Shown here: one piece after another, positions 1 to 64,000 of the stretch | Layout of the letters: each line of letters starts with the position of its first letter | Numbering within the stretch: position 1 is the stretch's first letter | Translations under genes and position numbers: made by a program | The notes under the pieces: generated by a model | The model's input: only the letters and a program-made list of their open reading frames with translations | Told to the model about the DNA's origin: nothing | The model's database searches: none | From: Acidimicrobiia bacterium | GTDB lineage: Bacteria > Actinomycetota > Acidimicrobiia > Acidimicrobiales > Bin134 | Direction of reading: 5' to 3' | NCBI GenBank assembly: GCA_022822265.1 | Contig: JAJECA010000045.1 | Coordinates: 1-64,000 of the forward strand | Length of the DNA: 64,000 nucleotides

Positions 1-140
1 CCCTCAACCGGGCTGAGCACATGGTCCCAGACGAACACCCCGTCGAGCCCGGCCTCATCGGCAGCCTCAGCGATATCCCCAAACGCCACCAGGTCCGCCA
101 ACGCCCCGAACAACGGCATCGTCAACCCATGTCGCACCAC
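1..140 (-). CDS. LLM-class flavin-dependent oxidoreductase, N-terminal fragment
   Basis: Reading the minus strand from a GTG at 140 gives about 46 residues beginning VVRHGLTMPLFGALADL and continuing through IAEAADEAGLDGVFVWDHVL to the window edge. This is the usual N-terminus of luciferase-like monooxygenases: a short beta strand, then an E-A-G-(W/L)-D-(G/A)-V/L-F-V-W-D motif that starts the TIM barrel. These enzymes use FMN or F420 to oxidise or reduce diverse substrates, and nothing here fixes the substrate. An AGGG motif six bases upstream supports the GTG at 140; the adjacent GTG at 137 is an alternative. The gene is cut by the window start. It lies downstream of the defence genes but probably belongs to the core genome, marking the left border of the island. 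Confidence 0.7.
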   Translation of the reverse strand, partial: MVRHGLTMPLFGALADLVAFGDIAEAADEAGLDGVFVWDHVLSPVE

Positions 141-227
141 TGCTGACCCTAGTTTGGGGATGGGCGATGAAATTGCCGTGATGATTCGCTTGATCCAGCA
201 AGAGGAGTTTCAGAAGCGGTGCCGCGG

Positions 228-713
228 TCACTTGTGCTCGTGGATACAAACAAAAGAAGTTTTGACAATAGACAAATCATAGTTGAAGCCCTGCCAACCC
301 TCCCGCCTTGAAGGGGGTTTCAGGGGAGGTCTGGGACGGAACATTTCCACCTGTTGGAGTTCGACAGGCAAAAAATGGATGGCGTACGTTTTACGGTCTT
401 TTGATACCAGGACTAAGTACAATGAAAAGAATATGCCTGCATCTATTCTCTTTTTAAACGTTGGCCAACTGCCTCCCCGTATGTTGCTGGGTATCTGATC
501 CACGTTTCCCACGGTCTTTGTCTTCACCTGGGCGAGGTAACCGCAAAAGTCACAGATAATATCAGCACATTTAAAACCATCCGAAAGGAGCTTAAATGTG
601 CTTGTTGGATTGCCAGATTGTGTTAACTCAGATATTTTACAGGAAGGGCAAAAGCAGTTTTCTTTGACCTTGTCCTCGCCGAACTTGCCTATTTGTTGCA
701 TTTTTGTTGGCAT
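228..713 (-). CDS. DpnI/Dam-replacing-like PD-(D/E)XK endonuclease
   Basis: A 161-residue protein. Residues 20-25 carry CFCPSC and residues 54-57 CDFC, a likely zinc-binding pair. Between and after them is a PD-(D/E)XK-type core: Asp51 in CADII and Gln62-Val-Lys64 in AQVKTK, with Gln in place of the usual Glu as in Mrr-type nucleases. The tail, with a P-P-L-K-P, a RREGWQGFN stretch and DLS, resembles the ends of DpnI-domain and Dam-replacing proteins. Family knowledge: DpnI cuts adenine-methylated GATC, and Dam-replacing proteins are site-specific endonucleases. I infer DNA cleavage, but the site and methylation dependence are unknown. It is about 160 residues, shorter than DpnI (about 250), so the DpnI C-terminal winged helix is probably missing. 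No cognate methylase sits beside it. Base composition is clearly more AT-rich than the metabolic genes, suggesting transfer. Confidence 0.65.
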   Translation of the reverse strand: MPTKMQQIGKFGEDKVKENCFCPSCKISELTQSGNPTSTFKLLSDGFKCADIICDFCGYLAQVKTKTVGNVDQIPSNIRGGSWPTFKKRIDAGIFFSLYLVLVSKDRKTYAIHFLPVELQQVEMFRPRPPLKPPSRREGWQGFNYDLSIVKTSFVCIHEHK

Positions 714-917
714 TATTGTGTCGCTCCTTTGACTACCGAATACAATTGACTGGCTCGCCTACTATATTGAGAGTAATCGAAACAGACATTCAGGTTGTAC
801 CGAATAGATCTCGCTCTGTCCATTGGTGCAGAGGGAATCTGAACCTCCCCGGGTGGCGAGCAGGCTCTAACGTATTCTGCCTTTTGTGTCTCGTCAGGAC
901 CGTGGCCCAGTTGGACA

Positions 918-2003
918 CTACTGAACATTTTCCTCGGCAACTCTCTCACTCGATTCAATTTCGGGCCAGTTTGCGCGGATCAGAGTCCCATCGGGATACC
1001 GACCGTCGTCCGTACCTTGAAGATCCTGAGGCAAATTATTAAGTAGCTCCGGTAGTCGACGGCCAAGATTTGATTCGGGAACCGAGACAAGTTCAGAGAT
1101 GCTTCGGTGGAGGCCGATGCTGACACCAGCATCTGGTAGTTCTAGGACGGAGTATTCGCGTGAATCGTCCACTTCAGCTTCGATGTCGCCGATAAGACTC
1201 CAAAATCGTTGATACCAGGATGTCCTTATGGCGTTCCAATCTGCCTCAAGAAGGCTAGACCTTGGCACCCCGAAGTCGTCATATTCGGGGGAATTGCCAC
1301 CGCTGCACTCTTGGCATTCCTCAAGAGGCGACTTCACATACTCGGCCACCGCCAAGTCCATGGCACATTCGGCGTCGATGGGCGAGGTGACGCAAAGAAA
1401 CAACCGGGTACCTGGAGCAAATGTTGTCTGCCCCCCGCCTGTTAGCTGCGTATAGCAAGATCTGACAAGTTTGGCCGGATTGGCTTTATCAGGTCGCGGT
1501 GCCAGCCTAAAGTGACGTTTCCGCCCTTTCACTTCTGTCAACATATGGTCGCCGCCGGGGGTGATACTTCCGATATCTGGACGTGTCTTGGACGGGATGC
1601 CGAAGCTTTGTTTGTTGTCAACTGCGTCAAGGTTGTAGTGCTCTCGACAGGAGTGGGTCTTCGAGAGGAATGACATTGCCATCGCAATCCCGAAGTCCTC
1701 TGAGAGATTTATCCGCGCCGAGCCGTGGTGCGTCTTCATTATCGAATGGCCATACAGGGAATGATTCTCACCCTGTTGCACCACCGCTTGAATTCGCAAA
1801 AGATTCGAATTGAGCAGCATTATTCCTCGGCTCGACTTGCCAAGGTCTTCGCTCCCTAGGATCTGTGAGATGTGGTTTTCTGTTATCCCTCGTGCCAGGT
1901 CGTGAGCAGTTACCATCAATTGACTCTGTTTCTTCCCGTTCGGCCATGTGTAGCCACATCGTCCACAGGCCTTGTACTCGGCGAGGTGGACACGAAAGTT
2001 CAT
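918..2003 (-). CDS. putative PD-(D/E)XK nuclease downstream of DISARM
   Basis: Unrecognised family. From the ATG at 2003 the protein has about 361 residues; a GTG at 2042 would add 13. The N-terminus has a CGRCG knuckle (zinc-binding candidate). Around residues 142-159 it reads RPDIGSITPGGDHMLTEVKGR, which fits the PD-(D/E)XK nuclease core: P-D, then 13 residues, then E-V-K (Asp143, Glu157, Lys159). The C-terminal half is acidic and has no motif I recognise. I infer a nuclease role from this motif alone. The gene follows drmC by about 150 bases on the same strand and could be read from the DISARM operon as an accessory gene, or be an independent cargo gene. Codon use is less GC-biased than the catabolic cluster. 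The ATG at 2003 was preferred because a weak GAAGAGCG precedes it and MNFRVHLAEYKACGRCG is a natural start. Confidence 0.5.
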   Translation of the reverse strand: MNFRVHLAEYKACGRCGYTWPNGKKQSQLMVTAHDLARGITENHISQILGSEDLGKSSRGIMLLNSNLLRIQAVVQQGENHSLYGHSIMKTHHGSARINLSEDFGIAMAMSFLSKTHSCREHYNLDAVDNKQSFGIPSKTRPDIGSITPGGDHMLTEVKGRKRHFRLAPRPDKANPAKLVRSCYTQLTGGGQTTFAPGTRLFLCVTSPIDAECAMDLAVAEYVKSPLEECQECSGGNSPEYDDFGVPRSSLLEADWNAIRTSWYQRFWSLIGDIEAEVDDSREYSVLELPDAGVSIGLHRSISELVSVPESNLGRRLPELLNNLPQDLQGTDDGRYPDGTLIRANWPEIESSERVAEENVQ

Positions 2004-2154
2004 GATGGGTCGCTCTTCATAGAATGCAGCATCGGTAGCCACACTTTACTGCAGCAGCTGGGCCACGACATCGGGGTCTGCTCGTGGAGAAGAGAATCAC
2101 GACCTGCCATTTGCATAGAGCTGATGGCTGCCGATTTGCAGCTGATCTGTGGGG

Positions 2155-2946
2155 CTAGGCGGAGGGCAGGGGGCGGAGCAGGTTGGTGTCGATGAGGGTT
2201 TGGAAGTGCGTCGTGATGTTGGCGGCGAGTCTGCGGTCTCGTGTGAGCAGGCCTAGTTCGATGTTTCGGTCGAAGGCTGCTTCGGTGAGGTTGGCCGAGG
2301 TGATTAAGACGGATTCATCGTCGACCACGAGAGCCTTGGCGTGCAGCACACCGGTGGGTCCGTCTAGTTCGAGGGAGCGGGGATCGTAGTAGACGTCAGG
2401 TCTGGTAGCGCCTGGCCAGTCAGTTCCCCAGAATCGGTCGGCGAATCGGCGTACTAGGTGTTCGGGATCGGTGGTGTCGCCTCTGGTGCGTTGAATGTTC
2501 AACAGCAGGGCGACGCGAAGATCGGCCATGGTTTCTAGGCGGTGGGCGAGATCGGCGAAGGCTCGGGGTCCGTCGAAGTAAGCGTAGGTGCTGATCCACA
2601 CGGAGTGCTGGGCGTTGCGGAGGAGTTCTTCATTCACCCGGCGGGTGTCGCGTGCGTGGAGTCCCGGTACTTCGGGCCCGGACCACACCAGATCGACTGC
2701 CGGGGCGCTGTCGATGGCCTGCTCTAGGGTGCGGATCCACACAGCGGCAGCTTCGCCCCGAATACCTATGCTCGCTAGTGCTTCAAGGTCGGATGCGATC
2801 TGTTCTGCTCCGTCGCTCAGGCCTAGAGCTGCTTCCAGCGCAGTGGGTGTTGGCGAATCGGGCAGCATCCCGGTCTCGAGAGATGCGGCTAGGCGCCGTC
2901 GCACATGTGCTGACAGGGCTGTGATGTGGGCACCGGGGGCGGGCAC
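2155..2946 (-). CDS. drmC: DISARM protein DrmC, phospholipase D-like
   Basis: A 263-residue PLD-superfamily protein. One canonical HKD motif is visible: His202-Ala-Lys204 followed by Asp209 (LHAKALVVDD), then SANLTEAAFDRNIELGLL, the classic (S/G)SxN...NxE tail. The N-terminal half has a STYAYFDG strand but no clear second HKD, so the enzyme may act as a dimer with two half sites. PLD-fold nucleases and phospholipases share this fold. In DISARM, DrmC is the PLD protein and has been reported as dispensable in the Bacillus system. It starts at a GTG four bases after drmB stops, so it is translationally coupled and last of the five core genes. Identification rests on both motif and operon position. 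Confidence 0.85.
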   Translation of the reverse strand: MPAPGAHITALSAHVRRRLAASLETGMLPDSPTPTALEAALGLSDGAEQIASDLEALASIGIRGEAAAVWIRTLEQAIDSAPAVDLVWSGPEVPGLHARDTRRVNEELLRNAQHSVWISTYAYFDGPRAFADLAHRLETMADLRVALLLNIQRTRGDTTDPEHLVRRFADRFWGTDWPGATRPDVYYDPRSLELDGPTGVLHAKALVVDDESVLITSANLTEAAFDRNIELGLLTRDRRLAANITTHFQTLIDTNLLRPLPSA

Positions 2947-2950
2947 AGTC

Positions 2951-4744
2951 TCAGGGCTCTAGGAAGTAGGCGGCGTCGGGGAGTCCAAGCACGGGCACTA
3001 CGAGGGCGCGGTCGAGGTAGTCGTTGCGCATCTCGCAGGAGGTCTCAGCGATCAAGGCGCAGCCGTGGCAGGCAGCGCCGTGTAACCAGCGCTGCTCAAA
3101 GCCTTCGCTGGCTGCGTGCTGGGCGCAGATCGGGTCGTTGGAGCACAGCAGCCCCGATTCGAGGGCATAGGAAAGGTGTTCTTCTAGGTGCCGTGCTTGT
3201 TGGACGAGGCCACCGAGGGTTCCTTCGGCGTCGGGGGTGCCCGTGTAGAGCAGAATCCCGTGTTCTCCGTTCTCGACGTAGACGCGTTCTCTAATGGAAC
3301 TGGCAGGGTATCCGCATCGCATGGACAGCGAACCGATCAGAAGGTGCGCGAGCGTGTGCAGCATGATGTAGGGGCCGCCGGGAAATGGGCTCTGTCTGCG
3401 CCGCTCCCGCTGCCAAGCCTCGTGTTGCAGTCGTAGAGCGTCGATCCGCTGCGCTACTGCGGGGCGAGCGAGCCAGGCCTCCACTTCTGTGCGTTTGAGG
3501 TGGACGAATATGCCTTCCCCGCGATTCTCCACTGCGGGGAACCACCGGGGCTCCAGGGCGATGTCAGCACGTTCCACATCGGAGCTGTACTGGCCGTGTA
3601 TGTCCCTGGCTTCGGCTTCAAGGCGGGTGAAGCCGACGAGCGCTAGGACTTCGCGCAGCCTATGGAGCTGGATTACTGATTCGATCCCTCCGCTGACGCT
3701 TGACCCCTCCTTACGCCAGGCGGAGTCGGGTAGGCGTCTTGCGTGGAAGTCGGGGTCAACGGGCACGTCCTCCCCATAGCCTTCCTGAGCCGCCAACAGC
3801 GCATCGATCTCCGCTTCCTTCACTGAACGTTCCGTGGTGCGACCCTCCTTGTACTCCTCAATGGCCTTGAGTACCTCGTCGTCGGAGAATGGTTCGAGCT
3901 TCTCAGTGATGTGGGGCTTCTTCTTGATGAATTCGAGTTCGATCTGGCTGTCCACGATGGCGAGGTCAGCCCGAAGCTCGTACACAACACGTTCGATGGC
4001 GCTTCCTCTGTCGGGCAGCGATAAGACGCTGACCACTTGGGAGAAATAGGCATTAGAAGCGGTGCGGATCAGCAGTCGGCTCGGGTGGTTGCACTCCTCG
4101 TCGGCATCAAGCCCTAGCCAGGGCCGCTTTCCCCGACAGGTTCCCAGAGCCCGCTGGTCAATTTCAGCGGCCTCGTAGAGCCGGCGCGACTGGCCGCACT
4201 CGCAGCGCACAACAAGGTCGGACAAGTCACCGCTGGTGCCCCGCTCTACTAGCGACAGCTGGCGTGGACAGCGTTCGCCTCCCCGGTGGACGAATCCGAC
4301 CCAGTCGAGGTCGTCAACGTGTCCCAGGGGGCAGGCCCGCACGAATCGGGTCGGCACGACCGGCAATCCGTCAAAGCGGTTTCTTTCGTCGAGCGCCTTG
4401 CGATGCACCAGGCGGCGGGACCTTCGATCTGAGGTTTCGGTTGTAGTGTCGGATTCTTGAACGACGAACCACTCGGGGAAGGTCCACCCGCCGATGCCGA
4501 TCCCAGCGGCCCACGGCTCCGAGGGCTGGGGCGGCGGCGCGTACATGCGAGGAGACGGCACCTCTGTGATGGCCTGCAACAGTCTCGAAAGCCTCGGTTC
4601 TTCAATCTCGTCGAGTTTGTCTGTGCTGGGCCAGGTTTCCAGGCCCGCGACGATCGCGGCGTGGTTAGGCAGGTCGATTAGCGCGCCGGGACCGTAGGTA
4701 GTGATCACCTGGCTCTGGCGCAGCTGCCCGTGACCGCGGCTCAT
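2951..4744 (-). CDS. drmB: DISARM protein DrmB (DUF1998)
   Basis: A 597-residue protein. The start MSRGHGQLRQSQVITTYGPGALIDLP is typical of DrmB/DUF1998 proteins. The middle has a zinc-ribbon-like C-E-C-G region (VVRCECGQSRRL), and the C-terminal third carries the DUF1998 region: AHLLIGSLSMRCGYPASSIRERVY, then HGILLYTGTPDAEGTLGGL, then a cysteine cluster CSNDPICA...HGAACHGCALIAETSCE that probably binds metal. Family knowledge: DrmB forms a complex with the helicase DrmA, and the pair binds and scans incoming DNA. Its ATG overlaps the drmA stop as ATGA, consistent with stoichiometric co-production. Length and domain order are normal, with no break visible. Confidence 0.92.
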   Translation of the reverse strand: MSRGHGQLRQSQVITTYGPGALIDLPNHAAIVAGLETWPSTDKLDEIEEPRLSRLLQAITEVPSPRMYAPPPQPSEPWAAGIGIGGWTFPEWFVVQESDTTTETSDRRSRRLVHRKALDERNRFDGLPVVPTRFVRACPLGHVDDLDWVGFVHRGGERCPRQLSLVERGTSGDLSDLVVRCECGQSRRLYEAAEIDQRALGTCRGKRPWLGLDADEECNHPSRLLIRTASNAYFSQVVSVLSLPDRGSAIERVVYELRADLAIVDSQIELEFIKKKPHITEKLEPFSDDEVLKAIEEYKEGRTTERSVKEAEIDALLAAQEGYGEDVPVDPDFHARRLPDSAWRKEGSSVSGGIESVIQLHRLREVLALVGFTRLEAEARDIHGQYSSDVERADIALEPRWFPAVENRGEGIFVHLKRTEVEAWLARPAVAQRIDALRLQHEAWQRERRRQSPFPGGPYIMLHTLAHLLIGSLSMRCGYPASSIRERVYVENGEHGILLYTGTPDAEGTLGGLVQQARHLEEHLSYALESGLLCSNDPICAQHAASEGFEQRWLHGAACHGCALIAETSCEMRNDYLDRALVVPVLGLPDAAYFLEP

Positions 4745-7700
4745 GGGCCGTCGGTCTGCCGAGACATGGTGATCGGCTTGATGTAGAGGTTGATCTCCGG
4801 TTCGACGTCGCGTAGCGACCGGTTGGCGCGGAACTTGCGGTGGTGGGGAGACTCGAATTCCTCTTCAAGCATCTCTCGCAGCAACGGCCTGGCCACCGCT
4901 GGCTCGTATTGCTGGTACTTCACTGCTGTGTTGGTGCTTCTGTAGTCGTCTACTACTGCGATCCAGGAGTCCAGCAGGTCGACAATGCGCGACCGCACGC
5001 TTTGGAGCCGCTCTGCACGCTCGGTGTCGTCGGTGAAGGGCTGCTGGTTAACCCTCTCGGCGAAGCAGTCGACGAGCGACTTCTCGATGCCGGTCCGAAC
5101 GGTTTCGAGCGCTTCGGCCCCGTTCTGGGGGGTCAGCGAACGGTCGGAGTGGCGGGCGAGGCCGACGAGCGCCCCGGCGAGGCCGCGGTCGAGTGCTCGT
5201 GCTGAGAACGGGGTGACGCTGGAGACTTCCACAGACCTGTAGAAGGTCTCGTGGTAGTTGCGGAACCTCTCGTAGTGGGAACGGTCCCGAGGTTTGTGGA
5301 CGTTCAGCAAGGTGACCACCAGTCCGGGCCGGTCGTCGCTGCGGCCCACCCGGCTGGTCGCCTGAATGTACTCTGCGTGAGTCTTGGGCTGGCCCAACAC
5401 GACCATTAACCCGAGCCGTGGGATGTCAAGACCCACGGAGATCATGTTGGTCGCGATAGCACTGTCCACCCGGTCCGATTCGTGGGCGCCGCTGTTCAGC
5501 CGGTGCCGGGCTTGCGCCACCTTGGCAGTGGAAACCCGCGAGGTGAGTTCCACCACGTCAGAAAACGTGTTGCGGTCTCTGAACAAGCCACGGGCCTCGC
5601 CGATGCGCCGCCGCCGTCCCAGCGCTTTGACCGTGGTGCGGACCTCTTCTTCGAGTATCCGGCGGGCACCGCCTAGCTCACGAAGGCTATTGAAATAGCC
5701 GAGCGCGGTCATATAGGGGTCGGCGGGATTCTCGTGGTTCTGGTGCCCCCCGTGTTCCCGGTACGCTCGCTCGGCGGCACCCATGAGTGCCAGCCACACA
5801 CGACGCATCAGCACTTTCGGGTTGCGCCCCGGCGCGGCAACCCCTACGTACAGACGGCCCGGCACTTCGTCTGCTGGCACGATCTTCGCGAAGAACGAGT
5901 CCCGCCGATCCGGACCGGGTGGAGGGAACACCTGGGTGGCAGGCCGGGCGAACAGAGCCTGAATTTGCTCTTGGGCCTGGCGCACCGTCGCCGTGGAGGC
6001 CACGATCTTGGGACGGATGCGCCGCTCAGAGCCGCCAGCGGGTTGGGCGATCAGTGCTTCGATGGCAGTCTCGTATAGGCCCACCATGGTTCCCAACGGT
6101 CCCGAGATGAGATGCAGCTCGTCTTGAATGACCAGATCGGGGCCCGCTAGCGGCTGGCCCAGCAGCTGGCCCCTACCAGGCTCGGCAGGACCGTAGAAGC
6201 CGTGAGAGTCTTGCCGGTCAGCGCCGCCTAAGAGCGCCCCCGTTTGGGCGGTGAATGGCAGCGAAGCGAACTTGTCCACCGTCGCGATGACAAACGCCGG
6301 GAGCCGACGATAGATCGGATCGTCCACCGCGAGGATCGGTAGCGGTCGGTCCCCACTGAATTCGCACTCGAAATTGGCACACACGATCCGCAGCTCGCTG
6401 GGATGATCATCGTTGGGCCAGAGCACGAACGACGCTGGTTCGAAGCTGTGCCCGCACCATGGGCACGACTCCAACGGCACCGGCAACGGCTTGTTGGGGT
6501 CTGCTTTGAAAGCGCGGGTAAGCGACCGGGCAGTGTTTTGGCGCTTGTCGCTTTTGCGGCCCATCTGGTTGGGGGTGGCGGCCCGGCCGACCCACAAGCC
6601 AATCTCGAAAGGCCATGATCCGTATCTGTTGGGATCGGCGCAGCGTTCAAGTTCGAGCGCGCACACCAGGCCCGACGCCCGCGAAAGCTGGTCGAGGGTG
6701 AGCAGGCGAAGCGTGTAGCGCATGATGACCGCCACCCCAGCCCCCTGTAAGCGGTCCTCGTCAGGGCTACGCAGCCGGCGCAATACCATCGCGAACGCGG
6801 CTAAACCCAGATACGCCTCGGTCTTGCCGCCACCGGTTGGGAAGAACAGCAGATCGACAATTTCGCGCTGCGGGTCATCGGGGTCGGCCAGCCCGGGAAT
6901 ATTCAACAAGATGAATGCCAGCTGGAATGCTCGCCAGCTCGGACCACCAGCGGAAACGTTGGCGTCTACCCGTTGGCGAAGTGCACTCGCTACAGCCCGG
7001 TTGGCGACGCGGAACGCGTCGAGAGCGTCGGAGTCTTCGGCCAGCACAGAGATGCCGTCTTCAATCCGCTTGGCCGCGGCGCCTGCCCGCCTCAACAGCT
7101 CCTCCGCTGTTGAAAGGTGCGGGCCGTTCAACAGATCGAGCTCGGCCTGCTGCCCGGAGATCCATGACCTGTAGTGAGCCGCCAGCGGATCTAGAGCGTC
7201 TCTGGCGGCGGCGCCGTCTTTGAGCTGGCCGAGAGCATCCATCGAAAGCACCGCGTCGGGTACCGGCGAGGTCTCGGTCTTGGCGACTGTTGCGCTAGGC
7301 AGCCATGTAGTGCGTAGCAGGCGGCATGCCCCATCTACGATCTCCCAGTCGGCAGAGACACCGTGGCCCGCCGCGTACTCGGGGTCGTTCGCATAATGAA
7401 GATCCGCCACCCGGTCATCCCAATCACCCGCCCGAGCTGAGCGAGGATCAGGTCGGGCCACAAACGGCTCGGCGGACGCGACTTCGATCTCCGCCTGGAA
7501 CGCATACGACTCATCCAAATCGCTGCCCGCTTCGACATCACTCGCCCCGGTGGACGCAGAGCTGCGGTTATTGACCAAGAACACCGACACCGACCTCGCC
7601 CCCACAGGAACTCCGGCGAGTCGGTCTGCGTCGACAGGCCGCACAACCATGTGCAGTCTCAGCCCGCCTGAATCCGGCACATCCGGGTTCGAGACTGGCC

Positions 7701-8196
7701 CCGCGAGGCCAATTTGCACTGTGCGCCGCTGAGGGACCCGCTGCCAGATTTCCAAGTGACTCCCATCCGGGCCCTCGTACTTGTCAGGGAAGTAGTCGCC
7801 CCACCGCACCGTCACCTCAAGTGATTCCGTCTCTGCGGCGACAAGGAAGCTCAGACCCATAGACGATGGGAAGAACCCTCTTTTGGCCGCGGCCCGGTCC
7901 TCAGAAGACTCCTCGGCTAGGCCCGCCGCCTCCGGTGTCTCGTCCACAGAATCGTCTTCGTCGGTATCGGAGCGGTGCTCAAGAGGTGTATCCGAAGGGA
8001 CCAAGAACCCGGTGAGATACCACTTCGAGGGCCGTTCCCAGCCAGGCAGCCGTTCCTCGGCCAACTCATCGCCCTCGCCGGGTCCAACAAGATCCAGCCT
8101 AAGCGCCTCCACTAGCTGCTTCCTGACTGCGAACGAGCCGCCGCGTTCTCCCAATCGAGTCGCAGCTTCAGCCGGCTCAGGCTCAACTACGGTCAC
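4741..8196 (-). CDS. drmA: DISARM helicase DrmA
   Basis: A 1,151-residue superfamily 2 helicase. Walker A is FFPTGGGKTEAYLGLAAF (about residues 450-467). The Walker B/DEAD-like box is LVIQDELHLISGPLG, and a STATVRQAQEQIQALF motif III follows. The second RecA domain ends with ATNMISVGLDIPRLGLMVV and QATSRVGR (motifs V-VI). A long N-terminal extension with a degraded-looking beta-rich region precedes the helicase core, and a zinc-binding CPWCGHSF sits between the motor motifs. In DISARM, DrmA is the SF2 helicase that loads on DNA with DrmB. It starts at a GTG 15 bases after drmMI and overlaps drmB by four bases. Intact, with all motor motifs present. Confidence 0.93.
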   Translation of the reverse strand: MTVVEPEPAEAATRLGERGGSFAVRKQLVEALRLDLVGPGEGDELAEERLPGWERPSKWYLTGFLVPSDTPLEHRSDTDEDDSVDETPEAAGLAEESSEDRAAAKRGFFPSSMGLSFLVAAETESLEVTVRWGDYFPDKYEGPDGSHLEIWQRVPQRRTVQIGLAGPVSNPDVPDSGGLRLHMVVRPVDADRLAGVPVGARSVSVFLVNNRSSASTGASDVEAGSDLDESYAFQAEIEVASAEPFVARPDPRSARAGDWDDRVADLHYANDPEYAAGHGVSADWEIVDGACRLLRTTWLPSATVAKTETSPVPDAVLSMDALGQLKDGAAARDALDPLAAHYRSWISGQQAELDLLNGPHLSTAEELLRRAGAAAKRIEDGISVLAEDSDALDAFRVANRAVASALRQRVDANVSAGGPSWRAFQLAFILLNIPGLADPDDPQREIVDLLFFPTGGGKTEAYLGLAAFAMVLRRLRSPDEDRLQGAGVAVIMRYTLRLLTLDQLSRASGLVCALELERCADPNRYGSWPFEIGLWVGRAATPNQMGRKSDKRQNTARSLTRAFKADPNKPLPVPLESCPWCGHSFEPASFVLWPNDDHPSELRIVCANFECEFSGDRPLPILAVDDPIYRRLPAFVIATVDKFASLPFTAQTGALLGGADRQDSHGFYGPAEPGRGQLLGQPLAGPDLVIQDELHLISGPLGTMVGLYETAIEALIAQPAGGSERRIRPKIVASTATVRQAQEQIQALFARPATQVFPPPGPDRRDSFFAKIVPADEVPGRLYVGVAAPGRNPKVLMRRVWLALMGAAERAYREHGGHQNHENPADPYMTALGYFNSLRELGGARRILEEEVRTTVKALGRRRRIGEARGLFRDRNTFSDVVELTSRVSTAKVAQARHRLNSGAHESDRVDSAIATNMISVGLDIPRLGLMVVLGQPKTHAEYIQATSRVGRSDDRPGLVVTLLNVHKPRDRSHYERFRNYHETFYRSVEVSSVTPFSARALDRGLAGALVGLARHSDRSLTPQNGAEALETVRTGIEKSLVDCFAERVNQQPFTDDTERAERLQSVRSRIVDLLDSWIAVVDDYRSTNTAVKYQQYEPAVARPLLREMLEEEFESPHHRKFRANRSLRDVEPEINLYIKPITMSRQTDGP

Positions 8197-8211
8197 AGAT
8201 CTGTCCCCATC

Positions 8212-11200
8212 CTAGGGAGCGCCCTCGAACAGCGTCCCCGAACCCTGAGTTGAGCGAGTGGAACGACTCCGTCGCACTTCGCTTGCCAATGCGCTCCCGC
8301 CTGCTCGCTGGCCCTCACGGTCCTCTACAGCCGCGCGAGCAGCGTTCAGCTCCAACAGCCTGCCTAGTACTTCGACGCGCACGTTGTCAGGCCAGCGGAA
8401 GCGGTAGGGCTTCTTCCTGGTGCCCCATGTATCCTCGTCTATCTCGTAGTCGAGAAAGAACCCGCACTCGACAGAGATATCACCCCACCCATAGGCGTCG
8501 AGCACCGCCCGATCCATTTCAGCATGCAATTCGCGGAGCTCGGTAATCCGCGAGTCTCCCTCGTCGGGGTTGTTTAGACGGTTGTATGTTGTCGTCATTC
8601 CCTCATCGTTATCGATCATCAAATCGGCCCGGAACCGGTAATACGACTCTCCGGCAGCTTCCAAACTCGGCAGCGACTCCCAGCCCACGGGGAATGGAAA
8701 CGTCTCAAAGCAATCCGAAGGTGTGTAACGGAGATCGTCCTTCATCGAGGAACCAAAGAAGTGCGCCCATTCCTCATGCAGTCGCGACTGCATTGCGCAG
8801 AAAGCAGCAAATGTGTTTAGGGGATAGACAACAAGAGCGTGAGAGTAGACCATGTCGGCTGGGAGAAAAGCCAATTGCAACCAGTGGCTCACACTTGAAT
8901 TGGCTAGAACCCGATCAAGGCCCTCCGTTGCGGCATGAAGAGCGTGCGCCTGGTGGTACAGTTGCCACCAGACTGCTGCTCGCCTGCCATGGCTGGACTT
9001 GCTTTTGTGCGAGGAGTCCAGCCGCTCCGGCTTCACCTTCTCATTTACAATTTTGAGGAGGTCTGGCCAATCCGATGCAACTTCACCAAGATAGTCGGCT
9101 GGAACAATCCCAGACTTCAGATAGCTGTCGCGTGCTTCATCAGACGCGTCCCGCCATGTAGGGCTCAGCTCTTCTCGTGTCAACGGAAAGGAGCGGAAGT
9201 TGATCACATAGCGGTGATGGCGGTGGCTGGGGTCGCTGTTGAGTTCCTCGCCTCCGATGTACGGAAAAATTACTTCTTCGTTTCGACGGTCCTGGCTAAT
9301 GAGTTCGCGCATTCGGCTAACCGGGGATGCAACACCTTTTTTGTCGGTGTCATCAAACGTGAACCCCATACCAAGGACAATGCTGCCCTGGAAACTCTTA
9401 CCCGCGTTGGATCTCAGGACTGCTGGATCGTCGTGTCCCCCCTCATAGAAGAGGAATGCGGTGATCTTGTCACACACTCTTCCGTCGAGGGTCTTGGTTT
9501 CAGGGTACGAGCCCTTCGCGATGTGGACGACGCTGACGACCACAGCGGCTACGCCAGGCCATCTAACCCGCTTGGTGGCGTGGTAGATGTTGCCCCCGTT
9601 GTTGCAGATGTAGCGCAGTCCACTCGCGCGCGTGTCGCCCTGTGAAATGGTGTTAGTGGCGATCAGCCCTAGCGTTCCTTCGCTACGTATCAGGTCGTAC
9701 GAGCGCCGGAAAAAGTGGGCCACAACGTCGCACTTGCCCTTGGTTCCAGGGTGGACCACCCGCAGCCAATCGGTATACCCTGATGGGTTGGCAGCAACGA
9801 CGCTGACATGTCCTCCAAAGGGCGGGTTGCCGACAATTGCGTCGTACCCAGGGTTAGCGCGGTCGAATACTTCGGGAAACTCGATTGGCCAGTGGAATGG
9901 CGCCAATGGGGGATCGGCCTCGCGCAAGTTGTGGATGCGTTGCCTATGGGCCTTGGCATCGCCGTTGAACACTTCTGCTGCTAACGCTTTACGCCTGGCT
10001 TCACGGGACTTATCGTCGGCGCATTCGAAGAACGCAGAGACGGCAAGGTCGCCGAGGAATCTGAGAGCCGCGGTTTCGGCGTCGGCGGCGTCGCACAGCT
10101 CGCGTAATTCGGCGTCGCCTACAACTTCATCCGCATCGCGGACGAGCTGTCGCAGTTCTGCTGCCTCGTTGAGGTGCTCTTGACCTTTGAGAGATTCGAA
10201 GCCTGCTGCGAATTCGGGGGCGTCGCCCTTCCAGTGGAATGCTCCCAGTTGCGGGATCGACAATCCGATTAGGGAGTCGCCGTGGCGCAGGGCGTGGTCC
10301 AAGAAAGTGAGGGGGTGTTCTTTGGCGAGGGTAGTGAGCCACAATGAGAGTTTGGCGAGGTCGACTGCTTTGGGATTGCGGTCCACGCCGTAGAGGCATC
10401 GCTGGGCGATCAGCCGCCGGGCAAAGATGGTTTCGTCCTCGTCTGTGGGTAAGTCCAGTGCGGTGTCGTGGGCATGCCAAGCTTCGATGAGCGCGTCGGC
10501 GAGTTGGCGACAGGCCTCGACTAGGAAAGCGCCTGATCCCATGGCCGGGTCACATACCTTGAGGTCAAGTATCTGCTCGGGCCGCAGCGGCCCGTCTGCT
10601 TCTTGTTGAAGTCGAGCCATGATCGGTTCGAGAGCGGTACGGACTATGGGCTCAGTGAGCTCGCGGGGGGTGTAGTGGGAGCCGGACCGACGGCGTTCCT
10701 CGCTGGGTTGAAGCACCATTGCCCCTGCGGGTACTAGGTCGGGGGTGGCGTTGATGTCGATCACCGGCTCCAGCGCGGCGTGCATTGCCTCGACGCTGCC
10801 GTCGGCATCGACGGCTCGCACGTCTTTGCCGTTGTTGGGAGTGAGTTTCCGGTCGGTGCGGTCCCGCAGCCACTTGGCGCGCTGGCCTGGCGATTCTTGG
10901 AGCAGCTCCTCGATATTGATGGTGGCGGGGGCGCCGTGTCTTTTGGCGGCTTTGATGGCGACGCTGGGGCCGGTGGCCGTCTCAAGGTGGAAGCCCATCA
11001 TGGTCTCGTAGACCGAGCCGATGTGCTCGACGTCTAACGCTCGGTAGGAGATTCGCTCGGCGTCGAGCACGATGAGCTTTTCAAGCACCCGGTGGACGGT
11101 GCCGTCGGACACGAGCGGCGGGGTTATGCGCTGATGAGTCCAGCTTTCTGCCATGTCCGGCTGGCGGCCTTCGAGGAAAAAGTAGCGGTCTGGGTTGAAC

Positions 11201-12363
11201 AGGTCGCCGTGGCGGGGAGCGAGGCCGATGTTGGGGCCGTGGGCTCCGTCATGGACCATGCGCCACAGAGCGAGTAGTTGAGCGTAGGCACCGTATCTCT
11301 GATCCATGGTGTCGGGGTGCGTGGCGGCGTCCGCTCGCAGCCGCTCGTAAAGTCCGGTGACTGAGTAGGCGCTGAGGAACACTTCGTCTTGGGGCAGCAT
11401 GTCGCGTTCTTCGGTGTAGAGGAGGAATACGAGACGCAGCACCACGGTGAGTAGACCCCGGTAGACCTCGTCGGGATCATCGTGGAGTTGCCGGTCGAGG
11501 AGCTCGCCCTGTGATGCGTCGTGGGCAGCTTGGAAGCCCCGCAGCAGCTCGTAGAGGGCGTGGAGGACTTGCTCCGCGAGGCGTTCGCTGACCTCGCTTT
11601 GGAACTTGCGGCTGTCCCGCAATAAGGCAGCGAGACGCTTTTCCGCAGGGGCTGCCAGCAGCCGTGTCTGCCCGAGCAGCTCTCTCATCGCCGCGCAGAT
11701 CGGCCGCCCTGCCGTCTGGCGCATGTCTACGATCTGGAAGTCCAACCAGCCTGAGCTTTCCCCGGCGGGGGCGGAGACCAGTCTCAATGACTCTCCGTTG
11801 AACAGGAGTCCGGCCGGCGCGCCGGTGTGCCGAAGGAGCCGTTCCATGCGGGCGTGCGCAGACAGGTGCGAGCCGTGCGCAGGGGCTCGGTCGAAGCTGT
11901 CGCCGGTGTCGGTTACGGTGACAAGCAGCTGCCACGGCGAGAGCTGGCTGTCGCCGTCACCGTTCGACGCCGCGGTGGGAGGTTGGACGGAGATGGGGTC
12001 TGCTCGCACGGCATAGTCGGGTCCGAACACGTTGTCCGAGTCGGGAAGCTGGGTAGTGAGTTCTTCGGGAATGGGCGCCTCTGCGGTGCCGGCGTAGCCC
12101 TTTTTTGAAAACCCCCAGCCAAGCACCTGGCTTGCGAATGAGCAGAAGTCTTCCTTTGCCGCCTCGCGGTCTTGACGGGATCCATCGGTCGGGGGCTGGC
12201 GGCTTTCTACCCATTGCTCTAGGAGCTTTTGGCCGGCGACGTCACGTCGGTTCAATATGACTCCAGCACGTGTTAGGGCTGGGGCTGATACGACCAGGCC
12301 TGTAGGCCTGACGAACCCGATCCATTCGAGGTGGTCGGCGACTTTGGGATCGATTTTGGCCAT
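8212..12363 (-). CDS. drmMI: class 1 DISARM adenine methyltransferase DrmMI
   Basis: About 1,383 residues from the ATG at 12363, which overlaps the drmD stop as TGATG; a start 18 bases earlier is possible. SAM-binding motif I reads KVCDPAMGSGAFLVEACRQL and the catalytic motif IV is GNPPFGGH (N/D-P-P-Y/F), so it is an N6-adenine methylase of the BREX-PglX/Eco57I-like type. N- and C-terminal regions probably recognise DNA. In class 1 DISARM this adenine methylase replaces the cytosine methylase DrmMII of class 2. It marks host DNA so that the DrmA/DrmB/DrmD machinery restricts unmarked phage DNA. Both catalytic motifs look intact, so self-modification should be functional. Confidence 0.92.
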   Translation of the reverse strand: MAKIDPKVADHLEWIGFVRPTGLVVSAPALTRAGVILNRRDVAGQKLLEQWVESRQPPTDGSRQDREAAKEDFCSFASQVLGWGFSKKGYAGTAEAPIPEELTTQLPDSDNVFGPDYAVRADPISVQPPTAASNGDGDSQLSPWQLLVTVTDTGDSFDRAPAHGSHLSAHARMERLLRHTGAPAGLLFNGESLRLVSAPAGESSGWLDFQIVDMRQTAGRPICAAMRELLGQTRLLAAPAEKRLAALLRDSRKFQSEVSERLAEQVLHALYELLRGFQAAHDASQGELLDRQLHDDPDEVYRGLLTVVLRLVFLLYTEERDMLPQDEVFLSAYSVTGLYERLRADAATHPDTMDQRYGAYAQLLALWRMVHDGAHGPNIGLAPRHGDLFNPDRYFFLEGRQPDMAESWTHQRITPPLVSDGTVHRVLEKLIVLDAERISYRALDVEHIGSVYETMMGFHLETATGPSVAIKAAKRHGAPATINIEELLQESPGQRAKWLRDRTDRKLTPNNGKDVRAVDADGSVEAMHAALEPVIDINATPDLVPAGAMVLQPSEERRRSGSHYTPRELTEPIVRTALEPIMARLQQEADGPLRPEQILDLKVCDPAMGSGAFLVEACRQLADALIEAWHAHDTALDLPTDEDETIFARRLIAQRCLYGVDRNPKAVDLAKLSLWLTTLAKEHPLTFLDHALRHGDSLIGLSIPQLGAFHWKGDAPEFAAGFESLKGQEHLNEAAELRQLVRDADEVVGDAELRELCDAADAETAALRFLGDLAVSAFFECADDKSREARRKALAAEVFNGDAKAHRQRIHNLREADPPLAPFHWPIEFPEVFDRANPGYDAIVGNPPFGGHVSVVAANPSGYTDWLRVVHPGTKGKCDVVAHFFRRSYDLIRSEGTLGLIATNTISQGDTRASGLRYICNNGGNIYHATKRVRWPGVAAVVVSVVHIAKGSYPETKTLDGRVCDKITAFLFYEGGHDDPAVLRSNAGKSFQGSIVLGMGFTFDDTDKKGVASPVSRMRELISQDRRNEEVIFPYIGGEELNSDPSHRHHRYVINFRSFPLTREELSPTWRDASDEARDSYLKSGIVPADYLGEVASDWPDLLKIVNEKVKPERLDSSHKSKSSHGRRAAVWWQLYHQAHALHAATEGLDRVLANSSVSHWLQLAFLPADMVYSHALVVYPLNTFAAFCAMQSRLHEEWAHFFGSSMKDDLRYTPSDCFETFPFPVGWESLPSLEAAGESYYRFRADLMIDNDEGMTTTYNRLNNPDEGDSRITELRELHAEMDRAVLDAYGWGDISVECGFFLDYEIDEDTWGTRKKPYRFRWPDNVRVEVLGRLLELNAARAAVEDREGQRAGGSALASEVRRSRSTRSTQGSGTLFEGAP

Positions 12364-15300
12364 CAGTTCGTCTCCGGCCACAGATACACCAGGCCCACGG
12401 GCTCCACTCGCCGCACCTTAACTTCGTAGAACTCGCGAACTCGCTGTGGTTCAAGTTGAAGGTCTTCATCGAACTGGCCTAGGCGTTGCTCCCAGTGGCG
12501 CATGTTGGCTTGGAGTTGCTCCGTGTCGAGCCGGAGTTGGCGGGCGTCGTCGTTGTCGAATTCGACAATGAGCTGGGTGTAGTCGCTTTTATGGCGGGTG
12601 AGTTCGGCCCTTACCCGGTCGCGGTGTTCGGTCAGCGTGGCACGTAGGTCTCTTTCTTCGCGTTCGCCGCGCTGTCGGAGCTGTTCTTCAGCGGTTTGGG
12701 CGTGGGCGGCGGCGCGGGGCTCTAGCTGTGGTTTGAGCTCTTCTATGTCTTGGGCCGCGGCGTCGAGCAGCCTTTTCTGGATTGTCTCGTTGGGAACACT
12801 TGCCTTGTCGAGGGAGGCGTCCAGCAGATCCAGGGTGCGTGTTTCTGCGTCTTTGGCGTACGCCTCGAGCGGGGCCGGGCGGGATTCCGGGTCCCGCCAG
12901 CGGGCCGCTACCGGGATGATCTCCTCGTGGAGGCGCTCCGCGCCTCGCCCGTACAGCGAAAGGCGTCCCAGAAGCACTACTCGTGGCACGGAGTCCTCCG
13001 TCTGCGCAAGGCATGCTCGCGACAGGTCGTGGTAGATGAATCCCTGAGCTTTGAATCGGGCCAGCAGGCGCTGCACGACGCGCTGCTCAAGATGCAGGTG
13101 CACGGTTTGGTCGTCGAGGCGGCCGGTGTCGATGAACACGACGGGTCGGATCGGAGCGTCTCGCCGCCATTCGGGGATGGTCTGGTTGATGCGTCTGGGT
13201 TCTCTCAGCGAGTCCATTGTCGAGGTCCAGCTGGCGTCGGTTACCGAGCGCCGCTCGAGAGCAGGGAATTCCCATACTTTGTGTCCGTTATCGACGCTCT
13301 CTGTCATCGGCGGTGCGCCCATCAGATCCAGGGAGCAGTCGATGGCTTGGCGAAACGGGTTGGGGTCGAAGCCCGCCCAGCGCCGGGACCGGTCCAGCAA
13401 TTCCTGACATTGCTCTATCTGGGCGGTTAGCTGCTCGGTACGCTCGCGTGCGTCCTCTAGCTCCTCCTGGGCGGCAAGCTGGGCTGGGTCGGCGAGCGTT
13501 TCAGATGAGATGGAGTCCAAGAGTCTGTCGGCGTCGTGGTGGCGTATGCCTTGTTTGAGCATGCTGCGTTCCACCGAATCGTCTATGACCTTGGCGAGGC
13601 TGCCAAGCTCGCGTTTGATGGTCTCGGTCTTGTTCACAAGCACTTCCAGCACCCTGTCCTCGACGCGTTGGGGCAGCACGAAGTAGTGGCAGTTGACGGT
13701 GTCGGCCGGCTGGAGCTTGCGATCGATGCGACCGTTGCGCTGCTCGATGCGCCCCGGATTCCATGGCAGATCGAAATGGAAGAGGTCTGAGCACCGGGCC
13801 TGCAAGTTCAAGCCTTCTCTGGCAGCGTCGGTGGCGATTAGGATGCGGAGAGGCTCAGTTTCTGGGTCGGCGTTGAAGCGGCGTTGGATGTCGCGGCGGC
13901 GTTCCCGGCTGGTTAGCCCGTCGATGATCTCAATGCGCTCATCGGCCCGGTCGGTTCCTTCGATGGCGTGCTCGAGGGTCGTCTTGAGGTAGCGCTTGGT
14001 GCCTTCGCGATTCTCGGTGAAGATCAGCACTCGCCGTTCGGTCCACTGAGGTGGCGGGCCCTCGCAAGCCCGCCCGTATTGGGGCATATCGGGGCATTGG
14101 TGCTCACGAATCCAGTCGACCAGCCGGAGCGTCTTCGAGTCGGGCAGGTGCCGGTTCGCATCGGCGATCTCTTGCATCTCGTCGAGAAGGCGCTGCTCGG
14201 CCTGCCACGCTTGGGCTTCGGGGTCGGTGGTGGGCTGCGAAGCCGCGTCGAGTGAGTCGATGTGGGCTTCCTCTTCGGCATCGGCTTCCTCGCTGGCCCA
14301 TGTTCCGCGCTCGTCGTCGCTGTCAGGCGCAAACAAGAATCCCTCGGCCAGATCAGCGTCGGCATCGGGAACCGGCTCATCGTCGACCATCTCGTCAGGG
14401 TCCGATTGGGTGTGAGCTAGGTCCCAGTGTCGCCGTACGGTACGGCGATGGACTGCGAGGCTGCGAGCGAACGCCTCTATCGACGACAGCAGCCGTTGCT
14501 GTAACCCCACAGTCAGCAAGGCTGCCGCGTAGCGCACTCTCGACGGCTCCGCAGCGTATCTGTGCTCACGGGCGGTCCGATACTGCTCCAACAACCGCGA
14601 CAGGACCAGTTCTGCAGCATCTTCGGGCAGGCCCGTGATTTCGACCCGCTCCACGTTGCGCTGGGGGAACCCGCCCTGGATCGCCCGCAGGTCTTCCTTG
14701 AGGCGGCGAACCATCACCGGCTCGAGGTCGGCTTTGGCCCGCACCTTGACGCCTCGGGTGAAACGGTATGGGTCGAGCAGCTCAAGCAGGGTCGAGAAGC
14801 TGTTGGAGTGGCCGTTGTGTGGCGTCGCCGATAGGAAAAGGCGGTGTTCGAAACGATGCGCGAGATCGCGCACCGCCCGGGTGAACTTGGTCTCGATGCC
14901 ATAGCGCCCTCCAGATGAGGGTGCCGCGTGGTGCGCCTCGTCCAATATCAGCAAACTGCCGACGCGGGCCTCACCTAGCCATTCACGCATCGGGTCCGAA
15001 TATGCGGGGTCGATCAGCAGGTTGTGGGACACCAAGAAGCGGCTGTGTGTGCGCCATGGATTCACGCCGAAGCCTCGCTCGCGGCGCACCTTCGACACAT
15101 ACGATCGGTCGAGGATCTCGAACACCAGCCCAAAACGGTCTTCGAGTTCGCCGCGCCACTGCTCCAACATCGAGGGTGGAGCGGCTACGACGATGCTCTT
15201 GGCCTTGCGACGCAACAGCAGCTCTCTAGCGATCAGCCCAGCCTCGATCGTCTTGCCCAAACCAGTGTCGTCCGCGATCAAGAGATTCACTCTTGGCAGG

Positions 15301-15695
15301 CGCAGCGCTTTGCGCAGCGGCTCCATTTGGTAGGCGTCGATGGTGATCCCCGCTCGAAATGGCGCTTGGAACAGCCTCGGATCGGTGGCTGTGGTGCAGT
15401 TCCAGCGCAGAGTGTGAAAGAACGCCGCGAAACGCTCCGGTGAGTCCAAACCCTTCGACGCCAATCCCTCCCAGCCCTCATCCGCGAGGATCCACCGATC
15501 TGGCTCATAGTCCCAAAGCACCTGCAAAGGCTGGCCCTGGTTGTCGTCGTCCACGCACGCCAGCGCCACAACTGCAGACTCACCCGGTCCGCCTTGCGAC
15601 ACCTCCTCGACGATCCAACGCCTAGACCGCACCTGCACCAGCTCGCCCACCTCAGGCAGCCCCTCCGGCAGCGTCGACGGCGCGACAGAACTCAA
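12363..15695 (-). CDS. drmD: DISARM SNF2-like helicase DrmD
   Basis: A 1,110-residue Swi2/Snf2 ATPase. Walker A is ADDTGLGKTIEAGLIAREL, the DEAH box is LLILDEAHHAAPSSG, and SATPHNGHSNSFSTLLELLD follows. The C-terminal RecA domain has LIATDAAREGLNLQ and PWNPGRIEQRNGRIDR (motifs V-VI). The last 350 residues are rich in Glu/Arg/Leu and likely coiled coil. DrmD is specific to class 1 DISARM and is normally encoded first, as here. The assigned start is a TTG at 15695; the Shine-Dalgarno is weak, so the exact start is uncertain. It stops within the start codon of drmMI. All motor motifs are intact. Confidence 0.9.
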   Translation of the reverse strand: MSSVAPSTLPEGLPEVGELVQVRSRRWIVEEVSQGGPGESAVVALACVDDDNQGQPLQVLWDYEPDRWILADEGWEGLASKGLDSPERFAAFFHTLRWNCTTATDPRLFQAPFRAGITIDAYQMEPLRKALRLPRVNLLIADDTGLGKTIEAGLIARELLLRRKAKSIVVAAPPSMLEQWRGELEDRFGLVFEILDRSYVSKVRRERGFGVNPWRTHSRFLVSHNLLIDPAYSDPMREWLGEARVGSLLILDEAHHAAPSSGGRYGIETKFTRAVRDLAHRFEHRLFLSATPHNGHSNSFSTLLELLDPYRFTRGVKVRAKADLEPVMVRRLKEDLRAIQGGFPQRNVERVEITGLPEDAAELVLSRLLEQYRTAREHRYAAEPSRVRYAAALLTVGLQQRLLSSIEAFARSLAVHRRTVRRHWDLAHTQSDPDEMVDDEPVPDADADLAEGFLFAPDSDDERGTWASEEADAEEEAHIDSLDAASQPTTDPEAQAWQAEQRLLDEMQEIADANRHLPDSKTLRLVDWIREHQCPDMPQYGRACEGPPPQWTERRVLIFTENREGTKRYLKTTLEHAIEGTDRADERIEIIDGLTSRERRRDIQRRFNADPETEPLRILIATDAAREGLNLQARCSDLFHFDLPWNPGRIEQRNGRIDRKLQPADTVNCHYFVLPQRVEDRVLEVLVNKTETIKRELGSLAKVIDDSVERSMLKQGIRHHDADRLLDSISSETLADPAQLAAQEELEDARERTEQLTAQIEQCQELLDRSRRWAGFDPNPFRQAIDCSLDLMGAPPMTESVDNGHKVWEFPALERRSVTDASWTSTMDSLREPRRINQTIPEWRRDAPIRPVVFIDTGRLDDQTVHLHLEQRVVQRLLARFKAQGFIYHDLSRACLAQTEDSVPRVVLLGRLSLYGRGAERLHEEIIPVAARWRDPESRPAPLEAYAKDAETRTLDLLDASLDKASVPNETIQKRLLDAAAQDIEELKPQLEPRAAAHAQTAEEQLRQRGEREERDLRATLTEHRDRVRAELTRHKSDYTQLIVEFDNDDARQLRLDTEQLQANMRHWEQRLGQFDEDLQLEPQRVREFYEVKVRRVEPVGLVYLWPETN

Positions 15696-15996
15696 CTGAC
15701 TAACGCCCCCCAGCCGGACTCGAGTGCAATCTCGGTAGAAATACTGCTACTGGTGCCTTGACCCCAAAAGTCCCTGCTGCAGCAGCACCGCACCCACGGG
15801 AGACTACAAGCGACCCTCCGAGCGCCCAAACCACTCCGGCCGCGGTCGGGAGACCCTCCCTGTCGCCATGGCGGGATGACTGGGGCCTGTTGACAAATTC
15901 TGACAAGGGGACAGGAAGAGCAATATGGCGGGCACCGTGACGGCATAAGCCGGTTTACAGTTCGTTGACGACTTCTGGCAGGTCGTTTTCGCGGAC
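15696..15996. other. non-coding region upstream of drmD
   Basis: About 300 bases with no convincing gene. It must hold the promoter and leader of the DISARM operon, transcribed leftwards, but I cannot pick out a good -35/-10 pair. A TTGACA-like string occurs near 15890 on the plus strand and does not lead to a recognisable gene. Confidence 0.4.
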
Positions 15997-16149
15997 ATGA
16001 AGGAGAGCGGCCCTGAGGCTGGGCGTCAGGCGTTCGCAGAAGAGGGCGATCCTGAGTTTGAAGTGATCGCGAAGTACGAAACTGAGCCGGTGCCTAGGCT
16101 TACTTGGATCGGCTATTGGCAGTCGCTAGAAACGGTCCTCTCTGCTTGA
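15997..16149 (+). CDS. possible small protein or gene remnant
   Basis: From an ATG at 15997 a 50-residue frame runs to a TGA at 16149, starting MKESGPEAGRQAFAEEGDPE and ending WIGYWQSLETVLSA. The same frame is open for about 15 residues upstream (FVDDFWQVVFAD) with no start codon, back to a TAA. Composition looks protein-like (acidic, aromatic-containing, no stops). The absence of a start at the natural N-terminus suggests a decayed gene rather than a complete one. No family recognised. Confidence 0.25.
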   Translation: MKESGPEAGRQAFAEEGDPEFEVIAKYETEPVPRLTWIGYWQSLETVLSA

Positions 16150-16167
16150 ACAACGACGAGCGAGCGA

Positions 16168-16422
16168 TTATGTCCTGTTCAGGCATTTTGGGCTACTCCT
16201 GTTGGCAGCGATAAGCGTCTTTTCCCTGTCGAGCGCCTTGGCTTTGGTCGAATACCAGCTATCGGGAAATGTGTCTGGAGGGCCTTCCTCGCGGAACGCT
16301 TGCCTCACGGCGGCATTGTCGCCGTTGCGGTGCTCTTCGACGCGCTCGTCCAGCGTTCTGTTTGTGTGCCCGAAGTAGAACCTGCCTGACGGCGACCACA
16401 CGAGTTTGTACACAATGAACAT
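16168..16422 (-). CDS. GIY-YIG domain protein (small)
   Basis: An 84-residue protein. Its N-terminus, MFIVYKLVWSPSGRFYFGHT, matches the GIY-YIG nuclease start: (V)YK-L, then (G)-x-F-Y-(I/F)-G-x-T. It continues with DERVEEHRNGDN, matching the R...H helix of that fold. A downstream Glu (in DREKTLIAANRSSP, the place of the metal-binding Glu) and a terminal Asn-like residue are also present. GIY-YIG domains occur in homing endonucleases, UvrC and many stand-alone small nucleases such as UPF0213. Here the motif is Y-K-L...Y-F-G, so the second half is degenerate and activity is uncertain. A GAAGGG ribosome-binding site lies about six bases before the ATG. It sits alone between DISARM and CBASS. Confidence 0.6.
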   Translation of the reverse strand: MFIVYKLVWSPSGRFYFGHTNRTLDERVEEHRNGDNAAVRQAFREEGPPDTFPDSWYSTKAKALDREKTLIAANRSSPKCLNRT

Positions 16423-16799
16423 GCTGGCCCTTCGATCCGGTTGATGGCACGGACAGGCCAGTGTATCGGTCAGTGACAGAAAACAGGCGCGCCATCAGCC
16501 TGTTCTAAGAGCCTTGATCTGGCCTTCGGGTGCGGGAGTATTCCTTTCGGCAGGCAAATGTGTGTCAAGCTCCCGCACTCGGAGGTCTGCCCCCTGCGAT
16601 CTCCGGCGTGCTTTATGGTTGGCAGTGAAATATGTGTGGTGAAGTGGCCTATTGATGCAATTGCCCACTCTGACCTGCGGAAGGGAAAGCTGAACGTGCT
16701 GGTAGGCAGGCAGTCGGCGCTGAATTGAGTGGCCCCCTGCCATAAGAGGCCTTCGCTAGCGTTGTATGTGGCTGAAATCAGTCAATAAGGAGGCAGAAT
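16423..16799. other. intergenic, no gene seen
   Basis: About 375 bases between the divergent GIY-YIG gene and the 93-residue gene. Minus-strand frames here have unnatural composition. The region must carry both promoters, but I see no clear boxes or repeats. Confidence 0.35.
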
Positions 16800-17081
16800 A
16801 TGTCGGACGGTTGGCTTGAGATAGAAGTCATCTACCCGGACCCCGTGTATCCCGGTGATGAGGTCTACGCCACAGACAGCGACGGGGTGGAGAGATGGCT
16901 GAGTGTTTTCAATGTTGAGGACACCGCTACATTCGGGCTAGGACCGCATACGCTCATCATCGCTACAGATCGAAATAACGGCATTCTCTATGGATCGGCG
17001 CGCAGCAGACAGTTCATTGAGCATGTGGAGCAGACAGAGCACGCGTTCCACTCATTGCGGATAAGGCGAAGAGTTGACTGA
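16800..17081 (+). CDS. hypothetical protein, 93 residues
   Basis: Not a family I recognise. It is preceded by a near-perfect ribosome-binding site (AAGGAGG, six bases before the ATG), which makes it a credible gene. The sequence is acidic at the N-terminus (DGWLEIEVIYPDPVYPGDEV) and basic at the end (RIRRRVD), predicted beta-rich and soluble, with no signal peptide or cysteine. It converges with the CBASS operon: its stop lies only about 27 bases from the end of the E2-E1 gene on the opposite strand. Its position inside the defence island makes a defence or regulatory role possible, but nothing in the sequence demonstrates one. Confidence 0.6.
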   Translation: MSDGWLEIEVIYPDPVYPGDEVYATDSDGVERWLSVFNVEDTATFGLGPHTLIIATDRNNGILYGSARSRQFIEHVEQTEHAFHSLRIRRRVD

Positions 17082-17108
17082 CGGCAAGATCGAATCTGTC
17101 AACACAGC

Positions 17109-18839
17109 CTAGACATTTGCGATCTCCCCACCATCGACCATCGTGGGGCTCACAGTGACGTCTGTGCGTGGTGGAACGCGAAACGGGGAGTGCGGTGAGG
17201 AGTACAGGTAACCGCCTGAGAGTGACCGGCTGAGCGCGTGGGAGGCAAGGTTGAGCCCGGTGGAAGCGATCGCGACCAGATCGGCACCAGATCCGCGGAA
17301 AGTCGGAACTGAACAGCCGAGTGTCGGCGTGAGGGGTGGAGTTGATTGTTGGTCCCAGAATGTGAGAAACGGGACAAGGTCAGGCTGGGCGACGGCCTTC
17401 TCAAGAGCGGCTTGATCGATGTCATTAGTCGTGAGGTTTGACTGAGGGTGGCAGATGGTGACGATTCCTAGAGTGGCCGTCTCATTGTCAGTCGCGATCT
17501 GAACTAGTGGGACTTGTAGGTTCCCGCCCATCTGAGCTTCTTCGATCGCTGTGGCAACACTGGTGCTTACTGAGGCGTCGATTACAAGATCGCTGTCAAG
17601 CCCTTCAGTTATTGCCCTTTGACCAATGCCAACTACAGGCCGGATTTCAAGTTTGCTATTGATCGACCTCAGTCGATCCGCGAGGGCTTCAACTTTGGGT
17701 CGCCCAACGTCTAGTTCGCAGAAGTTCTGGCGAATTAGCAACCCTTGGGTGACATGGCCAGGGTCACGCAAAGTGATCCTAGAGATTCCGGCTCTGACAA
17801 GAAGTTCAGCCATCCAAGAACCGATTCCCCCACATCCCCAGAGGTCAACGGAGCGCCCCTGAAGGTGCTGCACCGGTTTTTCTGAGTCGCGACGAATGTT
17901 CACTCCTGGTCGCTGATCGTCGACGTAGAGCCAGACCACCTCGGGTTCTTCTGTGGAAGGAGAATCCTGTAGTCGCCGTTTTGTAGCACCGGCTATACAA
18001 CTATCAATCTGGTCGGTGTCGATGTGGCACGCAATCAGATGAAACCGCCCTTGGCCATCGTTGGCGGGGTTGGGGACTGCGATGATGATTTGAAGGGGGT
18101 CGCCCGGTCTAAGGCCACTGCTGGTCTGGCGCAGTTTCCTTAGAAGTCGTTTGCGAGCTCCATTTGACTGCTGGAGCCCTACAATCCCGGTGAGGTCAGA
18201 CAACCGGCACCCGGCGCCAATGGGGAGCATTTCTGGCAGGACCACTAGTAGCCCAATCCGGGTTTCGCTGCTCAGCTTCTTGCGATTCCATGCCACCGCG
18301 TCGACTCGATGTGGGGTGCGTTCTCGCAAGAGAATTCGTTGACAATGCAGCCCTTGCCCCTCAAATGGGAGTTGCCCTTCAACCACGATCGTTGGAGCCC
18401 CCGGAGTCCGGTGAGGCACACCACCTACGGGATGGAAGAGCGCTGTCTTCGGATCGAAATCGCCTGCGATGGCCTCCGAGAACCAGTCTGAGAGCCGGGC
18501 GAGGTAACCAGCGGCACCATCTGCCGGGTCCCACTGTGAGGACGGATCAAGATAGAGACAAAGAAAGCGGCCACTCAGGACATGGGGGAAGCCGACCCAA
18601 CGCCAGTGCTTAACAAATGCAGCTGGAAGTGACCAAGGGAAGTCGCTCCCAATAAGGACAGTGATGTACTCGCGAGCATTTACAGGCAGACCGTCAGTGC
18701 CTTTGGAGAAGATCGTAGTGTCGATCTCCAAGGCAATGCGCGCGCCATCACCATCAATCTTGGAGTCGCAGAGATTCATCCATCCGATGGCATCCGCTGC
18801 CGCTTTGAATTCTTCAAGCATCTCGCCTAGATGACCCAT
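17109..18839 (-). CDS. cap2: CBASS Cap2-like E2-E1 fusion (ubiquitin-transfer enzyme)
   Basis: A 576-residue protein. Residues 1-130 look like a prokaryotic E2 domain: GFPHVLSGRFLCLYLDP, with Cys94 as the candidate catalytic cysteine, then WDPADG and a Trp-containing helix. A linker follows. From residue 331 a ThiF/E1 domain begins with VDLWGCGGIGSWMAELLVRAG (the Rossmann nucleotide motif GCGGIG at 335-340), then LRDPG and RQNFCELDVGRPKVEAL, typical of E1 adenylation domains. Cys509 in TLGCSVPTFRG is a candidate E1 thioester cysteine. In CBASS, Cap2 conjugates the C-terminus of the CD-NTase to a target and so primes it. It is third in the operon, 24 bases after the CD-NTase gene. A Cap3 (JAB) protease, the usual partner, is not encoded beside it. 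Confidence 0.85.
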   Translation of the reverse strand: MGHLGEMLEEFKAAADAIGWMNLCDSKIDGDGARIALEIDTTIFSKGTDGLPVNAREYITVLIGSDFPWSLPAAFVKHWRWVGFPHVLSGRFLCLYLDPSSQWDPADGAAGYLARLSDWFSEAIAGDFDPKTALFHPVGGVPHRTPGAPTIVVEGQLPFEGQGLHCQRILLRERTPHRVDAVAWNRKKLSSETRIGLLVVLPEMLPIGAGCRLSDLTGIVGLQQSNGARKRLLRKLRQTSSGLRPGDPLQIIIAVPNPANDGQGRFHLIACHIDTDQIDSCIAGATKRRLQDSPSTEEPEVVWLYVDDQRPGVNIRRDSEKPVQHLQGRSVDLWGCGGIGSWMAELLVRAGISRITLRDPGHVTQGLLIRQNFCELDVGRPKVEALADRLRSINSKLEIRPVVGIGQRAITEGLDSDLVIDASVSTSVATAIEEAQMGGNLQVPLVQIATDNETATLGIVTICHPQSNLTTNDIDQAALEKAVAQPDLVPFLTFWDQQSTPPLTPTLGCSVPTFRGSGADLVAIASTGLNLASHALSRSLSGGYLYSSPHSPFRVPPRTDVTVSPTMVDGGEIANV

Positions 18840-18863
18840 GGCGGCGGCTGTCCCAAGATCGGT

Positions 18864-19889
18864 TCAGCCGGCTCGAGGACGGGATGACCTAGTCGTTCGG
18901 GAACCCGGCAGAATGAGGGGCGAACCTGAGACAGCTGCCTTTGTCTTGGATGCTCCTTGCTGTGGCGGGCGGAACTTATCCCCAAACAGGTCTTGCCACG
19001 CTTTGATTGAAGCCGCTTTGTCGGGCTCGTCGTACGCCGCACGCATGCTTGTGGCGATTGAGTGGATGCGGTCTCGAAAGTTCGCGTAGGTCTGTTGGCT
19101 CCAGCGATGATCGAAGTTTGTGCCATCCCCGTTTGGATTGGGAAGGTGTGGTTTGGCCGGATTGGCCTGCAACCATATATCGAGATCCTCAACAATGTTG
19201 ACCAAAGCCGTCGGCAGGTTCTTGTAGCGTTCAGGATTGAAGGCGCTGATCTCGGACACCTGCATTCCCAGAACAGTGGTCAAAATGACGGACTTCACCC
19301 CGTTGAAACTCCCGCGCTCACGTCGGAGGTACTTCATGAGCCGGACCACTTTTCGGAAGCTCTTGTCTGTCAACTCGTCTCGTCGGTACACCCATTCAGA
19401 AAACGCTTGCGGGTCCGTAGAGCCGAATTTAGGTTCCCAGACGTCGTCATCGCGGTTAACGATCACACTCCGGCCGTCCTGAAGCGTCACGAAGGGGACA
19501 ATGTCAAGGTGGCATCCGATGTCATTTTTTGGCGCGTACTTCAGAAATACGCATCGGCACTTGCGCCCAAATTCTTGTTTCGAATAAACAGAGTGTCTCT
19601 TCAGGGCGTAGTAGACCTCATCGATGTACCGCGTTGGCTGCCATCCTTTGACTTCTTGCATCTCTAGCAAGAAGTCAGCGTCGAAGTCCCCGCCAGGCTT
19701 GGGTTTGATTATGAGGCGGTGTGCCCAAGATCCTTGTGGGATCATGTCAGAAATGATCGACCCGACTTCTTCGTCAGCACGTAGAGCTTCAAACACCGCG
19801 TCTACCCTGCTCTCTAGCAAGTCAAGGGCGCTGTCATTTATGTTGACCTCCTCTCGTAAGAATTCCTGAAAATAGGTGGCATGCTCCAT
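18864..19889 (-). CDS. CBASS CD-NTase (cyclic oligonucleotide synthase)
   Basis: A 341-residue protein with the SMODS/cGAS-DncV-like nucleotidyltransferase signature: PQGSWAHRLIIKP (Gly53-Ser54) followed by the metal-binding FDADFL pair (Asp70, Asp72) and a third acidic residue in CHLDIVPF (Asp129). The C-terminal half is helical, as in the CD-NTase core. On phage infection such enzymes make cyclic di- or trinucleotides that activate the effector encoded next to them. The C-terminus is Gly/Ala/Arg-rich (SSRPRAG), ending in Ala-Gly. This is notable because Cap2 enzymes attach the CD-NTase through its C-terminal residue. It starts three bases after the cap5 stop. The clade (A-H) cannot be told by eye. 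Confidence 0.88.
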   Translation of the reverse strand: MEHATYFQEFLREEVNINDSALDLLESRVDAVFEALRADEEVGSIISDMIPQGSWAHRLIIKPKPGGDFDADFLLEMQEVKGWQPTRYIDEVYYALKRHSVYSKQEFGRKCRCVFLKYAPKNDIGCHLDIVPFVTLQDGRSVIVNRDDDVWEPKFGSTDPQAFSEWVYRRDELTDKSFRKVVRLMKYLRRERGSFNGVKSVILTTVLGMQVSEISAFNPERYKNLPTALVNIVEDLDIWLQANPAKPHLPNPNGDGTNFDHRWSQQTYANFRDRIHSIATSMRAAYDEPDKAASIKAWQDLFGDKFRPPQQGASKTKAAVSGSPLILPGSRTTRSSRPRAG

Positions 19890-19892
19890 GGT

Positions 19893-21050
19893 TCAGACCT
19901 CCTCTGTTGGGAGCGATATTGCACTTTGGTATGCGTTCTCGGTGCGGTGGTAGACGGTGAGTGATGGTGCGGCGTTGTCATGCGGCCAGACACGACCAAC
20001 CGTGATGGCAATGGCAATCGGCACGGCGAGAAATAGATGCAAGTGAGTGATGTGCTTGTGGCGCTCGAGATCTGCAAGGAGGGTGCGGAAAGTCGAGGTG
20101 AACAAGTCGAGGGTCTTTGGCGAGGCACAGGTTGTGGGTGAAGGGGTATGGGTCCCATCGGGCTCCACGACGATGCACGGCAGATCCTTCACCGCATCGG
20201 GTAGCTCCGATCGACGGATTGTTCCACTGGCGTTCACGATCACATTGGCTTCGCTAGACCCGGTGGTATCAGGGATCAAGCTCTTGAAGTCAACAGCCGG
20301 GCGTTCAGGATCCCAGTGCCAGGAGTCCGAATCACGATGACGGGAGTAGAGATCCGTTTCGATTGTGTCGTCGAGGGAGTATCCGAGTGCAACGAGGAGC
20401 GGGATCAGCGCAAATGCAAACACGCTCAAATGGGTCGTGTCGCCAGACCGAACCGATTCGCGGAGTCGTTCGAGTTCCCGGCGAATTCTCTTAAGGCAGG
20501 TCTTCCAATAGTCCGGCGTCCCTGGATCGGGAACCTCGCTTATGTCAATCGTGAGGCCAATGCCGCGGGGATCTGGGAGATAACGAGGTGTTCGCAGCCC
20601 CCAACTCATCGTTGCCTCAGCAGCCTCAAAAGGATCGATTAGGCCCGTAGAGCCGCGAACATCGCCGGACAGCCGCAGTACAGTGGTCGTCTGCCCAGCA
20701 CTCAGTCCTGTGACGAATTCGACCCATGCCTCTTTGCTCGCCTTCTTGGCGAGAAGAAACTCCACGGTGTACTGGGGGTCTGACAAGCGGCCGCTGTCAG
20801 CCTCCGTGTGATGGTCTGGACAGAGCAGAATCAAGTTCTCGGGGCTGTTTCTCTCAGGCAACGCCAGTTCGGAGGAACCGCGAGATCCTGCTGTGGACCT
20901 ACTGACAATGTGAGCCACCTCGCCGATCTGCCTCACAGCGGTTGAGTTATCAAGATGATTCGACACCAAGTACTTGTTGCAGAGGATGCACCGCCCACCG
21001 GCACGAACCCAGACCAATCGTCGGACCTTCTCAGGCAAACTCGTAGACAT
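19893..21050 (-). CDS. cap5: CBASS effector Cap5 (HNH-SAVED)
   Basis: A 385-residue protein. The N-terminal 90 residues form an HNH endonuclease: Cys21-x2-Cys24 (RCILCNKYL), EVAHIV with His47, NSPENLILLCPDHH with Asn72, Cys77 and His80/81. The remainder is a SAVED domain, ending with HLHLFLAVPIAIAITVGRVW and PSLTVYHR, the typical last strands that bind cyclic nucleotides. Family knowledge: Cap5 is dormant until a CD-NTase product binds SAVED, after which it tetramerises and degrades double-stranded DNA, killing the infected cell. It is the first gene of the operon, directly followed by the CD-NTase, which is a standard Cap5 arrangement. All expected HNH residues are present. Confidence 0.9.
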   Translation of the reverse strand: MSTSLPEKVRRLVWVRAGGRCILCNKYLVSNHLDNSTAVRQIGEVAHIVSRSTAGSRGSSELALPERNSPENLILLCPDHHTEADSGRLSDPQYTVEFLLAKKASKEAWVEFVTGLSAGQTTTVLRLSGDVRGSTGLIDPFEAAEATMSWGLRTPRYLPDPRGIGLTIDISEVPDPGTPDYWKTCLKRIRRELERLRESVRSGDTTHLSVFAFALIPLLVALGYSLDDTIETDLYSRHRDSDSWHWDPERPAVDFKSLIPDTTGSSEANVIVNASGTIRRSELPDAVKDLPCIVVEPDGTHTPSPTTCASPKTLDLFTSTFRTLLADLERHKHITHLHLFLAVPIAIAITVGRVWPHDNAAPSLTVYHRTENAYQSAISLPTEEV

Positions 21051-21548
21051 GGCCAGCAGGACCTTTACCGCTTATCCCTGGGTGGAAAGAAGTCTCTCCC
21101 ACCCCCGAACGTGTCGGCCTTACGGACCCGACCGTCCCTGCGATGACCCGAAACTTCGCCGCCTCTAGGACTTGTCATAATCTCTCGTGCCGCATTCCCA
21201 GTCTGATTCTGGGTTACGCTTATTTTTGATGCACGTTTGGCGCCGGGTGCCATCACCAGCCAGCCTTCAGGGGGGTGCGGGGTAACGTGTCTGCACACAG
21301 TCCTTCGTCTCCAACTTGCCATTTGAGCCTCGTTTTGAAAATATTCGGCAACTATCGAAGTATAGCGCGCGATTTTCCCTCTATGTCAAATATTATAGTA
21401 CAACTTTCCGATTTTCGACGCATGGAACCGCCCGTTGGGCGGATTTATGCGCAGGGGACCTCGGAATTCTAGGCTCTTGCGATCGGGTGGGGGTCTTGAT
21501 GCGTTGGTTGGTCATGGCGCTGGGGTCGAATTGGGGAGGTAGCAAAAG
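21051..21548. other. divergent regulatory region between CBASS and the XRE-ImmA gene
   Basis: About 500 non-coding bases. The stretch around 21340-21420 is strikingly AT-rich for this genome and holds the best promoter-like strings (see separate entry). GGGAGG lies about eight bases before the ATG at 21549. No clear inverted repeat operator was found by eye, although the position between a DNA-binding regulator and the CBASS operon is where one is expected. Confidence 0.5.
21359..21389 (-). promoter_or_regulatory. possible CBASS operon promoter
   Basis: On the minus strand TTGACA (21389-21384) is followed after 19 bases by TATACT (21364-21359). Both boxes are near consensus and lie in the AT-rich patch. 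The spacer is two bases longer than ideal, and the leader to the cap5 start would be about 300 bases, so this remains a candidate. Confidence 0.35.
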
Positions 21549-22679
21549 ATGACGAGTTCAGGGGGCTCCAAGCGTGACGACTTGGCCGCCGCCCGGCGGG
21601 TACTGCCTGTGTTCGACGGAAGTCGACTGGTCGCGATCCGAGAACTCCTTGGCTTGACCCAGGCCAATGTGGCCGAGGCCACAGGAATCAGCGCGCCGGC
21701 CCTCAGTCAAGCGGAACGATGCGAAACAAAGCTGTCTGCGGCAAACGTCGTCCTTGTGGCAAATGTCTTTGGTGTCACCCCTGAGGCGTTTGCTGAGCGA
21801 CCTGAGCCGAGTGTGGCACTCGCCCCGCAGTTCAGACACCTACGAAGGACGCCGAAGATCGAGCAGCGCAAGGCCGAACGGCTCGTTCACGCCACTGCTC
21901 AGGTCGCGTTGGTCTTGAGGGAAGCAGTTCAATTCCCCAGGCCATTCGATTTCGCCCACGAAATCGATCCTGACCTGCCGATCGAATACGTGGCTGATGA
22001 GGTCGAAGAGGCGGCTGCAATCGCGAGAAGCAAATTAGGAATCCCGCTCGATGAACCAATCGCCGGTCAAGTCATTGACTATTTGGAAGCTGGTGGGGTC
22101 ACCGTCGTCCGAGACCCCGACACGGATGCAGATATCGACGCGTACTCCGCAATTGTTGATGACCTCCCCATCATAATTCTCGATGGCGGAGCAGACTCGG
22201 TATGGGACCGTGACAACTTCAATCTGGCGCATGAACTTGGGCACCTGGTCATGCATCGAGGCATCGACCGCACGCCGGGTTTCAAAACCGTCGAAGCGCA
22301 AGCCCACCGGTTTGCCGGGGCGTTTCTCGGCCCGGCTAGTGCGTTGCGACCGCATCTACCGACCGAAATTGACTGGAACCAGTACTTCCGACTCAAGCGT
22401 CAGTGGGGTCTATCAATGGCTGCGCTTGTAAGGAGGGCTAAAGACCTCGGCGTGATCGATGATGAAACCTATACACGGGCAATGAAGCAGCGAAGCTCAC
22501 ATGGCTGGAAACGAGTTGAACCGGGTTCAGGTGATCAGGCGCTGCCCGCACCTCGATACCTCAACCGTGCAGCCTCTCTCGCCAGCATGTCATCGACTGA
22601 GCTGGCACAACGAATCCTTCTTCCAGAATCAGTCGTAGACAGAATCATCGGTGATCAGCTTCCGTCTCTAGTCGACTAA
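21549..22679 (+). CDS. XRE-family regulator with ImmA/IrrE metallopeptidase domain
   Basis: A 376-residue protein. Residues 26-80 form a Cro/C1-type helix-turn-helix (LVAIRELLGLTQANVAEATG, then SAPALSQAERCETKLS). Residues about 150-300 form an ImmA/IrrE zinc peptidase with HELGH at 228-232 (FNLAHELGHLVMH) and the usual downstream helix AQAHRFAGAFLGPASAL, which supplies the third ligand region. Fused XRE-peptidase proteins are common stress and phage-induction regulators. In some CBASS operons a separate repressor (CapH) and an ImmA-like protease (CapP) control expression, the protease cleaving the repressor when it senses damage. Here both activities are in one chain, divergent from the CBASS operon. 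Control of CBASS is therefore an inference from position and domains. Confidence 0.8.
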   Translation: MTSSGGSKRDDLAAARRVLPVFDGSRLVAIRELLGLTQANVAEATGISAPALSQAERCETKLSAANVVLVANVFGVTPEAFAERPEPSVALAPQFRHLRRTPKIEQRKAERLVHATAQVALVLREAVQFPRPFDFAHEIDPDLPIEYVADEVEEAAAIARSKLGIPLDEPIAGQVIDYLEAGGVTVVRDPDTDADIDAYSAIVDDLPIIILDGGADSVWDRDNFNLAHELGHLVMHRGIDRTPGFKTVEAQAHRFAGAFLGPASALRPHLPTEIDWNQYFRLKRQWGLSMAALVRRAKDLGVIDDETYTRAMKQRSSHGWKRVEPGSGDQALPAPRYLNRAASLASMSSTELAQRILLPESVVDRIIGDQLPSLVD

Positions 22680-22820
22680 CGATCATAAGGCTACGGGCCT
22701 AGGGGTCCGCTGAATGGAGATGGTGGTGTGGTCGTTCAAAGACATCGATTGACCACGAGTCGGGACTTGAGTTGGTTCGTACAGCGATAGTGGTGATTTC
22801 GAAGGCATATGCACTCGCCG

Positions 22821-22905
22821 CTAGGGACCTAAAGTTGGACACCAGCGGAGTTCCAAGCTGTCGTGGCCGAGGCCTCGATCCAAGAAGATGTTTGGTGGCG
22901 GGTGG
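22821..22905 (-). pseudogene. possible stump of a DUF5615 PIN-like toxin
   Basis: Directly after the DUF433 gene, a frame overlapping its stop reads PPPNIFLDRGLGHDSLELRW and then meets a TAG at 22823-22821. FLDRxLG near the start is the typical opening of DUF5615/PIN-like toxins, which are usually encoded immediately downstream of DUF433 antitoxins. No ATG or GTG is in frame, and the remaining hundred or so codons are absent. Best read as a truncated toxin gene; the similarity is short. Confidence 0.35.
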
Positions 22906-23655
22906 TCAGGCTGCTGCCTGCGTCGGCCAGATGGCACAGAGGGCTTCCTCTATATGGTCTGCGGGAGTCCCAAAGTCGGCTGCGATGGACTCCAACGGCT
23001 CGCCGGCGCTGGCACGGGACGAAACGGCCGAGAGAGTTGCGCCGCCCTCAACGAAAACTGCATCTCCTCCCGCTACCTCCGGGATGACGCGAAGCAGAGG
23101 CCGTTCGGTCACCGGCAGGATGAGCTCGGTGGCCCATGTGTCGCCGAAAGTGATGCGCTCCAAGTAGTCCTGAATCACTTCATGGAACACCTGCTGTCCG
23201 GTGTGTACCACGGTGAGCAGCCTGAGTTGCTTGTCTTGGCTGCGGGTTGCGTAGTCGTACAAGACGCTGGCCCCATCGCTGAACAACTGCCGCGAAGCAA
23301 GCGCATGCTCGAGCTCGCCCTCGTTGGCGAGAATCTCAAGCGCCTTGCGGATGCGCTGGAGGGGAAGGCCCGTGTTGCGAAATGCCTGGATTACTACTGC
23401 TTCGACCAGCCCAATGAAGGGAATCGACCGTTGATCGCCGTTGCGGTTGTCGAGTGCGGTGATGACTGGCCCCTTCTTCATCTGCGTATTGCTCAGGAGT
23501 GTCCTCTCATAGCCGTGCGACCATGTGCGCAGTGTGGACGGGCTCATGCCCACTAGGCGCGCCGCTCCAGCCACGGTGTAGAGCCGCCGGGTAAATCGTT
23601 CGTCCTCGATGGCACCTCTCCGTCTCAAGTGGCCAACAGTGTCGTCAATAACCAT
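22906..23655 (-). CDS. MerR-like helix-turn-helix protein with DUF433 domain (antitoxin-like)
   Basis: A 249-residue protein. Residues 25-50 hold a MerR-type winged helix start (LYTVAGAARLVGMSPSTLRTW). The middle (FIGLVEAVVIQAFRNTGLPLQRIRKAL) resembles the MerR-DUF433 family linker. Residues about 200-240 (GGATLSAVSSRASAGEPLESIAADFGT, then HIEEAL) match DUF433, a small domain found in antitoxins of VapBC-like modules. Family knowledge pairs such proteins with a DUF5615 PIN-like nuclease encoded just downstream. Here only a stump of that partner is visible, so this is likely an orphan antitoxin or repressor. It lies 55 bases after the xanthine dehydrogenase-type operon on the same strand and could also be read from it. 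Confidence 0.7.
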   Translation of the reverse strand: MVIDDTVGHLRRRGAIEDERFTRRLYTVAGAARLVGMSPSTLRTWSHGYERTLLSNTQMKKGPVITALDNRNGDQRSIPFIGLVEAVVIQAFRNTGLPLQRIRKALEILANEGELEHALASRQLFSDGASVLYDYATRSQDKQLRLLTVVHTGQQVFHEVIQDYLERITFGDTWATELILPVTERPLLRVIPEVAGGDAVFVEGGATLSAVSSRASAGEPLESIAADFGTPADHIEEALCAIWPTQAAA

Positions 23656-23710
23656 GGTAGCGGGAGCATGGTTGGCTGAGTGTGCCGCAATACCGCTTGG
23701 TTACGAGGTT

Positions 23711-26080
23711 TCACCCCAGGGCGATGTCGGCGGGGTGGATGGGGATTTTGGGGAGGGGGAGGTTGGTGGCGTCTCGCACTGCGGCGGCTACTGCGGCGGA
23801 GGAGGAGATGGTGGGGGGTTCGCCTATTCCTTTGGCTCCGTAGGGGGCGTTGGGTTCGGGGTGTTCTACCCAGGCGGCGATGGTTACGTCGGGCATGTCT
23901 AGGGTGGTGGGGATTACGTAGTCGGTGAAGGAGGCGTTGCGGACTTGGCCGTTGTCCAAAATGATCTCCTCCATTAGGGCTAGGCCTACGCCTTGGGCGG
24001 TTCCTCCTTCGATCTGGCCGACGGCCTGGGTGGGGTTGAGGATGCGGCCTACGTCTTGGGCGGTGGTGATGTCGCGGATTCTCACCAGGCCCAGGTCGGG
24101 GTCTACGTCGGCGACTACTCGGTGCGCGGCGCAGGCGAACGAGACGTGGGCGTTGCCTTGGCCGTTTTCGTCCAGCGCCTCGGTGGGGGCGTGGTGGTAT
24201 TCCACGTCGGCCTCGTAGCCTGCGCCGGCGGTGATCTGGGCCAGCAGGGCTTCCTGTTGGCCATCCAAAGACACCACCAGGCCGTCGCGCAGCACTAGGC
24301 CGTCGGGGGATACTCCCCAGTCGGCGGCCACGTCGGCCAGGATCTGGTCGCGCACGGCCCGGCAGGCGGCCTGCACGGCCCCGCCCGACATCCAGGTTTG
24401 GCGGCTGGCCGACGACGACCCGGCCGAGCCGATGGTGGCGGTTTGGGCCGGGGCCAGTATCACCTCGTCCACCCCTAGCTCAGTGCGGGCGATCTGCTGG
24501 GCCAGGGTCACGAACCCCTGGCCCACCTCGGCACAGGCGCAGGTCACGGTGGCCACCCCGTCGGCCACCCGGCAGGCCGCGGATGAGTAGTCGTCGTAGC
24601 CCTCGGAGAACATCAGGTTCTTGAACCCCACGGCGAAGCCCGTTCCCCGCACGGTGTCGGCGGCGTCGGTGGTGCGGCCCGAGCCTCCCGGCAGGTCGCG
24701 CCGGTCGTCGCTGGGGGGGATGTCGGGGGCAGGGGCCCCAGCGCACTGGAGGATCACCTCGGCCACCGGGAACGTGCCGGTGATCACCTGTCCGGTAACC
24801 AGGCGGTCGCCGGAGTCAAGGGCGTTGATCAGCCTCAGCTCCACCGGATCCATGTTCAGCGCGGCGGCCAGCTTGTCCATCTGCGACTCGTGGCCGAAGC
24901 AGGTCTGCACCGCGCCGAAGCCCCTCATGGCCCCGCACGGCGGGTTGTTGGTGCGGGCCGCCAAACCCACGATGTGGGCGGCGGGCACCTTGTAGGGGCC
25001 GGCGGCGAAGCAGGAGGCGTTGGCGATGACCGCGGATGAGGTGGAGGCATAGGCCCCGCCGTCGAGCACGATGCGGGCCTCCACCTTCACCAGCCGCCCG
25101 TCGCCATCGGCGTGGTGGCGGTACCACATCTTGGCCGGGTGGCGGTGCACATGGCCGAAGAACGACTCGTCTCGGCTGTAGACCATCTTCACCGGCTTGC
25201 CGGTGTGCAGGGCCAAAAGGCACAGGTGGATCTGCAACGACAGGTCCTCACGGGCGCCGAACGCCCCGCCCACCCCGGCCAGGGTGAGGCGCACCTGCTC
25301 CTCGTCGATCCCCAGGCACGCCGCAATCTGCTCCCGGTCGACGTGCAGCCACTGGGTGGAGATGAACAGCTCCACGCCGCCGTCGTCGTCGGGCAGGGCC
25401 AGGCCCGACTCGGGGCCCATGAAGGCCTGATCCTGCATGCCCACCTCATAGGTCCCCTCCACCACCACCTCGCCGGTTGCGTCCAGGTCGCCGTGTCGGA
25501 TGTTGATCTCCCGGAAGACGTTGCCGTTGGGGTGGATGGGCTCGGCGGTGGGAGCGGCCTCGGGGTCGGTGAGGGGGTCGGTTGGCTCGTAGTCGACCAC
25601 GATGGCCTCGGCGGCCCGGCGGGCGACGTCGGGGTGGTCGGCGGCCACCACCGCCACCGGCTCGCCCACATAGCGAACCTGCCCGTCGGCCAGCACCGGC
25701 TGGTCGGGGTGCTCGAGCCCGTAGTTGAGCCGACCGGGCACGTCATCGGCCAACAGCACGGCGTGGACCCCGGCGGTGGCCAGCGCCGGGCCGATGTCGA
25801 TGCCCAGGATGCGGGCCGAGGCATGGGGCGAGCGCAGGGTGTGGCCCCACAGAAAGTCGTCGGCCCACAAGTCAGACGAGAAGGCGAACCGGCCCTGCAC
25901 CTTGGGCACCCCGTCGGGGCGGCCCACATCGGCGCCCACCCCTCGGGTGCCGGCGTCGACGATGGTGTCGGCCCCGGCTGCGCCCGCTGAGATGCCCGCG
26001 GCGGTGTTGGCTGCCCCGGTGGTCACGGCTGGCGCTGTGGTCACGACGGGCTCAGGGGTCACGACCGGCTCCGCGGTCAT
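23711..26080 (-). CDS. molybdenum hydroxylase large subunit (xanthine dehydrogenase family)
   Basis: A 789-residue molybdopterin-binding subunit. The ATG at 26080 overlaps the small-subunit stop as ATGA. It has an Ala/Thr/Val/Pro-rich leader of about 45 residues, then the conserved G-x-A-x-F-(S/A)-D-L region (VPKVQGRFAFSSDLWADDFLWGHTLRSPHASARI). Signature cofactor stretches follow: GVGGAFGARED, PCGAMRGFGAVQ, ACAEVGQGFVTLAQQIARTELGV, TIGSAGSSSASRQTWMSGGAV, and the C-terminal PYGAKGIGEPPTISSSAAVAAAV, which supplies the catalytic Glu. Such subunits carry Mo-molybdopterin and hydroxylate purines, aldehydes, nicotinate-like heterocycles or CO. The absence of a CO-dehydrogenase AYxCSFR loop argues against CO. 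Substrate unknown; with the divergent operon, a purine or related heterocycle is a reasonable guess. Confidence 0.88.
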   Translation of the reverse strand: MTAEPVVTPEPVVTTAPAVTTGAANTAAGISAGAAGADTIVDAGTRGVGADVGRPDGVPKVQGRFAFSSDLWADDFLWGHTLRSPHASARILGIDIGPALATAGVHAVLLADDVPGRLNYGLEHPDQPVLADGQVRYVGEPVAVVAADHPDVARRAAEAIVVDYEPTDPLTDPEAAPTAEPIHPNGNVFREINIRHGDLDATGEVVVEGTYEVGMQDQAFMGPESGLALPDDDGGVELFISTQWLHVDREQIAACLGIDEEQVRLTLAGVGGAFGAREDLSLQIHLCLLALHTGKPVKMVYSRDESFFGHVHRHPAKMWYRHHADGDGRLVKVEARIVLDGGAYASTSSAVIANASCFAAGPYKVPAAHIVGLAARTNNPPCGAMRGFGAVQTCFGHESQMDKLAAALNMDPVELRLINALDSGDRLVTGQVITGTFPVAEVILQCAGAPAPDIPPSDDRRDLPGGSGRTTDAADTVRGTGFAVGFKNLMFSEGYDDYSSAACRVADGVATVTCACAEVGQGFVTLAQQIARTELGVDEVILAPAQTATIGSAGSSSASRQTWMSGGAVQAACRAVRDQILADVAADWGVSPDGLVLRDGLVVSLDGQQEALLAQITAGAGYEADVEYHHAPTEALDENGQGNAHVSFACAAHRVVADVDPDLGLVRIRDITTAQDVGRILNPTQAVGQIEGGTAQGVGLALMEEIILDNGQVRNASFTDYVIPTTLDMPDVTIAAWVEHPEPNAPYGAKGIGEPPTISSSAAVAAAVRDATNLPLPKIPIHPADIALG

Positions 26081-26559
26081 GACCCGCTCCGCTTGGTGGC
26101 GGCGGCGGAGTGGACGGCGGCCAGGATGCGCCCGTAGCCGGTGCAGCGGCACAGGTTGCCCGACAGGGCCTCTCGCACGTCGCCGTCGCTGGGCTCGGTG
26201 TTGGCCTCTAACAGGTCGTGCACGGCCACGATCAGCCCCGGCGTGCAGAAGCCGCACTGCACCGCGCCCTCGTGTACGAACGCCTCTTGCACCACCGACA
26301 GTTCGTCGCGCCCGTCGCCCAGGCCCTCCACGGTGGTGATCTCCTGGTCCGCGGCGGTGGCGGCCAGCACCAGACACGAGCAGGTGAGCACGCCATCGAT
26401 CAACACCGCGCACGAGCTGCACTCGCCCTCGGTGCAGGCGTTCTTGGTGCCGGTGAGCCCGAGGCGCTCCCGGAGCACGAACAAAAGGCTCTCGGCCAGA
26501 TCGGAGTCGGCCACCTCGCAGTCCACGCCGTTCACCCGCAGCGAATAGGGATCAGGCAT
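26077..26559 (-). CDS. molybdenum hydroxylase [2Fe-2S] small subunit
   Basis: A 160-residue protein with both iron-sulphur domains: the plant-ferredoxin type cluster (CTEGECSSCAVLIDG, then a later Cys in TCSCLVLA) and the C-terminal helical cluster (CGFCTPGLIVAVHDLL, then GNLCRCTGYGRILAAV). It passes electrons from the Mo site to FAD. It is the middle gene of a medium-small-large operon. Its first 32 bases are duplicated just upstream (see repeat entry), so the gap from the FAD gene contains a false second copy of its start. The true start is the ATG at 26559, because only that copy reads into the gene. Confidence 0.9.
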   Translation of the reverse strand: MPDPYSLRVNGVDCEVADSDLAESLLFVLRERLGLTGTKNACTEGECSSCAVLIDGVLTCSCLVLAATAADQEITTVEGLGDGRDELSVVQEAFVHEGAVQCGFCTPGLIVAVHDLLEANTEPSDGDVREALSGNLCRCTGYGRILAAVHSAAATKRSGS

Positions 26560-26611
26560 TGCGGGAACCTCCCTCCACCCCGTTCACCCGCAGCGAATAG
26601 GGATCAGGCAT
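26528..26611. repeat. 32-bp direct repeat duplicating the start of the 2Fe-2S gene
   Basis: Bases 26528-26559 are repeated exactly at 26580-26611, 52 bases apart. The inner copy is the start of the small subunit (MPDPYSLRVNG). The outer copy overlaps the last codons of the FAD subunit, whose TGA stop lies within it. The outer copy thus carries an ATG in the same context but soon meets sequence out of register. It looks like a recent small tandem duplication that also reset the FAD gene's stop. Confidence 0.85.
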
Positions 26612-27470
26612 CGTCGCCACCCCCCTGGGCAAACGCCCGCTTCAGGGCTCGGGTGGCCAGCACAGCCACGGCGTGGCGGCGGTAGGCGGCGGTGGAGCGG
26701 TGGTCGTCGATGGGGGAGGCGGCGGCGGCCACCCGCTGTCCGAACTCGTCGGCCACGGCATCGCTTACCGCGGCGCCGTCGTCCCAGTCGATCCGCTCGG
26801 CCACCCAGACCTCGGCGTCGCGGGCCCGGGGGATGCCGGCGGCCACCGCGCCCAGCGCGCAACGCACGGTGCGGGCGTCGTGGTCGGCCACCAGGGCCAA
26901 ACCGGCCATGGAGATCACCATGGCGTTGCGGGGGCCGATCTTCAAGAACTCCTGGCGCCCCCTCGGCCGGTCGAGCTCGGCGGCCACGATCAGCTCGCCG
27001 GGCCGAAGCGACGTCTGCTTCACCCCGACCACGAAATCGTCCAGGCCCATCCGCCGCTCCCCGTCGGGGCCGGTCACCACGATCTCGGCGTTGAGCGCGG
27101 CCAGCACCGGCAGCGTGTCGCCCGCCGGCGAGGCGGTGCCCAGGTTGCCCCCCAGGGTTCCGGCGTTGCGGATGGGGGGCGATCCCACCGTGCGGGCGGC
27201 CTGGGCCAGGGCGGGGGCGGCGTCGGCCAGCGCCGTGGTCATCATCTCGGTGTAGGTGACCCCGGCGCCCACCACCACCCGGTTGTCGGCCACGCTCCAG
27301 CGGTGCAGCTCTGGCACCTGGGCCACGCCCACCACATGGCGGGGGCGGCGCAGTCCCCGGTTGATCTCCACCATGAGATCGGTGCCCCCGGCCAGCACAG
27401 TGGCGTCGGGCTGGTGGGCCAAGGCCTCTTGCGCCTCATCGAGGCTTCGGGCCACCACCACGTCGCTCAT
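26604..27470 (-). CDS. molybdenum hydroxylase FAD-binding subunit (CoxM-like)
   Basis: A 288-residue protein. FAD-binding signatures are ATVLAGGTDLMVEINRG (the AGGTDL loop) and RNAGTLGGNLGTASPAGDTLPVL (the NxGxLGGN motif), followed by a CO-dehydrogenase flavoprotein C-terminal domain (LKIGPRNAMVISMAGLAL). It transfers electrons from the iron-sulphur subunit to an acceptor. First gene of the minus-strand operon. Its C-terminus ends inside the duplicated 32-bp element, so the last residues (GGDDA) may have been changed by that duplication. Its start at 27470 is separated by about 170 bases from the divergent carbamoylase gene, so both operons share an upstream region. Confidence 0.88.
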   Translation of the reverse strand: MSDVVVARSLDEAQEALAHQPDATVLAGGTDLMVEINRGLRRPRHVVGVAQVPELHRWSVADNRVVVGAGVTYTEMMTTALADAAPALAQAARTVGSPPIRNAGTLGGNLGTASPAGDTLPVLAALNAEIVVTGPDGERRMGLDDFVVGVKQTSLRPGELIVAAELDRPRGRQEFLKIGPRNAMVISMAGLALVADHDARTVRCALGAVAAGIPRARDAEVWVAERIDWDDGAAVSDAVADEFGQRVAAAASPIDDHRSTAAYRRHAVAVLATRALKRAFAQGGGDDA

Positions 27471-27638
27471 AGCAGCGCCCTCGTCTGGGCCTCTGAGGCA
27501 GGGCGGAAACCGCGCCGGGCACGCATTCGGTTGAAACTCACAGCAGGTAAAATCTATTCGCTAAACGCCTTTCTCGTAGGGAGAGTTGGCAATTGCGGGG
27601 TACCCCGCTGGCGAAATCTCTGGCAAAATGGGTTAGTT

Positions 27639-28952
27639 GTGGCTACTGATATCAGCGTCGATGGTCAGGGCCTGAGCGACCGCCTGGCCGCTTTGGCCTC
27701 GATAGGCGAGATCGAGGGCACCGACGGTGCCTGCCGACTGGCTTTGACCGACGAGGATCGGGACGGCCGCGACCTCGTGGTCACCTGGATGCGGGACCTG
27801 GGCATGGAGATCAGCATCGACGGCATCGGCAACGTGGTGGGCACCCTGGCCGGGGCCGAGCCGGGGCCGCCGGTGATGTGCGGCAGCCACATCGACACCG
27901 TGCGCACCGGCGGGCGCTACGACGGCAACCTGGGCGTGCTGGCCGGATTGCAGGTGGTGGAGGCGGTGCAGCGGGCCGGCATCACCACCCGCCGCCCCCT
28001 GGCGGTGGGGTTCTTCACCGACGAGGAGGGCTCCCGGTTCCCGCCCGACATGCTGGGCAGCCTGGTGTACACCGGCGAAATGCCCCTGGAGGAAGCGCTC
28101 GACATCACAGGCACCGACGGCGCGGTGGTGGGCGAGGAGCTCGACCGCATCGGCTACCGGGGCCCGGCCCCGTGCCCGTCGCCTGCACCCCATGCCTTCG
28201 TGGAACTGCACATCGAGCAGGGCCCGATCCTCGACACCGAAGACATCGTGATCGGCGCGGTCACCGGGGTGCAGGGCATCAGCTGGACCGAGATCACCGT
28301 GGCCGGCCAGTCGAACCACGCTGGCACCACCCCCATGGACATGCGCCACGACGCCGGATGGGCCGCCACCCGCATAGCGGTGTTCGTACACGAGCTGGCC
28401 ACCGAGTTCGGCCCGCCGCAGGTGTGCACCGTGGGGCGGGTGGAGCTGCACCCCAACCTGGTGAACGTGGTGGCGTCCGATGCGGTGCTTACCGTGGACA
28501 TGCGCAACACCGACGACGATCTGTTGACCGAGGCCGAGAACCGTCTGGCCGCTTTCCTGGAGGAGCTGGCCGCCGAGTCGGGCACCGGGATCACCTCGCG
28601 GCGCCTGGCCCGGTTCGCCCCGGTGGAGTTCGACCCCGACATGATCCGCCTGGTGGAGCGGGCGGCGGTCGAGCTGGGCTTCAGCCACCGCCGGCTGTGC
28701 TCGGGGGCGGGCCACGACGCCCAGATGTTCGCCCCGGTGTGCCCCACCTCGATGGTGTTCGTGCCCTCCTGGGAGGGCATCAGCCACAACCCCTTCGAGC
28801 ACACCGAGCCCGAGCACCTGGAAGCAGGCGCCAACGTGATGCTGCGGGTGATGCTGGAGCTGGCCGAGATCGCCGAGGCCTCCGAAGGGCAGGCCACCGC
28901 GGGGGCAACCACCGGGGCCACCACCGAAGAAACCGCGGGGGCGACGGCATGA
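27639..28952 (+). CDS. M20-family hydrolase: N-carbamoyl-L-amino acid hydrolase or allantoate/ureidoglycine type
   Basis: About 437 residues from a GTG at 27639; the open frame continues upstream only as antisense of the FAD gene. The zinc-dependent hydantoinase/carbamoylase signature is present: MCGSHIDTVRTGGRYDGNLGVLAGL (first zinc ligands His and Asp), FTDEEGSRFP (Glu-Glu), HIEQGPILD (His), and the C-terminal CSGAGHDAQMFAPVCP (last His). NHAGTTPMDMRHDAG is the dimerisation-domain substrate loop. Such enzymes cleave N-carbamoyl amino acids, allantoate or ureidoglycolate; side-chain specificity cannot be read by eye. The tail is a low-complexity Ala-Thr-Gly stretch. It is coupled by ATGA to the next gene, a D-carbamoylase. 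Confidence 0.85.
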   Translation: MATDISVDGQGLSDRLAALASIGEIEGTDGACRLALTDEDRDGRDLVVTWMRDLGMEISIDGIGNVVGTLAGAEPGPPVMCGSHIDTVRTGGRYDGNLGVLAGLQVVEAVQRAGITTRRPLAVGFFTDEEGSRFPPDMLGSLVYTGEMPLEEALDITGTDGAVVGEELDRIGYRGPAPCPSPAPHAFVELHIEQGPILDTEDIVIGAVTGVQGISWTEITVAGQSNHAGTTPMDMRHDAGWAATRIAVFVHELATEFGPPQVCTVGRVELHPNLVNVVASDAVLTVDMRNTDDDLLTEAENRLAAFLEELAAESGTGITSRRLARFAPVEFDPDMIRLVERAAVELGFSHRRLCSGAGHDAQMFAPVCPTSMVFVPSWEGISHNPFEHTEPEHLEAGANVMLRVMLELAEIAEASEGQATAGATTGATTEETAGATA

Positions 28953-30010
28953 GCGCCAACAACGACAAAACGCTCACCACCCACCTGGAGGCCGACCCCG
29001 CCGACGAGCGGGTGTCGCGCCTGTCGAGCAACCTGCGCGAGATCACCGTGGGGGCGGCGCAGCTCGGCCCCATCGCCCGCGACGAGACCCGGGCCGAGGT
29101 GGTGGAGCGGCTGCTGGCGCTGCTGCACGAGGGCCACAAGCAGGGCTGCGATCTGGTGGTGTACCCCGAGATGGCCCTCACCACGTTCTTCCCCCGGTGG
29201 TGGATCGACGACATAAACGAGCTGAACAGCTTCTATGAAACAGAGATGCCCTCGCCCGAGGTCAAGCCGCTGTTCGACGAGGCGGCCAGCCTGGGCATCG
29301 GCTTCTGCCTGGGCTATGCCGAGCTCACCCCCGACGGCCACCGCTACAACACCTATCTATTGGTAGACGGCGAGGGCAACGAGGTGGCCAAGTTCCGCAA
29401 GGTCCACATCCCGGGCCACGAGAAATACGAGCCCCAGCGCCCGTTCCAGCACCTGGAGCGGGCCTACTTCGAGCCCGCCTCCGAGACGTTCCGCACCTGG
29501 ACGGCGTTTCGGGGCGAGATCGGCCTGGCGCTGTGCAACGACCGGCGCTGGCCCGAGACCTACCGGGTGATGGGACTGGCCGACGTGGAGATGATCCTGA
29601 TCGGCTATAACACTCCTATCCACTACTACCCCGATCCGTCGCAGGACTTCCTGGCCGGATTCCACAGCCGCCTGGTGATGCAGGCCGGGGCCTACCAGAA
29701 CGGCACGTTCGTGGTGGGCGTGGCCAAGGGAGGCGAGGAGGAGGGGGTGGAGAGCCTGGCCGAGAGCTGCATCATCGGCCCCTCCGGCGAGGTGCTGGCC
29801 CAGGCGGCCACCGACGGCGACGAGCTGGTGGTGGCCACCTGCAACCTCAACTGGTGCGCGGCCTACAAGAACACGCTGTACGACTTCAGCCGCTACCGCC
29901 GCCCGGAGATGTACAAGTCGATATCCGAGGAGATGCCGGTCATTTTTGAGAAGCCATACGTAGAGGGGGCGCCGATCATCGGCGAGGCGCCCCCAACCCT
30001 GGGGGGTTAG
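28949..30010 (+). CDS. N-carbamoyl-D-amino acid hydrolase (nitrilase superfamily)
   Basis: A 353-residue protein. The catalytic triad is Glu in VVYPEMALTTFFPRWW, Lys in KFRKVHIPGH and Cys in GLALCNDRRWPETYR. PEMALTTFFPRW and CNDRRWPE are hallmark strings of D-carbamoylases, which release the D-amino acid, CO2 and ammonia from N-carbamoyl-D-amino acids. About 30 extra residues precede the core (the family usually has about 305). Start: ATG at 28949 overlapping the previous stop. With the preceding M20 enzyme the operon could open both L- and D-carbamoyl compounds, or the two could act on different ureido products of purine or pyrimidine breakdown. The next gene follows after two bases. Confidence 0.88.
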   Translation: MSANNDKTLTTHLEADPADERVSRLSSNLREITVGAAQLGPIARDETRAEVVERLLALLHEGHKQGCDLVVYPEMALTTFFPRWWIDDINELNSFYETEMPSPEVKPLFDEAASLGIGFCLGYAELTPDGHRYNTYLLVDGEGNEVAKFRKVHIPGHEKYEPQRPFQHLERAYFEPASETFRTWTAFRGEIGLALCNDRRWPETYRVMGLADVEMILIGYNTPIHYYPDPSQDFLAGFHSRLVMQAGAYQNGTFVVGVAKGGEEEGVESLAESCIIGPSGEVLAQAATDGDELVVATCNLNWCAAYKNTLYDFSRYRRPEMYKSISEEMPVIFEKPYVEGAPIIGEAPPTLGG

Positions 30011-30012
30011 CC

Positions 30013-32568
<2,556 letters not shown>

Positions 32569-32608
32569 GCGAACCCGTCCCGGCAAAGCGGCTTATCCTT
32601 CAGTCCTG

Positions 32609-33673
32609 ATGGACACTGGCGATCACCCTGGGCACGACACCGGCACCACGCCAGGGCTGGTCTGCGCCCACCATCACCTGTATTCCGCGCTGGCCCGGGG
32701 GATGCCCGCCCCGCCCCGCACGCCCACCGGCTTCACCGACATCTTGGAGCTGATCTGGTGGCGGCTCGACCGGGCGCTCGACCTCGACATCATCGAGTGG
32801 TCGGCCAAGCTGGGGGCGCTGGAGGCGCTGGAGGCGGGCTGCACCGCCATCATCGACCACCACGAGTCGCCCAACGCCATCGAGGGCTCGCTTCAGGTGA
32901 TAGCCGATGCCTGCGCCGAGGTGGGGGTGCGGATCAGCTGCGCCTACGGGGTGACCGACCGCCACGGCGCCGACGGGGCCCGGCGGGGCCTGGCCGAGAA
33001 CGAGCAGTTCCTGCGGGCCGGGGGCCGGGGCATGGTCGGGGTCCACGCCGCCTTCACCTGCACCGACGACACGCTGGAAGCCGCCGCCGGTCTGGCTGAG
33101 GATTTAGGCACCGGGGTACACATCCACGTGGCCGAGGGCCCGGTGGACGCCCCGGCCGCCGAGCGGCTGGCCCAGTTGAGCACCGACGAGTGGCTGCTGA
33201 TCCACGGGGTACACCTGCCCGACGGCCATGAGCTCAAAGGCACCCTGGTACACAACCCCCGGTCGAACATGAACAACGCGGTGGGCTACGCCCGTCCCAT
33301 TCGGTTCGACAACCCCATCGCGCTGGGCACCGACGGCATCGGGGCCGACATGTTCGAGGAGTTCCGGGTGGCCTACGCCCGCCACCGGGAGAACGACGTG
33401 ACCGCCACCCCCGACACCGCGTGGGAGTGGCTGGCCCACGGCTGGGAGCTGTTCCCCGAGGCCCGAAACGACACCGTCAGCTGGAGCTACGAGCCCATCG
33501 ACCCGTGGCGGCTGGCCTTCACCCCCGGCGTGCGGGCTGTCGACGTGGTGGTGGAGGGCGAGACGCTTTTGGCCCACGGCACAGCCACCCGGGTGGACCC
33601 CGACGAGATCCGGGCCAAGGCCGCCGAGGCCGCCAACCGACTGTTCGCAAAATTGGAGGAAATCGACCCATGA
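32609..33673 (+). CDS. ssnA: SsnA-like amidohydrolase lacking the usual N-terminal strands
   Basis: About 354 residues. From residue 15 it reads [21 protein letters not shown], the metal-binding start of the SsnA/chlorohydrolase family, then [10 protein letters not shown] and [16 protein letters not shown], all close to SsnA. Further metal ligands are seen in [17 protein letters not shown] and [10 protein letters not shown]. SsnA-type proteins are putative aminohydrolases linked to selenium-dependent Mo hydroxylases. Normal members have about 50 residues before the HHH motif that form half of a beta-sandwich; here only 17 precede it, and the frame upstream is antisense-like xdh sequence. So it is either a natural short form or an N-terminally truncated gene. 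The active-site ligands are complete. It is coupled by ATGA to the next gene. Confidence 0.75.
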
Positions 33674-34671
33674 GCTCGTACCCAGTAGCCCTTTACCTGC
33701 AAGACGCCCACTCGGTGGCCGAGGCCATCGAATACGTGCAATACGCCGAGCAGAAGGGGTTCGACGCCGTGTGGCAGGCCGACTCCCGGCTGGTTCGCGA
33801 GGCCACCGTGCCCATGGCCGCCTTCGCCGCCTCCACCGACCGGATCAAAGTGGGCAGCGGGGTGCTCGACATGTGGACCCGCAACCCGGCCCGCCTCGCC
33901 GCCACGTTCTCCACGCTGGACGATCTGGCGCCGGGGCGCATCCTGTGCGGCCTGGGCGCGTGGTGGGACCCGCTGGCCAGAAAGGTGGGGGTGGACCGCC
34001 GCCGCCCGCTGGGGGCCATGCGGGAGGTGGTCACCGTGGTGCGGGCGCTGTTGGCCGACCAGAACGTGACCTTCGACGGCGATTACGTACACCTCGAAGA
34101 CGTGGAGCTCGACTACGTGTTCCAGCCCCGCCGCCCAAAGGACGTGCCCATCTACATCGGGGCCACCGGCATGAAGATGATGGCGCTCACCGGCGAGATC
34201 GCGGATGGCGTGGTGCTCAACTACCTGGTGTCGCCCGACTACAACCGCCGGGCCATGGACGCCCTGGCAGAGGGCGCGGCCCGAGCCGGGCGAACGGTGG
34301 ACGACCTGGACCGCCCGCAGCTGGTGGTGTGCTCGCTGGCCGAAGACAGGGCCGAGGCGCTGGACGCCGCCCGCCTGCTGGTGACCCAGTATCTGGGCCA
34401 GCAGCCCCACATCATGGCCGCCTCCGGGGTGCCAAGCTCGCTGCTCGACCAGGTGAACGCCGTGCTCACCTGGCCCGCCACCATGGAGCAGGTGGAGGCG
34501 GCCTCCAAACTGGTGCCCGACGACATCGTGCAGATGCTGTGCGCGGCGGGCACCGCCGAGGAATGCCGGGCCAAGGTGGACGAGTACGTGGCCAACGGGG
34601 CCACCTGTCCCATCCTCTACCCCCTGGGCCCCGACGTTCGGGCAATGATCGACGCCTTCTCTCCCGCATAA
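33670..34671 (+). CDS. LLM-class (F420-type) oxidoreductase
   Basis: A 333-residue TIM-barrel protein of the luciferase-like superfamily: [21 protein letters not shown] at the start, [28 protein letters not shown] in the middle, then [17 protein letters not shown] and [31 protein letters not shown]. These blocks fit the 5,10-methylene-tetrahydromethanopterin-reductase-like branch, whose actinobacterial members mostly use F420. The reaction is unknown. Its ATG overlaps the ssnA stop, so it belongs to the catabolic operon; a redox step on a heterocycle or amide is a guess. Start chosen at 33670 because longer frames upstream are shadows of ssnA. Confidence 0.82.
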
Positions 34672-34681
34672 GCTCGCCGGC

Positions 34682-36142
34682 ATGAACAACCGCGAGGAGT
34701 GGAAGCCCTGGCTGGAGGAGCTCGACCGACGTCGCACTGAGGGCGCCGCCATGGGCGGCCCCGAGCGGGTGGAGAAGTACATGCACTCGCGGGGCAAGCT
34801 CGACGTGCGCCAGCGCATCGACCGGCTGTTCGACCCCGGCACCTTCAGGGAGATCGGCTCGCTGGTGGGCACCCTGGAAGACATCCCCTCCGACGGGTTC
34901 GTGTGCGGCTACGGCCGGATCGACGGCCGCACCGTACTGGCCGGGGCCGAAGACTTCACCGTGCTGGGCGGATCGATCGGCGCGGGCAACACCGCCAAGC
35001 GCTACCGGGTGGCCGAGCTGGCCGCCCAGGAGGGCCTCCCGCTGGTCACCATGCTGGAAGGAGCCGGCCACCGGCTCACCGACACCGGGGGCAGCCGCTC
35101 GCCCGGCGACCTCCAGGCCTACGCCGACCTGAACGGCCAGGTCCCCATGGTGTGTTTGGTGATGGGTGCCTCCGCGGGCCACGGCGCGCTGGCCGCCCCC
35201 CTCAGCGACTTCGTGATCATGACCTCCTACGCCTCCATGTTCACCGGCGGCCCGCCGCTGGTGAAGGCGGCCACCGGCGAGGACGTGACCAAAGAGGAGC
35301 TGGGCGGCGCCGACGTGTGTACCCGCATCGCCGGCTCGGCCCACAACGAGGCGCTCGACGACGAGGAGGCCATCGACATGGCCCGCCTCTACCTGTCGTA
35401 CTTCCCCCAGCGCGCCGGCCAGCCCGCACCCCGCACCACCGGCCCCGACACCGAGCCCCGCACAGTGGAGGAGCTGCTCGACATCATCCCCCCCAACGAC
35501 CGCCGCCCCTACGACATGCACCAGGTGATCCACCACATCACCGACGACAACAGCTTCTTCGAGATCCAGCCCGCCTACGGCCCGGCCATCATCATCGGTT
35601 TGGCCCGCTTCGGGGGGCGTCCCACCATGATTGTGGCCAACAATCCGGCGTATCTGGCCGGCTCGGTTGACGCGGCGGCGGCCATCAAGGCCACCGATTT
35701 CTTGGAGGTGATCGGCAACTACGACCACCCGGTGGTGTTTCTGGCCGACAACCCCGGGGTGATGGCCGGCACCAAGGCCGAGCGGGAAGGAATCTTGAAG
35801 TGGGGCGGCAAGATGTACAAGGCCGAGCGCCGCCTCACCAACCCCAAGATCGAGATCACCATGCGCAAGGCGTTCGGCTTTGGGTCGGTGGTGATGGCCC
35901 AGAACCCCTTCGACAACCAGACCCAGTCGTTCTCGTTGCCCAGCGTGAACATGGCCGCCATGCCCGCCGACGCCGGCGGCCGCTCAGCCAAACTCGACGC
36001 CGAAACCCAAGCCCAAGTAGAACGCGACCAGCGCTCCGGCCCCTACCGCCTAGCCGGCCGCCTAGGCGCCGACGACGTGATCGACCCCCGAGAAATGCGC
36101 AACGCCATCCTCAACGCCCTTCAGCTAGCCGAAAACCGCTGA
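34682..36142 (+). CDS. acyl-CoA carboxylase carboxyltransferase-like protein
   Basis: A 486-residue protein with both halves of the carboxyltransferase (crotonase-like) fold. The N-half has HSRGKLDVRQRIDRLFDPGTFREIG and VTMLEGAGHRLTD. The C-half has RRPYDMHQVIHHITDDNSFFE, VANNPAYLAGSVDAAAAIKATDF and FLADNPGVMAGTKAEREGILKWGGKM, all typical of propionyl/acetyl-CoA carboxylase beta subunits. No biotin carboxylase or biotin carrier is encoded nearby, so it either works with distant subunits or is a decarboxylase-type relative. It is the last gene of the catabolic operon, ten bases after the LLM gene. A 35-bp piece of its 3' part (36029-36063) is copied exactly at 39098-39132, evidence that a rearrangement used this gene's end. 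Confidence 0.85.
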   Translation: MNNREEWKPWLEELDRRRTEGAAMGGPERVEKYMHSRGKLDVRQRIDRLFDPGTFREIGSLVGTLEDIPSDGFVCGYGRIDGRTVLAGAEDFTVLGGSIGAGNTAKRYRVAELAAQEGLPLVTMLEGAGHRLTDTGGSRSPGDLQAYADLNGQVPMVCLVMGASAGHGALAAPLSDFVIMTSYASMFTGGPPLVKAATGEDVTKEELGGADVCTRIAGSAHNEALDDEEAIDMARLYLSYFPQRAGQPAPRTTGPDTEPRTVEELLDIIPPNDRRPYDMHQVIHHITDDNSFFEIQPAYGPAIIIGLARFGGRPTMIVANNPAYLAGSVDAAAAIKATDFLEVIGNYDHPVVFLADNPGVMAGTKAEREGILKWGGKMYKAERRLTNPKIEITMRKAFGFGSVVMAQNPFDNQTQSFSLPSVNMAAMPADAGGRSAKLDAETQAQVERDQRSGPYRLAGRLGADDVIDPREMRNAILNALQLAENR

Positions 36143-36216
36143 CCAGCCAATTTGGCCTTCCGGAGACTCAGTCGGCCCATGCACAAACCAAGTGGTGATG
36201 TACTGATGCTCATCGG

Positions 36217-36231
36217 TTATGCTGTGCATAA
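36217..36231 (+). promoter_or_regulatory. vapB copy 1 operator/leaderless promoter
   Basis: TTATGC-TGT-GCATAA is a perfect 6-bp inverted repeat whose last A is the first base of the vapB ATG. Its TATGCT (36218-36223) is placed like a -10 box with exactly seven bases to the ATG, as expected for a leaderless transcript. A VapB dimer bound here would block transcription. The same element precedes copy 2. Confidence 0.6.
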
Positions 36232-36482
36232 TGCGCACCACGATTTCCCTTGATGACCAGTTGGCAAAGCAGGTGCGGCGTGAGGCCGAAGCCAGTGGCC
36301 TCAGCGTGAGTGCCTTCATCGCCAAGATCTTGGGCGATGCGATAAAACGTCGAATTCCACCAGAAGCGCCGCCATTTCGACTGGTCACCGTCAAGGGCGT
36401 CCATCCCCGCCCGGGTGTAGACCTTGATTCACCCCGGGCGCTTGATGCCCTAGACGACGAAGATCGGTTCGGGCGTCGGTGA
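36231..36482 (+). CDS. vapB: VapB-type ribbon-helix-helix antitoxin, copy 1
   Basis: An 83-residue protein starting MRTTISLDDQLAKQVRREAE, a classic ribbon-helix-helix DNA-binding domain, followed by an alpha helix (SAFIAKILGDAIKRR) and a flexible acidic tail (LDALDDEDRFGRR) that would occupy the toxin's active site. I start at 36231 rather than the in-frame ATG at 36219 because RHH antitoxins begin with M-R-T-T and no Shine-Dalgarno is present before either. It neutralises the PIN toxin encoded 12 bases downstream and probably represses its own promoter through the palindrome at the start codon. Differs from copy 2 at about three residues. Confidence 0.85.
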   Translation: MRTTISLDDQLAKQVRREAEASGLSVSAFIAKILGDAIKRRIPPEAPPFRLVTVKGVHPRPGVDLDSPRALDALDDEDRFGRR

Positions 36483-36494
36483 CGGCTTGTTGAA

Positions 36495-36938
36495 ATGCTG
36501 CTTCCCGACGTCAACGTCTTGGTCTATGCCCATGTAGAAGACTCCACCCCGGAGCACGGCGAATACGCCGCTTGGGTTACCCGTATGGCGACGGGGCCTG
36601 AGCCCTTTGCCCTTTCTGTACTCGTCCTGTCGGGGTTCATTCGCGTCGTCACCAATCCAAGAGTGTTCCAACCACCCTCCTCCCTCGACCAGGCACTTGC
36701 GTTTGTGGCCTCGCTGGTAGAGCGCCCGACGGCACGCGTTGTTGGCCCTGGCCCAGACCATCTTGAGATTTTCGAGAGGATGTGCCGCGAGTCCGAAGCC
36801 ACAGGCAAGTTGGTGGCCGACGCCCAGCACGCCGCAGTAGCAGTGGAGCATGGCTGCACCATGGTCTCCACCGACTCAGATTTCAGCCGCTTTCCAGGGC
36901 TTCGCTGGCAACACCCGCTGAGACCAGCAGGCATGTAG
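36495..36938 (+). CDS. vapC: VapC-type PIN-domain toxin, copy 1
   Basis: A 147-residue PIN-domain ribonuclease. The first acidic residue is in MLLPDVNVLVYAHVE (Asp5), a conserved Glu/His follows in STPEHGEYAAW, and the C-terminal acidic cluster is in LVADAQHAAVAVEHGCTMVSTDSDFSRFPGL (Asp in VADAQ, TDSDF). The family cleaves tRNA or rRNA and arrests growth when freed from its antitoxin. It is transcribed with vapB. Nearly identical to copy 2 (four or so residue differences), so one antitoxin may control both toxins. It ends just before an inverted repeat terminator that contains the copied tail of the giant surface-protein gene. Confidence 0.87.
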   Translation: MLLPDVNVLVYAHVEDSTPEHGEYAAWVTRMATGPEPFALSVLVLSGFIRVVTNPRVFQPPSSLDQALAFVASLVERPTARVVGPGPDHLEIFERMCRESEATGKLVADAQHAAVAVEHGCTMVSTDSDFSRFPGLRWQHPLRPAGM

Positions 36939-36999
36939 CCCAAGGGCCGAGAACCGCTAGCGCCGAACCGCCGGCTGAAGGGCCGGGTCGGGTCCTTGG

Positions 37000-37051
37000 A
37001 AGGAGATCGGCCGGGGCGCGAGGGGGACTAGCGGCGGCGGCCGATCTCCTT
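37000..37051. terminator. 13-bp inverted repeat after vapC copy 1 (duplicated terminator)
   Basis: AAGGAGATCGGCC at 37000-37012 pairs perfectly with GGCCGATCTCCTT at 37039-37051. It is the same element as at 39943-39994, where it lies between vapC copy 2 and the end of the giant gene. Here the right arm encodes a meaningless copy of that gene's last codons (KEIGRRR-stop). No T-tract, so termination is inferred from the stem only. Confidence 0.6.
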
Positions 37052-37085
37052 TCTCACGAGCGCACAACCCCTTTGGGATCTATGG

Positions 37086-37778
37086 CTAGTGGGCTGCTGT
37101 TCGGCGTTGGTGCAGGGCTTGTTCTAGCTGGGGGGCTCGGCTCTTGAGGTAGGCGATGATCTGGTCGCGGGAGTGGTCGAAGAGGGGGTCGGCGTCTTTG
37201 GCGGAGGGGAACCTCAGCTTGAAGACGAGTTGGTCGAGAGCGGCGTTGTCCCATTCGGCTCCGAATTTCTGAAGCCAGTAGAACAGGCCGTCCTCGAGGC
37301 GGTGCCCGCTGAGCTGGTCGATGGCGGCGAGGTCGATCAGGTCTCGAAGGGTGCTGCGCCAGCGGATCACGTCGAGCTTGAGGGCCAAGAGGTCTTGCAG
37401 CGACGCCACCGGCATCGCGTCAACCGTCGGCCCGTGGTGCAGCACCTCTACGTCAGCGGTGCGGGAATCGGCGTTGGGATCTTCGAATATGTGCACGCTC
37501 ACCCCGTCGAGGTGGGCATGAACCTCGTGCGGGCTCAACCCGATCATCGTGAATGACTCATCGGCCTGTTCCTCCAGCAGCGACCCCACAGCCGCAGTGT
37601 CGAGCGGACCGGGGGCCAAGACGTCGATGTCTTCGCTGACGCGGTGCCTCAGATGAATCGCCACCGCGGTGCCTCCGACCAGCACGCCGCTGCAATCGGC
37701 CGCGGCCGCCGCCGCTTTGGGCCACACGGCCCGCTGGCGATCGCCGATCACCTCTTGCCAATCGTCGATCTGGCCCAT
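37086..37778 (-). CDS. AbiEii-like nucleotidyltransferase, copy A
   Basis: A 230-residue protein. The nucleotidyltransferase core reads GVLVGGTAVAIHLRHRVSED (Gly35-Gly36), then Ile-Asp (Asp50, Asp52). A later KLDVIRWRSTLRDLIDLAAI block matches the K...R-D-(Y/L)-I-D-L motif of AbiEii/DUF1814 toxins, which transfer nucleotides (for some relatives, to tRNA) and stop growth. Residues 35-52 are almost identical in sequence and spacing to copy B at 58513-59307, although the rest has diverged. Its ATG overlaps the stop of the upstream zinc-ribbon gene (TGATG), so the two are made together. Longer frames upstream of 37778 are shadows. The final codons (QALHQRRTAAH) also occur as detached fragments near 55400 and 56340. 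Confidence 0.8.
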   Translation of the reverse strand: MGQIDDWQEVIGDRQRAVWPKAAAAAADCSGVLVGGTAVAIHLRHRVSEDIDVLAPGPLDTAAVGSLLEEQADESFTMIGLSPHEVHAHLDGVSVHIFEDPNADSRTADVEVLHHGPTVDAMPVASLQDLLALKLDVIRWRSTLRDLIDLAAIDQLSGHRLEDGLFYWLQKFGAEWDNAALDQLVFKLRFPSAKDADPLFDHSRDQIIAYLKSRAPQLEQALHQRRTAAH

Positions 37779-39061
37779 CAGGCCCCCGTTGCCGTCTGCC
37801 GGTTTGGTTGGCCCGATTCCGCTTCGACGAGTTCGGCGACGGCCAGCTCCACGCTCTCGGGGCATCCTGGGATGCCGGTCTGCGCCACCAGGGCGTCGAT
37901 CGGCAGACAGCGCAGGGCCCATCGGCGGGCGTCGAAGTCCAACAGCCTTCCGTTCAGCAGCCGGTTGGCCACCAGCAAGGCATCGCGGGGCAGCCGGATG
38001 TCGGCGGGGTCGGGGCCAGACCAGAACAGGTGCCACAGGTCGGGGGGCAGCGTCTCGGGGCACCGGGCGCGCCGAGCCCAGCGCATCATCGGCAGATAGG
38101 GGCGCAGCTCGTCGAGTTGGCCGCCAGGGGCCAGCTTCCATCTCAGTATCCGCCGGGTTCGGTGCTTCCAGGGCACCTCGACGAACGAGGAATCGACGTA
38201 TCCGTCGGCCTCCAGGCACCGCAGCACCCGCTGCGCGCTGCGACGGGCGATCCCCGCGGCGTCGCCGACCACCGCCGAATCGGCGCCCCCGAGATAGGAG
38301 CGCAAAGCGGTCAGCACCATCACCTCAGCCTCGGTGATATCGGGGCGCGGATGGGGCGGCGGCGGTGCCGGCAGCTGCTCGGGCGGAACAGGGGGAGTCA
38401 GCCACCGCTCCGCACCAGCAGGTGCTTCGAACATGCGATCAGCCGGCCTGTGCAGCCAGCCCAACCCAGACCCCCCTCCGGCCCGGTCGGGCCCCGCCCC
38501 GGCGCCCCCGCCTCCGGCCCGGTCGGGCCCCGCCCCGGCGCCCTCGCTGGCGGGCCGGTCGGGCCCCGCCCCGGCGCCCTCGCCGCTGGTCCGGGTGATC
38601 CGGGCCGCGAGCTGCTCAGGCCGGTCGTAAGGGCTGACCCGGCTTCCGCACACCGAGCGAATGCCATCGGCAATCGCACGCGCTGCCCCCGGGGAAACCC
38701 CGTCCAGCCTGCCCAGCGCCCCCGGCTTGACCGTGAACGGGCCATTGGCGGTGAGAACCGCGCCCACCGCCCACCCCCGCAAGGGAGCATTCCCATTGGC
38801 CAAAATCGTGCCCGTGCGCACGCTGTATCGCCGCCGACACCGGCCGCACCACCTCCTCCCATCGGCATCGGGCAACCGGCTCCCCGCCTCAGCCCCGCAC
38901 CGGGGACAAGCCGGCCCGCCCGGCCATCGGGCCTGCTCCAAGAACCGAGCAGCCGCCGGCTCACCGCCAAAAGCCCGGAAAGCGTCCTCAGCCGCAACAG
39001 CATTGGGATAGCACAACGACAGGCCTGCCACAGCCACAACCCTACCCCCGGGCGGTGACAC
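37778..39061 (-). CDS. zinc-ribbon (IS1595 transposase-type) and winged-helix protein, copy A; putative antitoxin of the AbiEii-like toxin
   Basis: A 427-residue protein of no family I can name. In order: a zinc ribbon with Cys52-x2-Cys55 (CPRCG) and Cys72-x2-Cys75 (WCGRCRRRYSVRTGTI), exactly the form found at the N-terminus of IS1595-group transposases; a helical segment; a low-complexity linker of about 40 residues with three GAGAGPDR repeats; a winged-helix region (EVMVLTALRSYLGG, then GIARRSAQRVLRCLEADGYV); and a C-terminal domain with PPDLWHLFWSG, then DIRLPRDALLVANRLL and WALRCLPIDAL. Copy B has the same order without the linker. Transposase catalytic residues are missing, so it is a DNA-binding protein, not a transposase. 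By analogy to AbiEi it is probably the antitoxin/repressor. The start is uncertain (GTG at 39061). Confidence 0.65.
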   Translation of the reverse strand: MSPPGGRVVAVAGLSLCYPNAVAAEDAFRAFGGEPAAARFLEQARWPGGPACPRCGAEAGSRLPDADGRRWCGRCRRRYSVRTGTILANGNAPLRGWAVGAVLTANGPFTVKPGALGRLDGVSPGAARAIADGIRSVCGSRVSPYDRPEQLAARITRTSGEGAGAGPDRPASEGAGAGPDRAGGGGAGAGPDRAGGGSGLGWLHRPADRMFEAPAGAERWLTPPVPPEQLPAPPPPHPRPDITEAEVMVLTALRSYLGGADSAVVGDAAGIARRSAQRVLRCLEADGYVDSSFVEVPWKHRTRRILRWKLAPGGQLDELRPYLPMMRWARRARCPETLPPDLWHLFWSGPDPADIRLPRDALLVANRLLNGRLLDFDARRWALRCLPIDALVAQTGIPGCPESVELAVAELVEAESGQPNRQTATGA

Positions 39062-39097
39062 TCATGCGCCGCAAACTAAAGATCGTGTCGCCAAAAG

Positions 39098-39132
39098 CAG
39101 CGCTCCGGCCCCTACCGCCTAGCCGGCCGCCT
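39098..39132. repeat. 35-bp exact copy of the carboxyltransferase gene's 3' region
   Basis: Identical to 36029-36063, which encodes RSGPYRLAGR in the carboxyltransferase. Here it is followed directly by the vapB copy 2 promoter, whereas at the original site about 125 further bases intervene. It marks the left end of the duplicated segment in copy 2. Confidence 0.85.
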
Positions 39133-39160
39133 TGAGTGGTGATGTACTGATGCCAATCAG

Positions 39161-39175
39161 TTATGCTGTGCATAA
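39161..39175 (+). promoter_or_regulatory. vapB copy 2 operator/leaderless promoter
   Basis: The same TTATGC-TGT-GCATAA palindrome as copy 1, again ending on the A of the start codon, with TATGCT seven bases from the ATG. Sequence is conserved from about 39136 (AGTGGTGATGTACTGATG) to the ATG, with a few changes in the spacer. Confidence 0.6.
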
Positions 39176-39426
39176 TGCGCACCACGATCTCCCTTGACGA
39201 CCAGTTGGCAAAGCAGGTGCGGCGCGAGGCTGAAGCCAGCGGCCTCAGCGTGAGTGCCTTCATCGCCAAGATCTTGGGCGATGCGATAAAACGTCGAATT
39301 CCACCAGAAGCGCCGCCATTTCGCCTGGTAACCGTCAAGGGCGTCCATCCCCGCCCGGGAGTCGACCTTGATTCACTCAGGGCGCTTGATGCCCAAGACG
39401 ACGAAGAGCGGTTCGGGCGTCGGTGA
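39175..39426 (+). CDS. vapB: VapB-type ribbon-helix-helix antitoxin, copy 2
   Basis: An 83-residue paralogue of the gene at 36231, with the RHH start MRTTISLDDQLAKQ and acidic tail (SLRALDAQDDEERFGRR). The differences from copy 1 are confined to the toxin-binding tail, while the DNA-binding half is identical. It should therefore bind both operators, while its grip on the two toxins might differ slightly. Start reasoning is the same as for copy 1. The upstream DNA is a fragment of the carboxyltransferase gene rather than that whole gene. Confidence 0.85.
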   Translation: MRTTISLDDQLAKQVRREAEASGLSVSAFIAKILGDAIKRRIPPEAPPFRLVTVKGVHPRPGVDLDSLRALDAQDDEERFGRR

Positions 39427-39438
39427 CGGCTTGTTGAA

Positions 39439-39882
39439 ATGCTGCTTCCCGACGTAAATGTCCTGGTCTATGCCCATGTGGAACACTCCACCCCGGAGCA
39501 CGGCGAATACGCAGCTTGGGTTACCCGTATGGCGACGGGGCCTGAGCCCTTTGCCCTCTCCGTCCTCGTCCTTTCTGGGTTCGTTCGCGTCGTAACCAAT
39601 CCAAGAGTGTTCCAACCGCCCTCCTCCCTCGACCAGGCACTTGCGTTTGTGGCTTCGCTGGTAGAGCGCCCGACGGCACGCATTGTTGGCCCTGGTCCTG
39701 ACCATCTGGAGATATTCGAGAGGATGTGCCGCGAGTCCGAAGCCACCGGCAAATTGGTGGCCGACGCCCAGCACGCCGCAGTAGCAGTGGAGCACGGCTG
39801 CACAATGGTCTCCACCGACTCAGATTTCAGCCGCTTTCCTGGGCTTCGCTGGCAACACCCGCTGGCACCAGCAGGCATGTAG
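39439..39882 (+). CDS. vapC: VapC-type PIN-domain toxin, copy 2
   Basis: A 147-residue PIN ribonuclease nearly identical to copy 1. Visible changes are Asp to His in HVEDSTPEHG/HVEHSTPEHG, two Ile/Val swaps and Arg to Ala near the C-terminus (HPLAPAGM). The conserved acidic residues are unchanged, so both toxins should be active. It faces the end of the giant surface-protein gene, and the two are separated by a shared inverted repeat. This is probably the ancestral position, because here the giant gene is complete. Confidence 0.87.
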   Translation: MLLPDVNVLVYAHVEHSTPEHGEYAAWVTRMATGPEPFALSVLVLSGFVRVVTNPRVFQPPSSLDQALAFVASLVERPTARIVGPGPDHLEIFERMCRESEATGKLVADAQHAAVAVEHGCTMVSTDSDFSRFPGLRWQHPLAPAGM

Positions 39883-39942
39883 CCCAAGGGCCGAGAACCG
39901 CTAGCGCCGACCCGCCGGCTGAAGAGCCGGTTTGGTCCTTGG

Positions 39943-39994
39943 AAGGAGATCGGCCGGGGCGCGAGGGGGACTAGCGGCGGCGGCCGATCTCCTT
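39943..39994. terminator. bidirectional terminator between vapC copy 2 and the giant gene
   Basis: AAGGAGATCGGCC (39943-39955) and GGCCGATCTCCTT (39982-39994) form a perfect 13-bp stem. The loop holds the stop codon of the giant gene, and the right arm is its last codons. Serves the two convergent genes; lacks a T-tract. Confidence 0.6.
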
Positions 39995-42900
39995 CCAGAG
40001 GTCGACGATGATGCTGGTGATCTTGGCCCTGACGGCGGTCTCGGTGGCCGGGACCACGTCGGTGTTGGTGATCAAGGTGACGTAGAGGCAGACGAGGTTG
40101 ACGGTTCCCACCTGGGCCACGCAGTGTCGTCCGATTGCCTTGACGATGTATACGACGGCACTGGTGGTTGCGGCCCGGTCGGCCTCTGAGTCGTCGGGGG
40201 CAGCTTGGGTGAGGACGGTGCCGAGGGCTTCGTACACCAGTGTGGTTGCAGCAGTCGAGCTGGCTGGGGGCCGCTCGTCCTCGGGCACCTCGGGCACCTC
40301 AGGCTCCTCGGCATCCTCGTCGGGCTTGGGAGCGCCGCCGCCGGAGGGGCCACCGGCGGAGGGGCCACCGGCGGAGGGGCCGCCGCCGGGGGGGCTGGTG
40401 GTGGTGGTGGAGACGGAGGTGCGGGCTTCGGTCACAGGCACGGTCAGTCCGCCGGTCGCGGCGCCCGTCACGGTGATCGTGCCGCTTGCGCCGGGTATCG
40501 ACGGGTCGACAACGAAGCCGGTGCTGCCGGAGACCTCGCCGGCACGGATGGTGATCGGCACCGGGTACTCCACCACGGCGCCTTCGCCGGTGCCGGTCAG
40601 GCTCAGCGTCACGGTCACCGGCTCATCCGGCGCGGCACCGTCGACTTCCGCGGTCACGGTCACCAGGTTCGCCGCTGTGCGGGTCACCCTCAGGGTGATC
40701 TTCTGGGACGCCGCGTCATCGTCCTCCACAGTGATGGAGGCCGGTTGCACCGTGAACCCCGGTGTGCCGCTGTCGCCGGTGTCAGACAGGGCGACGCCGA
40801 TCACGATGTTCTCGTCGGGATCTTGCACCCGGTCGTCGGAACTGCCCTTCGCCGAGATGTTCAGGGTGACCGTCCCGGTGGTCTGGCCGGCGGGGATGGT
40901 GACGGTGGGCAGACTGCTCGGCACCGTATAGTCGACGCCGGCCTTTGCGCTGCCGCCCGGTCGCACCGCCAGCGGCACGCTCACCTCCGGATTCGCCCCA
41001 CCGCTCTGGGCAAAGATCCCCACTCCAGACAGGAGGTCGAGCAGGCTCCCGAAGAGGCTGGGGGTGAGCTGGCGCGTGGCGGTGACCGTGACCGAGGCCG
41101 AGCTCCCTTCGGTCACGCTGCTGGAGACGCTGAGCATGATCGTCGGCGCGTCGTCGTCGGCAAGGTAGATCGACGCCGGGTTCACGGTGAACCCGGCCAG
41201 CGAGCCGCCCAGGGTGATCGTCTCGTCGCCTTCGTGTGGGTCGCCCGGCGGTGGGGGGCCGTCGTTGATCGGGGTGATCTGCAAGCCCGTCGCCGTGCCG
41301 CTGAGCTGGCCGGCGGGGATCCTCACGCTCCCGGGCAGCGTGCCGCCCAAGGTGTTGTAGTCGGTGCCGCCGTCGGCGGAGCCGACCAGCGATGAGGCGA
41401 GCGTCACCACGGTGTCAGTGCCGCGGGGGATGGTGCCCGACAGCGTGGCGGTCACCACCACCGCTGTGTCGCCGTCGCGCTCGTCGATGCGGGCGGGGCT
41501 CATGCTCAGGTCGATGACATCGGATGCCGAACCGGCGTCGTCGTCGTCGACGGTGATCTGGACTGCCGGCACACTTAAATCCTCCACCCCGCCCGACGCG
41601 GCGCCACTGATGGAGATCGTCTCGTCTCCCTCGTCGATGCGGTCGTCGAGCATGTTGAGGCTGAACCTCTTGGTGCCCGATACCTCGTTGGCGGGGATGG
41701 TGACGGTGATCGCGCCCGGACTGGTGTAGTCGGTGCCCGGGACAGCACTGCCGCCGAAGCTCAGCGTCACGGTGGTCGCGCTCGTGGGCGCGGCGTTGTT
41801 GACTGTCGCGGTGGCGGTCACCAGGGCGGGGCCCCGGTTCTCGGCCACCGTGGTGCGGTCGAGGCTCAGCGTGACCTGATCGGAGGCGGTGTCGTTGTCG
41901 CCTATCGTAAAGGTGACCGGTACGACGGTGAGCCTGGCGGCCCGGCCGCCGAGGATGACGGTCTCGCCGCCAGTTTCGAGCAGCCGGTCGTCGTACCGGC
42001 CCGCCGCGTTGACGGTCACGGTTCTCTCCGCGCTCGATTCGCCGGCGGGGATGCTGATGGTCGACAGCCTGAGAGCGGCGTAGTCGACGCCTGCGGTGGC
42101 GGTGCCGCCCACAACCGCCAGAGGCACGTTCACCGCCGATGAGGCGTCGTCGCCGACGGCGCGCGTGGCGGTGACCGTGATCTCGCCCGATTCACCCTCT
42201 GCCGCCGTGCCCGAGACGCTCAGCGTGACCGTCGGGACGTCGTCGTCGGCCATGGAGATCGACGCGCCGTTCACCCTTAACCCGGTGGCGGTGCCGCCCA
42301 ACGTGATCGTCTCGGGGCCTTCCGCGTCGGTGTCCTGAGCCGGGGTGATAGAGAATGTGGCGGTGCCGCTGGAGCTGCCCGCCGCAATCGTCACGCTCCC
42401 GGGCAGCGAACCGCTCAAGGTGTAGTCGGTGCCGTCGCCTCTGGCGGTGCCGCCCAACTCCTCGTCGAGCGTCACCACGGTGTCGTCGGTGCGAGTGGCA
42501 TCGCCGCTGAGCGTGGCCGTCACCGTCACCATGGCGGCCGAACCGCCCTCGACAAGCGGCGCAGAAGCGCTCAGGGCCAGGTCGACCACCCTGGATGCGG
42601 TGTCGTCGTCGACGATGTCGAGTTCAGCCGCCACCACCGTGAGCCCAGAGGCGGTGCCGCCCACGGTGATCGTCTCGTCGTCTTCGTCGAGGTTGTCATC
42701 GACCGGGCTGATATTGAACGTGCCCGTGCCCGACACCTGACCGGAGGGAATGGTCACGGCGATCGTGCCCGGATCGGTGTAGTCGATTTCCAAGGTCGCG
42801 CTGCCGGCCCCGCTGCCGCCGAAGGTCAGCGTGACCGTGGCGTCGCCGGCGGCTGCGGCGCCGTTGAGCGTCGCGATCACGGGCACCGAGGCGGTGCCCC

Positions 42901-45900
42901 CGCCCTCGCGCACGCTGGCGCGGCCCAGGCTCAGCGCCACCTCAGTTGATGCAGCGTCGTCGTCGACGATGGAGATACCCACGGGAGCCACGTCGAAGCC
43001 CGCCGCGGTGCCTCCGAGCTCGATGGTCCGGCCGCCGTCACTCTGGCGATCAGCGATGGTGGCGATGGTCACCGAAGCGGTCGCGCTGGCCCTGTTCGCC
43101 GGGATGCGGATGGTGGGAAGCCTCGGCGAGGCGTAGTGGTCGCCGATTGTGGCCGTGCCGCCGGTGATCGCCAGCGGCAGGCTCACCGCGCTGGAGTTGA
43201 CCGACACGTCACGCGTCGCGGTGATCCGGAACGTGCCCGACTGTCCTTCGGCCACGCTGCGGCGCGCGCTGTCGTCGTCTCCGGGGCTTGGCTGCGGCGA
43301 CACCCGCTCGGCGGTCAAGGTGATCTCGGGCTGGTCGTTGTCGGCCAGCGTGACCGTTGCGTCGTTCACCGTGAACTCGGTCAGCGAGCCGCTCAGCGTG
43401 ATCGTCTCATCACCCTCGGCCACGGTGTCGAGGGTCGGGGTGATCATCCACCCCGTGACGCTGCCGCTGAGCTCGTCGGCGTCAATGGTCACCGACGACG
43501 GTAGCCCGGAGCTGGTGTAATCGGCGCTAGACGCGGTGCCGCCCAGGCTCGAGTCGAGCGCTATCACCTTGGGTGTGCCGTGGGCTGCGACACCCCTCAG
43601 TGTGGCGGTGATGGTGACCGCCGTGGCATCCGCCTGCGTCTGCGTGCCCGAGGTCTCGGTGTCCTCGTCGATGCTGGCAGGCGACACGCTCAGGTCGATG
43701 ACCGAGGATGCGTTGTCGTCGTCGGTGATGGTGAAGGTGAGGCTTGCGGGGGTGGTGTTCAGCGTCAGCCCGCCCGACGAAGTTCCGCTGCTGATGACGA
43801 TCGTCTCGCCGGTGCCCTCGTCCACGATGTCGTTGACCGGGTTGATCGTGAACTTCGATGTGCCCGATGTCGTCTCTTTGTCGATCAAGATGCCGACCGA
43901 TCCCGGATCGGCGTAGTCGCCGAGGGCGGTCGCGGTGCCCTTGGTGGCGGTGCCGGCAAAGGTCAGCGCAATGGCCACGGCCGAGGAGGGCGCGCCGTCG
44001 TTGACCTCGGCGACGATGGTCACTTCGACGGCGTTGCCGCTCTCGGACACGCTGGTGGGGCCCATCACCAGGGTGATCGCGGTGGACGGGTTGTCGTCGT
44101 CGTTGATGGTGATCGTGGCGGGGTTAACGGTGAACCCGGTTACGGAGGCGCCGATCACGATCGTCTCGCCTCCGGTTTCGATCAGCCGGTCCTCGTTCGT
44201 TCCGATGATCAACGTCAAGTCTGCGCTGGCCGCATTGGCAGGGATAGTGATGGTCCCCGGGTTCAGCGCCACCACATGGTCGCGGCCGCGAGTCGACGTG
44301 GACGAGGTCAGCAGTGCCAGCGGCACTCGCACCTCATCCGAGTTGTCAGCCGTGTTGCGCGTGGCCGTGAACACAAACTGGGCGTTTTCTCCCTCGTCTA
44401 TGTTTGTGTGCATGGTGTTTCCCTGCGCCGAGCGGCGGGTGCTCAGCGTTATCTGCGGGGCGTCGTCGTCGGCCAGCGTTATCGACGCCGGGTTCACCGT
44501 GAAGCCGGTCAGCGAGCCGCCCAGCGTGATGGTCTCGTCGCCCTCGGAGACGGCGTCGTTGGTGGGAGTGATGTTGAACGCCGTGGCGTCGCCGCTGGAG
44601 CTGCCCGCCGCAATCGTCACGGAGGTGGGCAGAGTGGTGGGCACCGTGTAGTCGGTGCCTTTGGTGGCCGAGCCCCCCAGCGATCCCGTGTCGAGCGTGA
44701 CCGTGGTGGGGGAGTTGCGGGTGGCGTCGCCCTGAAGCGTGGCAGTGAACGTGACCGAGACAGCCGAGCCTTCGTCCTCGTCGATGCTGGCGGGGTTGGC
44801 CGTCAGGGTGATCTCGGTGGAGGCGGTGTCGTTGTCGACGATCTTGATGGTCAGGCTCGCCGGGGTTACCGCCAGCGACAGCCCGCCCGAGGAGGTGCCG
44901 CCGCTGAACGTGATCGTCTCATGCGGGCGCAGCGGGTTCCCGTTCTGGTCGACGGTGGCGTCGCTCTCATCGATGTTGTCGTTTACAGGGGTGATGGTGA
45001 ACGACGTCTCGCCCGACACCTTGTTCGCAGGGATCGTGACGGTGATCGTTCCCGGGTCGGAATAGTCGCCCGTAACGGTGGCGGTGCTCTTGGTGGCAGT
45101 GCCCCCCAGGGTGAGCGTGATCGTGACGTCGCTGGTAGGGGCGCCGTCGTTGACCGTGGCGGTGGCCTTGACGGTGGTGCCGCCGGCATCCTCGTTCAGC
45201 TCGGTGCGATCCAGCGCCAGCGTGATCTGTGTGGAGGCGTTGTCGTTGTCGGTAATGGTGACGGTGGCCCCGGTCACGTCGAACCCGGTCGCAGTGCCGT
45301 TGACGATGATGGTCTCGCCGCCCTCGATCAAGCGGTCTTCGCACACCGTCACCGACAGGTCGAACGTGCGGCTGGTTTGGCCTGCGGAGATCGTCACCGC
45401 AGAGGGGGAGGCCGCGTAATCGTTGCCAGCAGTGCCGCACGTCCCCCGGGTCGCGGTGCCGCCCAAGCTTATGGTCACGGGGGTATCGGAGTTGCGGGCC
45501 CCGTCGTCCAGGGCCACCTTGACCGACATCGTCTTGGTCCTCGCCGCCTCCGACAGGCCGGTCTGGACGCCCATCGTTCCGGTGTCAGTGTCCTCCACGG
45601 TGATGGTGATGGTGGGGTTGTCGTTCTCTCCGATCGCCAGGTTGGTGGCGTTGATGGTGAAGTTCGCCAAGGTGCCGCCGGCGATCCTGATCACCTCGTT
45701 GGCTGCGGTGCCGGTGCCCTCGTATTCGTCGTCGTCTCGCGGGTCGATCTTGAAGGTCGCCGTTCCCGTCGACGACTCGGCATCAATGGTGATCGACCCC
45801 AGCGAGATGGGAAGCGTCACCGCGGAGGGCGCCGTATTGTCGAACTTCTTCAGCTGGTAGTCGCCGGAGGTGGCGTTGAGGCTGGGCATGGCGCTGAGAC

Positions 45901-48900
45901 TGGACGCGGCCACTATCCGCACCGGCACAACGGTGTTGACGTTGCGGGTCTTGGTGCCCGACAGGGTGGCGGTGACCGTCACCGTCGCCTCGCCGCTGTG
46001 GTCCTCGTCCACGCTGTCGGGGTTCACGCTCAAGTTGACGGTGCTGGACGCATTGTCGTCGTCGTCGATACGCAGCGTGGTCTGAGTGGCGTCGCCGGTC
46101 AGACCGCCCGTCAGGGCGGCGGTGAAGATGATGGTCTCGCCGGTGCCCTCGTCGACGTGGTCCTGGCGGGGGTCGATCTTGATGTTGGTGGTGGCCTCGA
46201 CGGTTCCTGCGGCGATTGTGAGCATGGCGGGCTTGGTGATCTGGGCGTCGGCGGCGTTGGTCATCGTGTAGTCGCCCGAGCTGGTGCTGCCGCCGCGGGT
46301 GGCGGTGCCGGTCATGGCTTTGAACGTCACCGTCACCGGGCTGGTGAGCGTGGCGCCGTTCAGCTCGGCCTTCACCTCGATCTCGGTGGCGCCGCCGGCC
46401 TCGCGCAGCGCCGCCGACGGGTCCAAGCTCAGGGTCACCCCGGTGGACGCGGTGTTGTCGTCGTCGGTGAGGTTGATGCGGTGTGTCCTGACCCCGAAAT
46501 CGTCGTGGCTGCCGCCGATGATGATGGTCTCGGTGCCCTCCATGTGCCGGTCTTGGATGGGGGTGATGGTGAACGATTTGGAGCCGGTGGTCTGGCCGGC
46601 GGCGATGGTGAGGGTGCCGGGGGTGGCGGTGTAGTCGGTGCCCTTGGTGGCGCCGCCCGACAGCGTCAGAGCCAAGCTGACTCCCCCGGCGGGTGCCGCA
46701 TCCCCGATCGTGGCTTTCACCGTCACCGACGTCGCGTTCGCGCTCTCAGCAATGGTGGTGGTGGTGGAACTCAAGGTGAGCGGCGGCGCGTCGTCGTCCA
46801 ACAGGTTCAACACAGCCTTGTTCACCGTGAACGCCTCACCGGTCGGGCAGTTCCCCGCCACAAGGGCCACCTTGCAGGCCGAGCCGGTCAGCTCGATCGT
46901 CTTGTCGCCGTCGGAGACGGAGTCGTCCACCGGGGTGATCGTGAAGGTGGTGGTGACGCTGCCGCTGGAGCTGCCCTCACTGATCGTGACGCTGCCCGGC
47001 AGCGAGCCGCCCAGCGTGTAGTCGTTCGAGGCGCCCGCAGTGGCCGTGCCGCTCAGCGCCGACGCGAGATCCACCTCGGTGTCGACGGTGCGGGTTGCCG
47101 TGCCCGACAGCGTGGCGGTCACCGCCGTCACCGTGACCGCCGAGCCGGCGTTCTCGTTGACGCTCGTCGGCGTGAAGCTCAGGTTGATGGTGCTCGACGC
47201 GGTGTCGTCGTCGGTGATCCACAGCGTGGCGGGCGTCACCTTGCTCGCCCCGGTGCCGGTGAGCGCGCCCGACAGGGTGGCGTCGAAGATGACGGTCTCG
47301 CCGACGCCCTCGTCGAGAGTGTCCTGGCGAGGGTCGATCTTGACGGTGGTCTCGCCCGATGCGGAGTTGGCGGCGATGGTGATGGCCGCGGGCTTGGTGA
47401 TCTGGGCGTCGGCGGCGTCGGTCATCGTGTAGTCGCCCGAGCTGGTATCGCCGGCCCGGGTGGCAGTGCCGTCCATGGCATTGAACGTGACCACCACGTC
47501 CTGCGTGAGCGCGGCGCCGTCGAGCGTGGCGGTGACCGTCACTTCCTGGGCGCCGGTGGCGCCCTCGCCCACCGCGGCGGGCGAGGTCTCGAGCGTCACG
47601 CTGGTGGCAGGCGCGTCGTCGTCGTTGAGGGTGATGGTCACAGGCACCACCCCGTGCCCGCTCACCGTGGCGCCCAGCACGATCGTCCTGGGGCCGTCGG
47701 CCACGTTCTCGGACGGGCTGGTCACCGCCATCGTCGCTGTCGCGGTGGCCGCGTTCTGCGTGAACGAGATCGTCGGCGGCGAGAACGCGGTGTAATGGGT
47801 GCCGCTGGTGGCGGTCGACGTCGACTGCACCGCCAGCGGCACGTCCAGCACAGCAGAGCTCTCAGCCACCACACGCGTCGCGGTCACCGTGAATGTGTGG
47901 GTGCTGCCCTCATTGAGCGTGGCCTGGTCCAGGCTCAGGGTGATCGACGGCTGGGCGTTGGTCATGCCGTCCGCCGACGCCGTCCAGTCGCTCTTGCCCT
48001 CGCCGTTGCTGGCGCGCACCTGCACCCGGTACGCGCTGTTCGAGTCCAGGCCCGTGATCACGGTGGAAGTGGCCGAGCCCCTGCTCAGCGCCTCGGTCCA
48101 CATCTGAGCGGGAGTGGCCGTCGAGTCCGGGTCGCTGCTGCCCTTGAAATAACGCACGTCGTAGTCGTTGATGGCGGGCCCGCTGTTCGCCGCGGGCGCC
48201 GTCCAGGACACCTTCAGCGTGGACGACGACGGCTCGGTCACCGTCACGCTGGTCGGCGGCCCGCTGGGCGGCTCCTCCACGTCGCCCACGTTGATCGTCA
48301 CCGCGATGGTGTCGTCGATGGTCGCGGTCTCCTCGGTCACGCCGAGCTCGGTCTCGCCGTCGGTCACCCGTGCGGTCACCGAGTAGCTGGCCTTGGTCTC
48401 GTGGTTGAGCGTGACGCCCGTCTTCACCTTGATCTCGCCCGTAGTCGAGACGATCGTGAACGTGGCCGCGTCGGTGCCCGCCAGCGAATACGTCAAAGTG
48501 TCGCTGTCGCCGTCGGTCGCCGCCACGGTGCCCACCGACGCCGCGTCGGCGTTGTTCTCGTTGATCGTCAGGGTCTTCGACGCGCCGTCGGTGAACGACG
48601 GCGCGGTCACCTTGGTCACGGTCTGGCTGCTGATGTTCGCCACGTTGTTGCCCACGGCGTCGCGGATCGGCTTCTGGCTCGGGCTCGTCGCAGTGCTGTC
48701 ATAGGTGTACGCCAGCGTCACCGTGTGGCTCTGGCCCGGAGTGGCGCTGGTGTCCAGCCGCACCGTGCTGCCCGCCACCGTCACGCTGTTCACCGTCGCC
48801 ACGGAGCCGGCGACCGTGTAGGTGAACTGGCTGGCGAGGGGCGTCGAGCCGGTGTCCAGCGCCTCGTCGAACACCAGCACCACGTCGTCGCCCACGCTCA

Positions 48901-51900
48901 CCGCCGACTCCACCTCCGGCGCCTTGGTGTCGATCAGGTGCCCCGAGTCATGCGCCAGCCCGACATGAGCCAGGTTCGCGTCGGCATCGGTCGCCGACTT
49001 GATCGTGCCGCTGTTGAGCGCCAGCGTGTTCGTGAGAACCGCCACGCCCACAGTCGACTTGTTCGGCGACTCCACCGGCCCATAACGGAACACCAGCGTC
49101 TTGGTGCCGCTGCCCGAGTTATACGCCGCCGCCTTCTCCCCGAACTCCGGATCGAACATGATCTTCAACGACGGCGTCCCGCCGGTCGAGTCCACCGTCA
49201 CGTTCGCGTCGAACGTCACCGACACATCGATGAAATCGCCCGCGACATACGTCTTGTCGGTCCCCGGGTCCGACGTGATCGCCACCCCGGTCACCACCGG
49301 CGGCGTGATGTTCGCCACCGGCTTGCCCGTGAACGGCGCCGCCTGATTCCCAGCAGCATCCCGCACCGGCAACCCGAACCCCGCCGTCGGCTTGGAGTAA
49401 TTCACCGTCAGCGTGTCGCCCGCCTTAATGACCCTGCCCCCGAGCACTTTCGTCGACACCACAGCACCGCTTATCGACGACGCGGAAGTCAACGCGCCGT
49501 GCCCGCCCGTCGACCCGTCCGGCGCGGTCCAGTTCAAAAAGAAACTGAACCCCCACACAGGATCATCAGCATCCAACGCCTCGCTGAACGTGATCTTCAG
49601 ATCATCAGTCACCTCGTCAAACGTCGCCGACTCGAACACCGGCGCCGTCGTGTCAGGCGTAGTGCCCTTCACGCGGATCACCAGGCTGCCAGTGCCGCTA
49701 CCAGACCACGCCGAATTCTCGAAGGCTCTTAAGGTGTCGGCTATGCCCCACCCAGCCTGACTGCCGGAGTCCTCAGCGCCGTCGTCAGTGCTTGTCAGGA
49801 CCCCAGTCGTAGCCCTGACAGCCAGCCAATACTCAGTGCTCGCCGACAGCACCGTGCCCGCAGGGGCAGTGAACGTGTTGACTCCCGTCGAAGGCGTCGC
49901 CGGGCCCGCCAACGCCACTACACGATTGTCGTCCGACGGCGCGTCGGCCGAATGCACCGACACCGACACCGACGACGGCGCCGTGCCGAATTTCACTTCC
50001 ACCGTTCCCAACACGTAGCCCTCGACATTGGCGCCGGTCGTAAACGCCTGCGCGAAACCGGAGCGACTGCTGCTCAAGCTGAGGTTCCCCTCGGCGCCTG
50101 TATGAGCGACATTGGACACCAACACCTCACTGCCCGCCAGCGCCGCCTGCGTGGTTACGCCCACCGACTCCGTCCACGAAGACTTGGTGCCGCCGACGCT
50201 GACGCGCACCTGCACCCGGTATGACGTGTTGGCCGTGAGCCCGGTGACGCTCACCGACGTCGCAGTGCCCGGGTCGGGCCATGCGCCCGTCTCGCCCTCT
50301 TCCACCCAGTCGGCCTCCGTTGCCGGGTCGGCCGTGCCCTGGAACCAGCGCACGTCGTAGTCGTCCACCATTCCCTCTGCCGCAGTCCAGCTCACCGTCA
50401 GGCTCACCGGCGTGGTGGCCGCCGCCGCCAGCCCTTGGATGGGATGGTCGTCGTCGGTGATGCGGATGAAGGCAGGGTTCACGCCGAATCCGGTCGCCGT
50501 TCCCGACACCTCGATGGTCTCCGTGTCCTCGAGCACGCTGTCGTCGACGGGGTCGAAGACCAGTGTGGCGGTGCCTGAGGTCTGGTTGGCGGGGATCGTC
50601 ACCGCCAGCGTGCTCGACGTGGTGTAGTCGCCGGAGCTGCTGCGGGTGGCGGTGCCGCCCAGCGTGAGCGTGACCGTGATGGAGGTGCTCTGGGCTTGGG
50701 CCACCGAGGCGGTGATCGTGACCGACGGGTTGGAGGCGGCGTCCTCCGCGAACGTATCAGGGCTCGCCGTGAGCGTGATCTTCGGCAGGAAGAACGCGCG
50801 CTGATCGGCGATGCTGATGCCGAGGCCCTTGAGGGCGGGGTACTGCGAGCCGGTGCCGAAGTCCCATTTGTCGGTGGACCAGCCGTGGTAGGTGTCGGCG
50901 GCCATCGAGCCCGGCGCGGTCGGCGTCTGGAGCTCGTTGGTGGTCTTGGCGGTGCCCAGCGCGCTGGTCGACTGGCCGCTGGCGCCGGTGTCCCAGTAGC
51001 TGTTGGCGGCCGTCACGGTCGCCGATTTGCTGCCCACCAGGCCGCCGACATTGGACGCGCTGGCGCCTCCGGCCGTCACGCTCCCGATCGAGAAGCTGTT
51101 CGACATCGATTGATTCCCGACCGGTGTGAATGTGCCCGCCAGGCCGCCGACGTTGGACGCGTTGGCGCCCCCGGCCGTCACGCTCCCGATCGAGTAGACA
51201 TTTTGGGTGGTTGAAAGAAGTGACCCCGCCAAGCCGCCGATGTTCGACGCCGAGGCCCCGGTGGCGGTCACGTTCACCGCCGAGAAGGCGTCAACCAGCC
51301 CTCCAGAGGATTCCCCAATCAGGCCGCCGATGTTCGACGCCGAGGCCCCGGTGGCGGTGATCGTCCCAGTGGCCCACACGCCGCGTATGGAGGCGGAGCT
51401 GACGTGGCCGGCCAACGCGCCGACCTGAGAGCCGGGACTCGTGATGTCCACGTCCTCCAGCCCGAGGTCCAGGTCCTGAGTGGAAAAGTCGACACTACCG
51501 AACAGCCCGACCGGGCCGGTGGCGCCGTTGATGAACAGCCCCGAGATCTTGCGGTCGTTGCCAATGAAGTTTGCGTTGTACCTCGCATCGGACGACCCGA
51601 TCGGCACCCAGCCGGCGCCGGTGTTGTAGGGGGCGACGTCGAGGTCGATGTCGGCAGTCAGCTCATAGCCCCCGCAAGCCCTCGAGCCATGGGTGGCGCG
51701 GTTGTTGCACTGGCGGCCGGCGGCGTTGGGGAACGCGGCGGCGTAGCCGGCCTGGTTGGCCGCGGTCTCGGTGTCGTCGGCGCCGGTGTCGGCCACGCCG
51801 TCGCCGTTGAGGTCGAAGCGGATGGCGTTGAGCTTGGCGGCCGAGTCGATATCGATCAGGTTGTCGTCGCCGGCGTTGTAGAAGATGCCTGTGGTGCTGA

Positions 51901-53449
51901 TGTTGTTCGGGTCAGACCATTCTCCGGTGCCGTCGCCCGTGGCGCGCACCTGCACCCGGTAGGTGGTGAGGACTTCCAGGCCGGTGATCGTGGCGGGCGA
52001 GGCTGCGCCCACGTCGGTCTTCGTGGTCCAGTGCGACGCCGTCGCGGGATCGCAGACGGTTGCGCTGTCGCCCTTGCAATAGCGGATGTCGTGGTTGGTG
52101 ATCCCGCCGCCGGCATCGGTCGGCTCGGTCCAGCCCACCACCAAGACGTTGGACTCATAGACGGTGCTCGCGGCCCCGCTCACCCCGGTGACCTTGCCAG
52201 GCGGCTCCACCACGTTGGAGACATGCACCCTCAAGGTGTGGGTGTCGTCGACCGCGGTGTCCGCCGTGCCGTCGGCGGCGAGGTTGTCGCGCACCGAGAT
52301 CACCACGTCGTAAAACCCCGAAAGGGTGCCGTCAGCCAGCAGAGGAGTGGATTCTCGGTCGAGCGCGCCGGTGGCGGTCAGGACAGCGGAGGCAGGGTCG
52401 ATGTCGAACACCATGTCCGACGCCGTGTCGATCGAATACTCCAGCGTGTCGCCGTCGGGATCGGTGGCCAGATACTGGTTCGGCCGGCTGATCTGCGCGC
52501 CCGCCGCGTTGTTCTCGGCAATGGTCGCGGTGACGATGGCAGTCGCCGGGAACGACGGCTGCTGGTTGGTGCGCAGCGTCGAGATGGCCTTCCACGAGCT
52601 CGTCTTGTTGGTGGGCCCTGAGACGCGCACGAAATAATCGGTCTCTGACGTCAAGGCGGGGCTGTTCGTGTCCGCGCCGAACTTCGTGATCTGGACTGTC
52701 GTGTTGGCGGCCCAGAAAGTGGACTCAGACTTCGTCGCCACGCTCTGGACCTCATACGCGTCGTTGGTGCCGTGGGGGCCGCAGATCTGCAAGGCATAGC
52801 TGCCCGTCGTCGGGGTCTCCGGCCTCGCGATGGTGGCCGTCACCGAGCTGCTGTTGGAGCTCACCGCCGAGATCCACTCCACCGTCGTGTCAGCATTCGC
52901 CCCGCACTCAGTCGGCAGCGCCGGCTTCGTGCGAATGTGGACCCAGCCTCTGAATTCGTTTCGGCCGCTATGTGAATCCACATTCACCCAGTAATCGGTA
53001 TCCGCCAGTATCGCGGGGGCATCCGTCTCGAAGCTGAATTTGGAGGCTGTCAACACGTGCCCAGCACTGTATGAGTCACTTGAATCGGAGCCGCGGGCAA
53101 TATAGGCGCCGCCGGTGCCATGAGGCCCGCAGACGTTGAGCTGGACGATGTCGGGCGAATTGTCGGGCAGCGGTGAGGGCAGCGTGACGGTGATCGACGA
53201 ACTGGTGGACGTCACCGATGCAATCAATGGCGTGAAACTGGCGTTCAGGCCTTGCGCGTCGCAGGCATGCGGAAAGGCTGGGGTCCCCTCGTGGTCCGCA
53301 GCAGCAGGAACCGGGTCGACCAGCGAGCCCGACACGCCCACCTGAGGCGCGGCGGGCAGCACCGCGGCGGCCAGCACCGCGGCGGCGAGCGCGACCGCGG
53401 GCCGACGCCAGCGTCGGCGAAGGCGGGGCGGGGTCGGGAGGCTTGTCAT
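39971..53449 (-). CDS. giant secreted Calx-beta/FN3/cadherin repeat protein
   Basis: About 4,490 residues from the ATG at 53449 (AGGAG six bases upstream; overlaps the lipoprotein stop as ATGA). Order: Sec signal peptide (RRPAVALAAAVLAAAVLP); two 90-residue repeats each with CGPHGT; a cadherin-like unit; an FN3 unit; GLUG repeats (ASNIGGLIGESSGG, ASNVGGLAGTF); a Calx-beta unit; FN3; SwmB-like units (LKITFSEALD, VVLVFDEALDTGSTPL); cadherin; FN3 (SAYRVQVRASNGEGKSDW); then about twenty Calx-beta units of 100-110 residues separated by ITDDD-type linkers, which bind Ca2+ in this family. A Gly/Pro/acidic stretch leads to a C-terminal helix-rich domain with HCVAQVGTVNLVCLYV and ends KEIGRRR. No LPXTG or transmembrane anchor is seen. 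Likely a calcium-dependent adhesin or matrix protein; partner unknown. Confidence 0.85.
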   Translation of the reverse strand: MTSLPTPPRLRRRWRRPAVALAAAVLAAAVLPAAPQVGVSGSLVDPVPAAADHEGTPAFPHACDAQGLNASFTPLIASVTSTSSSITVTLPSPLPDNSPDIVQLNVCGPHGTGGAYIARGSDSSDSYSAGHVLTASKFSFETDAPAILADTDYWVNVDSHSGRNEFRGWVHIRTKPALPTECGANADTTVEWISAVSSNSSSVTATIARPETPTTGSYALQICGPHGTNDAYEVQSVATKSESTFWAANTTVQITKFGADTNSPALTSETDYFVRVSGPTNKTSSWKAISTLRTNQQPSFPATAIVTATIAENNAAGAQISRPNQYLATDPDGDTLEYSIDTASDMVFDIDPASAVLTATGALDRESTPLLADGTLSGFYDVVISVRDNLAADGTADTAVDDTHTLRVHVSNVVEPPGKVTGVSGAASTVYESNVLVVGWTEPTDAGGGITNHDIRYCKGDSATVCDPATASHWTTKTDVGAASPATITGLEVLTTYRVQVRATGDGTGEWSDPNNISTTGIFYNAGDDNLIDIDSAAKLNAIRFDLNGDGVADTGADDTETAANQAGYAAAFPNAAGRQCNNRATHGSRACGGYELTADIDLDVAPYNTGAGWVPIGSSDARYNANFIGNDRKISGLFINGATGPVGLFGSVDFSTQDLDLGLEDVDITSPGSQVGALAGHVSSASIRGVWATGTITATGASASNIGGLIGESSGGLVDAFSAVNVTATGASASNIGGLAGSLLSTTQNVYSIGSVTAGGANASNVGGLAGTFTPVGNQSMSNSFSIGSVTAGGASASNVGGLVGSKSATVTAANSYWDTGASGQSTSALGTAKTTNELQTPTAPGSMAADTYHGWSTDKWDFGTGSQYPALKGLGISIADQRAFFLPKITLTASPDTFAEDAASNPSVTITASVAQAQSTSITVTLTLGGTATRSSSGDYTTSSTLAVTIPANQTSGTATLVFDPVDDSVLEDTETIEVSGTATGFGVNPAFIRITDDDHPIQGLAAAATTPVSLTVSWTAAEGMVDDYDVRWFQGTADPATEADWVEEGETGAWPDPGTATSVSVTGLTANTSYRVQVRVSVGGTKSSWTESVGVTTQAALAGSEVLVSNVAHTGAEGNLSLSSSRSGFAQAFTTGANVEGYVLGTVEVKFGTAPSSVSVSVHSADAPSDDNRVVALAGPATPSTGVNTFTAPAGTVLSASTEYWLAVRATTGVLTSTDDGAEDSGSQAGWGIADTLRAFENSAWSGSGTGSLVIRVKGTTPDTTAPVFESATFDEVTDDLKITFSEALDADDPVWGFSFFLNWTAPDGSTGGHGALTSASSISGAVVSTKVLGGRVIKAGDTLTVNYSKPTAGFGLPVRDAAGNQAAPFTGKPVANITPPVVTGVAITSDPGTDKTYVAGDFIDVSVTFDANVTVDSTGGTPSLKIMFDPEFGEKAAAYNSGSGTKTLVFRYGPVESPNKSTVGVAVLTNTLALNSGTIKSATDADANLAHVGLAHDSGHLIDTKAPEVESAVSVGDDVVLVFDEALDTGSTPLASQFTYTVAGSVATVNSVTVAGSTVRLDTSATPGQSHTVTLAYTYDSTATSPSQKPIRDAVGNNVANISSQTVTKVTAPSFTDGASKTLTINENNADAASVGTVAATDGDSDTLTYSLAGTDAATFTIVSTTGEIKVKTGVTLNHETKASYSVTARVTDGETELGVTEETATIDDTIAVTINVGDVEEPPSGPPTSVTVTEPSSSTLKVSWTAPAANSGPAINDYDVRYFKGSSDPDSTATPAQMWTEALSRGSATSTVITGLDSNSAYRVQVRASNGEGKSDWTASADGMTNAQPSITLSLDQATLNEGSTHTFTVTATRVVAESSAVLDVPLAVQSTSTATSGTHYTAFSPPTISFTQNAATATATMAVTSPSENVADGPRTIVLGATVSGHGVVPVTITLNDDDAPATSVTLETSPAAVGEGATGAQEVTVTATLDGAALTQDVVVTFNAMDGTATRAGDTSSGDYTMTDAADAQITKPAAITIAANSASGETTVKIDPRQDTLDEGVGETVIFDATLSGALTGTGASKVTPATLWITDDDTASSTINLSFTPTSVNENAGSAVTVTAVTATLSGTATRTVDTEVDLASALSGTATAGASNDYTLGGSLPGSVTISEGSSSGSVTTTFTITPVDDSVSDGDKTIELTGSACKVALVAGNCPTGEAFTVNKAVLNLLDDDAPPLTLSSTTTTIAESANATSVTVKATIGDAAPAGGVSLALTLSGGATKGTDYTATPGTLTIAAGQTTGSKSFTITPIQDRHMEGTETIIIGGSHDDFGVRTHRINLTDDDNTASTGVTLSLDPSAALREAGGATEIEVKAELNGATLTSPVTVTFKAMTGTATRGGSTSSGDYTMTNAADAQITKPAMLTIAAGTVEATTNIKIDPRQDHVDEGTGETIIFTAALTGGLTGDATQTTLRIDDDDNASSTVNLSVNPDSVDEDHSGEATVTVTATLSGTKTRNVNTVVPVRIVAASSLSAMPSLNATSGDYQLKKFDNTAPSAVTLPISLGSITIDAESSTGTATFKIDPRDDDEYEGTGTAANEVIRIAGGTLANFTINATNLAIGENDNPTITITVEDTDTGTMGVQTGLSEAARTKTMSVKVALDDGARNSDTPVTISLGGTATRGTCGTAGNDYAASPSAVTISAGQTSRTFDLSVTVCEDRLIEGGETIIVNGTATGFDVTGATVTITDNDNASTQITLALDRTELNEDAGGTTVKATATVNDGAPTSDVTITLTLGGTATKSTATVTGDYSDPGTITVTIPANKVSGETSFTITPVNDNIDESDATVDQNGNPLRPHETITFSGGTSSGGLSLAVTPASLTIKIVDNDTASTEITLTANPASIDEDEGSAVSVTFTATLQGDATRNSPTTVTLDTGSLGGSATKGTDYTVPTTLPTSVTIAAGSSSGDATAFNITPTNDAVSEGDETITLGGSLTGFTVNPASITLADDDAPQITLSTRRSAQGNTMHTNIDEGENAQFVFTATRNTADNSDEVRVPLALLTSSTSTRGRDHVVALNPGTITIPANAASADLTLIIGTNEDRLIETGGETIVIGASVTGFTVNPATITINDDDNPSTAITLVMGPTSVSESGNAVEVTIVAEVNDGAPSSAVAIALTFAGTATKGTATALGDYADPGSVGILIDKETTSGTSKFTINPVNDIVDEGTGETIVISSGTSSGGLTLNTTPASLTFTITDDDNASSVIDLSVSPASIDEDTETSGTQTQADATAVTITATLRGVAAHGTPKVIALDSSLGGTASSADYTSSGLPSSVTIDADELSGSVTGWMITPTLDTVAEGDETITLSGSLTEFTVNDATVTLADNDQPEITLTAERVSPQPSPGDDDSARRSVAEGQSGTFRITATRDVSVNSSAVSLPLAITGGTATIGDHYASPRLPTIRIPANRASATASVTIATIADRQSDGGRTIELGGTAAGFDVAPVGISIVDDDAASTEVALSLGRASVREGGGTASVPVIATLNGAAAAGDATVTLTFGGSGAGSATLEIDYTDPGTIAVTIPSGQVSGTGTFNISPVDDNLDEDDETITVGGTASGLTVVAAELDIVDDDTASRVVDLALSASAPLVEGGSAAMVTVTATLSGDATRTDDTVVTLDEELGGTARGDGTDYTLSGSLPGSVTIAAGSSSGTATFSITPAQDTDAEGPETITLGGTATGLRVNGASISMADDDVPTVTLSVSGTAAEGESGEITVTATRAVGDDASSAVNVPLAVVGGTATAGVDYAALRLSTISIPAGESSAERTVTVNAAGRYDDRLLETGGETVILGGRAARLTVVPVTFTIGDNDTASDQVTLSLDRTTVAENRGPALVTATATVNNAAPTSATTVTLSFGGSAVPGTDYTSPGAITVTIPANEVSGTKRFSLNMLDDRIDEGDETISISGAASGGVEDLSVPAVQITVDDDDAGSASDVIDLSMSPARIDERDGDTAVVVTATLSGTIPRGTDTVVTLASSLVGSADGGTDYNTLGGTLPGSVRIPAGQLSGTATGLQITPINDGPPPPGDPHEGDETITLGGSLAGFTVNPASIYLADDDAPTIMLSVSSSVTEGSSASVTVTATRQLTPSLFGSLLDLLSGVGIFAQSGGANPEVSVPLAVRPGGSAKAGVDYTVPSSLPTVTIPAGQTTGTVTLNISAKGSSDDRVQDPDENIVIGVALSDTGDSGTPGFTVQPASITVEDDDAASQKITLRVTRTAANLVTVTAEVDGAAPDEPVTVTLSLTGTGEGAVVEYPVPITIRAGEVSGSTGFVVDPSIPGASGTITVTGAATGGLTVPVTEARTSVSTTTTSPPGGGPSAGGPSAGGPSGGGAPKPDEDAEEPEVPEVPEDERPPASSTAATTLVYEALGTVLTQAAPDDSEADRAATTSAVVYIVKAIGRHCVAQVGTVNLVCLYVTLITNTDVVPATETAVRAKITSIIVDLWKEIGRRR

Positions 53450-55074
53450 GGGGTGCTCCTTGCTCCGAATCCGGCGACCAGCACCGCTTGAGCGGGCCAG
53501 TCGGCTTCGGGGTCTGCGTCTGGGGCCAGCGGGGTCCACAGCCGCAGCCGGCCGGCGATCTCGCCGGCATCAGGCCCGTAGGCGGCGGCCTGCCAGTCGC
53601 CGGCGAACTGGTCGGCGGCCGGCCAGCCGGCGGGGGCTGCGGGCGTGCCGGCCGTGTCGTTGTGCACCGCTCCGAACCAGCCGCCGTCTTGGCTGTCGGC
53701 GGCCGCGTTCAGGCTCAGCGGCCCGAGGGTCACCGCCGCGGCTGCGTCGGGACGCAGGCTGCTCGCATCGAGGGGGGCGAGCACCAGGTTCTCGACACGC
53801 CCGGCCAGGCTCGGCTCCCCGGCGGCGGGGTCGAGCTCGAACACGACGTCGCCGGCCACCGCCCAGCGCTGGCTGTTCCACAGCACGTGGCCGCTGAGGC
53901 GGCCCGCCCAGCGGGCCGGGCCCTTTGGCGGCCGGGCGGCGGGATCGCCGAAGGACAGGCCGCCCTGGGCGACCACGATGCGCGCGGGGGCAAAATGCAC
54001 CGGCGCCACCACCCACCAGCCGTAGCCCGAATGCTCCAGACGCCCCCCGGCGGCGTCGTGGGCAACCGCGAGGGCCACGTCGTGGGTGAAGTCGGGGCGA
54101 CCCGGCGGCGGACACTCCTCGCGCTCATACAGCGCCGGCCAGGCGACGGGATGGCCGGGGTCGGCCCAACCGGCCACGGCATGGTCGGCCTCGAACGCGT
54201 AATCGCCGCCGAACGGATAGCCCGTGTGCAGCCGCAGCTCCCAGCCGCCGTCGGCTGGGCCGGGGCGCAGCAGCACCTTGGTCGCCGCCGACATGTACGC
54301 GATCACCGGATCGGCCCGCTCGTCGGCCAGTGCCGCCGCGGCCGCGGCGGTGTCGCCGTCGCTGGCAGCCTGCTGCACCGCCCCGCTGTCCAACTCGGCC
54401 CGGTCCATCAGTTCGTCAAACGGCACCGGCTCGGGCCAGTCAGGCTCGGTGCCGCGGTCGCCGGCCGCAGCCCAGCCCCGGCCCGGAAAGTGGGCGAGAT
54501 GAGCATCGGACACGATCTGGTCGAGCCGCCAAGGCCGATCAGGCGGCGTTGTGCCCGGCCCGTCGCCTGGGCCGCAGCCCGTCACCACCGGCCCCTCGCC
54601 GCTCACCGCCCGCCCCGGCGCCGCAGCGCCGGCCAGCTCAGGAGTGACCGCGACCTGCACCACCAAAGCCCGCAACGGCCAGCCGATGCCGCCGCCGCCG
54701 GTCTGGGCCACCACCTCGAAGCTGTATTCACCGTACTCGGGCAGCCCCGCCACCAGCGCCGAGCGGACATCAGACGTGTTGAGCGCTGCGTCGCAGCCCA
54801 CCGCGCCCGCCACGCCCAGCTCCTCGTGGGCCGGCGTGCGATAGGAGCAGGCGAAACCGTTGATGAGGTGGGCGCGGCTCTCGTCCACCGTCCATGCGAG
54901 CCGCACGCCCTGGGCGGTGACGTCGGCGGTGAGGCCAGTGAGCAAGCGGGGTGTGCCGTCGGCCGACATGACATGCGGGGCGTCGGGCACCTCGGCCCGG
55001 CCCCCGCACGCGGGCAAAAACAACGCCGACGCACACAGCCCCACCCGCGCAAACACGACCAAGGCCGACCTCAC
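53446..55074 (-). CDS. lipoprotein coupled to the giant surface protein
   Basis: About 542 residues from a GTG at 55074, which gives a short lipoprotein signal: MRSALVVFARVG, then a hydrophobic run, then the lipobox LPAC followed by GG. An open frame extends to 55215 through a G-tract, but that extension is unlike a signal peptide. After the lipobox comes an FN3-like unit (GVRLAWTVDES, then SALVAGLPEYGEYSFEVVAQTG). A larger acidic, Trp/Gly-rich region follows with RLSGHVLWNSQRWAVAGDVVFELD and AGRLRLWTPLAPDADP, which looks like a beta-barrel or lectin-like domain I cannot name. The stop overlaps the start of the giant gene (ATGA), so both are made together. I infer a membrane-anchored partner or docking factor. 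Expression may vary with the homopolymer 48 bases upstream. Confidence 0.7.
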   Translation of the reverse strand: MRSALVVFARVGLCASALFLPACGGRAEVPDAPHVMSADGTPRLLTGLTADVTAQGVRLAWTVDESRAHLINGFACSYRTPAHEELGVAGAVGCDAALNTSDVRSALVAGLPEYGEYSFEVVAQTGGGGIGWPLRALVVQVAVTPELAGAAAPGRAVSGEGPVVTGCGPGDGPGTTPPDRPWRLDQIVSDAHLAHFPGRGWAAAGDRGTEPDWPEPVPFDELMDRAELDSGAVQQAASDGDTAAAAAALADERADPVIAYMSAATKVLLRPGPADGGWELRLHTGYPFGGDYAFEADHAVAGWADPGHPVAWPALYEREECPPPGRPDFTHDVALAVAHDAAGGRLEHSGYGWWVVAPVHFAPARIVVAQGGLSFGDPAARPPKGPARWAGRLSGHVLWNSQRWAVAGDVVFELDPAAGEPSLAGRVENLVLAPLDASSLRPDAAAAVTLGPLSLNAAADSQDGGWFGAVHNDTAGTPAAPAGWPAADQFAGDWQAAAYGPDAGEIAGRLRLWTPLAPDADPEADWPAQAVLVAGFGARSTP

Positions 55075-55121
55075 CGACGGAGCCAGCTCCCGCTGGCCAC
55101 GCGCTCGAAAATGAACACTTA

Positions 55122-55135
55122 CCCCCCCCCCCCCC
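55122..55135. repeat. 14-bp poly-C (poly-G on the gene strand) homopolymer
   Basis: Fourteen consecutive C on the plus strand lie 48-61 bases before the lipoprotein GTG. Such tracts change length by slipped-strand mispairing. Depending on the true start, a change would alter either promoter spacing or the frame of an N-terminal extension. Sequencing error in the tract cannot be excluded. Confidence 0.9.
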
Positions 55136-55304
55136 GATTTCGGCCTTGCGAGAGGCGACGGCACAATCAGATGCAGCCGCCTATTGCTGTCGGCTTCGAA
55201 GGGTGAGCGGCACATTTAGCCGTTACCACAATGCTTACGGGTTAAAACTTTATCACCATCCCACAGACCCGTCTAAGCACAAGGCCCCCCAACCACCCCC
55301 CGCA

Positions 55305-55338
55305 CGGCTACGTGGAGAAGGGCGTTGTGTTGGGGGTA
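55305..55338. repeat. 34-bp direct repeat, left copy (right copy 56361-56394)
   Basis: The 34 bases beginning CGGCTACGTGGAGAAGGG are found identically at 56361-56394. The two copies bracket the DUF2335 gene and its small partner, about 1.06 kb apart, as expected of recombination or insertion scars. The rest of 55216-55494 contains no gene except the fragment listed next. Confidence 0.85.
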
Positions 55339-55388
55339 AAGATCACGGCGCGCGTCCCCCAAGCCCCTCGGGGTATCGGAGGGTCGGA

Positions 55389-55442
55389 CCCTTTGGGATC
55401 TACGGCTAGTGGGTGGCTGCTCGGCGTTGGTGTAGGGCTTGG
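55389..55442 (-). pseudogene. 3' fragment of an AbiEii-like toxin gene
   Basis: About 54 bases match 37069-37124 with a few changes. That region is the end of AbiEii-like copy A plus its downstream bases (CCCTTTGGGATCTA, then the stop and the QALHQRR-like C-terminus). Only this tail remains here, so it is a relic of another copy of the module. Confidence 0.7.
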
Positions 55443-55494
55443 TCGAACGGACCGAGCGATCAAGCAAACGCCCCATGAACGGAGCTGTAGTAGC

Positions 55495-55968
55495 TCAGAC
55501 TGTTTCTCTGCGGCCCAAGACGAACACGGTTACGAGGCCAACTAGGTCTACTGATCCCAAGATGATGCCCGCAGTGTCGTGATCGGCGAGCACAAGCCAG
55601 ACGGATGCACATAAGAAAAAGACCGAAATTAGGAATCCCGCCCGCAGGCCAGCGAACGAACGCCTCGCACCGAATTCCAAGCTGTCCTTCTCGATCCGTT
55701 GCTGATGGCTGATCTGTGATTCGGCCATCTTGACGATGCGATCAGCAAGACCCGGCAAAACCTGGTCATATTCCCTCAGATCATTTGGCGAGGGTATGGG
55801 TCCATGACGGCTTGTGACTTCAAGCGACTGTGAGATCATCACCTCTGGAGACGCAGCATCTTGCGAGAGAGGCTGTCCAACTACTCCGGGAGATACTTTT
55901 TCCTCAGCAGGTTCCAAATCAGCCGAGACGTCTTCAATGGCCCGGCTAGGTTGCTCTTCGTCTTCCAT
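55495..55968 (-). CDS. DUF2335 membrane protein
   Basis: A 157-residue protein. The C-terminal 100 residues match DUF2335: GPIPSPNDLREYDQVLPGLADRIVKMAESQISHQQRIEKD, then two transmembrane helices (LRAGFLISVFFLCASVWLVL and AGIILGSVDLVGLVTVFVL) and a basic end (GRRETV). The N-terminal 55 residues are acidic and disordered. The family is widespread in phage- and defence-rich regions but has no assigned function. Its ATG overlaps the stop of the small upstream gene (TGATG), so they form a pair. The pair is bracketed by 34-bp direct repeats and toxin gene fragments, suggesting it moved as a cassette. Confidence 0.75.
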   Translation of the reverse strand: MEDEEQPSRAIEDVSADLEPAEEKVSPGVVGQPLSQDAASPEVMISQSLEVTSRHGPIPSPNDLREYDQVLPGLADRIVKMAESQISHQQRIEKDSLEFGARRSFAGLRAGFLISVFFLCASVWLVLADHDTAGIILGSVDLVGLVTVFVLGRRETV

Positions 55969-56195
55969 CAGTCAGCAGACTGAGGAAGTCCATGCTGTCC
56001 CATTGCAGATTGAAGGGCATCGCCCACTGCCTGCCAACTCCGTGCCAGTGCGTCGCTTGCCGCCCGCTGGTGATCTTCGCTCGTCTTGTGGCCAGGGCCG
56101 AGACTTCCCGTGAAGTCAAAGATCGCCGCTGCGCCGGTCAGAAGTGCTGACCTATTGGAATTGCGTTGCATTTCACGACGAACAGGCATGCTCAC
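55968..56195 (-). CDS. small hypothetical protein paired with DUF2335
   Basis: A 75-residue protein from a GTG at 56195, preceded by an excellent Shine-Dalgarno (AAGGAGGG, six to seven bases upstream). It begins VSMPVRREMQRNSNRSALLTG and continues with IFDFTGSLGPGHKTSEDHQRAASDALARSWQAVGDALQSAM. It is mostly helical and soluble, without cysteine. No family recognised. Overlaps the DUF2335 start by one base and probably works with it. In-frame codons further upstream were rejected because of the strong ribosome-binding site here. Confidence 0.65.
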   Translation of the reverse strand: MSMPVRREMQRNSNRSALLTGAAAIFDFTGSLGPGHKTSEDHQRAASDALARSWQAVGDALQSAMGQHGLPQSAD

Positions 56196-56301
56196 GGAAG
56201 ACCCTCCTTGTTTCTGGCTCTTTATCACGCTACCAGCCAACCTGATGCGCAACGCAAAGAACAGTGGGGCGCGCCCAAACCGATGACGTCGATAATGGTG
56301 T

Positions 56302-56394
56302 CACTTTCTGTCGGGGTTCATTCGCGTCGTTGCCAATCCTACGGCTAGTGGGCTGCTGCTCGGCTACGTGGAGAAGGGCGTTGTGTTGGGGGTA
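56302..56394. pseudogene. mosaic of vapC and AbiEii-like gene fragments plus direct repeat
   Basis: Three pieces abut. 56302-56338 matches the interior of vapC (TCGGGGTTCATTCGCGTCGT, compare 36632-36660). 56339-56364 matches the end of AbiEii-like copy A (CTACGGCTAGTGGGCTGCTG, compare 37081-37100). 56361-56394 is the right copy of the 34-bp repeat found at 55305. None is functional; they record repeated recombination between toxin modules. Confidence 0.7.
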
Positions 56395-56459
56395 TTGCCG
56401 CGATAGCCTGTTGCAAACCTTCCCCCTGAGCAGCCCTCTTTGCAGAGAGGGAGAGGTAA

Positions 56460-56780
56460 GTGAACACAGTTGTAACCGCTGCGCTGATCAGTGTTCTCGG
56501 TGCCGGGCTGATCGGCATGATGTTCCACTATTTGCGCGACCTGTCCGCCAGATTCTCCAGCCTTGAGCTGGCAGTGAAGAACCTGGGCGTCAATGTCACC
56601 GGCGCCATCAAAGACCTGGACACCAAGTTCACCGGCGCCATCAAAGACCTGGAGATCAGGCTGACGCACAAGTTCACCGTTGAGATCAATGCGCTGGACA
56701 CCAAGCTCCAAGACCACGGCGAGCGTCTGGCCCGCATCGAGACCAAGCTAGGCATCGACCCTCCCGCCGAAGCCGCCTAG
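56460..56780 (+). CDS. small membrane-anchored coiled-coil protein
   Basis: A 106-residue protein starting at a GTG after GAGAGGTAA. Residues 5-24 (VTAALISVLGAGLIGMMFHY) form one transmembrane helix. The rest is predicted coiled coil, with an internal duplication (TGAIKDLDTKF, TGAIKDLEIRL) and heptad-like spacing to ARIETKLGIDPP. No family name is certain; short anchored coiled-coil proteins of this kind are common next to toxin and defence genes. The duplicated stretch is also repeated at DNA level (ACCGGCGCCATCAAAGACCT twice, 42 bases apart). Followed immediately by a relic of an AbiEii-like gene on the other strand. Confidence 0.6.
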   Translation: MNTVVTAALISVLGAGLIGMMFHYLRDLSARFSSLELAVKNLGVNVTGAIKDLDTKFTGAIKDLEIRLTHKFTVEINALDTKLQDHGERLARIETKLGIDPPAEAA

Positions 56781-56788
56781 CTGTCCCT

Positions 56789-56826
56789 TTAGTTGAACTC
56801 GTCGGTGAGTCCGAATGATCCATGCG
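56789..56826 (-). pseudogene. C-terminal relic of an AbiEii-like copy B paralogue
   Basis: The minus strand reads PHGSFGLTDEFN then TAA. AbiEii-like copy B ends with PPMELGLTDEFDETLRS, and the DNA GAACTCGTCGGTGAGTCCGA is shared exactly (56795-56814; 58560-58579). Only the tail remains, followed upstream by the iterons of the next gene. Confidence 0.6.
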
Positions 56827-56831
56827 GTTCA

Positions 56832-56886
56832 TTTTGCGGGGTAAATGGGGTGTTTTTTGCGGTATGAATAGGGTATATTCTGCGGG
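56832..56886 (+). promoter_or_regulatory. three 23-bp-spaced iterons overlapping a leaderless promoter
   Basis: A TTTTGCGG-N-GGGT-type unit starts at 56832, 56855 and (partial, TTCTGCGGGG) 56878, exactly 23 bases apart, so the sites lie on one face of the helix. TATATT at 56874-56879 is seven bases from the GTG at 56887, as in leaderless promoters. Binding of a protein to the iterons would occlude this -10 box. Confidence 0.6.
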
Positions 56887-58164
56887 GTGAGTTCGATTGG
56901 CATGGCCCCGCCAGGGTATTTGCCCCGAATCGTGGACAAGCAGATGGAAGACGCGCTGCGTTCGTCTCCCGCAGTTGTTGTAGAAGGGCCGCGAGCTTGT
57001 GGGAAAACCTGGACGGGCAGGAAGTTCGCCAAGAGCATGGTCCGGTTCGACGAGTTGGAGGCGACCAGGCTCAGCCTGGAAGTCAGCCCTTCCTCCTTCT
57101 TGGCCGGAGAAGTACCCCGCTTGCTGGATGAGTGGCATCTTGCCGACGGGTTGTGGAACGCAATGCGCCACGCTTGTGATGACCGCGGGAGCAACGGTCA
57201 ATTCATCCTAGCCGGCTCGATTCAGCCGACATACGCAGTGACCGACCACAGCGGGGCCGGTCGGGTGGCCAGGCTTCGAATGCGCCCGATGTCTCTTTTC
57301 GAATCAGCCGACTCCACCGGAAGCATCTCGCTCAGCGGCCTGCTCGGGGGCGGGCCGTGTTCAGCCGATCCCCCAGAAACAGCCCTGAACCGGGTCGCAG
57401 CCTTGGTTTGCCGAGGCGGGTTTCCCCGATTCGTCGACATGGACCCGATCGACGCCCGCGACCGAATGGCCGATTATCTGAAAGACATCGCCATGTTGGA
57501 CATAGCCGGGGACGGGCAGCCGGCGCACGACCCCATGAAGATGCGGGCGGTGATCTCGTCGCTGGCCCGAAACGAAACCACGTCGGCCTCCCATCAGACC
57601 ATCGTCAACGACACGCGCAACACCGGCGGTCCGTCAGATCGCGAGACGGTGCGACGATACTTGGACCGGCTCATCGAAGCGTTCGTAATCGAACCTCTTT
57701 TCGCATGGTCCGCCCATCTGCGCAGCAGGGTCACGCTCCGATCCAAACCCAAACGCTATTTCGCCGACCCATCCCTTGCAGGTGCCGCCCTGGGCGCCTC
57801 ACCCGAGGGGCTCCTGGCTGATCTCCCCTCCCTGGGAGTGCTGTTCGAATCGCTGGCCATCCGCGACCTGCGGGCCTATGCCCAAGCGATGCAAGCAGAG
57901 CTTCGCTACTACCACGACAGCAAGAACCTGGAAGTGGACGCCATACTCACCAGGGGCCAAGGTGATTGGGCTGGCGTCGAGGTGAAGCTGGGCAGCCCCA
58001 CCGCAGTTCAGGCCGGTATTGCGTCTTTGCGCCGAGTGCGCGACAAAGTCGATACTCAGCAAGCCGGAGAGCCGTCCCGCCTGATCGTGCTGACCGCGGT
58101 TGGGCGGGCGTTCGAAACCAACGACGACATCGCCGTCGTCCCCATCACCCTCCTCGGCCCATAG
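56887..58164 (+). CDS. DUF4143-type ATPase
   Basis: A 425-residue ATP-binding protein. Walker A is VVVEGPRACGKTWTGRKFAK (GPRACGKT at 34-41). The Walker B region is VPRLLDEWHLADGLWNAMRH, and ILAGSIQP is the sensor. The C-terminal DUF4143 part ends with LEVDAILTRGQGDWAGVEVKLGS, a nuclease-fold D...E-V-K remnant common in this family. Function of these AAA-like ATPases is not established; they are frequent, mobile and often numerous in a genome. GTG start without a Shine-Dalgarno, consistent with leaderless translation from TATATT seven bases upstream. The iterons suggest autoregulation. No obvious partner gene; a tandem repeat and relics follow. Confidence 0.78.
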   Translation: MSSIGMAPPGYLPRIVDKQMEDALRSSPAVVVEGPRACGKTWTGRKFAKSMVRFDELEATRLSLEVSPSSFLAGEVPRLLDEWHLADGLWNAMRHACDDRGSNGQFILAGSIQPTYAVTDHSGAGRVARLRMRPMSLFESADSTGSISLSGLLGGGPCSADPPETALNRVAALVCRGGFPRFVDMDPIDARDRMADYLKDIAMLDIAGDGQPAHDPMKMRAVISSLARNETTSASHQTIVNDTRNTGGPSDRETVRRYLDRLIEAFVIEPLFAWSAHLRSRVTLRSKPKRYFADPSLAGAALGASPEGLLADLPSLGVLFESLAIRDLRAYAQAMQAELRYYHDSKNLEVDAILTRGQGDWAGVEVKLGSPTAVQAGIASLRRVRDKVDTQQAGEPSRLIVLTAVGRAFETNDDIAVVPITLLGP

Positions 58165-58193
58165 AGCCGTTCTTCAGCCAGGACGCCAAAAGC

Positions 58194-58265
58194 GGAAGAA
58201 AAAGAAAACAGTGAAGACTGTGAAAACAAGGAAGAAAAAGAAAACAGTGAAGACAGTGAAAACAA
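58194..58265. repeat. 36-bp A-rich tandem repeat, two copies
   Basis: Units 58194-58229 and 58230-58265 differ at one base. Each is itself built of GAAAACAGTGAAG-like subrepeats. Strongly A-rich on the plus strand, unlike the surroundings. Located just after the DUF4143 stop and not part of a credible gene. Confidence 0.9.
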
Positions 58266-58305
58266 GCCCGAGGGCAGACTGCAGATGAACCAGTGCTCGA
58301 CTGAG

Positions 58306-58345
58306 TTATGCATAAGTTATGGAGTTTCTTAGTAAACCCCATAAC
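58306..58345. promoter_or_regulatory. palindrome and hairpin upstream of an ATPase relic
   Basis: TTATGCATAA (58306-58315) is a perfect 10-bp palindrome with the same half-site as the vapB operators. Next, GTTATGG-A-GTTT (58316-58327) pairs with AAAC-C-CCATAAC (58334-58345) around a six-base loop. These could be operators for the lost gene at 58366 or a terminator for DUF4143. Confidence 0.45.
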
Positions 58346-58365
58346 TTTGGATAAGGTCTGTTGAT

Positions 58366-58512
58366 ATGGGCTTGAGGGGAGTCGGCAAAACGGTGCTCCT
58401 CAACCGCTTCTCGCAGGTCGCGCTTGAGCGAAGACGATGCAGCTTCGGCGATTGTGCTTCCGGCAGAAGGTCTCGGTGTCGAGATCGAAGCAGCGGCGGC
58501 TGGGGGGCAGTC
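58366..58512 (+). pseudogene. 5' relic of an AAA ATPase gene
   Basis: The plus strand reads MGLRGVGKTVLLNRFSQVAL, the P-loop of an AAA/Orc1-like ATPase (GLRGVGKT). After about 25 codons the natural continuation switches frame (DDAASAIVLPAEGLGVEIEA), then similarity stops at the end of the AbiEii-like gene on the other strand. Frameshift plus 3' loss make it a pseudogene. The frame from 58366 lacks the usual 30 residues before the P-loop. Confidence 0.55.
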
Positions 58513-59307
58513 TCATTCCCGCCTGTGCGGGTCAGCGCGGATCGAGCGGAGTGTTTCGTCGAACTCGTCGGTGAGTCCGAGCTCCATGGGGGGATCGAAT
58601 GGCTCAGGGTAGGAAGGGGCTGTCGTTTCGATTCTCATCTGATGCAGGTGCCGTTCCACATCGATGGCGCGCTTCGCTAGGTATTGGAGTATCTCGTTGC
58701 GTCGATCTTCGAAGACCCCGTCGGCCGCAAGGCTGCCTGGATCTCTTAGGCGATCAACGATTCTTGCGGCATCTGTATGGGCAGGAGTGATCCCGTACCG
58801 GTGGAGATGAAAGCGAAGGCCGTCCTCGAGTGTGTACGGGCTGGTTGTGTCAATGGCAACCAAGTCGATGTAATCCCGCAATTTCGGCCGGTACAAGATG
58901 ACGTCCATTTTGGAGGCCACCAGGTCGGGCAGCGATGCCACTCTCATCCCATCGATCTCGATGGGGCTCTGGATGGTGATCACATGGCCCGGATTGGCGC
59001 CCCTATGGGGAGTTCGGAACACCTCCACCAACACACCGCGGACCCTGGCGCGCAATTGGTCGGTCCCGCTCTCCAAGACGTCGATTTGCCCTACCGCCTT
59101 CTTGAGCTTTTTGGCGAGTTGATCTCCTGAGAACGAGCCGGCGGTCATGTAGTCGAGGTCGAATGAGACACGATGCCGCAGATGTATGGCCAAGGCAGTC
59201 CCCCCCATTAGGCAGCCCTCCATTGTGCGGGTGGCTTCGCCGAGAATGGGCCATACCTCGCGCATCTCGGGGGAGAGCAGCTTCTCCCATGCGTCGATCT
59301 CAGGCAA
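58513..59307 (-). CDS. AbiEii-like nucleotidyltransferase, copy B
   Basis: A 264-residue protein with GCLMGGTALAIHLRHRVSFD (Gly35-Gly36, Asp50) then Leu-Asp52, the same spacing as copy A, and KMDVILYRPKLRDYIDLVAI matching the AbiEii K...RDYIDL motif. Expected to be a growth-arresting nucleotidyltransferase. About 30 residues longer at the C-terminus than copy A (EPFDPPMELGLTDEFDETLR). It starts eight bases inside the end of the zinc-ribbon gene, so expression is coupled. Overall it is diverged from copy A except for the catalytic block and the C-terminal helix region, so the two modules are old paralogues or separate arrivals, unlike the near-identical vapBC copies. Confidence 0.8.
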   Translation of the reverse strand: MPEIDAWEKLLSPEMREVWPILGEATRTMEGCLMGGTALAIHLRHRVSFDLDYMTAGSFSGDQLAKKLKKAVGQIDVLESGTDQLRARVRGVLVEVFRTPHRGANPGHVITIQSPIEIDGMRVASLPDLVASKMDVILYRPKLRDYIDLVAIDTTSPYTLEDGLRFHLHRYGITPAHTDAARIVDRLRDPGSLAADGVFEDRRNEILQYLAKRAIDVERHLHQMRIETTAPSYPEPFDPPMELGLTDEFDETLRSIRADPHRRE

Positions 59308-60295
59308 CGGCCCGCTCCGCTAGCGCCGCATCGATCTTAGAGGCAAGAGGCTCCATGTCGTATCCGCGCATTGTCCTGCACTGTCGGAGAGCGTCGACAG
59401 GCAAGTGCTGCAAGGCCCAAACTCGCCCGACGGGATCAGGTCCGTCCAACAGGTTGCACGCCACCTCGAAGGAGTCTTCTGGCAACCTCAGGTCTTTGGC
59501 GTTTGAGCCGCTCCAGAACATGCCCCACAACTCGGGAGGGACTCCATCTGGGCATGTGTGGGCCACAGGCTCAGGCCTCCAGGGCAAAAACGCCATTGCC
59601 GTGGCGGATTCCTCGGTCAGCGCGAGTGCCCACAGAGCAACTGTCAGCGATCCGTAGCCCCAAGGGACGCTCGCGTCTTGCTCGCAGCGGGCATAGCCGC
59701 GCTCAGCCAAGAACTCCAAACAGCCTCTGGTGTGCCCGACAGTGAGGCCCGCTGCCTCGGCGACCTGCTCTACAGAAGTGCCCCTGAGCCTGCTGCGCAG
59801 CACTGCCAGAACGGCCCGCTGCCCGCTGGTCAGATCGGCGATGGGGTTGTCCTCGGGCTGGAGGGTGGCCGGCAGGCGGGCGCGCATCGCCTTGGTCGGA
59901 TCGTGATGCTGGGTGAGCAGCGCGGCGAGACGACTCTCCCCCGGCGGCTTCTCCGACATCTCCAATGCAGCTGAGACGCGGCGAGACGCCGGAGCGGAGA
60001 TGCCCAACTCGCGCGCCAATACTGGGGGGCGAATGTCCCATGACCAGATCGCGGCCAGCCATTTGGCGAGCCCTATCTTCGAACCGTGCATGGCGGTGTC
60101 TGTTGTCGCGGTGAAATCACTCCGACAGGAGCTGCACCGCCACTTCAACCGAGGCCCTCGGGACCTGACACCAGGGTCGGCGGTGCCGCACTTGGGGCAT
60201 ATAACCCCAGCGGGCCAGCGGAATCCCACTAGGTACTCCTCGGCGGAAGCCTCATCAGACGCTGGCGGAGACAGGGCGTCGGCGACCGCTGACAT
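59300..60295 (-). CDS. zinc-ribbon (IS1595 transposase-type) and winged-helix protein, copy B; putative antitoxin
   Basis: A 331-residue protein. The zinc ribbon has Cys33-x2-Cys36 (VICPKCG) and Cys54-x2-Cys57 (KWRCSSCRSDFTATTDTAM), a close match to the IS1595 transposase N-terminus, followed by KWLAAIWSWD and an HTH (PVLARELGISAPASRRVSAAL). Then comes a winged helix (GQRAVLAVLRSRL, SVEQVAEAAGLTVGHTRGCLEF). The C-terminal domain has PPELWGMFWSG and DLRLPEDSFEVACNLL, WALQHLPVDAL, matching copy A. No DDE transposase core is present. Always upstream of and overlapping the nucleotidyltransferase gene; by analogy with AbiEi it should be the antitoxin and repressor. Lacks the Gly-rich linker of copy A. 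Confidence 0.68.
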   Translation of the reverse strand: MSAVADALSPPASDEASAEEYLVGFRWPAGVICPKCGTADPGVRSRGPRLKWRCSSCRSDFTATTDTAMHGSKIGLAKWLAAIWSWDIRPPVLARELGISAPASRRVSAALEMSEKPPGESRLAALLTQHHDPTKAMRARLPATLQPEDNPIADLTSGQRAVLAVLRSRLRGTSVEQVAEAAGLTVGHTRGCLEFLAERGYARCEQDASVPWGYGSLTVALWALALTEESATAMAFLPWRPEPVAHTCPDGVPPELWGMFWSGSNAKDLRLPEDSFEVACNLLDGPDPVGRVWALQHLPVDALRQCRTMRGYDMEPLASKIDAALAERAVA

Positions 60296-60376
60296 GCCTC
60301 CAGCCTAACAGTTGTGGGGTTTATTCGTTCAATAATTGTGCGCCAGACATCCCGGTTCCCCCAGCACCGGCCAGGG

Positions 60377-62698
60377 TTAGGTGCTGGCGAGGTTTATCTC
60401 TTGTAGGCCGTTGGCGCCCCAGCAGGTGAGGGTGCCGTTGGCTCGCTGGGCGCACGTTTGCAGCCCGCCGGCGAACACTGCGGTGTATTGGCCTTCGGGG
60501 GCGTTGGCCTGGTCGGAGTCGTTGGCGCCCCAGCAGGTGATGGCGCCGTTTGCGCCGAGGGCGCAGGAGTGGGCCCAGCCGGCGGTTACTGCGGTGTATT
60601 GGCCGGTGGGGGCGGTGGCCTGGCCGGACTCGTTGGCGCCCCAGCAGGCGATGGTGCCGTCGGCGGCGAGGGCGCAGGAGTGGCTCCAGCCGGCGGTTAC
60701 TGCGGTGTATTGGCCTTCGGGGGCGTTGGTTTGGCCGGAGGCGTTGGTGCCCCAGCAGGTGATGGCGCCGCCGGTGCCGAGGGCGCAGGTATGGGCCCAG
60801 CCGGCGGAGGCCGCGGTGTATTGGCCGGCGGGGATGTTGGCCTGGCCGTCTTCGTTCCAGCCCCAGCAGGTATTGGCGCCGTTGGCGGCCAGGGCGCAGG
60901 TGTGGGCCCAGCCGGTGACTACTGCGGTGAACTGGCCGGTGGGGATGTGGGATTGGCCGTCATCGTTCCAGCCCCAGCAGGTGATGTTGCCGTTTGTGCC
61001 GAGGGCGCAAGAGTGCCATGCGCCGGCGGACACCGCGGCGAATTGGCCTTCGGGGGCGTTGGTTTGGCCGTCTTCGTTGACGCCCCAGCAGGTGACGGCG
61101 CCCGACGTTGTGACGGCGCAACCGTGCAAGCCGCCGAGGGCCACCGATAGGGCCGGGACGATGTCGGGCTCTGCGGGCTCTGCGGGCTCTTCGGGCTCGG
61201 GGGTTGGGCAGCCGCCGGCAACGAGTTGGGTATCGACGTTGAACGTGCAGCGGTAGGCGTTGAGCAGCGCCTCTTGGTCGCGGATCAGCTGGAGGCGCAG
61301 GGACACGTCTTGCTCGGTGGGTGATGCGGCGACCGGGCCTGGCCCTGCCGGAGGCTGAACGGGCGCGCCATCGGCGCAGCCGCCGACAACGAGATCGGTG
61401 TCGACGCCGAACAGGCAGCGGAGGCCGTTGAGCAGTGCGTTCTGGTCGGCGATCAGCTGGTCGAGCTCCACTATGAGCCGAATACTCGGCTCAAACAACC
61501 CCGGCTCGGATGGCTCCGCCGGCTCTGCGGGCTCATCTGGATCTGCGGGCTCAGCGGGCTCTGCGGGCTCGGCCGGTTCGGCGGGCTCGGCAGGTTCTGC
61601 GGGCTCGGCGGGTTCGGCGGGTTCGGCTGGCTCGGCGGGTTCGGCAGGTTCGGCCGGTTCCGCTGGTTCCGCTGGTTCGGCGGGTTCCGCTGGTTCGGCG
61701 GGCTCCGCTGGTTCGGCCGGTTCGGCTGGTTCGGCGGGCTCGGAAGGTTGGCAGCCGCCGGGGACTAGTTGGGTGTCGACGCCGAACGTGCAGCGGTAGG
61801 AGTTGAGCAGAGCCTCTTGGTTGCCGACGAGCTGAACGCGCAGGGCCACGTCTTGCTCGGTGGGCGTCGCGTCGAACGGGGCGGGCTCGGCGGGGGGAAG
61901 GACGGGCGCGCCCTCGGCGCAGCCGCCGGGAAAGAGCTCGGTGTCGACGTCGAACAGACAGCGGAGGCCGTTGAGCAAAGCGCTCTGGGCGGCGATCAGC
62001 TGGTCGAGCTCGACGATCACCTCAACACTCGGCTCAGGCAGCGCCAAGTCTGGCTCGGCAGGCTCGGTGGACTCATCGGGCTCGGTGGACTCATCGGGTT
62101 CAGCTGGTTCTGCGGGCTCGGCCGGTTCGGCGGGCTCGGCAGGCTCAGCTGGTTCTGCGGGCTCGGCTGGTTCGGCCGGTTCGGCTGGCTCGGCCGGCTC
62201 TGCGGGCTCTGCGGGCTCAGCGGGTTCGGCTGGTTCTGCGGGCTCGGCCGGTTCGGCGGGCTCGGCTGGCTCAGCAGGTTCGGCCGGCTCGGAGGGTTCG
62301 CAGCCGCCGGGGACTAGTTGGGTGTCGACGCCGAACAGACAGCGGTAGGCGTTGAGCAGTGCCTCTTGGTTGCTTATGAGTTGGGAGCGCAGGGCGACGT
62401 CTTCGTCGGTGGGTGTTCCCTCGAACGGCACGGGCTCGGCGGGAGGCAATACGGGCGCTCCTTCGGCGCAGCCGCCGGGAACGAGCTCGGTGTCGACGCT
62501 GAACTGGCAGCGGAACACGTTGAGCAGAGCGCTCTGGCTGGCGATCAATGCGTCTTGCTCGGCGATCAGCGTCCCGAGATCGGGCTGGGGCTCTTCTGCG
62601 TTCTGAGCCAAGGCAGTAGGCGCCCCGGCCAACCCAAGGGCTAGCACTGCGGCAACGGCCACGATTCTTCCAGCCCGAACGATTATTGAGTGCCTCAT
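60377..62698 (-). CDS. secreted protein with Cys-motif repeats, Ala-Glu-Pro linkers and RCC1-like repeats
   Basis: About 773 residues from the ATG at 62698 (a GTG at 62716 adds six). A signal peptide (RIVAVAAVLALGLAGAPTALAQ) is followed by three blocks of about 95 residues. Each contains two copies of a motif of the form LI..Q.ALLN..RC.F.VDT.LV.GGC, six in all. The blocks are separated by two long linkers of (Glu-Pro-Ala)n. The last 270 residues carry seven repeats of the form GWAHSCALGANGAITCWGAN-x-x-GQ-x-x-x-P-x-GQ-Y/F-x-AV, each with two Cys, as in secreted RCC1/BLIP-II-like propellers. So: exported, disulphide-rich, probably a surface-binding propeller on a stalk. The six-fold RC...GGC motif matches nothing I know. 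Single gene, opposite to nothing nearby; role unknown. Confidence 0.75.
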   Translation of the reverse strand: MRHSIIVRAGRIVAVAAVLALGLAGAPTALAQNAEEPQPDLGTLIAEQDALIASQSALLNVFRCQFSVDTELVPGGCAEGAPVLPPAEPVPFEGTPTDEDVALRSQLISNQEALLNAYRCLFGVDTQLVPGGCEPSEPAEPAEPAEPAEPAEPAEPAEPAEPAEPAEPAEPAEPAEPAEPAEPAEPAEPAEPAEPAEPAEPDESTEPDESTEPAEPDLALPEPSVEVIVELDQLIAAQSALLNGLRCLFDVDTELFPGGCAEGAPVLPPAEPAPFDATPTEQDVALRVQLVGNQEALLNSYRCTFGVDTQLVPGGCQPSEPAEPAEPAEPAEPAEPAEPAEPAEPAEPAEPAEPAEPAEPAEPAEPAEPAEPAEPAEPAEPAEPADPDEPAEPAEPSEPGLFEPSIRLIVELDQLIADQNALLNGLRCLFGVDTDLVVGGCADGAPVQPPAGPGPVAASPTEQDVSLRLQLIRDQEALLNAYRCTFNVDTQLVAGGCPTPEPEEPAEPAEPDIVPALSVALGGLHGCAVTTSGAVTCWGVNEDGQTNAPEGQFAAVSAGAWHSCALGTNGNITCWGWNDDGQSHIPTGQFTAVVTGWAHTCALAANGANTCWGWNEDGQANIPAGQYTAASAGWAHTCALGTGGAITCWGTNASGQTNAPEGQYTAVTAGWSHSCALAADGTIACWGANESGQATAPTGQYTAVTAGWAHSCALGANGAITCWGANDSDQANAPEGQYTAVFAGGLQTCAQRANGTLTCWGANGLQEINLAST
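61500..61745. repeat. Ala-Glu-Pro coding tandem repeat, tract 2
   Basis: About 240 bases of 9-base units on the minus strand (GCC/GAG/CCX permutations; plus strand GGCTCNGCNGGTTCNGC...) encoding an (EPA)n linker of the protein at 60377-62698. Codon variants are mixed, so the array is not freshly expanded. Confidence 0.85.
62065..62300. repeat. Ala-Glu-Pro coding tandem repeat, tract 1
   Basis: About 230 bases of the same 9-base unit, encoding the first (EPA)n linker, with a (D/P)ESTE variant at one end (62065-62100). Prone to length change by recombination with tract 2, which would delete one Cys-motif block. Confidence 0.85.
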
Positions 62699-62778
62699 AG
62701 AATGTGCAAGGTACACGATTTATAGGTCCAAGGTTTAAGTCTAATAAGTCGATGTCAAAAAAACGTTCTCCACAAAAC

Positions 62779-62850
62779 GATCGGCAAGCTCAGCTTCCGC
62801 CACAATCGCAACGCCATCCTTGACGCAATTGTCCTGGCCGAGAACGGCTA
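62779..62850 (+). pseudogene. possible gene tail of unknown origin
   Basis: The plus strand reads IGKLSFRHNRNAILDAIVLAENG then TAG. The last 15 codons resemble, codon by codon, the end of the carboxyltransferase gene at 36098-36142 (RNAILNALQLAENR). It has no start and lies between two minus-strand genes. May be a relic; could be chance. Confidence 0.2.
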
Positions 62851-63297
62851 GTCGAGCAACCGCCAGCGAATGCCGAGCAGTCCGACTTCGTTCTGAGCTC
62901 CCCTGGGGATGTTCTGCTCGTAGCCGACCCAGATTGTGTCTTGGCTGCTGAGTCGGGCGGCGGCGGTCATTTCTGCCGCGTAAGGAGTGATCGGGATACT
63001 GGACCGCCGAGCTTCTCCAATGACGATCTCTTTGGGGGCGGCGATGTCGGCGGGTCGCAGCGCGGTGCAGAAGTCTGGGTCTGGGTTGAGGATGCTTCCA
63101 ATGGCCTGCTCGCTCAGTTGACGCAGCCTTGCGGCAATTGACCCTGGGATGGGGGCTTGGCTTGCTTGGGAGCGGGCAATGCTCCGGCGAAGCCTGGTTA
63201 TCGCTGCCGGGGGGATGACTAGCTTCTGGTTGACAAAGCGGTCGGGAAGGGTACCGACGACCGCGCGGATGAGGGCATACTCATCGCCGACGAACAC
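62848..63297 (-). CDS. hypothetical protein, 149 residues
   Basis: Not recognised. Starts at a GTG 21 bases after the preceding small gene and probably shares its transcript. The sequence is mixed alpha/beta: ALIRAVVGTLPDRFVNQKLVIPPAAITRLRRSIARSQ at the start, then DPDFCTALRPADIAAPKEIVIGEARR in the middle and GAQNEVGLLGIRWRLLD at the end. One cysteine, no membrane segment or signal peptide. The C-terminal GIRWRLLD with preceding SSQDTIWVGYEQNIPRG suggests a beta sandwich edge, but no function can be assigned. Composition and codon use are native-like. Confidence 0.5.
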   Translation of the reverse strand: MFVGDEYALIRAVVGTLPDRFVNQKLVIPPAAITRLRRSIARSQASQAPIPGSIAARLRQLSEQAIGSILNPDPDFCTALRPADIAAPKEIVIGEARRSSIPITPYAAEMTAAARLSSQDTIWVGYEQNIPRGAQNEVGLLGIRWRLLD

Positions 63298-63318
63298 GGG
63301 GGCGGAAGTGCGGGGGAG

Positions 63319-63531
63319 CTAGTCGATGGGGGTGAGCAGTTCGTCGCTGCAAACCTGGTCGAGGTACCGACCAAAGTCGCTGTTTGCAACAAGGGCAAGA
63401 AGCTGCTCTCGATCTTCATCATTTAGGCGGGTATCGCCGGTCGTCTGGGGCTGAGCAAGTGCCGCGTTGCTTGGTGCGTCGTTTTCGGACGCCTGAGAGG
63501 CGGATTCCGTGAACATCATGGATTCATCCAC
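63319..63531 (-). CDS. hypothetical small acidic protein, 70 residues
   Basis: Start chosen at the GTG at 63531 because AGGAGG lies six bases before it; a GTG at 63549 in the same frame is less likely. The product is acidic, begins MDESMMFTESASQASENDAP and ends LVANSDFGRYLDQVCSDELLTPID. Its C-terminal helix (DEDREQLLALVANSDFGRYLDQ) could bind the protein encoded directly downstream. No family recognised. Confidence 0.5.
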   Translation of the reverse strand: MDESMMFTESASQASENDAPSNAALAQPQTTGDTRLNDEDREQLLALVANSDFGRYLDQVCSDELLTPID

Positions 63532-63635
63532 AGTTTCCCTCCTCTCCACTAGTGGGCACGCTCATCCGAATATGCGAATCATCGTAACGACAGGCAAAGC
63601 GGAAGACAACGCTACGGTGTGGATCGCGTTGACGG

Positions 63636-64000
63636 TTAGTCCCAGAGGCGGCGGGCTCGGTGGGCTAGGTGGGCGTGGGCGGCGGGGAGGTCGCAGCCTA
63701 CGAGGTGGCTGTCTTGGACGACGGGGTTGCCGGCTACGTAGAGGTGGCGCACTCGGCGGTCGGGGCCGAGCACTAGGCCTGCTAGGGGGTCGACCACATC
63801 CGCGATGTCGTCGCCGGGCCATACGGCGAGGTCGGCGGCCATGCCGGGTTCGATCTGGCCCAGGCGGTCGGCTACTCCCAGGCAGCGTGCTCCGCCCGTT
63901 GTGCCCAGGCGGAGGGCGTCGTCGGGCATGAAGGCGCTGGGGTCCATGGCCCGAAGGCGGGCGGCATACAGCGACTGGCGCAGCTCGGGGAACAGGCCGC
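63636..64000 (-). CDS. amidohydrolase, 8-oxoguanine deaminase-like, C-terminal part
   Basis: The frame is open to the window edge. It reads GLFPELRQSLYAARLRAMDP, then PDDALRLGTTGGARCLGVAD, GQIEPGMAADLAVWPGDD and VLGPDRRVRHLYVAGNPVVQDSHL. This is the C-terminal end of an amidohydrolase-superfamily aminohydrolase. The RQSLYAARLRAMDP and ATxGGAxxLG blocks fit 8-oxoguanine deaminase and chlorohydrolase-type enzymes best. The metal ligands lie outside the window. If correct, it links this end of the window to the purine-type catabolic operon at 23-36 kb, although 27 kb of mobile and surface genes lie between. Confidence 0.7.
   Translation of the reverse strand, partial: GLFPELRQSLYAARLRAMDPSAFMPDDALRLGTTGGARCLGVADRLGQIEPGMAADLAVWPGDDIADVVDPLAGLVLGPDRRVRHLYVAGNPVVQDSHLVGCDLPAAHAHLAHRARRLWD

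Follow-up and report, generated by a model that had tools for sequence, protein, structure and literature searches.

RESULTS

Two partner-nucleotidyltransferase units in one window

The window, by which we mean the whole 64,000-nucleotide stretch of DNA analyzed here, carries a two-gene unit (copy A) on its minus strand. The downstream gene (37086..37778, minus strand, 230 aa, ATG start) encodes an AbiEii/DUF1814 nucleotidyltransferase (NTase), and the upstream gene, encoding what we call the partner, occupies an open reading frame at 37778-39061 (minus strand), which is open to the GTG at 39061; translation from this listed start gives 427 aa. The genes meet at TGATG, in which the partner's TGA stop and the NTase's ATG have one base in common. 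A sequence-only reading of this DNA had described this TGATG-coupled unit, and we found its reading frames and overlap as claimed, along with cysteines C52, C55, C72, and C75 and the string PPDLWHLFWSG in the partner. The IS1595-like zinc ribbon that it had recognized in the partner (PF12760, Zn_ribbon_IS1595, 35.8 bits; cut-off, 25.4) and the AbiEii core in the NTase (PF08843, 41.7 bits; cut-off, 22.5) were both recovered by Pfam profiles. From the N terminus onward, the copy A partner is composed of an IS1595-type zinc ribbon and helix-turn-helix (HTH), a Gly/Ala/Pro-rich repeat linker, a winged helix, and a DUF6922-like C-terminal domain (C-domain). The proposed winged helix stood up only in part: it exceeds the cut-off in relatives L042 (IclR, 28.4 bits; MarR_2, 28.5 bits) and L078, and it is sub-threshold in the window partners, in which the Pfam scan gave 18.1 bits for both TrmB and IclR.

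The pair had also been reported to recur at 58.5 kb. This second unit, copy B (58.5-60.3 kb), comprises a 331-aa partner (59300..60295, minus strand) with a zinc ribbon and HTH, a winged helix, and a DUF6922-like C-domain, followed by an AbiEii/DUF1814 NTase (58513..59307, minus strand) that starts with TTG and overlaps the partner by 8 bp. The copy B partner reaches 44.9 bits on PF12760 (cut-off, 25.4), and PF08843 is over its cut-off (22.5) in both window NTases. Genome-wide, the count can be refined to four pairs, as all four NTases of this kind are paired (4/4). Copies A and B are not recent duplicates, because identity is only 36% between the partners across the winged helix and C-domain, 29% between their ribbon parts, and 37% between the NTases. 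VapBC occurs twice in the neighborhood of copy A, and PemK/MazF is located between copies C and D.

Promoter regions and start codons

In 26 of 27 zinc-type genes, a TANNNT box precedes an in-frame start by 6 to 7 nt, a raw count of candidate boxes; L014 has a further candidate box at 9 nt. At copy A, the -10-like box is TAGGGT (39039..39044, minus strand), and it suggests a leaderless-type promoter. Because this box lies 7 nt upstream of the GTG at 39031-39029, and because the start codon keeps the same spacing from the box in all nine subgroup members (9/9, copy A among them), the partner likely begins at this GTG rather than at 39061, which would give a probable true extent of 37778..39031 (minus strand). 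The promoter-like sequence of copy B, TTGAAC-N19-TAGGCT (60302..60332, minus strand; the -35 box was read by eye), lies 6 nt before the ATG, and similar boxes are also present in the copy B subgroup. Conservation in the copy A subgroup ends at a sharp edge near -60, with changed surroundings upstream.

The conserved promoter region of copy A contains an imperfect inverted repeat, GGCGACAC-N23-GTGTCACC (39054..39092, minus strand), which is a candidate operator, with 68 of 100 shuffles as good. Across 21 upstream regions, inverted repeats stood out against shuffles only in L018 (1/100), L011 (3), and L013 (7). We dropped a strong operator claim, since most copies have no significant repeat.

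The C-domain partner is paired with the nucleotidyltransferase

The constant part across partners is the "LWxxFWSG" C-domain of ∼80 residues, and we ran the neighborhood search around it that the sequence-only reading had proposed. From the relatives we fetched the matches reaching the C-domain, together with seven transposase-only control loci, leaving out most transposase-only or winged-helix-only matches. Identical C-domain segments were counted once. We omitted the Pseudomonas locus L046, whose match spans only 21 residues; L033, with 178 bp downstream, was not evaluable, leaving 63 of 64 proteins. An adjacent NTase gene or fragment on the same strand was found for 62 of these 63, versus 0 of 22 control loci. 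The homologues thus mostly occur with the NTase, which rules out an accidental neighborhood, as the earlier reading had argued from the recurrence. Four PF21956 loci that lack a match to the C-domain model stand outside the 64 (L077, L079, L082, and L086); L077 contains an NTase frame, and the other three, which have none, are included in the 22 controls (0/19 without them). The NTase is downstream of the partner in 61 loci and upstream in L084; the L058 partner has none beside it. At least 9 of the 62 have a broken or partial NTase frame (L013, L027, L048, L062, L064, L069, L076, L085, and L094). Among 12 further distinct loci that had played no part in model building, 9 have a separate NTase ORF, 1 has a partial NTase in the same ORF, and 2 (L158 and L164) have none.

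The nine new paired NTases scored 162 to 270 bits on the NTase model of this group, and the NTases of the C-domain-only partners L155 and L157 scored 199 and 216 bits. The two proteins have also codiverged: distances between partner cores and between NTases were correlated with an r of 0.935, a value that 0 of 2,000 permutations reached, over 50 pairs (those of the 55 partners with an NTase segment of >150 bits close by). NTase motifs I to IV are present in 47 of the 50 paired NTases, the exceptions being L013, L065, and L078; according to PMC3985639, these motifs are needed for AbiEii toxicity.

An exchangeable head related to IS1595 transposases

Ahead of the constant winged helix and C-domain, partners carry a zinc ribbon, a ribbon-helix-helix, another HTH, or no head, and some consist of the C-domain alone (heads without a Pfam scan were labeled by eye; L024 and L094 are unlabeled). 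The N-terminal part of the zinc-type partners is homologous to IS1595 transposases, and the resemblance extends beyond the ribbon into the following HTH: ribbon and HTH are homologous to IS1595 transposases from the same taxonomic order and from plasmids. All seven ribbon-only relatives (7/7) contain the catalytic domain DDE_Tnp_IS1595 (PF12762); the two window partners and three more zinc-type partners that we scanned lack it. The sequence-only reading had placed a transposase-derived ribbon in the antitoxin slot; the homology holds, in proteins without the DDE domain, and the ribbon is one of several heads rather than the defining feature.

Our core and ribbon trees first drew two zinc-ribbon groups. 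A single zinc-ribbon clade was not rejected (approximately unbiased [AU] p of 0.198 for the core and 0.324 for the ribbon) and was supported at 99/95 once the long branch L059 was omitted, so two independent captures are not upheld, and we propose that the ribbon was captured at least once.

We also considered whether the zinc-ribbon protein could be a shortened IS1595 transposase with a regulatory or helper role for an IS1595-type element. The homology of its ribbon and HTH to IS1595 transposases from the same taxonomic order and from plasmids speaks for such an accessory or remnant. However, the ribbon is not the constant part, as the winged helix, C-domain, and NTase persist without it; the DDE domain is missing from the five zinc-type partners scanned; and CxxC...CxxC is kept in 27 of 27 zinc-type proteins across diverse clades, unlike in remnants. 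These points largely refute the reading as a transposon accessory or remnant, which we regard as extremely improbable.

We rejected carriage by phages or plasmids. A tblastn search of plasmids with the copy B partner gave 177 records, 0 with 80% cover, and the matches were confined to residues 4 to 149 among the matches listed (20 of 177). The NTase had two distant plasmid matches and none in the viral scan, the phage collection yielded one weak ribbon match, and the C-domain-only partner L155 had no match in plasmids.

Some profile match was present in 39 of 148 relatives, a count that includes transposase-only and winged-helix-only matches. This distribution bears on whether the units are toxin-antitoxin-like at all, since the NTase might instead transfer nucleotides in a housekeeping or regulatory role, with the partner as a signal-responsive transcription factor that activates or represses it. 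The partner, with two DNA-binding parts, does look mainly like a regulator, NTase toxicity is putative, and DUF1814 proteins without a linked antitoxin exist according to PMC3985639. Against such an ordinary cellular role, presence is patchy, the four copies here are unlike one another, and copies elsewhere are broken; the promoter edge is sharp, the upstream surroundings change, and VapBC and PemK/MazF are neighbors. Because of these features, a selfish or defense module fits better. In addition, C-domain-only partners keep the NTase without any recognized DNA-binding part. We consider the housekeeping explanation unlikely.

The C-domain most likely belongs to DUF6922

Comparison of alignments suggests that the C-domain is most likely a divergent DUF6922 (PF21956). 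In hhalign, the whole family core (A5) matched five canonical DUF6922 proteins with a probability of 93.5 (E of 2.3e-7 over 58 columns), and the zinc-type C-domains alone gave a moderate match (probability of 61.8, E of 7.7e-5); negative controls, in which A9 and A8 were aligned with the NTase alignment, returned probabilities of 0.4 and 0.1. Full-length L078 contains both DUF6922 (27.9 bits; cut-off, 27) and MarR_2 (45.6 bits) in one protein. In each of G253, G157, G357, and G188, our core profile and PF21956 converge on one protein, which passes the DUF6922 cut-off in G253 alone; the core profile also matches the canonical DUF6922 protein of G278 with an E of 2.6e-9. Five canonical short DUF6922 proteins adjoin NTase frames.

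Single sequences gave less. PF21956 had no match in the window partners at E up to 1 (cut-off, 27 bits). Of 37 cores scanned singly, it matched none when E was limited to 0.005 and 3 when the limit was 10, the best at 0.0099, among the matches listed (25 of 67 families). We found no credible sequence relative of the C-domain or DUF6922 in the PDB, and no mention of DUF6922 or PF21956 in the literature searched. L079, a 661-aa protein with DUF6922 at 27.6 bits and no NTase beside it, counts against the explanation that we favor below. DUF6922 is itself seen beside AbiEii NTases. The earlier reading's label of a candidate undescribed toxin-antitoxin type was too strong.

Comparison with classical AbiE loci

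The partner had further been supposed to stand where AbiEi normally does without belonging to it. Indeed, no AbiEi family was found among the 18 families that match the 37 cores at E up to 0.005, nor in the Pfam scan of the window proteins. Related genomes do have classical AbiEi/AbiEii pairs, separate from these units. We fetched 30 classical loci and examined 12, dropping L144 and L146, whose upstream frames looked spurious; of the ten remaining upstream genes, 5 exceeded an AbiEi cut-off, and 7 did so when DUF6088 was counted. The C-domain was present in 0 of the 30, and their NTases scored at most 21.3 bits on our NTase model, compared to 162 to 270 for the new paired NTases. On PF08843, the window NTases scored about 40 bits, compared to up to 142 for the best classical AbiEii.

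These comparisons weigh against an ordinary AbiE system in which the partner would be an AbiEi antitoxin (COG5340) that has diverged. A variant of this explanation would place the partner in COG4861 (a COG4861-COG4849 pair is named in PMC3985639 and PMC3968373). Such a system would share the gene order, the overlap, the winged helix with a C-terminal domain after it, and the PF08843 NTase, and the winged helix of one relative, L092, matches AbiEi_4 at E 0.05, the sole AbiEi hint seen. Given the absence of AbiEi families from cores whose classical counterparts mostly reveal themselves, and the separation of both C-domain and NTases, we judge this explanation to be quite improbable.

DISCUSSION

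We think it probable that these units are toxin-antitoxin-like modules within the AbiEii/DUF1814 nucleotidyltransferase superfamily, a reading drawn from sequence comparisons, in which the C-domain would restrain the NTase and the head would autoregulate the promoter. The downstream polymerase-beta-type NTase would probably arrest growth through nucleotide addition to an RNA, with tRNA acceptor ends as the likeliest target, as for MenT toxins. The upstream partner may restrain it through the C-terminal DUF6922-like domain of ∼80 residues, and the winged helix and exchangeable head are predicted to repress the compact, leaderless promoter of their own module by binding to it.

DUF1814 NTase toxins are widespread, and their partners beyond AbiEi and a few MenA are poorly known. 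The modules described here would supply a defined, testable partner domain for one branch of these NTases, and, because the domain occurs with several heads and alone, the putative toxin-facing and DNA-facing parts are separable with natural proteins. They also show plainly that a toxin-antitoxin-like regulator can reuse DNA-binding parts of transposases. A bolder version, to which we give very little credence, is that the DUF6922-like domain serves generally as the antitoxin domain of a separate DUF1814 toxin branch, with plug-in heads, and that the zinc-ribbon head still recognizes the ends of IS1595 in addition to its own promoter; if the head does so, toxin expression would be tied to transposon presence or activity, and the unit would control growth in response to a mobile element.

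With IS1595-family transposases, the zinc-type partners have in common a zinc ribbon (CxxC...CxxC) at the N terminus and the HTH behind it, but they lack the DDE catalytic domain, and the head is grafted on a regulator. With DUF6922 proteins beside AbiEii NTases, the partners share a domain of ∼50 to 80 residues adjoining the NTase and the pattern P..(F/L)....W........L...........(V/I)...(L/I)L...D......W; the canonical members seen are mostly short and stand alone, whereas our partners carry the domain at the end of a longer protein, after a head and a winged helix. AbiE, a type IV toxin-antitoxin and abortive infection system, is likewise bicistronic with the regulator first and overlapping genes, and has a DUF1814 NTase with motifs I to IV, a winged helix in the partner, and a C-terminal domain as the probable antitoxin part. 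According to PMC7319586, the C-terminal domain of AbiEi alone is enough for antitoxicity, and autoregulation needs the full length. The modules here differ in their DUF6922-like C-domain without an AbiEi family match, in the extra exchangeable head ahead of the winged helix, and in NTases that form a separate group.

MenAT systems of Mycobacterium tuberculosis also combine a DUF1814 toxin with antitoxins that come from several families unrelated to one another; MenA1, for example, is very short and has no DNA-binding domain (PMC10435456, PMC11375011). In the cited passages of these two papers, no MenA antitoxin has a DUF6922 domain or a transposase zinc ribbon. MenAT toxins are tRNA modifying, and tRNA modification is a putative activity of the NTases here.

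In type II antitoxins with exchangeable DNA-binding domains, the toxin-facing part is generally kept while the DNA-binding fold is swapped. Our modules resemble these antitoxins in this pattern and differ in that the toxin-facing part is DUF6922-like, with direct inhibition being putative, and in that the swap includes a transposase-related zinc ribbon.

Partner-nucleotidyltransferase pairs in the source genome

Copy A (37086-39061, minus strand) consists of a partner gene followed by a TGATG-coupled AbiEii-type nucleotidyltransferase (NTase) gene, and copy B (58513-60295, minus strand) has the same arrangement. In both copies, Pfam placed the IS1595 zinc ribbon (PF12760) and AbiEii (PF08843) above their cut-offs. 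No Pfam family covered the C-terminal "PPxLWxxFWSG" region of the window partners at E values up to 1, NCBIfam gave no match near its cut-offs on the window proteins, and the PADLOC hits were limited to weak AbiEii models on the NTases. Copies A and B share 29-37% identity. Two more pairs, copies C and D, are both on another contig of the genome; the copy C partner has a zinc ribbon head, and that of copy D carries a ribbon-helix-helix-like head in place of the ribbon. An NTase profile found exactly four matches in the source genome, the NTases of copies A to D (the stop reported within the copy D match is the end of that gene itself). By eye, a GC-rich repeat linker of GAGAGPDR-type units lies between the helix-turn-helix (HTH) and the winged helix of the copy A partner (38470-38590).

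On the strand opposite copy A, VapBC cassettes of a ribbon-helix-helix antitoxin and a PIN toxin lie on both sides of it (36191-37051 and 39135-39994; 94.4% identical, 861 bp), each with a GGAGATCGGCCG inverted repeat 3' of the toxin gene, noted by eye. A gene for a PemK/MazF-like toxin (L006:5400-5717; PF02452, 60.6 bits) sits between copies C and D, so these places are rich in toxin-antitoxin genes. Inspection by eye also showed a giant 4522-aa open frame at 39971-53539 (minus strand) with many repeats that look like Calx-beta or cadherin-like extracellular modules, and a 779-aa frame at 60377-62716 that contains long Ala-Glu-Pro repeats together with RCC1-like "CWGxNxxGQ" repeats.

The partner and the NTase are associated and diverge together

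The sequence-only reading had held that the pairing of the zinc-ribbon partner with an NTase is not accidental, and a neighborhood check on proteins with the LWxxFWSG domain (C-domain) bore this out. We collected 64 distinct C-domain proteins, 63 of them followed by 400 bp or more of sequence, and found a same-strand adjoining NTase ORF or fragment for 62 of the 63 (61 downstream, 1 upstream) versus 0 of 22 control loci; many rows are related to one another, and nine or more of the NTase frames are broken or partial. The sole exception, L058, lacks the winged helix. This count is not circular, because the loci were fetched by partner or by PF21956 (DUF6922) and not by NTase. Among 12 later loci, unused in model building, nine had a separate NTase ORF, one (L156) encoded part of an NTase within the partner ORF itself, and two (L158 and L164) had no NTase. 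Partner-core and NTase distances were strongly correlated (r = 0.935 over 50 pairs; best of 2000 permutations, 0.14).

In L064 and L156, the C-domain and part of an NTase share one reading frame and the rest is missing; these are apparently decayed copies rather than fusions. Catalytic motifs are altered in some paired NTases (motif IV in L013 and L065, the motif III lysine in L078), which may possibly be inactive toxins beside kept partners.

A constant core carries variable heads

A profile built from the four partners gave some match in 39 of 148 related genomes, transposase-only and winged-helix-only matches counted. A scan of genome contigs yielded 10 loci, nine in Acidimicrobiia, Acidimicrobiales, or Acidimicrobiaceae assemblies. 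Across 55 distinct partner cores, the constant portion is the winged helix plus C-terminal domain, and the N terminus is variable. An IS1595-type zinc ribbon heads 27 partners, all 27 of which keep the CxxC...CxxC pattern; further zinc-ribbon partners (L149 and L150) are present outside the source order, in a family of the same class. Four have a ribbon-helix-helix head: L044 exceeds the NikA-like cut-off of 27 (30.8), L042 falls just below it (26.7), L004 is sub-threshold, and L045 was assigned by similarity. Another 12 carry a different HTH head, with MerR/excisionase likeness at sub-threshold level only (4 of the 12 scanned); 10 have no recognized head, and two were unlabeled. In the core tree, ribbon-helix-helix heads form one clade (100/99), as do MerR-like heads (99/96). 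With the long branch L059 removed, the ribbon group is also one clade, and three head-less members nest inside it, making head loss as well as gain likely.

As for the origin of the ribbon, all seven ribbon-only relatives in related genomes are IS1595 transposases with a DDE domain. A model of just the HTH half, built from the 27 zinc-type partners, recovered all seven (E = 1.6e-7 to 3.3e-4 in a 7-sequence search); the homology thus spans ribbon and HTH. Independently, a tblastn search of plasmids with the copy B partner matched 177 records, none covering >80% of the query; among the 20 matches listed, the annotation read IS1595 family transposase in nine, and the others were labeled hypothetical, labeled as nothing, or unannotated. 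On Acidiphilium multivorum plasmid pACMV1 (L113, 75085-77107), an AbiEii-type NTase is followed by an unannotated frame of ~90 residues, which is similar (27.7%, E = 3e-4) to the small protein paired with an NTase on a Campylobacter plasmid. The gene directly after this frame encodes an IS1595 transposase, and such an arrangement could allow a ribbon to be captured.

A TANNNT box, a candidate promoter element, lies 6-7 nt upstream of an in-frame start in 26 of the 27 zinc-type genes, the layout of leaderless actinobacterial genes. Within the copy A subgroup (nine members, 36 pairs), the last 60 bp have a median pairwise identity of 0.70-0.80, against ≤0.35 beyond; the other two subgroups have a weaker conservation edge near -40 (0.38-0.60). 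Module and putative promoter stay together and the upstream surroundings change. The copy A promoter contains an imperfect inverted repeat that is perfect in L011; inverted repeats upstream of partner genes were not significant in most copies.

The C-domain and DUF6922

Pfam searches of 37 cores at E values up to 10 found DUF6922 in three (best E = 0.0099), and L078, a full-length relative scanned whole, scored 27.9 bits against the cut-off of 27. In separate phylum searches (PF21956 over 246 genomes, the core profile over 296), both models matched the same protein in G253, G157, G357, and G188, exceeding the DUF6922 cut-off in G253 only. The core profile also matched the canonical DUF6922 protein of G278 through C-domain columns (E = 2.6e-9). 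In profile-profile comparisons, the 37 cores matched a profile of five canonical DUF6922 proteins with a probability of 93.5 (E = 2.3e-7, 58 C-domain columns), and zinc-type C-domains alone gave 61.8 (E = 7.7e-5, 54 columns), compared with 0.4 and 0.1 in the negative controls, the zinc-type and canonical DUF6922 profiles against an NTase alignment. Five canonical short DUF6922 proteins (36-53 bits, L075 among them) adjoin NTase frames, two of them partial; L079, of 661 aa and barely above the cut-off, has no adjoining NTase frame at its locus. The C-domain family is very likely homologous to DUF6922, and the C-domains of the window partners are likely so.

Comparison with AbiE and other NTase systems

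PF08843 matches occurred in 67 of the 148 related genomes. At 30 high-scoring PF08843 loci from these genomes, none had a C-domain, and their NTases scored ≤21.3 bits on a model of partner-paired NTases, on which nine new paired NTases, not used in its construction, scored 162-270 bits. Upstream partners, taken for 10 of the 30 loci, were above an AbiEi cut-off in five, or in seven counting AbiEi or DUF6088, which we take to be AbiEi-like. Together, these results indicate that two kinds of AbiEii-type pair coexist in these genomes.

Our literature search, covering non-subscription papers, returned nothing on DUF6922/PF21956, alone or with AbiEii, nor on modular antitoxins; for antitoxins together with zinc ribbons and transposases, it listed papers on jumbo phages and on Bifidobacterium. 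In published work, DUF1814 NTases are toxins requiring four motifs for toxicity (PMC3985639), with partners that include COG5340 and COG4861 proteins (PMC3985639, PMC3968373); MenT toxins act on tRNA, and MenA antitoxins belong to unrelated families (PMC10435456, PMC11375011). By analogy with this superfamily, the NTases described here would be toxic, target RNA, and be neutralized by the partner. At L155 and L157, the partner of a full NTase consists solely of the C-domain. Pairing therefore does not require the DNA-binding front, and this suggests that the C-domain is the part that faces the NTase. The anatomy of the partner follows the logic of AbiE, in which the C-terminal domain of AbiEi is sufficient for antitoxicity (PMC7319586): the front would bind DNA for autoregulation, and the C-terminal part would act on the toxin.
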